Below, piece after piece: positions 1 to 37,312 of a stretch of DNA of 37,312 bases. The notes under the pieces are model-generated. The model worked only from the letters and a program-made list of their open reading frames with translations, was not told the origin of the DNA and ran no database searches. The DNA is from an uncultured Lachnospiraceae bacterium (GTDB lineage: Bacteria > Bacillota > Clostridia > Lachnospirales > Lachnospiraceae): NCBI GenBank assembly GCA_902767015.1, contig CACXFV010000100.1, positions 1 to 37,312 of the forward strand, read 5' to 3'. Made by a program: the position numbers and the translations under genes. Each line of letters begins with the position of its first letter. Position 1 is the stretch's first letter.

Positions 1-42
1 ACATTTACATGATACCATTGCATTTAGGAGTGAAAAACAAAA

Positions 43-71
43 TTGCAATATTGTGATAACTGTGATATCAT
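43..71 (+). promoter_or_regulatory. Candidate sigma-A promoter for the EamA transporter gene
   Basis: TTGCAA at 43-48 and TATCAT at 66-71 are separated by exactly 17 bases, with an AT-rich flank. This would give a leader of roughly 125 bases before the first gene. The assignment rests on pattern only. Confidence 0.4.
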
Positions 72-203
72 GAGTGAAGTTCGAGAGCAATCGATTTTTA
101 TATACGGTGGGGTATGGCTTGCATGGTACAGTAGAATTGCAAGTGCAAAGAGTGAGAAAAAGAACATACGAATATTTTTTGGTTAGAAATGTGGTGAAGA
201 TGG

Positions 204-1064
204 ATGATGAACAATAAAAAACTTGGGATTGTTTATATTATCATGGCAGCTTTCTTTTTTGCGCTGATGACTTTTTTTATCAGAAAAGCAGGAAATCTTC
301 CGACAATGCAGAAGGCATTTTTCAGAAATGTAGTGGCGCTTGCAGTGGCAGCAGTGATGCTTTTAAAAAGTGACGAAGGCTTCAAAATAAAAAAAGGAAG
401 TATTTTTGGACTGACGATGAGGTCAATCGGAGGAACCATAGGTCTTATCTGTAATTTTTATGCCGTAGATCATATGAACATCTCCGATGCCAATATGTTA
501 AATAAATTGTCACCTTTTTTTGCAATTATTATGTCTACGTTTATTCTGGGGGAAATGGCAGGCGGATTTGAATGGGCAATGGTGGTGTTAGCTTTTATGG
601 GTGCCATGTTTGTAGCGAAGCCATCGTTTAATGTAGAAGCCTTTCCTGCGTTGATTGGGGCATTCGGAGGTTTTTGTGCCGGAACCGCATATACCTTTGT
701 AAGAAAACTGGGAAAACAGGGGGAAAGGGGGGCTGTTATTGTGATGTATTTTTCCACCTTTTCCTGTCTGGTCACGCTGCCATTTTTTATTGTCGGTTAT
801 GAGCCGATGACCGGCAGACAGTTTGTTTTTTTACTGTTAACAGGATTAGCGGCTGCGATGGGACAATTGTGCATTACAGCGGCCTACACGAAGGCACCGG
901 CAAAGGAGATATCAGTATATGACTACTCACAGGTGATTTTTGCTGCCATTTTAGGATTCCTGTTTTTAGACCAGATGCCGGACAGATATAGTATTGTCGG
1001 ATATGTAATCATTATTACGGCGGCGGTGCTTAAATGGAGGCATGCCAATAGCAAAGAAGAATAG
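204..1064 (+). CDS. DMT superfamily (EamA) transporter
   Basis: This is a 286-residue, strongly hydrophobic protein with about ten predicted membrane helices, the usual size and layout of EamA/DMT permeases. The N-terminal stretch beginning KKLGIVYIIMAAFFFALMTF and the GGTIGLICNFYAVDHM and ANMLNKLSPFFAIIMS segments match the tandem five-helix EamA repeats. Such proteins export or exchange small metabolites, but the substrate cannot be read from sequence. Two adjacent ATGs (204 and 207) are possible starts and the ribosome site is weak. The stop lies only about 26 bases before the response regulator start, so the two genes are probably co-transcribed. That could mean the regulator is not exclusively tied to the ABC transporter downstream. 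Confidence 0.85.
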   Translation: MMNNKKLGIVYIIMAAFFFALMTFFIRKAGNLPTMQKAFFRNVVALAVAAVMLLKSDEGFKIKKGSIFGLTMRSIGGTIGLICNFYAVDHMNISDANMLNKLSPFFAIIMSTFILGEMAGGFEWAMVVLAFMGAMFVAKPSFNVEAFPALIGAFGGFCAGTAYTFVRKLGKQGERGAVIVMYFSTFSCLVTLPFFIVGYEPMTGRQFVFLLLTGLAAAMGQLCITAAYTKAPAKEISVYDYSQVIFAAILGFLFLDQMPDRYSIVGYVIIITAAVLKWRHANSKEE

Positions 1065-1090
1065 TATGATATTCCTGAATGGAGAGGAAC

Positions 1091-1795
1091 ATGGAAAAAA
1101 TATTAATTGTGGAAGATGATGTCAATATCAATAATCTTATCAATGAGGCACTTGGTAAGAAAAAATATGAGTGTACACAGGCATTTTCGGGTTCAGAGGC
1201 ACTGCTTAGATTACAGGTGGAAAAATTTAATCTTTTGATATTAGACCTTATGCTTCCGGGAGCAAATGGCGAAGAAGTGTTAAAAAAAATCCGAGAGCTT
1301 AATAATATACCTGTTATTGTGGTGTCGGCGAAGGATGAGCTTGACACAAAGGTCGATGTGCTGGCGATGGGAGCTGATGACTATATCACTAAGCCATTTG
1401 AGATTAAGGAATTGGAGGCAAGAGTTGCAGTCTGCCTGAGAAGAAGCAGAGTGAATTACGGAAATGCACAAAATGAAATTACTTTGTCAGAAACAGACCT
1501 GATTTCCTACAAAGAGATTACAATTGATAAAAACAATTATGAAGTGAGAGTAAATGGTAACATTATTTCTCTTACAAGACAGGAGTTTAGAATACTTGAA
1601 CTTTTAATGACATATCCGGGGAAGGTATTTACAAAGCAGGAAATATATGATTATGCGTGGGAGGAGTATTATGTCGGAGTTGATAAGACGATTAATGTAC
1701 ATATCAGTAATATTAGAGGAAAGTTAAAGAAGTACACGGATAAAGAGTATATTGAAACGGTATGGGGAATCGGGTTTAAGATGAATAATATCTAA
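1091..1795 (+). CDS. OmpR/PhoB-family response regulator
   Basis: The protein has 234 residues with an N-terminal receiver domain (about 1-115) and a C-terminal winged-helix DNA-binding domain (about 135-232). The acidic pocket is in ILIVEDDVN, the phosphoacceptor is Asp52 in LLILDLMLPG, and the conserved Lys lies in DDYITKPFE. The C-terminal part contains LTRQEFRILELLM and ETVWGIGFKM, typical of the PhoB fold. I chose the ATG at 1091 because GGAGAGG lies just before it; an in-frame ATG at 1079 would put that site inside the gene. A likely partner kinase is at 4936-5880, but a strong terminator separates the regulator from the ABC genes. The expected target is the ABC-transporter promoter region, as in Bce-like systems (inference). 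Confidence 0.9.
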   Translation: MEKILIVEDDVNINNLINEALGKKKYECTQAFSGSEALLRLQVEKFNLLILDLMLPGANGEEVLKKIRELNNIPVIVVSAKDELDTKVDVLAMGADDYITKPFEIKELEARVAVCLRRSRVNYGNAQNEITLSETDLISYKEITIDKNNYEVRVNGNIISLTRQEFRILELLMTYPGKVFTKQEIYDYAWEEYYVGVDKTINVHISNIRGKLKKYTDKEYIETVWGIGFKMNNI

Positions 1796-1798
1796 GTT

Positions 1799-1852
1799 AA
1801 ACACAAAGAAAGTTTAAAGCAAACTGACTGTTTCAACTTTCTTTGTGTTTTT
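1799..1852 (+). terminator. Rho-independent terminator after the response regulator
   Basis: A perfect 15-bp stem (1800-1814 with 1835-1849) encloses a 20-base loop and runs into a T-rich tail (GTGTTTTTCTTT). It separates the transporter/regulator transcript from the ABC transporter genes. Confidence 0.9.
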
Positions 1853-1947
1853 CTTTACCATTTCTTAAACTTTTTTTTGCGTTTATTTTATCACTGATGA
1901 TTATACTATTAATTGTCAAAGGAAAGTGAGGATTTAGAGGCTGGGGA

Positions 1948-1958
1948 GTCGATACGAC
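1948..1958. promoter_or_regulatory. Short dyad upstream of the ABC transporter
   Basis: GTCG-ATA-CGAC is an 11-base inverted repeat in the gap between the terminator and the ABC ATPase gene. It could be an operator for the neighbouring response regulator, but it is short and I see only one copy. Confidence 0.2.
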
Positions 1959-2030
1959 ACATTTTCAGATAATATGTTGATTTACGACAAATTATGATAA
2001 ATTGAATTAAAAAAAGAAACGAGGTCAAAT

Positions 2031-2957
2031 ATGGGTAATCAGGTAGAATATGTGATAGAGACAAATAATCTCACAAAAAAATTTGAAAAAAATTTTAAGA
2101 GCAGCTATGCAGTTTCAAGTGTCAATATGCATATAAAGAAAGGTGCAATTTACGGACTGATTGGGAAGAATGGTGCAGGAAAAACAACTATCATGCGAAT
2201 GATTGCCGGCCTTGCAAAACCAACCACCGGAGAAATCCACCTTTTTGGAGACTGCAATAGTAAAAATATGTCATACAGAAGGCTCGGAATACTGATTGAA
2301 AATCCAGGTATTTTTCCCGGAATGAGTGCTTATGACAATATGAAATGCAAGGCAATTTGTCTTGGAATCAGTGGATACAAGGAAAAAATCAATGAAATCT
2401 TAAAGCTTGTCGGTCTCGAAGATGTCGGGAAAAAACAGGCAAAAAAATTTTCACTGGGTATGAAACAGAGATTGGGAATAGGACTGGCACTTCTCGGCGG
2501 ACCGGATGTGCTGATATTGGATGAGCCGATTAACGGACTTGACCCACAGGGTATCTTAGAGATAAGAGAGCTGCTGATAAAATTGAATAAAGAGAAAAAC
2601 ATTACGATACTGATTTCCAGTCATATTTTGGAGGAGCTGTCAAAGCTTGTGACACATTATGGAATCGTGAAAGACGGAAAATTGATTGAAGAAATCTCAA
2701 GTGAAAAACTTAAGGAAAAATGTCTTGAAAGAATAGAAGTAAAGACAGACAATCCGGATAAGGCATCTACAGTTATAGAAAAAGCGGGAATCATGAATTA
2801 CAAGGTGGTAGATGCAAATACAATCCACATCTATGAAAAATTAGATGAGTTAAAGGAGATTAACAAGCTGCTAATCAAAAATGAGGTTGATGTCGACTCC
2901 ATCACTGTCAACAGCGAGGGACTGGAGGATTACTTTATAGATATTACGGGTAAATAG
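2031..2957 (+). CDS. ABC transporter ATP-binding protein (ABC-2 exporter type)
   Basis: This 308-residue nucleotide-binding subunit has Walker A GKNGAGKTT at residues 45-53, the signature FSLGMKQRLG, and Walker B VLILDEPINGLDP followed by the switch His in ISSHILEEL. The first 210 residues are the ATPase core. The C-terminal 90 residues are the extension common in drug/peptide-export ATPases of the BcrA/CcmA group. GAGG at 2020-2023 supports the ATG at 2031. It should energise the two permeases encoded directly downstream. The context (two ABC-2 permeases plus a histidine kinase) fits lantibiotic or bacitracin-type self-protection or envelope-stress efflux, but the substrate is unknown. Confidence 0.92.
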   Translation: MGNQVEYVIETNNLTKKFEKNFKSSYAVSSVNMHIKKGAIYGLIGKNGAGKTTIMRMIAGLAKPTTGEIHLFGDCNSKNMSYRRLGILIENPGIFPGMSAYDNMKCKAICLGISGYKEKINEILKLVGLEDVGKKQAKKFSLGMKQRLGIGLALLGGPDVLILDEPINGLDPQGILEIRELLIKLNKEKNITILISSHILEELSKLVTHYGIVKDGKLIEEISSEKLKEKCLERIEVKTDNPDKASTVIEKAGIMNYKVVDANTIHIYEKLDELKEINKLLIKNEVDVDSITVNSEGLEDYFIDITGK

Positions 2958-3041
2958 AGAGAGGAACTTTGTGCCTGTGCGTTACCGGTCATGAATGTTA
3001 AATCTTAAATGTAGTAATGTAGCGCAGAAAAGAGGAAAGTG

Positions 3042-3869
3042 ATGTTTAGATATATCAAAATGGATTTGTATAAGTTATTGAAAAGTAAATTTTTCTATAT
3101 ATGCATGATTGTATTTCTGGCATTGATTGCACTATCTGTAGTGGAGATAAGAGACATAGAGAAGGATGTTCTGGCGGGGAGAGAGGTGCAGATAAGCGAC
3201 TCAGACACGTATTATACTACCGGAATAGGACCTAATGCGTATAAGGTTGTAGGAGATGGAATCAATCTTAAAAATTTGATAAATATGACATATGGTGGGA
3301 ATATGATGTTACTTATGGCACTGATTACATTAGTACTGTTGTTATGTAGTGATTATTCCGCCGGATATATCAAAAATACAATTGTGATTCCAAAATACAG
3401 ATGGTATACGAACATATCAAAGATCGTGTCGGCATTTATCATTATGACGGCGGAAAATATTCTTGCTGTTTTCTCGTATTTATGGTGCATCAAATTTTAT
3501 TTTAAATCAGCTGCCATAGGGGAGGTTAAAGGATTGGGGCAATATCTGGCAGTAGAGATGATTCTTTATCTCGGACTTGCCGCATTATTTATTTTTGTGT
3601 GTGATTTGACACAAAGTAAAGCCACAGGCATATCGTTAGGAGTTCTGGTGTCATGCCAATTGGTGGGAACACTGATAATGGTATTGATAGGAGAAGTATT
3701 TAATATAAAGCCAAAAACAACAGTGAAATTGATAATATCATTTGTTCAGTCCGATTTGATGGCAGGGATGTCGCGGAGTGTGTGTAAAGAAGCATTGATT
3801 TTAGGAGGCGTGGCGCTACTTGTGTACACTACGTTTGCCAATATTGTTGTCAGTAAGAAAGATTATTAG
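3042..3869 (+). CDS. ABC-2 type permease, first copy
   Basis: The protein has 275 residues and about six membrane segments. It begins with a short cytosolic stretch and a first helix (FFYICMIVFLALIAL), followed by an outward loop with several acidic residues. The segment IKNTIVIPKYRWYTNISKIV recurs nearly unchanged in the next gene, as does the C-terminal NIVVSKKDY, so the two permeases are tandem paralogues that probably form a heterodimer. I chose ATG 3042 because AGAGGA (3031-3036) sits at the right distance; a GTG at 3039 is less likely. The gap to the ATPase gene is about 84 bases, with no terminator seen. Confidence 0.85.
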   Translation: MFRYIKMDLYKLLKSKFFYICMIVFLALIALSVVEIRDIEKDVLAGREVQISDSDTYYTTGIGPNAYKVVGDGINLKNLINMTYGGNMMLLMALITLVLLLCSDYSAGYIKNTIVIPKYRWYTNISKIVSAFIIMTAENILAVFSYLWCIKFYFKSAAIGEVKGLGQYLAVEMILYLGLAALFIFVCDLTQSKATGISLGVLVSCQLVGTLIMVLIGEVFNIKPKTTVKLIISFVQSDLMAGMSRSVCKEALILGGVALLVYTTFANIVVSKKDY

Positions 3870-3929
3870 GTAAAATTGAAATTACATATCGTTAAGTATT
3901 ACAGGAAACTTGAAATTGGAGAGATAAAA

Positions 3930-4844
3930 ATGTTAAACTATATAAGAATGGATTTGTTTAAAATATTCAGAAGCCGTGCATTCATTATATGTACACTCTG
4001 CTTTATGTTGCTCAATTATGCCACCATTGTCATCATAAAAAATCGTTTGGAGAATAAAGCTTACGCACAGTCTGAAGAGATAATATATGATGATGAGAAT
4101 ATAGGGGAAATAGAAGATGTAGATAATATGGGAGAGATGGAGGATGACGAACAGGGAGTGGCAGTGATGACGGGAGTGTCTGTACAGACATCAGCTGCCG
4201 TAGCTCATGATGGAAATCTTTTGTATTGTGTAGAGACTTTATATAATGGGGGTATTTTATTCTTGTTCCTGACGTTAATCATCATTATTGTTGTATGTGA
4301 TGATTTTGCAACTGGATTTATCAAAAATACGATTACAATTCCAAAATACAGGTGGTATGTTAATATTTCTAAATTAGTGGGAGCATTTTTGGTATTTCTA
4401 TTTGAAAATATTGTTGGAATTTTGATGTTTGCATTTGCAATTGGATTTACAGATTTCTCTGAAAATGCTACTATAGGAGGTATGAAGGATATTGTTAAAA
4501 TGATAAGATACCTATCCGTTCAGGCAGTGTTTGCGCTTAGTATCATGGCGATTATTATTTGGATTGCTGATGTGACAAACAGTAAAGTGGTTTCCATCAT
4601 CATAAGTGTACTTGTGGTGTTTGGTGTCTTTGAGGGATTGTTTCTTGCGATTGCAGCAGGTCCTTTAAAAGTTGACAGTGATAGCGTTTTGAAGCTGATG
4701 AAATGGATGCCGATGAATGCAAGTTACAGTGTCATGGTATCTGATCCTGCAGGTATGATGCTAAAGTCGGCAGGATCAGGCTTGATATGGTTTATCGTAT
4801 TTATGATATTGTCGAATATAGTGATCAGTAAGAAAGATATATAA
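3930..4844 (+). CDS. ABC-2 type permease, second copy
   Basis: This 304-residue membrane protein is paralogous to the upstream gene. It shares the N-terminal YIRMDLFKIFRSR pattern, the FIKNTITIPKYRWYVNISK segment and the C-terminal NIVISKKDI. It differs by an acidic insert in the first extracytoplasmic loop (residues about 45-75, rich in Asp and Glu). A longer reading frame opens at 3876, but TTGGAGAG at 3916-3923 favours the ATG at 3930, which also aligns the N-terminus with the first copy. Six membrane segments are expected. It likely pairs with the first copy around the shared ATPase. Confidence 0.85.
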   Translation: MLNYIRMDLFKIFRSRAFIICTLCFMLLNYATIVIIKNRLENKAYAQSEEIIYDDENIGEIEDVDNMGEMEDDEQGVAVMTGVSVQTSAAVAHDGNLLYCVETLYNGGILFLFLTLIIIIVVCDDFATGFIKNTITIPKYRWYVNISKLVGAFLVFLFENIVGILMFAFAIGFTDFSENATIGGMKDIVKMIRYLSVQAVFALSIMAIIIWIADVTNSKVVSIIISVLVVFGVFEGLFLAIAAGPLKVDSDSVLKLMKWMPMNASYSVMVSDPAGMMLKSAGSGLIWFIVFMILSNIVISKKDI

Positions 4845-4935
4845 AGAATAATAAGAAAATTATAATTGCTCAAAAAATAACGAACATTTTTTTGGAGTTT
4901 TTTAATATAAGAGATTTTCATGGGAGGGGCTGGGT

Positions 4936-5880
4936 ATGTTATTGAAGATTATATGCATTTTGAGCTGTTTGCTCACATTTTTAAGTACAGTTTCATTATT
5001 TTTATACAAGCGGCAGGTGAAATCAATCTGCCGCCAAATTTGTTTTCTGAATGATAATAACTCTAATATAGAGATTACAAAGGATATCAATTCTAATGAG
5101 ATATGTGAGCTGGTAGATACTTTAAATGAGATGCTTACGATTTTCAGAGATGAGAGAGTTAAAATGAAGGAAAAGGATGCTAAGCTTAAAGAAATAATAA
5201 CTAATATATCTCATGATATCAGAACACCCCTTACTTCATTAAATGGCTATTTTGACCTTCTTGGTCAGGCAGACGATCATGAAGAATACCAGAGATATAC
5301 GGGAATTATGAAAGAGAGAATTGAATGCTTAAAGGAAATGCTTGAGCAGTTGTTTACCTATGTGAAGCTGCAAAATGATGAATATCAGTTTGAATATGAA
5401 GAATTTGATGCCTGCAAAGAATTATGCAGTATTCTTGTGGGATTTTATGAGGAGTTCCATATAAGAGGGATAAAGCCGCAGATAGAAGTACCGGATGAAG
5501 CTGTTTTTATGAATCTGAATAAGCTGGCATTCAGAAGAATATTTGAAAATATTATCAAAAATTCTATTGAACACGGAAAGAGATATTTTGAGATAAGGCT
5601 CGTAAGACAGCCGGGAGGCAGTGACATACAAAAGGGGAAAGCAGAAGAACATCATAAAATCAAGATTGTTGTTAAAAATGATATATCACAAGAATTAAAT
5701 AATGGAGAAGCGATAGACATAGACAGAGTTTTCGAAAGATTCTATAAGGCTGACAGGTCGCGTAACAGAAACTCTACCGGATTGGGATTATATATTGCAA
5801 GAGATATGGTACTTAAGATGCAGGGGAATATTATGGCTGAACAGGAAGGAGAATTGTTCGTCATTACGACGGTTTTATAG
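4936..5880 (+). CDS. Sensor histidine kinase, small single-helix type
   Basis: The 314-residue protein has an N-terminal membrane helix (about residues 2-23), no large extracellular sensor, a short linker, then a HisKA domain with His93 in NISHDIRTPLTSL. The ATPase domain shows the N box (FENIIKNSIEHG) and G2 box (STGLGLYIARDM). GGGAGGGG precedes the ATG. Kinases without an extracellular domain next to ABC exporters often read transporter activity instead of binding a ligand directly (known for Bce-like systems). Its response regulator is probably the one at 1091-1795, on the far side of the transporter genes. Confidence 0.9.
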   Translation: MLLKIICILSCLLTFLSTVSLFLYKRQVKSICRQICFLNDNNSNIEITKDINSNEICELVDTLNEMLTIFRDERVKMKEKDAKLKEIITNISHDIRTPLTSLNGYFDLLGQADDHEEYQRYTGIMKERIECLKEMLEQLFTYVKLQNDEYQFEYEEFDACKELCSILVGFYEEFHIRGIKPQIEVPDEAVFMNLNKLAFRRIFENIIKNSIEHGKRYFEIRLVRQPGGSDIQKGKAEEHHKIKIVVKNDISQELNNGEAIDIDRVFERFYKADRSRNRNSTGLGLYIARDMVLKMQGNIMAEQEGELFVITTVL

Positions 5881-5902
5881 TTGAAAAGTAACATCTGCAT
5901 AT

Positions 5903-5918
5903 TCAGGTCATGACCTGA
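5903..5918. promoter_or_regulatory. Perfect 16-bp palindrome, candidate operator
   Basis: TCAGGTCATGACCTGA reads identically on both strands, with no loop, so it suits a dimeric protein better than an RNA hairpin. It lies 23 bases after the kinase stop and about 55 bases upstream of the candidate -35 of the first dockerin gene. No regulator can be assigned. Confidence 0.4.
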
Positions 5919-5971
5919 TTGTTAAAAATGTACTAAAAATTATAAAATAATTGTGATAAAATATATACCAA

Positions 5972-6000
5972 TTGTGGCGGCTTTTATGATAGAATATAAG
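5972..6000 (+). promoter_or_regulatory. Candidate promoter of the LRR-dockerin gene
   Basis: TTGTGG (5972-5977) and TATAAG (5995-6000) are 17 bases apart, giving a leader of about 125 bases before the ATG at 6133. The match to consensus is moderate. Confidence 0.4.
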
Positions 6001-6132
6001 TGTTGTGGATGGATATTTGGTGAGGTAAGATAATGACGATATTGAAATGAATATTCATTTCAAGAATAGTTTTAAAGAGTAACAAAAATGGTGTAATTAA
6101 TAATAGCAAAAACGGAAAGTGAGAAATGAGAT

Positions 6133-9100
6133 ATGAAAAAATCTGTAAAAGTAATTGCGGGATATGCACTGTCAGCAGTACTGACAGTGACGAATATATC
6201 TATGACAATGCTTACACCGTCGGGATTCGGTACAGGAGTGGTTTATGCGGCAGAAGATGGGAATTTTACCTATAAGGCAGGTGACTCTTCTTATAACTGT
6301 GAAGTATTGGCAGATGGAACAGTATCTGTTTTGGCGTATGAAGGGACAGAGAGTATTCTTGTGATACCGGATGAAATAGATGGCAGGGCAGTGACAGCCA
6401 TTGAACAGTGTGCCTTTATGGAGAACGAAGATATTAGTGAAGTGGTAATACCTGCCACCATCAATACAATAGGCGGTTATGCCTTTGCAAAATGTTCCGG
6501 TTTACAAAGAGTTGTCATTCAGGCAGGACAGGTAGGAATAGGCAGAAGAGCTTTTTATGATTGTGCCGGTCTGCAGGATATTATTTTCACAGATTCAGTA
6601 CCGAAGGCAGGCTTGCTGGGGGTATCGGGCTCGTCAGAGATGACAGTATATTATAATCCGGAGAAGGGAGATTGGCAGGAGTACATAGAGTTTAACAGTG
6701 ATGTGCAATGGCTGGAGTATCATGGAGTGTATGAGCTTTCCGGTAGACTGGCATTGACAGTTGAGGATGTTACGGTAAAGTATTTTTTGAGTGAAAGTCA
6801 GCATAATCTGTTGCTCAATGCCGCGAAGCTGACGGAAGAAGACAGCAGCTACCAAAGGATGGAGGAAGTATTGGAGAAGCAGGGATTCCATCTTTCGGAT
6901 ATCAAGAGTATGTTGTATGATATTAATTTATCTGATGCGGAGGGGAATATCGTAAAAAGTGAGACGGGGGTTGAATTACAGATTGCACTGCCAAAAGAGC
7001 TTCGTGGTCAGGAGTATCGGTTATATCGTCTGAATGAGAAAGGTGAACTGGAGTTACTGCAGATGATTGATATTACCAAACAGCAGGTGCCTGAAGAGGA
7101 AAGCACCGGAGAGACCGAAAGTGGACAGGAGGCGGAAAGCAGCGAAGGGGATAGTACCGATGAAACCGAAAGCTCTGATGTGATAGGAGATGAAGATAGT
7201 GAAGATAGTGAAGGGGCAGATGTCACTGATGAAGCTGATACCACAGACAATCAGGCGGAGGCAGAGAGCGTAGAAAGTGAAAGTGCGGGTAAGTCTTTTA
7301 ACAGTTCTTATATGTCAGGAAGCAAATCTTCAGGATACGACGAAGCTGAACAATACGACAGATTTATCTGTCAGCTGGAGGAGCTTGGTACATTTGTCAT
7401 CACAGTGAATCAGATTTTGCCGGCTTATGAACTTTCAGAAGATGATTTGAAAGACAATAAAACCTTTTATACGGCAGCAGGCGGCATCAATGATGCCAAT
7501 CCGCTTGTCAGAGCTAACAGCATGGCGGAGACACAGTGGCAGGGAGTTTATAGCAGACAGATTGAGCTGCCGGCATATGACGAGACAGATGAACAGAGCA
7601 ATGTTTTTCAGTTGTATAAAATAGACAGTGATACTGTTGAAGATGGAGGCAGAAGTGCACAGCTTTGTCTTGCAACAGAGCAGTTTGGTGCTAACCAGAC
7701 AGTTTTCAGGGTGGAGAATGAAGAAGCGGTTATCGCGGAACTTTACTATGACAGCAGTACGGGTGCGGTGATTCTACTTGATGAAGAGCAAAATCCGGTG
7801 CCATATCACTTTAGTTGGGTAGGAGACCGGGAGAGCAGACAGTTTACGACAGTGGAGGAATTTGCGGTATGTGGCTATGAGTGGCAGGCGGAACATCTTC
7901 TGACACAAGACATTCCTAATATTGCCCTTGCAGTGAGTGAATTGTATGAGAAAATAACGGGAAAAACAATGGAATTTGACAAAGAGAAATATGCCGGACA
8001 GGAATATCAGTATACGAGTGGCGATGCAGTGTATACTTATCAGATACAGGATATTGATTCCGTTATCATTACTGCATACAAAGGTTCGGAGACTGAAGTG
8101 ACAGTGCCGGATAAAATAAATGGCATTCAGGTGGAAGAAATCGGAGAGAGAGCCTTTTATGAGTGTGCAGATATTACTTCCATAGTGTTGCCGGAGGGTA
8201 TCGTAAAGGTTGGCAATGCTGCTTTTTCCGGTTGTAGTAAGCTGGAGAAAGTTGATATGCCGGACAGTGTGGAAAGCATAGGAGGTTTTGCCTTTAAGGG
8301 ATGCGGCGATTTAAAAGAAATGATATTGCCGGAGGGCATCAGAAGTATTGAAGGAAGTACCTTTTCAGGCTGTAGCAGTCTGGAAAAAATCAATATTCCG
8401 GATACGGTGGAAAGCATAGGAAAGCAGGCATTTTATTCCTGCAGCAGCCTGAAAACAATAGACATACCGGAAAGTGTCACGCGAATTGATGCCGGCGCTT
8501 TCTGGGAATGCAGCGGTATTGAGAGGATAGAGATACCGGAGGGTGTGACAAGCATAGAGGATTATGAATTTTGGGGATGCAGTAATCTGGAGAAGATAAT
8601 ACTGCCGGAAAGTATTGAGAGTATCGGATATGGTGCATTTTGCCGCTGTGCTAATCTGGCAGCCTTAGAGATACCGGAGAATGTGAGCAAAATTGGCGAT
8701 TATGCTTTTTATGGCTGTGATGGATTGAAGGTAATTTATGCCTTGTGTGACAGTACGGCAATTAATCAGTTTTCAATGAGCAGTGATGACGTTACCGTGT
8801 ATTATAATCCGGCGCGGAGCGACTGGACAGACATTATTGCGGAGCATGCCGGCTATAGATGGATTAAATTTGCAGAGAATGATGGTGTGATAGTAGAATA
8901 TACGGAGGAGGACTTTGAAGGAATTATTTCTTTGGAGGTCACAGAGATTGACATCACCTCTGATAAGTTTGCGGCAGTTATGGATATTTTTCAAAATATG
9001 GAATTAGAATGGGAGCGTCAATGTCTGGTATATGAAATTCATGTGACAGATCATGATGGCAATGAGCTCCATTTTGACAAGGAACTGCAGGTGAAGCTGA

Positions 9101-9474
9101 AGGAGACGGATGACAGGAAAGCTTCCTATGATAATGTATACCGGATAACACAGGAGGAAGAACTAAAGGATTTATTTGCCGTACAGGCAGGAGGAAAGCT
9201 TCAGTTTAAGACGGATACATTTGGGGTGATGGTTATCTCTGAAAAGATGCTCCTTAAGGATACTACTTTATATGGTGACCTTAACGGAGATGGAGATATC
9301 AACTCAGCGGATGCTGTACTGATGAAAAAATATCTGGCAGGATATCGTGAGGAAGCGGCAGATGAGAGGGCATATGATGTCAACTATGATGGAGAAATCA
9401 CCAGTGCAGATGCTGTATTATTATTGAAATATCTCGCTGGATATGATATCAAAATAGGAAGAAATGCAAAATAA
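6133..9474 (+). CDS. Secreted BspA-type leucine-rich repeat protein with C-terminal dockerin
   Basis: The protein has 1113 residues. A signal peptide spans about 1-40 (cleavage near VVYAAEDG). A first, short block of LRR_5/BspA repeats lies at about 50-150 (for example IEQCAFMENEDISEVVIPAT). An acidic Ser/Glu/Thr/Asp linker covers about 315-385. A second, longer block of about eight BspA repeats lies at about 650-870 (repeating IPDTVESIGKQAFYSCSSL). The C-terminal 68 residues (from about 1046) are a two-repeat dockerin with calcium-binding loops DLNGDGDINSAD and DVNYDGEITSAD, each followed by KYLAGY. After each LRR block comes a VYYNP..DW segment and a similar domain of 100-150 residues, so the protein looks internally duplicated. 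BspA repeats usually bind host or bacterial surface proteins. The dockerin should dock it to one of the cohesins encoded downstream (inference). Confidence 0.9.
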   Translation: MKKSVKVIAGYALSAVLTVTNISMTMLTPSGFGTGVVYAAEDGNFTYKAGDSSYNCEVLADGTVSVLAYEGTESILVIPDEIDGRAVTAIEQCAFMENEDISEVVIPATINTIGGYAFAKCSGLQRVVIQAGQVGIGRRAFYDCAGLQDIIFTDSVPKAGLLGVSGSSEMTVYYNPEKGDWQEYIEFNSDVQWLEYHGVYELSGRLALTVEDVTVKYFLSESQHNLLLNAAKLTEEDSSYQRMEEVLEKQGFHLSDIKSMLYDINLSDAEGNIVKSETGVELQIALPKELRGQEYRLYRLNEKGELELLQMIDITKQQVPEEESTGETESGQEAESSEGDSTDETESSDVIGDEDSEDSEGADVTDEADTTDNQAEAESVESESAGKSFNSSYMSGSKSSGYDEAEQYDRFICQLEELGTFVITVNQILPAYELSEDDLKDNKTFYTAAGGINDANPLVRANSMAETQWQGVYSRQIELPAYDETDEQSNVFQLYKIDSDTVEDGGRSAQLCLATEQFGANQTVFRVENEEAVIAELYYDSSTGAVILLDEEQNPVPYHFSWVGDRESRQFTTVEEFAVCGYEWQAEHLLTQDIPNIALAVSELYEKITGKTMEFDKEKYAGQEYQYTSGDAVYTYQIQDIDSVIITAYKGSETEVTVPDKINGIQVEEIGERAFYECADITSIVLPEGIVKVGNAAFSGCSKLEKVDMPDSVESIGGFAFKGCGDLKEMILPEGIRSIEGSTFSGCSSLEKINIPDTVESIGKQAFYSCSSLKTIDIPESVTRIDAGAFWECSGIERIEIPEGVTSIEDYEFWGCSNLEKIILPESIESIGYGAFCRCANLAALEIPENVSKIGDYAFYGCDGLKVIYALCDSTAINQFSMSSDDVTVYYNPARSDWTDIIAEHAGYRWIKFAENDGVIVEYTEEDFEGIISLEVTEIDITSDKFAAVMDIFQNMELEWERQCLVYEIHVTDHDGNELHFDKELQVKLKETDDRKASYDNVYRITQEEELKDLFAVQAGGKLQFKTDTFGVMVISEKMLLKDTTLYGDLNGDGDINSADAVLMKKYLAGYREEAADERAYDVNYDGEITSADAVLLLKYLAGYDIKIGRNAK

Positions 9475-9531
9475 GAATAAAAGTTGTCAAAGAGACAACA
9501 GTATTTGGCAAAAAAAAGTGATTGTCATATA

Positions 9532-9560
9532 TTGCAAAATATATTGAAGTATTATAGAAT
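9532..9560 (+). promoter_or_regulatory. Candidate promoter of the cohesin-dockerin adaptor gene
   Basis: TTGCAA (9532-9537) and TAGAAT (9555-9560) are exactly 17 bases apart, about 58 bases before the start codon. The adaptor may therefore be transcribed separately from the LRR gene. Confidence 0.5.
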
Positions 9561-9618
9561 ATTTGTATCCTGTAGCTGATTCTATGACAGGCAGGAACAG
9601 GGAAAGGAGGAAAGATGT

Positions 9619-10899
9619 ATGAAGAATGTCACAAGGCTTTTATCAGTACTGATGGCATTTGTAATCAGTGTTATGACGATGGGAACCATTGCCGTAACAG
9701 ATGTCAGTGAAGTGATTGCTGCGGATTATGATGTGGTACTGAGCTTGTCTGCTGATACTTCAAATGTAAAGGCAGGAGATATACTGTCAGCTACAATGAT
9801 GATTGAAAGCAATTCAGGATTAGCGGGGTTAACGGCGAGAATCCATTATGATACGGATGTGTTAAGCCTTATGTCCGTAGAGCCGGCAGAGGGAAGTGCC
9901 TATGCTGGTGCCGTTTTATTTCCGGTTGCTGATTTATTAGAGGACAAGACTAAGACCTTGGATGAGGCGGCAGCAGGTATCGTCGGTTTTTCTTACGGAG
10001 AAGCTGTGAGTAAGACGGATACAGGTAAGATTATGGTAGCAAAGTTCTCGGTAAAGCAGAATGCTAAGCCGGGAGAGAGTAGAATTGATTTTGTGTATAC
10101 GGATGCTTCTGATTTTAATGCGAATAAGAGGTCGGTGAATGCCGCCGGAATGGTTTTTAAGGTTGAGGCATCAGCGGATGTTCAACCGGAGAGCGATAAC
10201 GCTGAAGAGGCAAAAGCAGCAAAAGAGGTAACGGAGCTTGTTGATGGTCTGTTAAAGGGTGATGAAGTCAAGGGAATTGACGAGGCACTTGCCGGAGAGA
10301 TGAAGGAGGCAGCAGAGGACTATAAGACGATTAAAGTAGTATTGCGGAAGAATTTCATTAATGAAGCGGAAGTGGATACTTCCGATGTTGGTCTGATTCG
10401 TGCCGGGTTATCAGAGGAGCAGACTATTGCCGGTTACTATGATGTACAGCTTGGTGTCAGAATTGGTGGCAGCGAAGTGGGAAGTATTTCAGAGTTAAAT
10501 CATGATATTGCCTTATCGCTTGAGATACCTTCCGGCTTGCCGGTATTAGAAGAAGGAAAGTTCAGAAAGTATAGTGTGGTTAGCATACAGGATGGCAGTG
10601 CGGAAGTATTGCCCGCAACAGCATCGGACAGAGAGATTACTTTTACAACACATCATTTTGGTACATATGCAGTGGTGTATGAAGTGACAGATGGTATTTT
10701 GGGTGATACTAATGGAGACGGTGCCGTTAATATTGCTGATGCCTTACAGATATCACAATATGACGCCGGCTTGATTGAATTAAACAGCGGTCAGCTTGCA
10801 CTGGCAGATGTGAATGGAGACGGAGAGGCGAATATTGCAGATGCATTGATGATATCACAGTATGATGCCGGCTTAATCACATCAATTGGCGCAAGATAA
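9619..10899 (+). CDS. Scaffoldin-like adaptor: cohesin plus dockerin
   Basis: The protein has 426 residues. A signal peptide covers about 1-34, then a cohesin domain about 36-182 with the pattern VKAGDILSATMMIESNSG, GLTARIHYDTDVLSL and GFSYGEA. A middle region of about 170 residues includes a possible all-beta domain ending FTTHHFGTYAVVYEV. The C-terminal 67 residues (from about 360) form a dockerin with two intact loops (DTNGDGAVNIAD and DVNGDGEANIAD), each followed by ISQYDAGLI, not the KYLAGY seen in the neighbours. Carrying both modules, it can bridge a dockerin cargo to a second cohesin, as adaptor scaffoldins do in cellulosomes. A GGAAAGGAGG site lies upstream of ATG 9619. No catalytic domain is visible. 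Confidence 0.88.
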   Translation: MKNVTRLLSVLMAFVISVMTMGTIAVTDVSEVIAADYDVVLSLSADTSNVKAGDILSATMMIESNSGLAGLTARIHYDTDVLSLMSVEPAEGSAYAGAVLFPVADLLEDKTKTLDEAAAGIVGFSYGEAVSKTDTGKIMVAKFSVKQNAKPGESRIDFVYTDASDFNANKRSVNAAGMVFKVEASADVQPESDNAEEAKAAKEVTELVDGLLKGDEVKGIDEALAGEMKEAAEDYKTIKVVLRKNFINEAEVDTSDVGLIRAGLSEEQTIAGYYDVQLGVRIGGSEVGSISELNHDIALSLEIPSGLPVLEEGKFRKYSVVSIQDGSAEVLPATASDREITFTTHHFGTYAVVYEVTDGILGDTNGDGAVNIADALQISQYDAGLIELNSGQLALADVNGDGEANIADALMISQYDAGLITSIGAR

Positions 10900-10907
10900 A
10901 AAAGTAG

Positions 10908-10936
10908 TTGCAATATGTTGACAATTGTATTAAAAT
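10908..10936 (+). promoter_or_regulatory. Candidate promoter of the wall-anchored cohesin gene
   Basis: TTGCAA (10908-10913) and TAAAAT (10931-10936) are 17 bases apart, starting 9 bases after the upstream stop. The leader to the ATG at 11080 would be about 135 bases, AT-rich, with no obvious structure. Confidence 0.45.
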
Positions 10937-11079
10937 GAAAGTACTTTGCCGGATATTTAATAATTTATTAATTTTTAACAGCTATCTGGTTAAGGTCGTG
11001 CAGGCTATGTGGGTTGCACAGAGAAAAATAGTATGTTATTTAATTTAACATAAATAAAGATATATAGGAGATGAAAGAT

Positions 11080-12708
11080 ATGAAGTTAAAGAAACTTTTA
11101 GGAGTGATTCTTGCCGGTGCTTGTGTAGTTTCAGGTCTTGCCGGTACAGGAGAGAAAGTTTCCGCAGCAGAAGATGTTAATTATAAGCTGACGGAGACGG
11201 TAGGCGACGGAGAGGTAGTCCTTACTTTGAATTTGATTGGCGGAGCCGGTATTGGTGCCGGTAACTACACGATTGTTTATGATACAGATGTATTCTCATT
11301 AGTATCAGCAAAGAAGGGTAGTGCAGAGACAGATCTTGGTTCGGTTAATTCAAAGAAGGCCGGACAGATAGTAGGTAACTTCGCATTTAACGAAGGATGT
11401 ACAGGAGAGGCCACAGATGTTCTTACTGCAACATTAAAGCTTGAGAAGGGTTCGTTCGACAAATCAGATATCTCTTTCGAAAGTCTTATGCTTTATAATG
11501 TAGAGAGTGTAAAGCTTGGCGATCAGACAACAATAACACCTATCATCGTTGTTGAATGTAGTCATGCAAAGACACATGATGTAGAGAAAGTACCGGCAAC
11601 ATGTTCACAGGAAGGTAGTGTTGAGACTGTATGTGATGTTTGCGGTGAGGTTGTAGAGACCACAAGTGTTTCGAAGACAGATCACAAGTGGGATGAAGGA
11701 AAAGTGACAACAGATCCAAAGTGTGAAAAAGAAGGTGTAAAGACATTTACATGTACTGAATGTGGTGCAACAAAGACAGAGCCTGTAGCGGCACTTAAAC
11801 ATGATTGGGATGAAGGAAAAGTGACAACAGATCCAAAGTGTGAAAAAGAAGGTGTAAAGACTTTCACATGTAAAAATGATCCGGAGCACACCAAGACAGA
11901 GCCTGTAGCGGCACTTGGACATAAGTGGGAATCATATGAAATCGTAAAGGCTGAGACAGAAGAGGAAGACGGCGAGATTAAGAGAACATGTTCTGTATGT
12001 GGTGAGACAATCACAGAGAAAATTCCTAAGCTTGAAGCAAAGAACTTTGAGTTAAAGGATGCAGAAGGCAAGGATAGCGAAGCAGAGTGCAAGGTTGGCG
12101 ATACACTTGAACTCAAGGCAGAAGTTTTCACAACAGCAACAGGTGCTGAAGATCAGATTGGTGATATCAGATATGTGCCTGCTTCTTACAAGATTGGTGA
12201 TGAAGTAACCGCATTTGAAGGAACAGATTATACAATTAAGTTTACACCGGCAACAGCAGGTGAGCAGACAATTGCTGTTCAGTATACAAGAGAAGTATTT
12301 GGTGCAACAGGTTGGGTAGCAGATCCGGAGACTTATTCATTTGACACAGTTGTAACAGCTACTGAGAAGGCTGCAGACAACGATAAAACAGATAACAACA
12401 GCGGTAATACAACAGGCAAAGATGATGACAATGCAGCAACAGACAACAAAAATGGCAATACAGCAAAAGACAACAAGGGTGGCAATGCAGCAACAGACAA
12501 CAAAAATGGCAATACAGCAACAGACAACAAGGGTGGCAATGCAGCAACAGACAACAAGGGTAATGGCACCAACAATGGCAAGACTGCTGATACTGCAAAG
12601 ACAACACCTAAGACAGGTGACAGTGTAGCTGTGATGATGATTTTAGTAGCACTTCTCGGTGTTTCCGGAGCAACTGTATTGGTTGTTAGAAAGAGAAGAG
12701 AGTTCTAA
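11080..12708 (+). CDS. Cell-wall-anchored cohesin protein with Cys-rich repeats and sortase tail
   Basis: The protein has 542 residues. The signal peptide ends near KVSA/AED (29/30). A divergent, compact cohesin-like domain follows at about 32-158 (VVLTLNLIGGAG, GNYTIVYDTDVFSLVSAKKG). Next come three or four Cys-rich repeats with CxxC pairs (CDVCGE, CTECGA, CSVCGE) at about 160-310, a beta-sandwich-like region about 315-430, an Asn/Thr/Lys/Gly linker about 440-505, and a sortase sorting signal PKTGD at about 510-514 with a hydrophobic helix and RKRREF tail. The protein should be covalently attached to peptidoglycan. ATG 11080 is preferred because AGGAG (11066-11070) is too close to the ATG at 11071. 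As the only wall-linked cohesin, it is the natural anchor of the complex. Its cohesin is unlike the other two, which suggests a different dockerin partner (inference). Confidence 0.85.
   Translation: MKLKKLLGVILAGACVVSGLAGTGEKVSAAEDVNYKLTETVGDGEVVLTLNLIGGAGIGAGNYTIVYDTDVFSLVSAKKGSAETDLGSVNSKKAGQIVGNFAFNEGCTGEATDVLTATLKLEKGSFDKSDISFESLMLYNVESVKLGDQTTITPIIVVECSHAKTHDVEKVPATCSQEGSVETVCDVCGEVVETTSVSKTDHKWDEGKVTTDPKCEKEGVKTFTCTECGATKTEPVAALKHDWDEGKVTTDPKCEKEGVKTFTCKNDPEHTKTEPVAALGHKWESYEIVKAETEEEDGEIKRTCSVCGETITEKIPKLEAKNFELKDAEGKDSEAECKVGDTLELKAEVFTTATGAEDQIGDIRYVPASYKIGDEVTAFEGTDYTIKFTPATAGEQTIAVQYTREVFGATGWVADPETYSFDTVVTATEKAADNDKTDNNSGNTTGKDDDNAATDNKNGNTAKDNKGGNAATDNKNGNTATDNKGGNAATDNKGNGTNNGKTADTAKTTPKTGDSVAVMMILVALLGVSGATVLVVRKRREF
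11689..11861 (+). repeat. 56-bp perfect direct repeat within the Cys-rich region
   Basis: A 56-base sequence at 11689-11744 recurs exactly at 11806-11861 (117-base offset, 39 codons). A shorter block encoding KTEPVAAL also recurs (from about 11773 and 11893). Nucleotide-level identity indicates recent in-frame duplication of a protein repeat. Confidence 0.85.
12430..12564 (+). repeat. Five tandem 27-bp coding repeats (wall-spanning linker)
   Basis: Five 27-base units run from 12430 to 12564 and alternate two forms, encoding NAATDNKNG-type and NTA(K/T)DNKGG-type nonapeptides. Units one and three are identical. They form a hydrophilic spacer before the sorting signal, and copy number is likely to vary between strains. 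Confidence 0.85.
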
Positions 12709-12727
12709 TATTAGTATGATTTCATCA

Positions 12728-12754
12728 TTGAAGTTAAGAACAGATTAGTATAAT
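12728..12754 (+). promoter_or_regulatory. Possible promoter of the membrane-anchored cohesin gene
   Basis: TATAAT (12749-12754) is a perfect -10 match. The best upstream -35-like hexamer, TTGAAG (12728-12733), is only 15 bases away, so the promoter is uncertain. Its start point would fall almost at the base of the hairpin at 12763-12800. Confidence 0.3.
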
Positions 12755-12762
12755 TTTTAAAT

Positions 12763-12800
12763 ATAATGCAAGAGGTAAAGTTGTTTATCTCTTGCATTAT
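12763..12800 (+). terminator. 17-bp hairpin between two cohesin genes
   Basis: ATAATGCAAGAG (12763-12774) pairs with 12789-12800. The stem continues inward by one G-T pair and TAAA/TTTA to a GTTG tetraloop. The following bases (TTAAATACG) are a poor T tract, so it may be a weak terminator of the wall-anchored cohesin gene or a 5' stability hairpin of the next transcript. Confidence 0.6.
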
Positions 12801-12840
12801 TTAAATACGACAATAGCTGAATGGAGAAATGAGGATTATC

Positions 12841-13926
12841 ATGAGTATGAACATAAGCCGTCTTCAAAGAATAGTGGCGGTAATACTGACCATAGGATTG
12901 GCCTGTGTCGGTTTTGGAAAAGAAAAGTCATATGGGGCAGAAGAGCAAGTGGTGGTAAAGCTGACGGCAAGCCGGTCGGAGGTTCAGGCAGGAGAACATC
13001 TTTCCGTAACATTAGCGATTGAGCAGAATAAAGGAGTGTCCGGTCTGGTCGTAAGATTCTGCTATCCACAAGATACATTGTCACTTGTTTCTGTGAAGCA
13101 TGCGGCGGAGAGCGAATATAAGACGGCTGTGATTTTCCCTGCGCAGGACATGTTAGAAGAGGGAGCCAATCTTGATGCTACGGCAGAGGGAAGAGTCGGT
13201 TTTGCTTATGTAGAGATGAAGAATAATCAACATACCGGTGACATTGTTGTGGCAGATTTTTTGGTTAAGACAGGAGCGAAGGCAGGGGAAGCGACATTTA
13301 CCTATGAGTATCTGGATGCCTCCAATGCCGCGGGAGAAGTGTTAGAAGTATCAGGAAAAGAGGCAACCTTTCAAGTGGTTCAGACCGCTAACGACAGTTC
13401 TGGCGAAAGTAAAGCAGAGCCATCGGAACAGAAGCAGCAGTCTGTCACTGATAAAGGGAATCAAGGAAGTGAAGCGGGAAAAGCAGACAGTACAACAAAG
13501 GATATTCAAAACAGGGAAAACATGACAGAGCCGCAGGCATCCGGTGGAAACAATGATACAGAGCATAACACACTTTCACAAAGAGATGTAGTAACACAGC
13601 AGACATCGGCAGGAGAGTCGGCAGTTCACGAAAATGACAGCGGCAGCACCGGAAAAAATAACGAAAACGGAGTGAACAATGAGACTGCAAAGAACGATGA
13701 AGGAACCGGCATTACGAGTGATGGAATAGACAGTAACAAAGAGAGTATAAACGAAAAAGTAGCAGGAAAAGCGGCTGAATCGAATCATACGGCAAAAAAG
13801 TCAGGAAGAGCAGAGGGTGTTGTAGTGGGCTGTGTGGCAGTTGTGGTATTGATGGCCGGGATGATCACATATATTGTTATTAGAAAAAGAAAAATAAGTA
13901 AACCAAAGGAAGAGAACCGGGAATAA
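12841..13926 (+). CDS. Membrane-anchored cohesin protein
   Basis: The protein has 361 residues. A signal peptide ends near SYGA/EEQ (about 31-33). A cohesin domain at about 34-180 closely resembles that of the cohesin-dockerin adaptor (shared pattern VxAGxxLSxTxxIExNxG, then DTLSLVSV and GFAYVEM). A Ser/Thr/Asn/Glu/Lys-rich linker covers about 185-320. One membrane helix (about 326-347) is followed by a basic tail RKRKISKPK. There is no LPxTG-type motif, so anchoring should be in the membrane, not the wall. The TGAGG just before 12841 and the position of the signal peptide favour this ATG; an in-frame ATG exists at 12829. It offers a second surface attachment point for dockerin proteins. Confidence 0.83.
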   Translation: MSMNISRLQRIVAVILTIGLACVGFGKEKSYGAEEQVVVKLTASRSEVQAGEHLSVTLAIEQNKGVSGLVVRFCYPQDTLSLVSVKHAAESEYKTAVIFPAQDMLEEGANLDATAEGRVGFAYVEMKNNQHTGDIVVADFLVKTGAKAGEATFTYEYLDASNAAGEVLEVSGKEATFQVVQTANDSSGESKAEPSEQKQQSVTDKGNQGSEAGKADSTTKDIQNRENMTEPQASGGNNDTEHNTLSQRDVVTQQTSAGESAVHENDSGSTGKNNENGVNNETAKNDEGTGITSDGIDSNKESINEKVAGKAAESNHTAKKSGRAEGVVVGCVAVVVLMAGMITYIVIRKRKISKPKEENRE

Positions 13927-14008
13927 AAAATCAGGAATAAAAAATAGGAATAAGGACATCGCAGGCAATAGAGGATATCGCCACAGGGTGATTTTGGAGG
14001 AATTGACA

Positions 14009-15355
14009 ATGCGGAAAAAATTGGCAGGAGTATTATCATGTGCACTCATGCTGTCAGCAGGTGGACAGATTAGTTTTAACCGTTATCATGAGAATTATGT
14101 CTATGCAGAAAATAGGGTTTCTGATGTGATAGAAATCGCACAGGTAAGTGATTTTGGGAAGATACAGGATAATGTATCAGGTCATTATCAGCTTGTGGCG
14201 GACATTGACTTTAGTACTTTAGAGGATAGGGATTTACAGAGTAATGAGCAGGGGGAAGTCTATTATCCTATTACATTTGCGGGAGAATTAGATGGAAACG
14301 GACATACTGTCAAAGGGGTGGAGAGAGGATTGTTTGACAGCATTGATGCCGGGGGAAAGATTTATGATTTAGTAATTGAGGCTGATTTTGGCGGAAGTGT
14401 GCGCATGGGAAGCGAGAAAAGCGAAGAAAGTATAGAAAGCAGGATGCAGGTAAAGTATACCTGCGCCGGAAGGAATCAGGGGAGCATTCAGAATTGCAGA
14501 GTGGATTGCCGGATATCCGATATAGAGGGTGTGGAGACGGATTGTCTGTATGTGTATGGATTGTGTCAGGAAAATGAAGGAATTATCTCAGATAGTGAGG
14601 TGCATATTGAGGCAACGGCTATCAGAGGAGATATGATAGGAATGTATGTAGCAGGCATTTGTGACGTCAATGATAAGACTATAAAGAATTGCACTGCCGG
14701 ACTTCAGATATTCGAAAATGAGGCAGAGCAGATGTATGTGAGTGGTATTTGCAACAGGAATGCGTATATAGCGGCTTCGGAGGATTTATCAAAGAACCGG
14801 TCCTTTGGAACGATTACGGACTGCAGGACAGAGGGACAGGTGAAGTCCTTTGGACAGCGAGATATTGAATTTGGCGGAATTTCCATTGAAAATGATGGAA
14901 TTATCGAAAAATGTGAAAATGGGGTCAATTGTGATATCATTACTGTCTGTTCAGGGGGAATAGCAGCTAAAAACAGTGCCATGCTTCTTCGCTCTGTCAA
15001 TCATGGGGAACTGACGATAAGAGGGGAGATAGAGGGATTTGATTGTGTGATGGGAGAGATTGCAGGAAAATCAGATGGTACCATGAAGGGATGCGACAGT
15101 GATGGTAAGGTTGTGTCTGTTTTAGCAGAAGAAAAACAGCAGGTGGTGCTGATGCCCACGGAGCAAGTGTTGTATGGTGACGTTAATGGCGATGATGATA
15201 TTACGATGGAGGATGCAATACTGCTTAGGAGGGCACTTGCCGGTTATAGCACAATAGAGATAAATAAGGATTGGGGAGATATGGATCAGGACGGAGAGAT
15301 TACAAGTGCAGATGTGGTAATATTGTTGCAATACCTTGCCGGTTATTGTGTATAA
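14009..15355 (+). CDS. Secreted beta-helix (GLUG-like) protein with C-terminal dockerin
   Basis: The protein has 448 residues. A signal peptide covers about 1-32 (ending near YVYAEN). A repetitive region at about 40-370 contains FAGELDGNGHTVKGVERGLF and many turns of the form N-x-G-x-I-x-x-C, typical of GLUG or right-handed beta-helix proteins. The dockerin starts at about 388, with loops DVNGDDDITMED (the usual Gly replaced by Asp) and DMDQDGEITSAD followed by LQYLAGY. GGAGG at 13996-14000 fixes the ATG at 14009. Its beta-helix region is paralogous to that of the next gene, but it lacks the transglutaminase domain. The 22-base gap to the next gene indicates co-transcription. It is a probable adhesin-type or binding cargo; no catalytic residues were recognised. 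Confidence 0.85.
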   Translation: MRKKLAGVLSCALMLSAGGQISFNRYHENYVYAENRVSDVIEIAQVSDFGKIQDNVSGHYQLVADIDFSTLEDRDLQSNEQGEVYYPITFAGELDGNGHTVKGVERGLFDSIDAGGKIYDLVIEADFGGSVRMGSEKSEESIESRMQVKYTCAGRNQGSIQNCRVDCRISDIEGVETDCLYVYGLCQENEGIISDSEVHIEATAIRGDMIGMYVAGICDVNDKTIKNCTAGLQIFENEAEQMYVSGICNRNAYIAASEDLSKNRSFGTITDCRTEGQVKSFGQRDIEFGGISIENDGIIEKCENGVNCDIITVCSGGIAAKNSAMLLRSVNHGELTIRGEIEGFDCVMGEIAGKSDGTMKGCDSDGKVVSVLAEEKQQVVLMPTEQVLYGDVNGDDDITMEDAILLRRALAGYSTIEINKDWGDMDQDGEITSADVVILLQYLAGYCV

Positions 15356-15377
15356 AAAATAAGAATGGAGAATGCTT

Positions 15378-18323
15378 ATGAAAAAAAATTTTAGAAAAAT
15401 TTTGACAGGACTTGTCTCAGCGGTTACAATAACAGCGTTGGTACAGGTAAATACGTTATCCGGTTATGCGCAGATAACCTCCAAGTCTGCCCATATGGGG
15501 CAGAGATTATCGGCACCGGTGACAAGAGCAGCTTTGGCTGTGGATGAAATTTCAACAGTAACGGATTTTGATATGTTTGCCAATGATTATGGATATCAGG
15601 ATTTTTCTGCTTTCGATAATAAAAAGGACAGAAGGGCGCTGTATCAGGAGATTGCCCGTATAGCAGGTGATTTTTGGAACAGCAGTGCTGATTTGAACAA
15701 TGTCTATAACAATCTATATGAAATTGATTCGGTAAATTTAGCGCAATATAATCTGACATTTGATGAGGTAGTAGAGACCTACTTTGCCTTTAAGGAGGAT
15801 AACCCTATATTCTATTATCTGTCAAATGTTGTCTACATTAAGGGTGTAAAATTATATCTGTATGCCGATGCCGATTATGCGAAGGCGTCAGCCCGTAAGC
15901 AGTATCAGGAGAGTATTATTAACGGACTGAATGAGTTTATCCGCGCGACAAATGGCATGACGACAGATTTTGATATTATTCTTGAAGTACATGACATGAT
16001 CAGTGATAAAATCCAGTATGCATATCAGGCCAATGGTCAGCCGTCTAATGAAGCCTATGCACATAATATTCTGGGATATTTTGATGAAAGCTATGGGGAG
16101 GGCGTGTGCGAGTGCTATGCCCGTACGTATGCGCTGGCATTGAATCTGTTAGGAATTGAAAATGTATATGTGACAGGTGTGGCCGGTACAGAGGACCATG
16201 TATGGAATATCGTAAAATTGGATGGCAGTTATTATTATATCGATTGTACATGGGATGACGGGGGCGATAGCTATGATTATTTCCTAAAGGGAGAAAATTC
16301 TGTATTTAAGACAGATCATTTTGCTAATTCTAACCAGGCAACCGGTGTGGATTATCTTTATCCGTTGCCAAAGGTCAGTGATGGTGATTATGTGTATGAA
16401 ACAGAGAAAACGATTGAGATTGACAGTGTCAGAGATTTCAAGAGAATTGCCCTATATCCGTCAGGAAATTATCAGTTGACAGGTGATGTGGATTTTAGCA
16501 ATATTCATGTAAATAATGCCAGTATCTATCAGTATTTGAAGTTTACCTTTGATGGAATTATCAACGGGAATGGTCACATGGTCAGAGGCTTAAAGGTGGG
16601 CTTGTTCGAGACCATTGGAAGAGAGGCAGTGATTCGGAATTTATTATTGGAGGCAGATTTCAGCGGCAGTGCATGGCAGGACGGTCAGAATAAGTATGGA
16701 GCCATCAAATACGCATTGGCACAGAATAATCTGGGACTGATTGAAAAGTGCAGTGTTGATTTCTCTATGAAAGATATTGAGGGAATGGGCACCATTAGTG
16801 TCATGAATATTGGCGGATTTGTCAGAAATAATTATGGAATTATAAAGAATAGCAGTGCAGAGGTCAAATTGACAGGAAACACTTCTCAGGTTGAGCAGAT
16901 ATCACTGGGAGGCATGGTATTTAACAATTATGGAAAAGTGGATAGCTGTGAGGCAGCGATAGAGGTTAAGGACAATGACATAGAAAGACTTTTTGTAGGT
17001 GGATTCTGCGCTATGAGTATCAATGCGGATTCTATGGTAAGTAACTCCAAAGTCAGTGGTATAGTGACTTCCTATGGCAGTAATTCTATTGTTTTTGGTG
17101 GAATTGTGCCGGAAAATAATGGTATCATTGATGGCTGTGAGAGTAATGTGTCATGTAATCTTACTTCGGTTTATTCCGGCGGTATGACGGGCCTGAATCA
17201 TTTTATTGTGAAAAACTGTGTCAATCAGGGAAGGATAGCAGGGAATATATCCTATCTTGGCGGTGTTGCTGGATATAATAAAGGTGTTTTAGAGAGATGT
17301 ACCAATAGCGGAAGTATCAGCTATGGCAGCGGAAGCCAGAGCGTGGGTGGTATTACAGGAATGACAGGAACCACCTGTATTATCAGTCATTGTGAAAACA
17401 CAGGGGCGATTACAGGACAGCAGAGTGGCAGTAGTGAGATTGCTACGGGAGGAATTGTAGGAAGGGTTCCGCTCAATACCGGTAGCTCCTATGATGCTAA
17501 CCATAATCTGATTGTGACACCGGGCTATGTATTTATCAAGGATTGTAAGAATACCGGAAGTATCGGAGGCGATAATAACGGTGCCATTGCCGGCATCATC
17601 AGTGTTGCCAATAAAGAGAGTCAGGTGATTTTGAAAAATTGTACGAACACAGGAAGTATAAGTGGCAAGTCAAAGGATACATTATCCGGTGCCACCAATA
17701 TACACAGTAATGCGAAACGTACCAATGACATTTCCGTTGTGTTGATAAATAACACTGCTGCAGCTCAGGGGATTGTAACAGAAAGAAAATTGTCACACGT
17801 CAATATTGGTGAAAATCTAAAGATTGACAGTGCGGCGCAGAATCAGCGTGTATATTATTCTGCTGTCAATTCTACCTATGCCGGCGGTACTGTGAAAGGC
17901 ACATCCGCAGGAAATGATGTATTAGTCATTTATGATACAAATGGAAACTTTGATTATGAGCTAATCGTAGTGGATGCCGAAAAGCATACATGGAATGAGG
18001 GTATCGTAATGAGAGGTGCTGACCGTACACATTTTGGTGTGATAGAATATACCAGTGCAGAGGGGGATGCCATCAAGTATGAGATGATTTCAGAAGACCC
18101 TGATGTGGAGGATGCGACAAAAGTATTGTATGGTGATGCCAATCAGGACGGAGTTGTTGATACACAGGATGGGGTGATATTAAAGAAATATCTGGCGGGT
18201 TACAACGATATTCAGATTGATGTGGAATTATGTGATGTAGATGATGATGGCAGTATCACCAGTGCTGACGTTGTGCTGGTGGCGAAATATCTGGCCGGCT
18301 ATCCTGTAGCCATCAGAAGATAG
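15378..18323 (+). CDS. Secreted transglutaminase-like plus beta-helix protein with dockerin
   Basis: The protein has 981 residues. A signal peptide covers about 1-31. An N-terminal helical region leads into a transglutaminase-like (papain-fold) domain at about 175-315 with a complete candidate triad: Cys244 in GEGVCECYA, His274 in TEDHVWNIV and Asp289 in YYYIDCTWDD. GLUG-like beta-helix repeats follow at about 350-830 (FDGIINGNGHMVRGLKVGLF, then many GGI/GGV turns). The dockerin begins near 916, with loops DANQDGVVDTQD and DVDDDGSITSAD and two KYLAGY motifs. TGGAG at 15366-15370 favours ATG 15378 over 15372. Bacterial members of this fold act as proteases, peptidoglycan or peptide hydrolases, or amide crosslinkers; which applies here cannot be told. 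It is the only clearly enzyme-like member of the cluster. Confidence 0.88.
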   Translation: MKKNFRKILTGLVSAVTITALVQVNTLSGYAQITSKSAHMGQRLSAPVTRAALAVDEISTVTDFDMFANDYGYQDFSAFDNKKDRRALYQEIARIAGDFWNSSADLNNVYNNLYEIDSVNLAQYNLTFDEVVETYFAFKEDNPIFYYLSNVVYIKGVKLYLYADADYAKASARKQYQESIINGLNEFIRATNGMTTDFDIILEVHDMISDKIQYAYQANGQPSNEAYAHNILGYFDESYGEGVCECYARTYALALNLLGIENVYVTGVAGTEDHVWNIVKLDGSYYYIDCTWDDGGDSYDYFLKGENSVFKTDHFANSNQATGVDYLYPLPKVSDGDYVYETEKTIEIDSVRDFKRIALYPSGNYQLTGDVDFSNIHVNNASIYQYLKFTFDGIINGNGHMVRGLKVGLFETIGREAVIRNLLLEADFSGSAWQDGQNKYGAIKYALAQNNLGLIEKCSVDFSMKDIEGMGTISVMNIGGFVRNNYGIIKNSSAEVKLTGNTSQVEQISLGGMVFNNYGKVDSCEAAIEVKDNDIERLFVGGFCAMSINADSMVSNSKVSGIVTSYGSNSIVFGGIVPENNGIIDGCESNVSCNLTSVYSGGMTGLNHFIVKNCVNQGRIAGNISYLGGVAGYNKGVLERCTNSGSISYGSGSQSVGGITGMTGTTCIISHCENTGAITGQQSGSSEIATGGIVGRVPLNTGSSYDANHNLIVTPGYVFIKDCKNTGSIGGDNNGAIAGIISVANKESQVILKNCTNTGSISGKSKDTLSGATNIHSNAKRTNDISVVLINNTAAAQGIVTERKLSHVNIGENLKIDSAAQNQRVYYSAVNSTYAGGTVKGTSAGNDVLVIYDTNGNFDYELIVVDAEKHTWNEGIVMRGADRTHFGVIEYTSAEGDAIKYEMISEDPDVEDATKVLYGDANQDGVVDTQDGVILKKYLAGYNDIQIDVELCDVDDDGSITSADVVLVAKYLAGYPVAIRR

Positions 18324-18372
18324 AAGGCATATTTAGTACATATTATTTTTAAAACAGAAAGGAATCGGGAAG

Positions 18373-18412
18373 AACCGGTGTCAGAAGTGGTGAATATCAG
18401 TTCTGACAGGTT
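18373..18412 (+). promoter_or_regulatory. Hairpin just upstream of the DUF4317 gene
   Basis: TGTCAGAA (18379-18386) pairs with TTCTGACA (18401-18408). Outer AACC/GGTT pairs (18373-18376 with 18409-18412) leave a two-base GG bulge. No T run follows, so it is not a terminator. It ends 12 bases before the ATG and could limit ribosome access. Confidence 0.4.
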
Positions 18413-18424
18413 GGTACAGTTATC

Positions 18425-19564
18425 ATGAACAAGAAAGAAATATCAGAAATCAAGAAGCTGTTGACACCGGAGCATGCGGTGGTAACGAGAATCTGTGGTT
18501 GTTATGTAGATGGAGAAAAGGAGATTAAGTTTACTTCGAAGGAAGCGTTTAATTCGCTGTCAGAGGATGAGGCATTTAAGTATTTTGATATTTTCAGACA
18601 TACTTTGACAGGAACGCTGGGAAAGAATCTCATCAATATGGAATTTCCGAATGAGGAAGAATTAGAGGGAGGAAGACAGGAATTTTTGTTAAAGCTTAAA
18701 AACAGTCAATTGCAGGATGATGAATTGCTGGATGAGTTCTATCAAAATGTCATTGCTAACTATCAGTATGCTTCCAATTATTATATCATTCTGATTCACG
18801 CTGTTTATGATGTTCCTGGGAAATCCACAGATGGGACAGAGATGTTTGATGCCTCTGACAGTGTGTATGATTATGTGATATGCAGCATATGTCCGGTAAA
18901 TCTGTCAAAGTCCGGCTTAAGTTACGATGCAGATACCAATAGCATCAGCGAGCGGGTTCGGGACTGGATTGTAGGAGCACCGGCGAATGGTTTTTTGTTC
19001 CCGGCATTCAACGACAGAGACACAGATGTACATAGTCTTTTGTATTTTTCTAAGAATCCGGAGGAACTTCAGGACGATTTTATCGGAAATGTTTTAGGTG
19101 CCAATATTCCTATCTCAGCGGGTAATCAGAAGGAGATTTTTAATCAGATTATCACGAATACCTTCGGTGATGATTGTGATTTTGATACGATTAAGACAAT
19201 CCATGAAAATCTGAATGAAATGATAGAGGAAAACAAGGACGAGCCGGAGCCTCTTATGCTGACACAGAATGATGTAAAACATATATTTGAAGACAGCAGT
19301 ATACCTAATGAGAAAATAGAAGTGCTGGAAAAACAGATTGTGGAGAATGTCGGTGAGCGGCAGGCGCTTGTGGCAGACAATATAGCAGATGTTCGGAAAT
19401 TCAATATACAAATGCCGGATGTTGTTATTAAAGTGAGTCCTGACAGAACCGATTTGGTAGAGACAAGAGTCATTGACGGGAAGCAGTGTCTCGTCATTGA
19501 GGTGACGGACAGAATTGAGGTCAATGGTGTAAGTGTGATTGCGTCCAGACCAGACAGAGAGTGA
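18425..19564 (+). CDS. DUF4317 family protein
   Basis: This 379-residue, soluble, acidic protein is recognised as the DUF4317 family by its N-terminus (MNKKEISEIKKLLTPEH) and the CGCYVDGEKEIK and YQYASNYYIILIHAVYDVPG segments. The family is common in Firmicutes and has no established function that I know. No signal peptide or membrane segment is visible. The start has no clear Shine-Dalgarno; a stable hairpin occupies the space where one would be expected. It lies between the dockerin cluster and a MraY-like gene but shares no obvious pathway with either. Confidence 0.8.
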   Translation: MNKKEISEIKKLLTPEHAVVTRICGCYVDGEKEIKFTSKEAFNSLSEDEAFKYFDIFRHTLTGTLGKNLINMEFPNEEELEGGRQEFLLKLKNSQLQDDELLDEFYQNVIANYQYASNYYIILIHAVYDVPGKSTDGTEMFDASDSVYDYVICSICPVNLSKSGLSYDADTNSISERVRDWIVGAPANGFLFPAFNDRDTDVHSLLYFSKNPEELQDDFIGNVLGANIPISAGNQKEIFNQIITNTFGDDCDFDTIKTIHENLNEMIEENKDEPEPLMLTQNDVKHIFEDSSIPNEKIEVLEKQIVENVGERQALVADNIADVRKFNIQMPDVVIKVSPDRTDLVETRVIDGKQCLVIEVTDRIEVNGVSVIASRPDRE

Positions 19565-19650
19565 GTGAATAGTCAGATGTCTATGACTGTATTTAACAGA
19601 CTTAGTGCAGAAGTACTGCCAACTAGATGGAATAATCGGGAGGAGAACCA

Positions 19651-20616
19651 ATGATAACATATTTTTTTGATAACGTCGATTTTGGTACAGTGGCATTTGC
19701 AGGAATTATTTTTGCATTTGCACTAACCTGTCTGCTGCTCTATAAATGTACCAGAATATTGCCGAGAGATATGGGAAGGGAATTTGCCCATGACGGGACT
19801 TTATCGGCAGGGAAACCCAGAGGTGCAGGATTTATCTTTATCCTTGTATTTGTGCTTGCGACAGCTATATTTGCCAGAATTAATACAGAGATTATCATTT
19901 ATCTCATTCTGGTGGTGGCAGCCATGCTGACCGGATTTCTTGATGACTGTGCAAAGACACCATGGGGAGAATATAAAAAAGGGATACTTGACCTTGTCAT
20001 TGCGGTAATGTTGGCGGTTACTTTTTTAAATTTTAATGACAATACCATACTTTTGGCCAGTGTGAACCGGTATATTACGATTCATAAAATTGTATTTGGC
20101 GTGCTGATTGTCATTCTTGTATGGGCATCCATCAATGTTACCAACTGTTCAGACGGTGTGGATGGTCTGTCAGGCACCCTTACAATCATTACGCTTGCCT
20201 CCATTTATGTGATTGATCATATAAAGAATATGGATAGAGATTTCTCCTATTTGATTTTGGTGTTTATGATCAGCATTCTTGCTTATCTGTGGTTTAATGC
20301 GACACCAAGCAAGATGCTTATGGGAGATGCAGGCTCCAGAGCAATGGGTTTGTTTATCAGTATTGCGATACTGAAAAGCGGCTCACCGGTGCTATATCTT
20401 TTGGCCGCCGGTGTTTTGATCGTGGATGGTGGATTAGGGCTGATTAAGGTGGCACTTTTGAGATTCTTAAAAATTAAAATCATGAAAAATGTGAGAACAC
20501 CGATACATGACCATGTCAGAAAGGTATGGGGATGGTCAAATACGCACACAGTGTACAGATTTTCTATCATACAGATTATGCTGTCGATTGTAGCGGTTTA
20601 TCTTGTGTGGAAGTAG
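19651..20616 (+). CDS. MraY/WecA-family polyprenyl-phosphate sugar-phosphate transferase (MraY-like)
   Basis: The 321-residue integral membrane protein has about ten helices. The family motifs are present: the magnesium-binding DD in GFLDDCAKTPWGE, the loop NVTNCSDGVDGLSG, MGDAGSRAMG, and the C-terminal HDHVRKVWGWSNTHTVYRF, whose His residues and GW..T..RF spacing resemble MraY more than WecA. MraY transfers phospho-MurNAc-pentapeptide to undecaprenyl phosphate in peptidoglycan synthesis at the cytoplasmic membrane. The gene is not within a division/cell-wall cluster, so it may be a paralogue with another donor sugar. GGGAGGAG precedes the ATG, and a strong terminator follows. Confidence 0.82.
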   Translation: MITYFFDNVDFGTVAFAGIIFAFALTCLLLYKCTRILPRDMGREFAHDGTLSAGKPRGAGFIFILVFVLATAIFARINTEIIIYLILVVAAMLTGFLDDCAKTPWGEYKKGILDLVIAVMLAVTFLNFNDNTILLASVNRYITIHKIVFGVLIVILVWASINVTNCSDGVDGLSGTLTIITLASIYVIDHIKNMDRDFSYLILVFMISILAYLWFNATPSKMLMGDAGSRAMGLFISIAILKSGSPVLYLLAAGVLIVDGGLGLIKVALLRFLKIKIMKNVRTPIHDHVRKVWGWSNTHTVYRFSIIQIMLSIVAVYLVWK

Positions 20617-20637
20617 TAAATAAGGCATGAGAAATGA

Positions 20638-20690
20638 ACTGCCGGCTTATGGAGGACAAAGGATGTTATTCATAAGTCGGCAGTCTTTTT
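20638..20690 (+). terminator. Rho-independent terminator after the MraY-like gene
   Basis: A 14-bp stem (20638-20651 with 20671-20684, one G-T pair) runs directly into CTTTTTG. It lies between two convergent genes. Confidence 0.92.
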
Positions 20691-20742
20691 GAATATTTAT
20701 AGAAAATAAAAGCGCATCATCCGGAATGAGTGATGAGACATA

Positions 20743-21318
20743 TCAGGTGTGATAGACAGCCCTCTCTCCGCCAATATATTTATATCTGGTTCTAGCACAT
20801 ACCACATGTGCATTTCCGATTGTTTTTTGATTTGTTCTCACAGGAACAGCTACCGGCTTAAGATGCATCCCGATTAGCGTATCTCCAATATCAATTCCGG
20901 CGTCTGCCTGTATAGTTTCAATTGCCACAGCCTCATGAAAGCTTGCGAAGGCAGCGGTCGAGAAGGAACCACCTGCTTTTAATTGGGGAATCACATTGAC
21001 AATGGGAAATCTGTATTCTTTTGCACATTTTTTTTCAACAATAAGTGCACGGTTGAGATGCTCACAGCACTGTGCTGCAAGGTATATCCCATTTTCGGAA
21101 GTGATTTGAAATATGGTATCAAATACTGCTTTTCCGATTTCTGCACTTGAAAAAGAACCAATCATATGATTGGCAATCTCACTCGATGAGCAGCCCACCA
21201 CTAAAATCGCTCCCGGTTCAAGGCCTGCCACAGACAAAAGTTCATTTACCACATTTATGGTATTTTCTATTATATTCGTTACATCAAAGTTTTTATCAGT
21301 AGAAATTCCGTTAACCAT
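20743..21318 (-). CDS. TIGR01440/UPF0340 (DUF436) family protein
   Basis: The 191-residue protein has the hallmarks of the YwlG-type UPF0340 family: ILVVGCSSSEIANHMIGS near the N-terminus, the LAAQCCEHLNRALIVE stretch, and VPQLKAGGSF-type and HLKPVAVPVR-type segments (here VIPQLKAGGSFSTAAF and MHLKPVAVPVR). It is cytosolic, with no membrane segment; no function is established for the family that I know. AAGGAGGAG lies on the minus strand at 21331-21323, four bases before the ATG at 21318, so the longer frame opening at 21372 is not the start. A weak hairpin with a T-rich tail on the minus strand at about 20738-20705 may end the transcript. Confidence 0.88.
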   Translation of the reverse strand: MVNGISTDKNFDVTNIIENTINVVNELLSVAGLEPGAILVVGCSSSEIANHMIGSFSSAEIGKAVFDTIFQITSENGIYLAAQCCEHLNRALIVEKKCAKEYRFPIVNVIPQLKAGGSFSTAAFASFHEAVAIETIQADAGIDIGDTLIGMHLKPVAVPVRTNQKTIGNAHVVCARTRYKYIGGERAVYHT

Positions 21319-21416
21319 AATGCTCCTCCTTATTTTCTGATAGTGAATTGCGTTCGCAACCAGAACAATCATACATCAGATTAAAGTTAAAATCAACGAA
21401 TACTTTTAGGGATTCA

Positions 21417-21445
21417 TGAATATTATCCTGTAAATTACCTATAAT
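21417..21445 (+). promoter_or_regulatory. Candidate forespore-type promoter for the SASP gene
   Basis: TGAATA (21417-21422), 17 bases, then TATAAT (21440-21445, within CTATAATGA). TGAATA fits the -35 of forespore sigma factors (sigma-G/F) better than sigma-A, which matches the spore-protein product downstream. The leader would be about 80 bases. Confidence 0.3.
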
Positions 21446-21529
21446 GATAGAAGTCATAAGTTTAAAAGGAAACTGATAAACTACGTATGAATGGCATAGA
21501 TTCATTCAATAAAATTGTGGAGGAAAGAA

Positions 21530-21730
21530 ATGACAGGGAAATTTGATTTATTATCGGATAAAGACAAAATGAAGTATGAGATAGCGGAGGAATTGGGATT
21601 GCTTGATAAAGTCAGGGCAACAGGCTGGAAATCGCTGTCTGCAAGGGAAGCAGGAAAAATCGGCGGAATCATGACGGCAAGAATCAAAAAGGAGCTTGCC
21701 ATGAATGTAAATGAGGGAAAAAACGTTTAA
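21530..21730 (+). CDS. Small acid-soluble spore protein, alpha/beta type
   Basis: The 66-residue protein matches the alpha/beta SASP family, nearest to the short SspF-like form: KMKYEIAEELGLLDKVRATG, then SLSAREAGKIGGIMTARIKK. These proteins coat and protect spore DNA, and the YEIAEELG region corresponds to the germination-protease recognition stretch. GTGGAGG at 21515-21521 supports ATG 21530. It is transcribed divergently from the TIGR01440 gene. Its presence suggests the organism sporulates or descends from a sporulating lineage. Confidence 0.9.
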   Translation: MTGKFDLLSDKDKMKYEIAEELGLLDKVRATGWKSLSAREAGKIGGIMTARIKKELAMNVNEGKNV

Positions 21731-21865
21731 GTGTTAATTTTTTATTAATAAAAAAAATGTACTGTTCTTATTTTACAAGATATGTTATCATATATATAAG
21801 AGAAGAGAGATATATTATATGGAAACAGAAGGGAAGATGGAATTTCACAGAAAGTGGGTGGTAAT

Positions 21866-22594
21866 ATGAAATTTCAGAGAATCAATGAGGATACAATCAG
21901 ATGTATAGTTTACAAGCAGGATATGCAGGAATATGGGATTGTGTTGGAGGATTTTTTTAAGAACAAGAGTAAGATACACGATTTTTTGCATGATATTGTA
22001 GAACGTGCTGAACTGGAAATCGGGTACACACCGAAAGAGGGAATGCTGTCTATGCAGATTATACCGATTAATCCGAATATGATTTCTATTACATTTTCTG
22101 AGAATATGAATGATAGCTATGATAGTATTATCAATAATATCAGGAGTACCATTGAAGATACAATGGAAGAAGAATATAATGCGATAGAAGATGATGAATA
22201 CGAGGAATATGATGATGGATCGTCTGAGTATGAGCCGGGAAGCAGATTCGTGGATGGTGGAGGATATGGGTATTCTGACAGTGATGGCATGACGAAGTCA
22301 GCGATTGTAATGATAGCAATGTCTTCTATGGAGAAGCTGACCCATTTTTGCCGGACACTGAATTGCACAAAGACGGTAACCAGTGAGTTATATTATTTAA
22401 GGAATCGGGACGTATACTGTCTCATTATCGAGAAAAACAGACTATCGGAGGCAGATATGAGACAATTGCTCATATTGGCAGTAGAATATACATCCAACAT
22501 TACGGATGAGACAAAAGTCATTTATCATGTGAGAGAACATGGAGAGCAGATTATTGACAAGAGTGCCTATAGAATCTTAAAGAATTATATGTAA
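21866..22594 (+). CDS. mecA: MecA-like adaptor protein
   Basis: The 242-residue protein has MecA organisation: an N-terminal substrate-binding domain (MKFQRINEDTIRCIVYKQDM, about residues 1-75), a flexible acidic linker (about 85-140, rich in Glu, Asp and Tyr), and a C-terminal domain (about 145-242) that in MecA binds ClpC. MecA delivers targets, such as competence regulators in Bacillus, to ClpCP for degradation; the targets here are unknown. ATG 21866 is preferred over the upstream GTG at 21854, since the conserved N-terminus begins with MKFQ/MKIE-like residues. A strong terminator follows. Confidence 0.88.
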   Translation: MKFQRINEDTIRCIVYKQDMQEYGIVLEDFFKNKSKIHDFLHDIVERAELEIGYTPKEGMLSMQIIPINPNMISITFSENMNDSYDSIINNIRSTIEDTMEEEYNAIEDDEYEEYDDGSSEYEPGSRFVDGGGYGYSDSDGMTKSAIVMIAMSSMEKLTHFCRTLNCTKTVTSELYYLRNRDVYCLIIEKNRLSEADMRQLLILAVEYTSNITDETKVIYHVREHGEQIIDKSAYRILKNYM

Positions 22595-22612
22595 GTGTTG
22601 CGTGAATATGTC

Positions 22613-22643
22613 AGGGAGTGCATTATGTGCACTCCCTATTTTT
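22613..22643 (+). terminator. Rho-independent terminator after mecA
   Basis: A perfect 10-bp stem, AGGGAGTGCA (22613-22622) with TGCACTCCCT (22628-22637), has a five-base loop and is followed by ATTTTTC. Confidence 0.93.
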
Positions 22644-22667
22644 CTAACAGAGGTTTACAAAAACCAT

Positions 22668-23555
22668 TCAATTGGTCAACGCATTTTTTTTAATAATGCC
22701 GATGCCCAAAGCATAAGGACCGGTGTGACATCCAATCGCTGTTCCGATGATTACTTTGATGGAATCACATTTTATGCTGAGTCTTTCTTCAAATTCCTTC
22801 GTAAACCCCACGGCCTCATCGTAGTTATATCCGCAGGCAGTTACAAAATTAAATTCCTCTTTCTTATTTTCGGGTTTTTTGAAGAAGGATTCGATACAGG
22901 ATAATACACTCTGCAAGGATTTCTTTCTGCTTCTTGAAATACCGCCAAGGGAAATATCGCCATCCTGCATAATGATGGTAGGACGGATACCAAGCTTGTC
23001 ACCTGCGATGACGGCAAGCTTGCCGATTCTTCCATTTTTAATCAGATATTCTAAAGAGCCAACGGTAAAAAATATCTTGCCGGAGCCTTTTATTCGTTCT
23101 AGTTCTTTTATGGTATCCTCATAGGAGATTCCGGCGTCTCTGAGTTTGACGGCTTCATTGACAAATAATGCCTGACTTGCCGTATTTAACGTGGAATCAA
23201 TGACAGCAATCTTTGCATCAGGATTCGATTCAGTGAGAATATCTCTGGCAGTGCAGGCACTGTTATAAGAACCGCTGAATTTTGCAGTAATTGTTGTACA
23301 GATAATCGGAATCTTCTTCTCGACAAATGGCGTAAAAGTGTCGAGATAATCTTGAATAGAAGGAAGTGATGATTTTGGAACAGCATGTTCATTAATCATC
23401 CTTAAGTAAAAGGAATCATGGTCAATCCCCTCTCCTTCCTTCAGATAATTGGTGCCATCAAAAGTTACATAAAAAGGAACTACGGTAACATTGTGTTCTG
23501 TGAGATAATCCTGTTGTAAATCGCAGGCACCGTCACTTATAATCTGATAATTCAT
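22668..23555 (-). CDS. DegV family protein (fatty-acid-binding)
   Basis: The 295-residue protein has the DegV fold signature: N-terminal YQIISDGACDLQQDY, the conserved TSLPSxxxY-type region (here KSSLPSIQDYLDTF), ICTTITAKFSGSYNSA and VIDSTLNTASQALFV, then GSLEYLIKNGRIGK and a C-terminal ATGCHTGP-like segment (IGTAIGCHTGPYALG). Family members bind long-chain fatty acids and, in some species, serve as FakB partners of the fatty acid kinase FakA; no fakA is nearby. GGAGA on the minus strand (23565-23561) supports the ATG at 23555; the ATG at 23567 would overlap that site. Confidence 0.92.
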   Translation of the reverse strand: MNYQIISDGACDLQQDYLTEHNVTVVPFYVTFDGTNYLKEGEGIDHDSFYLRMINEHAVPKSSLPSIQDYLDTFTPFVEKKIPIICTTITAKFSGSYNSACTARDILTESNPDAKIAVIDSTLNTASQALFVNEAVKLRDAGISYEDTIKELERIKGSGKIFFTVGSLEYLIKNGRIGKLAVIAGDKLGIRPTIIMQDGDISLGGISRSRKKSLQSVLSCIESFFKKPENKKEEFNFVTACGYNYDEAVGFTKEFEERLSIKCDSIKVIIGTAIGCHTGPYALGIGIIKKNALTN

Positions 23556-23743
23556 AATATTCTCCATTCCAGAGCGTTTGTTGATGCGTTCATTGTAAGC
23601 AATATACCTAAGAGAAAATGATAAATTTCAATAAAGGTGTAATGGTATCATTTCCTTCTAGTATAATGAGTAGCTTGTGACGCTCAATTAATAAAATCAA
23701 CGACATTATAACACGCGGTTATAAAAACTACAAGATAGATTTT

Positions 23744-23769
23744 GAAAATAGTCTTAGAAAATAGCCTTA
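23744..23769 (+). repeat. Two tandem 13-bp units in the degV upstream gap
   Basis: GAAAATAGTCTTA and GAAAATAGCCTTA are adjacent and differ at one base. Apart from these and the promoter at 23810, the 297-base gap (23556-23852) between divergent genes shows nothing I can name. Confidence 0.6.
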
Positions 23770-23809
23770 GAAGTATTTTCACACTTTTCACATTTTTTTC
23801 ATTAATTTA

Positions 23810-23835
23810 TGCTATAATGCTATCAAAATAGCATT
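23810..23835 (+). promoter_or_regulatory. Extended -10 promoter overlapping an operator-like palindrome
   Basis: TGCTATAAT (23810-23818) is an extended -10 element with a perfect TATAAT; no good -35 is seen at normal spacing. AATGCTAT (23816-23823) and ATAGCATT (23828-23835) form an 8+8 inverted repeat with a CAAA spacer that covers the end of the -10 and the expected start point, an arrangement typical of repressor sites. Confidence 0.55.
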
Positions 23836-23852
23836 AGGACGAGGTTTATGGT

Positions 23853-24134
23853 ATGTTTAGATTATGGGCCAAAATATGGAAAGATAATCATATGATGAAA
23901 GATATTACGATTGAAAATGCGAGTAAAGAATTGACCAGAACGAAAAAAGTACTGGCTGCGGTGGAGGAGGTGAGTTATGCCTTTGACCTTGGAAAACCGA
24001 TATGGCTGGAGGTTAATATCGCAGAGTTTAAAAAAAGTGCAAGAACAAGATTTCGCAGAGATAATTTTATTGAAGAGGTGGACTTTGATTATCTGGAGAT
24101 ACAGATGATAGAGGAGGATGAAGCAGAAGAGTGA
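23853..24134 (+). CDS. Hypothetical 93-residue protein
   Basis: This is a small, soluble, charged protein with no family I recognise. The N-terminal half is helical, with basic residues (ENASKELTRTKKVLAAVEEV); the C-terminal third alternates charged and hydrophobic residues and ends in an acidic tail (IEEDEAEE). The promoter at 23810, GAGG at 23841-23844 eight bases before the ATG, and coding-like composition support it as a real gene. It stands alone between divergent degV and the mrp gene. It could be a small regulator, perhaps autoregulated through the adjacent palindrome, but nothing shows DNA binding directly. Confidence 0.7.
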   Translation: MFRLWAKIWKDNHMMKDITIENASKELTRTKKVLAAVEEVSYAFDLGKPIWLEVNIAEFKKSARTRFRRDNFIEEVDFDYLEIQMIEEDEAEE

Positions 24135-24140
24135 ACGGTA

Positions 24141-24169
24141 TTGTATAACGCCGGTGTTTGTGGTATCAT
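24141..24169 (+). promoter_or_regulatory. Candidate promoter of the Mrp ATPase gene
   Basis: TTGTAT (24141-24146) and TATCAT (24164-24169) are 17 bases apart, about 49 bases before the ATG at 24218. Confidence 0.45.
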
Positions 24170-24217
24170 GAGTAGTGAAAAATAAATAGAACGTAGTAAC
24201 AGAAAGGTTAGGGATAG

Positions 24218-25057
24218 ATGGGAAACAGACAGGATAGTGAGTGTATTAAAGAGAACTGCAGTGGTTGTGCGCAGGCAGGAGAATGCAGTCAGGCATCAGA
24301 GAAAGAACAGGTACTGCATAATCAGATTGGTAAAGTAATTGCCATCATGAGTGGAAAAGGTGGCGTAGGTAAATCATTTGTGACAGCCTCCATTGCGGCA
24401 GGATTGGCAAGGAAAGGATATAAGGTTGGAATCCTTGATTCAGATATCACGGGTCCGTCGATTCCTAAGATGTTCGGCATGGATGGCATGGCATCCGGTG
24501 ATGAGCACGGCATCTATCCGGTTGTTTCAAGGAGTGGCATCAAGGTGGTGTCGGTCAATTTATTGTTGCCGGATAAGGAAGAGCCTGTCATATGGAGAGG
24601 ACCGATTATCGCAGGTGTTGTGAAACAGTTTTACTCGGAGGTCTACTGGGGAGAGCTTGACTATCTGCTGATTGATATGCCACCGGGAACAGGCGACGTC
24701 CCTCTTACTGTATTTCAGACCATTAAGGTAGATGGTGCAATCGTAGTTACTTCACCGCAGCAGCTTGTGGGAATGATTGTTAAGAAGGCCCATCATATGG
24801 CATGCAAAATGGATATCCCTGTCATGGGTATTATTGAGAATTTTAGCTATTTGGAGTGTCCGGATTGCGGAAGAAAGATAGAGATATTTGGAAAAAGCAA
24901 TATTGATGAGGTGGCAGCACAACTTAATGTTCCGGTGCTCGGCAGGGTGCCGGTGGTTTCGGAATACGCAGGCATGGCCGATGCAGGCAGGTTTGATGAC
25001 ATAGAATGTGGATATATGGAAGGCGCAGTAAAAGCAGTTGCTTCATTAGCTGTGTAG
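24218..25057 (+). CDS. mrp: Mrp/NBP35-family iron-sulfur carrier ATPase
   Basis: The 279-residue P-loop ATPase carries the deviant Walker A GKGGVGKSF (about residues 46-54), DSDITGPSIPKMFG, LLIDMPPGTGDVPLT and a CPDCGR pair near residue 211, the CxxC that binds a bridging iron-sulfur cluster in dimers. It also has an N-terminal Cys cluster (CIKENCSGCAQAGEC) resembling the NBP35 class. It should act as a cytosolic scaffold or carrier in Fe-S protein maturation. Length and motifs are complete. lepB follows after 44 bases and is probably in the same transcript. Confidence 0.92.
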   Translation: MGNRQDSECIKENCSGCAQAGECSQASEKEQVLHNQIGKVIAIMSGKGGVGKSFVTASIAAGLARKGYKVGILDSDITGPSIPKMFGMDGMASGDEHGIYPVVSRSGIKVVSVNLLLPDKEEPVIWRGPIIAGVVKQFYSEVYWGELDYLLIDMPPGTGDVPLTVFQTIKVDGAIVVTSPQQLVGMIVKKAHHMACKMDIPVMGIIENFSYLECPDCGRKIEIFGKSNIDEVAAQLNVPVLGRVPVVSEYAGMADAGRFDDIECGYMEGAVKAVASLAV

Positions 25058-25101
25058 ATAAATGTTGTATGTAAAGTTAGTTTGAGAAAGGATTTTAACA
25101 G

Positions 25102-25761
25102 ATGAATATGAAGGAAGAAAATGAATGGGAAGAATTTGATATTTCCTATGACGATGATGAAGAAATGGAAAGTGCAACACAGGGTGAGGACACCAATGAA
25201 GCCAGGGAGACAGAAAAAGTGGAGGAAGCAGAGGAAGACAGTTCTAAAGGCTTTTGGAGAGAATTTTTCAGTTGGGTCAGAGTGTTTGTCGGTGCTTTTA
25301 TTGTTGCCTATCTGATCAGTAACTTTGTGATTGTCAATGCGAGAGTTCCATCCGGCTCTATGATCAGTACGATTAATATTGGAGATAAAGTAATCGGCTT
25401 CCGGCTTTCCTATCTGTTTTCTGATCCGGAAAGAGGCGATATTGTGATGTTTAATGCACCGGATAAGGAGAACACCATTTATATTAAGCGTGTCATCGGA
25501 CTTCCGGGGGACGTGATACGAATTGAGAATAATACGCTTTACATTAATGGTAAGTTGTATGAGGAAAAGTATATCAAAAATGGATGGCAGAAAATGGCGG
25601 GGACATATGAAAAAAAGGTTCCCAAGGGGCAGTATTTTATGATGGGGGATAACAGGGACTACTCTAATGATTCAAGAAGCTGGGGAACAGTTCCTAAAAA
25701 GGAGATTATTGCGAAGGCGATTTTCAGGTATTACCCATCCGTTAAGTCTCTTTTAAAATAA
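25102..25761 (+). CDS. lepB: Signal peptidase I
   Basis: The 219-residue membrane-bound peptidase has a catalytic Ser86 in ARVPSGSMIST, a general-base Lys129 in YIKRVIGLPGD, and the conserved GDNRDYSNDSRSWG box. One membrane helix (about 58-78) places the active site outside the cell. The N-terminal 48 residues are a very acidic cytosolic extension (many Glu/Asp), longer than in typical Gram-positive SipS-type enzymes. It cleaves signal peptides of secreted proteins, which would include the large cohesin/dockerin proteins in this window. Confidence 0.95.
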   Translation: MNMKEENEWEEFDISYDDDEEMESATQGEDTNEARETEKVEEAEEDSSKGFWREFFSWVRVFVGAFIVAYLISNFVIVNARVPSGSMISTINIGDKVIGFRLSYLFSDPERGDIVMFNAPDKENTIYIKRVIGLPGDVIRIENNTLYINGKLYEEKYIKNGWQKMAGTYEKKVPKGQYFMMGDNRDYSNDSRSWGTVPKKEIIAKAIFRYYPSVKSLLK

Positions 25762-25828
25762 CGGATACGATGACTGTGTTAACAGTCGGTTTGTGTGAAC
25801 TTTAAAGAAAATGCAAGTGAGAAGCAGT

Positions 25829-26971
25829 ATGGCAAAGAATAAGCAATATTTTAATAACAATAAAGCAAATAAGAAGAACAGTGGCAGCGCCAAAGGAAAG
25901 ACCTGTGAACCCCGGGCTCATGACGGGAACAGCGAGGACAACAAGAAGGATAATCTTATTTTTACTTACTCTGCCATTGAACAGAAGCGACATCATATAG
26001 TCAGTCCGGGAAAATGTCTGGTCTATTATCTGGGGATTTTTCCTTTTGTTCCCCTGGGGCTGAATATGTATTCCATAGGGGTGCATAAGCTGGAAAGCCG
26101 TGTGTATCGGGCGTTGTTGTTTATGGCAGCGACATTCATGGCAGTGATTATGTTTACAGAGATATTAATGTGGATTAACAGGATTTTCTATGTGTATCTG
26201 ATTGATGAGAGGGGGGGCTTATACAGGCTTCGGATATCTAATTTTTGGTATAAAATCAAGAATCAGACATATCTTCTCAATCCTATGGGAAATTCCGGCG
26301 GCAGACTTTTCAGAATGTACTATATGCTGATTGGTATCAAGAGAGTGTTGGAGAATATATCAGATACAGTGACATATGATGAGCTCATTGCCATGGGGAA
26401 ACTGTGGAAGTTTGAAGATGTGTCAGATGTTGTTGTGAAGAAAAAGAGCATATCCTTTAAGGCAAGAATCATTAATAAGTCAAATGTTCACGACAAGGGG
26501 CAAAAGCACTGGGGGAGTCATGGGAAGAAAAAAGTGCGTATCAGCAGGGTATATGAAAATGACAGCAGAATGATAAGTTTTTTGCAGCATAAAGATTACA
26601 ATGAATCTGAAAAGATGAGTGAAATCATTCAGGAGATTATTCAGGCGGACACCCCGTTTAAGAAGACCGTCAGATTCACATTGGTGTGGACTTCCCTGAT
26701 GGCATGGGCTGCAGTTATTTTGCTGAGCGGCGACTTTGCAAAAGCAGCAGGAATCAGGTCAGGGGAATACGTGCTGACAAGCATGGCTGACGGCGAGGAA
26801 AATGAAAAAAAGGCATATGTTTCGGTCAATGATGCGGAGGATTACTTTTTCGTGGCGGATTACGGCAGATTATACCGACCGATTTTGGTGCTCTATGGCT
26901 TTGTTGAGCTGATTTATCTGGTGAGCAAGGGAACAGATTTTTTGATTGCAATGGCGAAAAAGGAAGAATAG
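25829..26971 (+). CDS. Hypothetical multi-pass membrane protein
   Basis: The protein has about 380 residues and no family I recognise. The first 45 residues are Lys/Asn/Ser-rich and soluble. Helices are expected at about 56-78 (YYLGIFPFVPLGLNMY), 90-118 (ALLFMAATFMAVIMFTEILM), about 280-305 (VWTSLMAWAAVILLSG) and near the C-terminus (ILVLYGFVELIYLVSKG). A roughly 150-residue cytosolic or extracellular basic domain separates the second and third. An in-frame ATG at 25811 is an alternative start; neither has a strong ribosome site. It lies 67 bases downstream of lepB and is followed by a good terminator, so it probably ends the mrp-lepB transcript. Confidence 0.7.
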   Translation: MAKNKQYFNNNKANKKNSGSAKGKTCEPRAHDGNSEDNKKDNLIFTYSAIEQKRHHIVSPGKCLVYYLGIFPFVPLGLNMYSIGVHKLESRVYRALLFMAATFMAVIMFTEILMWINRIFYVYLIDERGGLYRLRISNFWYKIKNQTYLLNPMGNSGGRLFRMYYMLIGIKRVLENISDTVTYDELIAMGKLWKFEDVSDVVVKKKSISFKARIINKSNVHDKGQKHWGSHGKKKVRISRVYENDSRMISFLQHKDYNESEKMSEIIQEIIQADTPFKKTVRFTLVWTSLMAWAAVILLSGDFAKAAGIRSGEYVLTSMADGEENEKKAYVSVNDAEDYFFVADYGRLYRPILVLYGFVELIYLVSKGTDFLIAMAKKEE

Positions 26972-26993
26972 ACTATCAGATTGTAATAGAACG

Positions 26994-27018
26994 AGCGAAT
27001 CCGTCAGGATTCGCTTTT
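26994..27018 (+). terminator. Rho-independent terminator
   Basis: AGCGAATCC (26994-27002) pairs perfectly with GGATTCGCT (27007-27015) around a GTCA loop, followed by TTTTGTG. The T tract is short. Confidence 0.85.
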
Positions 27019-27106
27019 GTGATAAATAAGTGAAAATTTTTCATGAAATTTTAACAGAATTATCAAATAACTGTTAGAAAAGAGAGTTATGATACCGATA
27101 ACGCTT

Positions 27107-27139
27107 CAGACATAGGAGGAGCATTTCTTCCAATGTCTG
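27107..27139 (+). promoter_or_regulatory. Leader hairpin upstream of the Cthe_2159-like lipoprotein gene
   Basis: CAGACAT (27107-27113) pairs with ATGTCTG (27133-27139). After one A-A mismatch, GGAGGA (27115-27120) pairs with TCTTCC (27126-27131, one G-T). The stem holds an AGGAGG sequence, and the only ATG just downstream opens an eight-codon frame. A 6+6 dyad (TAACAG/CTGTTA, 27052-27075) lies further upstream. Confidence 0.45.
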
Positions 27140-27193
27140 AGAGGAATGTTATTGTATAGAAAACAATATTCAGATAGAAAGGGTTGATGTTTT

Positions 27194-29185
27194 ATGAGAA
27201 GAAAAAATATTAAATTACCTGTCATTTGTCTTGCAGTTGCACTGGCAAGTATGACATTCACAGGTTGTAGTGATAGTGCCTCCGATACTTCTAAGAGTAG
27301 TGAGATTAGTCGGAGTATTGAAAATGATGTGGATAAAAATATTAGTAGTGATGACAGTGATGCGTCATCAGACGCACTGACGGAGGAAACTGTCAAGGCA
27401 AATGCGGCATATGTGATTACACCAAAATATACAGAGGAGGAGCTTTCTGATGACTATGATGAGAAGGAGGCAGTCACTGTAAAGCTGACGGGAGATACCG
27501 CAGAGTGCAGTGATGCAGGGGTTGAAGTGAAAGAGGGCACGGTGACAATACTATCATCAGGTACGTATGTATTCAGTGGTTCCCTCGAAGATGGAAGAGT
27601 TGTGATAGATGCAGACAAGTCAGACAGTGGTGTGGTAAGACTGGTATTGGCAGGGGCAGATATTACCTCATCAGATGGTTCGGCCATTTATGTAAAAAAT
27701 GCGGAGGAGACAATTATTACCCTGAAGGAAAATACAGAAAATACTGTGGCAGATGGCAAAGAGTATTCTGCTGAGAATGAGACAGAGGGAATGAATGCGG
27801 CGATTTACAGTAAAGACGACCTCACCATTAACGGAAAAGGAGCACTTAAGGTGAATGCGTGCCGCAATCATGGTATTCAAAGCAAGGATGATTTGCTGCT
27901 GATCAGTGGAGAACTCAGTGTGACATCGGTAGGAGATGCCATTGTCGGAAAGGACAGTGTCGTCATCAAAGAGGCGGCACTTGTAATTGATTCACAGGAG
28001 CAGGGAATCAAAGGAACCGGTAACAAGGAGGAAAAAGGATACATTTATATCGAAAATGCGAAGATTGACATTAACGCTGTCGATGATGGTATGCATTCTG
28101 ATACGGTCATCCAGATTGACGGAGGAACAATTGATATTGCGTCAGAGGATGACGGCATTCATGCGGATATCAAAATTTTGATTAATGATGGAAAAATTAA
28201 TATCAAAGACAGCTATGAGGGATTAGAAGCCTGCATGATTATTATGAATGATGGCGATGTTGATATCAATGCCGGTGATGATGGAATCAATGCCACAAAT
28301 GGACTGAACACCGGTATGGGAATGAATGGCGGTATGAACGGAAGAATGAATGAAAACATTACCTCTGATGATGGTGTACAGAATGATGGGCGGACAGAGA
28401 ATAAGCGGCAGGGTGGAAGGATGAAAGGAGCAAGACCTGATACCGCTGAAGGAAACGGAGAGATGTCAAATAGACAGATGCCTGAGATGGCGAATGGAGA
28501 GCTGCCGGAGATGCCGGGCGGAGAGATGTCAGGTATGCCGGATGGAGAGCTGCCGGAGATGCCGAACAGAGGGGACAATCCGTCTGACTTTGGAGATTCT
28601 GATGAGAAGGAGGGCTCCGCTTCTTCTGACAATACGGCGCTGAAGGTGTTAGACATGGTATTTGAAATGAATGGTGGAAATCTGTATATCAATGCAGGTG
28701 GTGACGGACTTGATTCCAATGGCAATCTTGTCATGAACGGCGGTACGGTGATTGTTGACGGACCGGAGAACAACGGAAACGGCGCAATTGATTATGAAAA
28801 TTCATTTGACATGAATGGAGGGCAATTGATTGCGGCCGGTGCTTCCGGAATGGCCATGACACCTTCGTCAGACTCAGCAGTCAATTCCGTAATGATTACA
28901 TTCTCAAGCTCATATAAAAATACGAAAATCATGCTTAAGGATTCACAAGGCAATGAGGTAATCGCCTATACACCGGTTAAGAGCTTCAATTCGATTGTAT
29001 TCTCTGATAAAAACTTGAAAAACGGCGAGACATATACGGTATACGCTGACGGAGAAGAAATAGACAGCTTTACCATTTCACAGGTGATAACCACTGTAGG
29101 AAACGGAGGTGGCATGCAGGGCGGAGGCTTTGGCGGAGACGGCATGAAAAATGGTGGCTTTGGCAGAGAAGAAAATAAAAATTAA
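27194..29185 (+). CDS. Lipoprotein with Cthe_2159-type carbohydrate-binding beta-helix
   Basis: The protein has 663 residues. A lipoprotein signal (about 1-25) ends in the lipobox FTGCSD, so it should be lipid-anchored on the outer face of the membrane. After a Ser/Asp-rich linker, residues about 85-370 and 490-640 show the repeated short strands with Asp-Gly turns typical of the Cthe_2159 family (for example MNAAIYSKDDLTINGKGAL, AVDDGMHSDTVIQIDGG, GDGLDSNGNLVMNGGT). A C. thermocellum member of this family binds polygalacturonate or cellulose. A low-complexity insert at about 370-485 is rich in Met, Gly, Glu and Pro (repeating GELPEMP), and the tail is Gly-rich. The AAAGGG site precedes ATG 27194. 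The gene appears monocistronic between terminators. Its ligand is unknown. Confidence 0.85.
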   Translation: MRRKNIKLPVICLAVALASMTFTGCSDSASDTSKSSEISRSIENDVDKNISSDDSDASSDALTEETVKANAAYVITPKYTEEELSDDYDEKEAVTVKLTGDTAECSDAGVEVKEGTVTILSSGTYVFSGSLEDGRVVIDADKSDSGVVRLVLAGADITSSDGSAIYVKNAEETIITLKENTENTVADGKEYSAENETEGMNAAIYSKDDLTINGKGALKVNACRNHGIQSKDDLLLISGELSVTSVGDAIVGKDSVVIKEAALVIDSQEQGIKGTGNKEEKGYIYIENAKIDINAVDDGMHSDTVIQIDGGTIDIASEDDGIHADIKILINDGKINIKDSYEGLEACMIIMNDGDVDINAGDDGINATNGLNTGMGMNGGMNGRMNENITSDDGVQNDGRTENKRQGGRMKGARPDTAEGNGEMSNRQMPEMANGELPEMPGGEMSGMPDGELPEMPNRGDNPSDFGDSDEKEGSASSDNTALKVLDMVFEMNGGNLYINAGGDGLDSNGNLVMNGGTVIVDGPENNGNGAIDYENSFDMNGGQLIAAGASGMAMTPSSDSAVNSVMITFSSSYKNTKIMLKDSQGNEVIAYTPVKSFNSIVFSDKNLKNGETYTVYADGEEIDSFTISQVITTVGNGGGMQGGGFGGDGMKNGGFGREENKN

Positions 29186-29201
29186 ATTTACTTATTTGGA
29201 A

Positions 29202-29244
29202 ATGTGTGCTATATTTATAAGCGGAAAATATAGCACACATTTTT
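29202..29244 (+). terminator. Strong hairpin terminator between the lipoprotein gene and purA
   Basis: A perfect 15-bp stem (29202-29216 with 29226-29240) and nine-base loop end in TTTTT. A weak promoter (TTTACT at 29187, 17 bases, TATATT at 29210) overlaps it and could drive purA. With the purA ribosome site only 14 bases beyond, it could also act as an attenuator. Confidence 0.85.
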
Positions 29245-29272
29245 GGTGTTATTGATTAAGGAGGATTTCACT

Positions 29273-30547
29273 ATGGTTAGAGCAATTGTCGGGGCATGCT
29301 GGGGTGATGAAGGTAAGGGAAAGATTACTGACATGCTGGCAGAAAATTCCGATATCATTATAAGATTTCAGGGCGGAAGCAATGCAGGTCATACAATTAT
29401 CAATAACTACGGAAAGTTTGCGTTACACCTTTTGCCGTCAGGTGTTTTCTATCATCATACAACATCTGTGATAGGGAACGGTGTGGCACTTAATATACCA
29501 TATCTTGTAAAGGAGATTAATGAATTAGTTGAGAAGGGAGTACCGAAGCCTAATATATTAGTTTCCAACAGGGCACAGATTCTGATGCCTTATCATATTC
29601 TTTTTGATGAATATGAAGAGGAGAGGCTTGGCAAGAAGTCGTTTGGTTCCACTAAGTCAGGAATAGCACCATTCTACTCAGATAAGTATGCCAAGATTGG
29701 TTTTCAGGTATCGGAATTATTTGATGAAGAAGTGCTGAAGGAAAAGGTATACAGGGTATGTGAGCAGAAGAATGTGATACTGGAGCATATGTATCATAAG
29801 CCGGTAATCAATCCGGAAGAGCTTCTTGTGACCTTAAGAGAATACAGAACGATGGTAGAACCATATGTATGTGATACTGTTACATATCTCAGCAATGCGG
29901 TGAAGGAAGGTAAGAATATCCTGTTAGAAGGACAGTTAGGCTCCCTTAAGGATCCGGATTTTGGAATCTACCCGATGGTGACATCCTCCTCGACACTTGC
30001 AGCCTATGGTGCGATTGGGGCAGGTATTCCACCATATGAGATTAAGGATATTATCACGGTGGTGAAGGCATATTCCAGTGCAGTAGGAGCAGGAGAATTT
30101 GTCAGTGAGATATTTGGTGAAGAAGCCGATGAGCTGAGAAGGCGAGGCGGCGATGGCGGTGAGTTTGGTGCAACTACAGGAAGACCGAGAAGAATGGGGT
30201 GGTTTGACTGCGTGGCATCAAGATATGGATGTAAGATACAGGGAGCTACTCAGGTGGCACTTACGGTCATAGATGTTCTTGGATATTTAGATGAGATTAA
30301 GGTGTGTGTAGGTTATGAGATTGATGGAAAGGTAACCAGGGATTTCCCGACTACAGTAGAGCTTGCAAAGGCAAAACCTGTATATGAGACATTGCCGGGT
30401 TGGAAGTGTGAGATTAAAGGAATTAAGAAGTACGAAGATTTACCGGAGAATTGTAGAAAATATATTGAATTTATTGAAAAAGAGCTTGAAGTGCCGGTGA
30501 AGATGGTATCAAACGGACCGGAGAGACATGATATTATCTATAGATAG
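29273..30547 (+). CDS. purA: Adenylosuccinate synthase
   Basis: The 424-residue enzyme is full length for the family. It makes adenylosuccinate from IMP, aspartate and GTP in AMP synthesis. The GTP/IMP loop GDEGKGK is at residues 11-17 with the catalytic Asp12. His40 lies in GGSNAGHTI, and the aspartate-binding loop appears as GATTGRPRRMGWFD, followed by the C-terminal part with KVTRDFPTT. AAGGAGG at 29258-29264, eight bases upstream, fixes ATG 29273; the frame open from 29243 is not the start. A bidirectional-looking terminator follows. No other purine genes are adjacent. Confidence 0.96.
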   Translation: MVRAIVGACWGDEGKGKITDMLAENSDIIIRFQGGSNAGHTIINNYGKFALHLLPSGVFYHHTTSVIGNGVALNIPYLVKEINELVEKGVPKPNILVSNRAQILMPYHILFDEYEEERLGKKSFGSTKSGIAPFYSDKYAKIGFQVSELFDEEVLKEKVYRVCEQKNVILEHMYHKPVINPEELLVTLREYRTMVEPYVCDTVTYLSNAVKEGKNILLEGQLGSLKDPDFGIYPMVTSSSTLAAYGAIGAGIPPYEIKDIITVVKAYSSAVGAGEFVSEIFGEEADELRRRGGDGGEFGATTGRPRRMGWFDCVASRYGCKIQGATQVALTVIDVLGYLDEIKVCVGYEIDGKVTRDFPTTVELAKAKPVYETLPGWKCEIKGIKKYEDLPENCRKYIEFIEKELEVPVKMVSNGPERHDIIYR

Positions 30548-30572
30548 TGCATAAGTTAGACCGTTGATAAAG

Positions 30573-30615
30573 AAATGCCACAGATGGGAGTGTAAACCTG
30601 TCTGTGGCATTTTTA
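30573..30615 (+). terminator. Terminator after purA, possibly bidirectional
   Basis: AAATGCCACAGA (30573-30584) pairs with TCTGTGGCATTT (30601-30612), followed by TTATAA. The A-rich 5' side gives a T-rich tail on the minus strand, so it may also end the convergent gene. Confidence 0.88.
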
Positions 30616-30664
30616 TAATGTACGGATACGAAAGTCTTTGTGTAAATTCAATAATGCTAAGGAG

Positions 30665-30928
30665 TCAGTCAGTTGTTTTATCCTTATTTTCCACATCAGC
30701 AGCGTCATTAAGGTGAGGATTGTAACTTCTGAATACCTTAGCAATCCACATGATGAGATACAGCATGACTGGTATAAAGACCGAGGCAAACAAGGAAGCA
30801 AAGAAGAATTTCTGGGTATATTCATTGTTGAGAATTGCCAGTATCAAGGTCGTGAGATATAACAGTACGATAATGATAATGGCGAGCAATGCATTAAAAC
30901 GCTTAAATTTTGTATAAAACTTATCCAT
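30665..30928 (-). CDS. Small hypothetical membrane protein
   Basis: The 87-residue protein has two predicted membrane helices: NALLAIIIIVLLYLTTLILAI (about 11-32, shown in part) and a second around FASVFIPVMLYLIMWIA (about 45-62). A polar, acidic C-terminal tail follows (NDAADVENKDKTTD). No family is recognised. GGAG on the minus strand before the ATG at 30928 favours this start over the in-frame ATG at 30940. It is convergent with purA. Confidence 0.65.
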   Translation of the reverse strand: MDKFYTKFKRFNALLAIIIIVLLYLTTLILAILNNEYTQKFFFASLFASVFIPVMLYLIMWIAKVFRSYNPHLNDAADVENKDKTTD

Positions 30929-31450
30929 TATAATCTCCATTTCTGAGCAGTTTATTGTAAAAGAATCTATCTCTGTAAGCTCTATCTGATTAAGTGCGTA
31001 TCAGATTAGAAAAATTATAATTGATATAGGAGGAAAAATCAAGCTTCCTTCCAAAGAAATAAATGAACCTCTACGGCTCCCGCTTCCTCCTGTAGCCCGG
31101 CAAAGCAGAAAATTTTTTGAAGATAAAATACCGATAGAATTTGTGAGAAAGGAATAGGTATACCTGGAGGGAAAGTGCCATTTATTCATGCAATGTATTA
31201 ATAATAAAAACTAAATGACCGATATAATTATATAGGCGAAAGATAATTAGAGTAGCGGCATGATATTTACAAAAGGATTTGTAGCAATCGAATATGTCAG
31301 GGACGACATTCATTAGAAGAATATTGTTTTCTCAGGTATCCTGCGTTATTGGCAGAGTGCCTTCTGCTCATATTTCATGGTACATTTTCGGAATATAAGA
31401 CAGAGATTGCGGCAGGCAATCCGCTTTAGATGAGATATGGAGATGATGAC
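30929..31450. other. 522-base gap without a clear gene
   Basis: No ordinary gene is visible. One stretch is protein-like: AGGAGG (31028-31033), four bases, then an ATC codon at 31038 opening a 39-codon frame to TAG at 31155. The peptide is basic and Pro-rich (KLPSKEINEPLRLPLPP then RQSRKFFEDKIPIEFVRKE) but has no ATG, GTG or TTG start. TATAAT at 31223-31228 has no good -35. A small GATTGC/GCAATC hairpin is at 31405-31421. Confidence 0.4.
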
Positions 31451-32572
31451 ATGAGTATATCAATGAATACACAATCAAACTATCATACAGGAAAGACTGC
31501 TTATCCGATGGGTGACGGAGTGAAAGAGCAAGGATTTTATGGCAGCAGCAGTAAGACAACAGCCAAGTCTGATGAGATGAAGAGGTTGTTAAAAAATCTT
31601 GATAGGAAAACCGAGAAGGATGGAAATCCGTATTCGGCTACTTCTGTGTATAAAGAAAAGGGCTTTCTTGATTTATCGGAAAAGACGAATAAGAGCAAGA
31701 GTAAGAGTGCAAAAGAAAAAACAAACTATCATTACAAGGATGTTTCTAACAAAATCAGGAGAGCCAAGACGGTACTGAGTGCCGGTCAGGCGGTTATTTC
31801 TGCGAAGCGTAAGGTGGTTGAGATCAGACGGAAGATAGCGGGAGGAAAGGGCGACAGTGAAGAATTACAGTTGGCGTTGAATCATGCGAAGCGAATGGAG
31901 ATGGCAGCGAGAAAGAAGAAGCACCATCTGGAGCTGGAGGAGATGGTGGAGGCAACGAGAGTGCGTGATGAGCAGCTAGAACGCATGGAGGAACATAGTT
32001 CAGGGGAAGAAAACAGAGAGATTGATGCGGCTCAGGAGAATGTTGAAGCGAAGGAAGATGCTATTTTTGAAGAACGTCAGAATATGGCAGAGGGGCTTGA
32101 GGAGACTGTGAAGGAAGAACTGGCAGAGAAAATGGCAGAACAGATGTCAGAGAATATGGCGGCAGACAGTCTCTCGCAGGCGGATACAATGATGGCAGAA
32201 CTAAATAAGATGACTGCGGATTTTGGAGAGGAAGAATTGAAAGAACTGGAAGAAGAGATGGAGCAGTTAGAAAATCTTGAAGTTGTCAATCCGCATATGA
32301 ATGAAGAAGATTTAAAAAAATTAAAGCTCAAGCACAGAAACGCAGAAAATAAAGCATTGGCGAAGGCAGACATGGAGTATTTAAAAGGAATGATAAAGCA
32401 TACACTTCAAAAGGGGAATCCCATAGCAGGTTTTTCGGGAAATAGAGCTTTTCAAGGAAACAGCAGCTTTACAGGAGGCGCCTCTGTGCCTGTTGCGATG
32501 GTAGATGTAAGTGTGACAGGAGCAGCTGCCATGCCGGAGGGAGAGGGAGCAGTCGTTGATCTGCAGTTGTAG
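31451..32572 (+). CDS. Hypothetical coiled-coil protein
   Basis: The 373-residue, highly charged protein has no membrane helix or signal peptide. Residues 1-90 are Ser/Lys/Asn-rich. Residues about 95-290 are helical, with long runs of Glu, Lys, Arg and Met (for example LAEKMAEQMSENMAADSLSQ, EELKELEEEMEQLENLE), a likely extended coiled coil. The last 55 residues are Gly/Ser/Ala-rich and end in hydrophobic residues (VDLQL). I recognise no family. The ATG at 31451 is chosen; an in-frame ATG at 31430 exists and neither has a strong ribosome site (GATATGGAGATGA lies between them). Structural or scaffolding roles are possible but not shown. Confidence 0.7.
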   Translation: MSISMNTQSNYHTGKTAYPMGDGVKEQGFYGSSSKTTAKSDEMKRLLKNLDRKTEKDGNPYSATSVYKEKGFLDLSEKTNKSKSKSAKEKTNYHYKDVSNKIRRAKTVLSAGQAVISAKRKVVEIRRKIAGGKGDSEELQLALNHAKRMEMAARKKKHHLELEEMVEATRVRDEQLERMEEHSSGEENREIDAAQENVEAKEDAIFEERQNMAEGLEETVKEELAEKMAEQMSENMAADSLSQADTMMAELNKMTADFGEEELKELEEEMEQLENLEVVNPHMNEEDLKKLKLKHRNAENKALAKADMEYLKGMIKHTLQKGNPIAGFSGNRAFQGNSSFTGGASVPVAMVDVSVTGAAAMPEGEGAVVDLQL

Positions 32573-32594
32573 CTGTTATTTTTGTTGTTTTTTA

Positions 32595-32623
32595 TTGATT
32601 TTATTTTATTCATAAGGTATAAT
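32595..32623 (+). promoter_or_regulatory. Promoter of pckA
   Basis: TTGATT (32595-32600), 17 bases, TATAAT (32618-32623) is a near-consensus sigma-A promoter. The leader of about 93 bases contains an imperfect dyad, CCTGACATGTTCAGG (32666-32680), that could be an operator. Confidence 0.6.
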
Positions 32624-32723
32624 GAGATTGTTGTGAAATATTTATCAAGGTGTATTATCATAAGTCCTGACATGTTCAGGCAGATATCATGTTATATAAT
32701 TTTAAAGAAAAGAGGTTTAAGTA

Positions 32724-34337
32724 ATGGCAACAGTTGATTTGGAAAAGTACGGTATTACCGGAACAACAGAGATGGTTTATAATCCTTCTTATGAGTTATT
32801 ATTTGAGGAAGAGACAAGAACTGATTTAGAGGGATATGAGAAAGGTCAGGTAAGTGAACTTGATGCAGTGAATGTAATGACAGGAGTATACACAGGTCGT
32901 TCTCCTAAGGATAAGTTTATTGTAATGGATGAAAATTCTCAGGACACTGTATGGTGGACATCAGAAGAATATAAGAATGATAACCATCCTGCTACCGAGG
33001 AAGCATGGGCAGCATTAAAGGATATCGCAATCAAAGAGCTTTCTAATAAGAGACTTTTTGTGGTAGATGCTTTCTGTGGAGCTAATAAAGATACAAGAAT
33101 GGCAGTTCGTTTTATTGTTGAAGTGGCATGGCAGGCTCATTTTGTTAAGAATATGTTCATACAGCCGACAGAGGAAGAACTGGCTGAATTTGAGCCGGAT
33201 TTTATTGTTTACAATGCATCTAAGGCAAAGGTTGAGAACTATAAGGAATTAGGACTCAATTCAGAGACAGCGGTGGCATTTAACATTACAAGCCGTGAGC
33301 AGGTTATCATCAACACATGGTATGGTGGAGAGATGAAGAAGGGTATGTTCTCTATGATGAACTATTATCTGCCGCTTAAGGGAATAGCATCTATGCACTG
33401 TTCAGCAAACACAGATATGGAAGGAAAGAATACGGCAATCTTCTTTGGTCTTTCCGGAACAGGTAAGACTACACTTTCCACAGATCCGAAGAGACTGCTC
33501 ATTGGTGATGATGAGCATGGCTGGGATGACAACGGTGTATTCAACTTTGAGGGTGGCTGCTATGCGAAGGTAATCAATCTGGATAAGGAATCGGAGCCGG
33601 ATATCTATAATGCCATCAGAAGAGATGCCCTCCTTGAGAACGTAACTTTGGATGCAGACGGTAAGATTGATTTTGCTGATAAGAGTGTTACAGAGAATAC
33701 ACGTGTTTCTTATCCGATTAATCATATCGAGAACATTGTTCAGAAGGTGAATCCTGTATCAGCAGGTCCGGATGCGCAGAATGTTATCTTCCTTTCAGCA
33801 GATGCGTTTGGCGTACTTCCACCGGTTTCAGTGTTGACACCGGAACAGACAAAGTACTATTTCCTTTCAGGATTTACGGCTAAGCTGGCTGGTACAGAGC
33901 GCGGCATTACAGAGCCTACTCCTACATTCTCAGCTTGCTTTGGTCAGGCATTCCTTGAGCTTCATCCAACAAAGTATGCAGAAGAGCTCGTTAAGAAGAT
34001 GGAGAAGAGCGGTGCCAAGGCATATCTTGTGAATACAGGATGGAATGGCACAGGTAAGAGAATTACCATTAAAGATACCCGTGGTATTATTGATGCGATT
34101 CTTAACGGAGACATCAAGAATGCACCTACCAAGAAGATACCAATCTTCGACTTTGAGGTTCCTACAGAGCTCCCAGGTGTTGACACAGGCATTCTTGATC
34201 CTAGAGATACATACGTAGATGCTGCTGAGTGGGAGACAAAGGCAAAAGACTTGGCAGAGAGATTTATTAAGAACTTCAAGAAATATGAAGGAAATGAGGC
34301 TGGTAAGGCATTAGTAGCAGCCGGACCGCAGTTATAA
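32724..34337 (+). CDS. pckA: Phosphoenolpyruvate carboxykinase (ATP)
   Basis: The 537-residue enzyme is full length. It interconverts oxaloacetate and phosphoenolpyruvate with ATP/ADP; in gut anaerobes it often runs in the carboxylating direction, a use that is only inferred here. Visible motifs are [12 protein letters not shown] near residue 52, the kinase-1a P-loop GLSGTGKTT at 242-250, and the metal-binding LIGDDEHGW and [11 protein letters not shown]. The C-terminal region contains [18 protein letters not shown] before ATG 32724 supports the start. It is monocistronic, with a near-consensus promoter and a strong terminator. Confidence 0.97.
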
Positions 34338-34444
34338 TAGATAACGATAATCATTTTTTGACAAATATATTATGACAAATATGTTTTGATTGATTTCGAA
34401 TATAACATATTTGAAATAAGATTACCGTAAATACGATTAATATG

Positions 34445-34480
34445 AAAAAGAACCTCTTTTGCAATGGGAGGTTCTTTTTT
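34445..34480. terminator. Bidirectional terminator between pckA and the methyltransferase gene
   Basis: AAAAAGAACCTC (34445-34456) pairs with GAGGTTCTTTTT (34468-34479). It has an A run on the left and a T run on the right, so it works on both strands between convergent genes. Confidence 0.92.
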
Positions 34481-34485
34481 TGAAA

Positions 34486-35355
34486 CTAATTTTTCTGCCA
34501 TCTTCCGCTGGCGCCGCAAGGAAGTACTAATCCGTTAGAAGAGACAGGCAGTCCTATCTCATCGGAGGTGACACTGCCGCCAAATTTTGTGCAGATTTCT
34601 GTCTCAATCATGTAAGTCAGTACAGCAGGTGCAAGCCCTGTGGTATACGAATTGATTAAGAAAAAGAGGGCATCTTCGGCGAGAATCTGTGTACAAAGTT
34701 GAATAAAGGAATGGATAGAAGTTTCTATTTTCCAAATCTCACCTTTGGGACCTCTGCCGTAAGATGGCGGATCCATGATAATGGCATCATACCGGTTGCC
34801 GCGACGGATTTCGCGCTCAACAAACTTGACACAATCGTCTACCAGCCAACGAATCGGAGCATCTCCTAAACCGGAGGAAATGGCATTTTCTTTTGCCCAT
34901 GCCACCATTCCCTTGGAGGCATCAACATGTGTGACAGAAGCACCGGCAGCAGCACATGCCAGAGTGGCACCCCCGGTGTAAGCAAACAGATTCAATACCT
35001 TTACCGGTCGTTGTTGCTTTTTGATAAGCTCTGTAAACCAATCCCAGTTGGTGGCCTGTTCAGGAAATAGACCGGTATGTTTAAAACTAAAGGGTTTTAA
35101 CTGAAAAGTAAGGTTCAGAGGTTCGTAGCCAATTGTCCATTGATGAGGAAGATTAAAGAACTCCCATTCGCCGCCGCCCTTACTGCTTCGGTGATAGTGT
35201 CCGTTCATTTTCTGCCAGCCAACAGCTTTCTTAGGGGTATTCCAGATAATCTGGGGATCAGGTCGCACAAGGGTATATTTCCCCCAACGCTCCAGTTTTT
35301 CGCTCCCTGAACAATCTATGACTTCATAATCTTTCCATTTGTCTGCAATCCACAT
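34486..35355 (-). CDS. Class I SAM-dependent methyltransferase, rRNA (RlmI-like) type
   Basis: The 289-residue protein has a Rossmann methyltransferase domain (about 110-260). The SAM-binding motif I is VLNLFAYTGGATLACAAAGA, then VTHVDASKGMVAWAKEN (motif II), and the catalytic motif IV is IIMDPPSYGRG. The DPPSY signature and the FAYTGG loop are typical of COG1092-type 23S rRNA cytosine-C5 methyltransferases, but the usual N-terminal PUA domain is absent and replaced by about 100 residues of unassigned sequence (KLERWGKYTLVRPDPQ). The substrate is therefore uncertain. It is likely monocistronic, with an AAGGAA site before the ATG at 35355. Confidence 0.85.
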   Translation of the reverse strand: MWIADKWKDYEVIDCSGSEKLERWGKYTLVRPDPQIIWNTPKKAVGWQKMNGHYHRSSKGGGEWEFFNLPHQWTIGYEPLNLTFQLKPFSFKHTGLFPEQATNWDWFTELIKKQQRPVKVLNLFAYTGGATLACAAAGASVTHVDASKGMVAWAKENAISSGLGDAPIRWLVDDCVKFVEREIRRGNRYDAIIMDPPSYGRGPKGEIWKIETSIHSFIQLCTQILAEDALFFLINSYTTGLAPAVLTYMIETEICTKFGGSVTSDEIGLPVSSNGLVLPCGASGRWQKN

Positions 35356-35471
35356 ATCAATAAATTCCTTTACGCTACTTTACTTTATTTTGTTATTACA
35401 GTATACTATATTATATGTTTTTAGCGAAAAAGTAAAGGAAATTATTGTCGGAATGGAGTAGTGTCGGTAAT

Positions 35472-36935
35472 ATGAAAGATAGCGATAGGGAAGTGTCAGA
35501 AGAGTATGAACAGTACGAAGAAGATTGCGATGATATATCGCCAAAAGCGGCTAAAGGATTAAAAATAGGATGGGCGCTGATAACAGTGTTCTGTATCATT
35601 GGAATACTCTGTCTGGGAGGAAAGCTGTACAGCGAGGTTAGAAAACAACAGACCGGTCACAAGGCAGGTAAGGCCTATCTGGATAAAATGACAAAACAGG
35701 CAAAGAATTATTACGAAGACAAGTACCACAAGGAGGCCGTTGTGACAGAGAATGGCTATCTGAGGGTGCAGGGGATGTCGGAAGAAGAATTGTCGGATAT
35801 CTATGTGGTATTGGAAGGCGGAACAACAGTCATTTACCGCGAGGACAAAAAGCAGTTTTTGGACGATGAACAGGCAGGGGTGATTGAGGACAAGATTAAC
35901 GAAAACGTGCTTAAAAATCTGCTTCATGAGGCTGTGAAAGAGAGTGGCTTTATGGCACAGGATATCATCGTGGAACGGGGAGAGACAAATTTATTTGGTG
36001 TGGGTACCAATATAGCAGGTCATTTCTTTCATGACTATTATGAAGGAGAAGTGATGGAATATTTAAAAAATGAACCGGTAACCTTAACGGGGGTACAAGT
36101 TTATATTCTTTGTGAAAAAAATGCAGAGAGAGAGCTAATGATAGCGTGCCTGCAGGATAAGATGCGAGAAGCTTTTTTGGGATTTACTGACAGTGAGATA
36201 GAGATTTGTTTTTTGAGTGAGAATTGTTATCAGCAATATCTGGATCAGCAATACCGCAAACCGGATGTGGGTATGGAGGAGTGTTATGCCTCTTATGTGA
36301 TGGGAAAACAGGAGAAAACCTATATCCAGCATTATATTAAGGTGGCAGATGGTATTTATGTGACATCAGCAGAGAGTAATCTTATATTGGAAGAAAAAGA
36401 CATTGTGTTAGAAAAAGAGAACGAGGTCAGCGACAAGCAGATAAATGAACTGCTTTTGAATAATCACGAAAAGAAATATAGAGAAAAGGGTAAAGCAGCC
36501 GTTGCCTATAGCCAGATGATTGTGAGAACACCGGTATATAGGATTCGATATTCGGAAAGAATAGAATCCTATTTACAACAAAAGACCTATCATGAAATAG
36601 CGGTGTACATTAAATTCGTGCCGGAGGAGGCAGGAATAGAGAAGCCGTTAAAGCAGGAAATTGATGATGAAATTGTGAAATTGTCAGAGACCACACAAGC
36701 TGTGAGAGAAAGGTTAGAAACTATCATGGAAACAGGAAAAGAAGCAGCGGACGATGACAAGAAAGAGTTGTGGCAGCGCTGTAGATTGTATTATTTTAAT
36801 CCTGAGAAGGATGACAGGTGTAAGGACCTGGCAGCGGACCTGTCAGACGCAGAGAGACTGATTATTAAGGAAGGCTTAACGACTGATTGCTTTGGAGGAT
36901 ACGAGATATTGTGTCGGGATATTGAGAATAATTAA
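35472..36935 (+). CDS. Hypothetical single-pass membrane protein
   Basis: The protein has 487 residues. The N-terminal 32 residues are acidic (SEEYEQYEEDCDD), followed by one membrane helix (about 34-53, WALITVFCIIGILCLGG). The remaining 430 residues are probably outside the cell, mixed alpha/beta and rich in Glu and Lys, with no family I recognise. The extracellular part may contain two related halves (a YxxxxGKAAV-like segment and repeated VYI-type strands), but I cannot confirm this. The reading frame is open from 35445 without an ATG; ATG 35472 is the first good start, with a weak upstream GGAG. It is the last gene before the ribosomal-protein operon. Confidence 0.68.
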   Translation: MKDSDREVSEEYEQYEEDCDDISPKAAKGLKIGWALITVFCIIGILCLGGKLYSEVRKQQTGHKAGKAYLDKMTKQAKNYYEDKYHKEAVVTENGYLRVQGMSEEELSDIYVVLEGGTTVIYREDKKQFLDDEQAGVIEDKINENVLKNLLHEAVKESGFMAQDIIVERGETNLFGVGTNIAGHFFHDYYEGEVMEYLKNEPVTLTGVQVYILCEKNAERELMIACLQDKMREAFLGFTDSEIEICFLSENCYQQYLDQQYRKPDVGMEECYASYVMGKQEKTYIQHYIKVADGIYVTSAESNLILEEKDIVLEKENEVSDKQINELLLNNHEKKYREKGKAAVAYSQMIVRTPVYRIRYSERIESYLQQKTYHEIAVYIKFVPEEAGIEKPLKQEIDDEIVKLSETTQAVRERLETIMETGKEAADDDKKELWQRCRLYYFNPEKDDRCKDLAADLSDAERLIIKEGLTTDCFGGYEILCRDIENN

Positions 36936-37010
36936 TAAACTTTAAAGTCTTTTTTGAAAACAGTTTGGAGGAGCCAATTCCTATGTTTTTGAAAAAAAAC
37001 AAAAAAGTGC

Positions 37011-37039
37011 TTGCAATTTATGGATTTATCCAGTATATT
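37011..37039 (+). promoter_or_regulatory. Promoter of the S10 ribosomal-protein operon
   Basis: TTGCAA (37011-37016), 17 bases, TATATT (37034-37039). Transcription should start near 37046, leaving a leader of about 240 bases before rpsJ. Confidence 0.6.
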
Positions 37040-37045
37040 AGTATG

Positions 37046-37286
37046 TGCTGTGACATTGATAGCGATGAAACGTGAGGTTGCTGCCTGGGAATGGCAGGTT
37101 TTCCGCGGAGCGAATGTCAAGTTAGGAAACTGACGGCAAGTCACTGTACAAGATAATTGTCCATTCAATATGGAAACAACGTGTTAGTGGAATTTTGAGA
37201 TTGATTAAGAGGACACACACGGATATGTGTACAGTCACCGCTTGTCGTACTGATTTTCAAAGTACGAAAAGGAGGCGACTTTTTTT
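37046..37286 (+). promoter_or_regulatory. Structured leader of the rpsJ operon, candidate autoregulatory element
   Basis: A small hairpin CTGCC/GGCAG is at 37081-37097. A long-range stem pairs ACGGCAAG (37133-37140) with CTTGTCGT (37241-37248, one G-T), and ACTGTAC (37143-37149) with GTACAGT (37229-37235). ACACA/TGTGT (about 37214-37230) can form a local hairpin that competes with part of it. TCGTAC (37245-37250) can instead pair with GTACGA (37262-37267), directly before the ribosome site GGAGG (37271-37275); the two structures are mutually exclusive. S10-operon leaders are known targets of ribosomal-protein feedback (L4 in E. coli). I cannot name the protein here. The rest of the gap (36936-37010) shows nothing clear. 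Confidence 0.55.
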
Positions 37287-37312
37287 ATGGCAAGTCAAGT
37301 AATGAGAATCAC
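37287..37312 (+). CDS. rpsJ: 30S ribosomal protein S10 (start only, cut by window end)
   Basis: Only eight codons are present, reading MASQVMRI, the start I associate with Lachnospiraceae S10 (followed there by TLKAYDH). GGAGG (37271-37275) lies 11 bases upstream, across a T7 run. The structured leader and strong promoter fit the first gene of the S10-spc ribosomal operon. The call depends on the short N-terminus plus context. Confidence 0.75.

Follow-up and report, generated by a model that had tools for sequence, protein, structure and literature searches.

The window, the 37,312-nucleotide stretch of DNA analysed here, carries on its + strand between positions 6133 and 18323 a succession of six ORFs (6133-9474, 9619-10899, 11071-12708, 12829-13926, 13988-15355 and 15372-18323) whose products are named P0001 to P0006. 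P0001, P0002, P0005 and P0006 have a dockerin while P0002, P0003 and P0004 have a single cohesin, one protein thus combining both modules. This composition, put forward in an earlier note on the same DNA, is borne out by the ORFs, the Pfam matches, the identity between P0004 and P0002 and the predicted fold of P0003. The signal peptides that the note assigned to all six products agree with simple hydropathy, which gives basic residues followed by a hydrophobic stretch at the amino terminus in 6/6. P0005 starts with GTG and its real start may lie some codons further in. The features of the cluster are the following.

6133..9474, + strand: P0001, predicted secreted BspA-type LRR cargo of 1113 aa with a C-terminal class B dockerin (LRR_5 257 bits, Dockerin_1 56 bits).
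7402..7989, + strand: module of P0001 common to two other class B cargo proteins, on contigs C141 and C88 (alignment, 37-46% identity).
9271..9435, + strand: class B dockerin of P0001 (61.4 bits, genome dockerin search).
9619..10899, + strand: P0002, monovalent adaptor of 426 aa with an alpha cohesin, a middle domain and a class A dockerin (Pfam; paralogues).
9727..10167, + strand: alpha cohesin of P0002 (PF00963, 26.4 bits against a cut-off of 24.1).
10699..10863, + strand: class A dockerin of P0002 (47.7 bits, genome dockerin search).
11071..12708, + strand: P0003, putative wall-anchor scaffoldin of 545 aa with a beta cohesin, CxxC-type repeats seen by eye, a unique domain and a sortase signal.
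11173..11565, + strand: beta (divergent) cohesin of P0003 (PF00963 22.0 bits, below cut-off; hhalign; fold model).
12022..12375, + strand: domain of P0003 found otherwise only in genome G008 among 9 genus genomes (47% identity, E 9.5e-30).
12607..12699, + strand: sortase anchor of P0003, LPXTG-like, PKTGD (TIGR01167 20.8 bits against a cut-off of 15.9).
12829..13926, + strand: P0004, predicted membrane-anchored alpha cohesin of 365 aa (identity to P0002; hydropathy).
12943..13380, + strand: alpha cohesin of P0004 (43% identity to the P0002 cohesin).
13816..13881, + strand: C-terminal transmembrane helix of P0004 that precedes a basic tail (hydropathy of the last 60 residues peaks at 2.84).
13988..15355, + strand: P0005, predicted secreted and probably beta-helical cargo with a class B dockerin (Pfam; 32% identity to P0006 residues 327-643).
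15173..15337, + strand: class B dockerin of P0005 (46.2 bits, genome dockerin search).
15372..18323, + strand: P0006, predicted secreted cargo of 983 aa, transglutaminase-like with a probable beta-helix and a class B dockerin (Pfam; NF045980).
15948..16244, + strand: transglutaminase-like domain of P0006 with Cys, His and Asp present (PF01841 29.4 bits; alignment to PDB 9crn).
18129..18293, + strand: class B dockerin of P0006 (45.8 bits, genome dockerin search).

A scan returned 52 promoter-like sites for 34.4 expected and 12 terminator-like sites for 6.0 expected; operons were not called from these.

The four dockerins all score above the Pfam cut-off of Dockerin_1 (PF00404, 22.9 bits), with 56.0 bits for P0001, 42.8 for P0002, 42.2 for P0005 and 41.0 for P0006. 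PF00963 exceeds its cut-off of 24.1 bits in one of the three cohesins only, that of P0002. The cohesin of P0003 reaches 22.0 bits in the genome search and yields no hmmscan row even at E<=10, and P0004 has no Pfam cohesin match by hmmscan. P0004 is recognised by its alignment with P0002, 198 aa long at 41% identity (E 6e-31); over the cohesin module the identity is 43%. The P0003 cohesin aligns with the alpha group in hhalign (E 1.5e-4, probability 52), and its AlphaFold model, built from a four-row alignment (pLDDT 75, pTM 0.71), retrieves from the PDB a best 50 rows that are all cohesins by title or the scaffoldin chains 4fl4 and 3kcp (best E 2.9e-6). This model depends in part on the alpha group because three of its four alignment rows are alpha cohesins, which may have pulled it toward the cohesin fold. 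The jelly-roll fold of cohesins was assessed also on a full-length model of P0002, of low confidence (mean pLDDT 43.9, above 70 in part of the cohesin region only); its best Foldseek match is the ScaC cohesin of Ruminococcus flavefaciens (5lxv), in a list that also holds non-cohesin beta proteins.

The three cohesin proteins end differently. The C-terminal sortase signal of P0003 scores 20.8 bits with TIGR01167 and 19.9 bits with PF00746 (cut-off 20). Two sortase genes are found in the genome of the window (G000; 168 contigs, 96.7% complete), so that P0003 has what defines a ScaE-type anchor, namely one cohesin, an LPXTG-type signal and a sortase encoded in the same genome. P0002 terminates with its dockerin and reveals no anchor of its own.

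Cargo of LRR and transglutaminase-like type, as announced in the note, is confirmed by LRR_5 and by Transglut_core (29.4 bits). The match of P0006 to NCBIfam NF045980 is distant (58.8 bits for a model cut-off of 450). Its Cys, His and Asp are in register with those of PDB 9crn, which we take to be the catalytic residues. P0005 is homologous to P0006 residues 327-643 with 32% identity over 344 aa. The beta-helix of these two proteins is suggested by their sequence, with a weak, sub-threshold PF05342 match in P0005. The module that P0001 shares with the C141 and C88 proteins has no significant relative in the PDB or Pfam. Pfam and NCBIfam detect no glycoside hydrolase or carbohydrate-binding module (CBM) above cut-off in the six proteins, in line with the note. 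The low-scoring NCBIfam CelK rows fall on the dockerin stretch only.

The cluster had been described as self-contained, which does not hold at the scale of the genome. G000 encodes 20 dockerins above cut-off, 16 of them outside the cluster, and one partial dockerin below it. Outside the cluster there are also at least four additional cohesin proteins, among them three more P0002-like adaptors, two of which are next to their own class B dockerin gene. The note's non-cellulosomal reading fares better. It turned on whether the genome is rich in dockerin-bearing carbohydrate-active enzymes, and a plant-cell-wall enzyme was found in 0/20 of the dockerin proteins that pass the dockerin cut-off (Pfam for all 20; NCBIfam or PDB for some). 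The 16 proteins outside the cluster were all compared with Pfam, seven of them and the class C protein described below with NCBIfam; comparison with the PDB covered three dockerin proteins and, for the class C protein, its core. The domains found on them are LRR_5, Ig_3, Big_2, Flg_new, CHB_HEX_C_1/Fn3_assoc, cadherin-like/SH3 and a sub-threshold CBM26. Complete ORFs account for 14/20 dockerin proteins; enzymes could hide in the other six, since four open at the edge of their contig (C141, 619 aa; C88; C121; C147, 171 aa) and two have a doubtful start (C94, 316 aa; C64, with more frames upstream). Among the complete ORFs is the single class C dockerin protein, whose core is a SagB-like glucosaminidase (NCBIfam 67 bits for a model cut-off of 425; an autolysin in the PDB at E 1e-16). 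Judged by these matches it is a glycoside hydrolase of peptidoglycan, not of plant fibre. The orthologue of its gene adjoins that of its cohesin gene in 9/9 genomes of the genus, and this pair serves here as the precedent for adjacency as a guide to pairing. As for cellulosome hallmarks, G000 shows no dockerin-bearing plant-cell-wall hydrolase and no multi-cohesin scaffoldin, and Pfam finds no CBM, CBM3 included, in P0002-P0004 (E<=0.1) or in the three other adaptors (E<=0.01).

The cluster could instead belong to a glycan-binding station, a reduced relative of amylosomes or cellulosomes in which surface proteins that bind starch or glycans cooperate with carbohydrate enzymes that are free or truncated. 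CBM26-like stretches in two class B cargo proteins, C141 (619 aa) and C88 (1585 aa), come close to the cut-off of 28.1 bits with 25.2 and 27.9 bits, respectively, a dockerin protein of the genus genome G007 passes it with 30.3 bits, CHB_HEX_C_1 and Fn3_assoc occur on two dockerin proteins of G000, and four of the 20 proteins are truncated by contig ends. We nevertheless regard this as unlikely, because no glycoside hydrolase for plant polysaccharides was found in the 20 dockerin proteins (Pfam for all, NCBIfam for some), a profile of the C141/C88 stretch with its CBM26-like part finds nothing related in the PDB at E<=1, and the cargo of the cluster itself is devoid of CBMs above cut-off.

The 20 dockerins of G000 fall into three codes, A with 13 members, B with six and C with one. 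They were aligned with 24 others from the genus; one row from G004, one from G008 (a half dockerin on C44) and two from G007 were left out by length or score and read afterwards as class C-like, B and B'-like, respectively. Code A is found on the four adaptors and on nine other proteins, with [I/V]A at positions 10-11 of both halves in 13/13. Code B (six in G000 and two in G008) closes both halves with AG[Y/W] in 8/8, and code C has the motif KRHIL. Code A is sharply separated, as identities within it (0.51-0.73) do not overlap those between A and B (0.27-0.45); code B is looser (0.39-0.77) and overlaps the A-B range. Identity to code C is at most 0.38 for A and 0.40 for B. In a tree of 34 dockerins from three genomes, built on 63 columns that let few forks be resolved, A forms one group (support 98/95) and B occupies one side of a branch (94/87); a single change accounts for A in 98% and for B in 100% of the bootstrap trees. 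Nine rows of G007 beside B define a related code B'. A fourteenth A protein is possible, given that the partial dockerin of G000 (on C61) also shows code A. Positions 10-11, 17-18 and 22-23 distinguish the codes. Recognition residues of R. albus dockerins are predicted at positions 10, 11, 17 and 18 in the part of PMC4081043 used here, and the same four positions may set specificity in G000.

Among the at least seven cohesin proteins of G000, Pfam matches six, four of them above cut-off. The alpha profile retrieves five, P0002, P0004 and the adaptors on C141, C27 and C94; the others are P0003 (beta) and the partner of the class C dockerin on C120. P0002 and its three paralogues (40-52% identical to it) each have one cohesin and one dockerin, the make-up of ScaC-type adaptors, and every cohesin protein found in G000 carries a single cohesin. 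A 327-aa protein on C116, related to P0003 at 22% identity (E 0.01), with a C-terminal membrane helix seen by eye and no Pfam cohesin match, is a possible second beta cohesin. Another candidate relative of the P0003 cohesin, on C72 (E 0.046), looks like a protease, presumably of SpoIVB type, and was dropped. The one match in G002 (E 0.37) was treated as chance. Sequence comparison thus resolves, within one genome, two groups of cohesins and two principal codes of dockerins.

It could be argued that these modules no longer bind and persist as inherited Ig-like and calcium-binding tails. P0003 and P0004 stand below or outside Pfam Cohesin and, according to the portion of PMC5301203 considered here, most of the LRR-borne dockerins of R. 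flavefaciens showed no interaction with the cohesins tested, a result that also counts against the pairing scheme developed below. The halves of code A dockerins are near-repeats (15-21 of 23 positions), and the 13 code A dockerins stay 51-73% identical on proteins of differing domain content; together, repetition and kept identity would argue for selection on a binding face. We consider the loss of binding very improbable.

Pairing can be approached through the sister species G008, one of the 9 genus genomes that include G000 and of which two are less than 90% complete. In G008 a single alpha cohesin (L019) accompanies two complete code B dockerins, of which one sits on an LRR-like end seen by eye and the other on a CAP-domain protein; a broken half of code B and the class C pair are present as well. 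Code A is absent from its four dockerin matches and no match to the beta cohesin is found. L019 is 34% identical to P0003 end to end and 47% over the domain absent from the other genus genomes; its tail is of the PKTGD type as in P0003 (PF00746 16.8 bits, cut-off 20). The cohesin it carries belongs to the alpha group, with 47% identity to the P0002 cohesin and only 28% to the P0003 cohesin in the four-row alignment. By these alignments L019 is the P0003 orthologue carrying an alpha instead of a beta cohesin. Alpha cohesins occur in 2/9 genus genomes, G000 and G008, the same two that have code B. G007 has B' without an alpha cohesin; with B' treated as a form of B, the co-occurrence drops to 2/3. 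Among the 9 genomes, only in G000 were code A and beta cohesins (P0003 and perhaps C116) found.

As alpha and B are present in G008 and no A was found there, alpha should meet B in that species if either is functional. In G000 three of the four adaptors (C141, C27 and P0002 in the window) lie next to a code B gene, the fourth being at a contig end; the chance of three B neighbours out of three among the 15 dockerins that are neither adaptor nor C is 20/455 = 0.04. We infer that alpha cohesins bind code B, and that beta binds code A by elimination, A and beta being left over. Judged by the co-occurrence of the groups, the two modules of an adaptor would thus have distinct partners. The elimination breaks if any cohesin was missed, C116 having surfaced only at E 0.01. 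The pairing could also be reversed, with code A binding alpha, so that adaptors chain mutually and to P0004, and the beta cohesin of P0003 binding code B. Each adaptor does combine an alpha cohesin with a code A dockerin, which makes self-chaining possible; in G008, where alpha and B are present and neither A nor beta is found, such a scheme leaves alpha partnerless, and we hold it to be improbable.

We privilege, with slightly better than even confidence, the hypothesis that the cluster encodes the surface-bound end of a cohesin-dockerin network with two tiers and two codes, and that this network displays processing proteins and non-enzymatic ones rather than enzymes for plant fibre. Its components would be secreted, anchored by sortase and docked in a calcium-dependent manner through alpha-B and beta-A pairs to display the cargo. 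With its beta cohesin P0003, attached to the wall by sortase, would capture the code A proteins, namely P0002, its three paralogues and the nine others. The alpha cohesin of each adaptor would then take one code B cargo, either P0001 with its LRR, P0005, P0006 or one of three encoded elsewhere. P0004 could hold the same code B cargo straight at the membrane, free of any adaptor. The most likely biological role, of low confidence and deduced only from the types of cargo, is surface attachment or surface remodelling, because BspA-type LRR proteins are often adhesins and the transglutaminase-like residues of P0006 are kept.

The adaptor tier may have arisen along with the change of the anchor's cohesin. 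Since its anchor body is the same and bears an alpha cohesin, and code A was not detected, the G008 type looks like a simpler one-tier form. A bolder proposal, to which we give somewhat less than even credence, is that G000 and G008 document how a second scaffold tier came into being: the anchor would have passed from alpha, as in G008, to beta, as in G000, and a new code A would have spread on 13 proteins including the four adaptors with the old alpha cohesin, the whole having evolved for display at the surface and taking no part in the digestion of fibre.

Alpha cohesins are rare beyond the genus. Among 397 genomes of the family they appear at E<=1e-6 in two, strongly in G000 only and weakly in the other. 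Scored with the code B profile, the six G000 dockerins reach 106-115 bits, and the best of the matches listed for the other 396 genomes, with at most 15 candidates scored per genome, reaches 60.5 bits; at E<=1e-6 the profile detects dockerins in 75/397. G008 is evidently outside this sample, as it is absent from the matching genomes of both searches. In 29 loci, one per genome, the dockerin motifs are unlike code B; one of them (L073, of another genus whose cohesins were searched with the alpha profile alone) is A-like. GH-type domains (GH5, GH63/trehalase-like and glucosaminidase) are present in 3/10 such dockerin proteins, some of them cut by locus ends; dockerins borne by enzymes do therefore exist in the family. 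Plasmid sequences have no match to P0002 and viral contigs none to alpha cohesins. Genome contigs give no match to P0002 alone and a single record with the alpha alignment, the Lachnospiraceae MAG RUG13154, RUG denoting a rumen genome. The bacterium of the window is likewise a gut organism, probably of ruminal origin. Synteny is a check proposed in the note: at E<=1e-8, the loci compared outside G000 have counterparts for the cohesin and dockerin proteins, for LRR and transglutaminase stretches and for one response regulator only, and none for the DUF4317 and glycosyltransferase genes. With counterparts so restricted, and many of the compared contigs or stretches short, no common locus is apparent.

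The network would separate the cohesin-dockerin principle from fibre digestion. Its genome-wide set is small (20 dockerins, seven or eight cohesins, three codes), so that a full binding matrix is measurable. G000 and G008 offer a testable case of a scaffold that gains an adaptor tier and a new code with the old one kept, and the private codes A and B are possible orthogonal building blocks for designer protein assemblies.

The closest parallels known to us come from the cellulosome of R. flavefaciens FD-1. As far as the parts of PMC2930009 and PMC5301203 used here describe it, this strain also has monovalent ScaC-type adaptors, a single-cohesin sortase anchor (ScaE) and several dockerin codes, as well as a putative operon of four transglutaminase-like-dockerin genes and an LRR-dockerin gene, and its authors suggest that some group 4 dockerin interactions may structure the cell surface. 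Its 222 dockerins are found, in the same parts, on many glycoside hydrolases, carbohydrate esterases and CBM proteins, and ScaA and ScaB have multiple cohesins, whereas in G000 the dockerins number 20 and neither a plant-fibre enzyme nor a two-cohesin protein was found. The relevant section of PMC11557425 (section 15) describes scaffoldin-bearing microbes unlikely to build conventional cellulosomes, like Lachnoclostridium sp. MSJ-17 and Limihaloglobus. MSJ-17, with up to 39 dockerin proteins, resembles G000 in its few and mostly single-cohesin scaffoldins (one has two), two of them with C-terminal transmembrane helices. These 'scaffoldin-containing' microbes, presumed to be non-cellulolytic, have tens of dockerin proteins, one lignocellulose-type glycoside hydrolase among them; that section does not speak of a two-code adaptor tier, an anchor whose cohesin was exchanged or a cluster of LRR and transglutaminase genes.

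Within G000 itself, the class C pair of a SagB-like glucosaminidase-dockerin and a membrane cohesin is likewise envelope-borne and non-cellulosomal; it differs from the cluster by a private third code, a single cargo and conservation across the genus and beyond. P0004 recalls OlpA of Clostridium thermocellum, a one-cohesin surface protein able to take cargo dockerins directly, with a transmembrane helix in place of the SLH repeats of OlpA. Neither the cluster nor the anchor exchange is described in the titles and abstract openings of the literature matches listed. The two-tier non-cellulosomal surface scaffold proposed here would be a variant assembled from elements nearly all known in R. flavefaciens.

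Immediately upstream of the six-gene cohesin-dockerin cluster and on the same strand, the window encodes a response regulator, ABC transporter genes and a histidine kinase (1079-5880). Downstream of the cluster, at a distance of about 9 kb, positions 27194-29185 encode a 663-aa protein. It has a carbohydrate-binding domain of the Cthe_2159 type (PF14262, 247 bits) and gives no dockerin match at E<=1e-5.

Dockerins of code A, one of the sequence-defined codes of the window's genome, are also found on other contigs. The 4.3-kb contig C61 carries part of a dockerin, truncated where the contig ends (L012:4252-4314), whose sequence looks like code A, and it encodes in addition a protein with LRR_5 and ChW domains. 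Contig C64 (L040:817-7246) encodes a 1410-aa protein with a code A dockerin. Since further frames, in other reading frames, are found directly upstream of its gene, either a broken gene or an assembly error in C64 is possible. Outside the genus, a code A-like dockerin motif (DIADALL..RYDAGF) is present at L073:809-2581 of genome G100.

The congener G007 has a parallel set, distributed over four loci (L013, L014, L015 and L016), that uses the related dockerin code B' and carries cargo of the types found in the cluster (LRR_5, Transglut_core). CotH, C-type lectin and CBM26 domains are further components of this G007 set, which is devoid of alpha cohesins, the group to which P0002 and P0004 of the cluster belong. 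At L013:2977-4497 of the same genome a cohesin-like frame is followed by a dockerin frame in one reading frame, with a single in-frame TGA between them; the cohesin-like frame scores 20.5 bits, below the cut-off.

In all nine genus genomes, a cohesin and cadherin-like protein with a membrane helix is encoded next to a SagB-like peptidoglycan glucosaminidase that has a C-terminal dockerin. The loci for this pair are:

Contig C120, in the genome that the window comes from (L010:6172-10643): glucosaminidase-dockerin and its cohesin partner
L017, L020, L021, L024, L027, L029, L030, L031: further loci for the pair
L059, L061, L062, L063, L065, L067, L068, L074: more loci for the pair

Among the 29 family loci read, 10 have relatives of the cohesin protein, 9 have relatives of the glucosaminidase protein that extend beyond the dockerin, and both members have relatives at 8. 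The pair looks like a widely conserved, non-cellulosomal use of the cohesin-dockerin interaction as a tether for a wall hydrolase.
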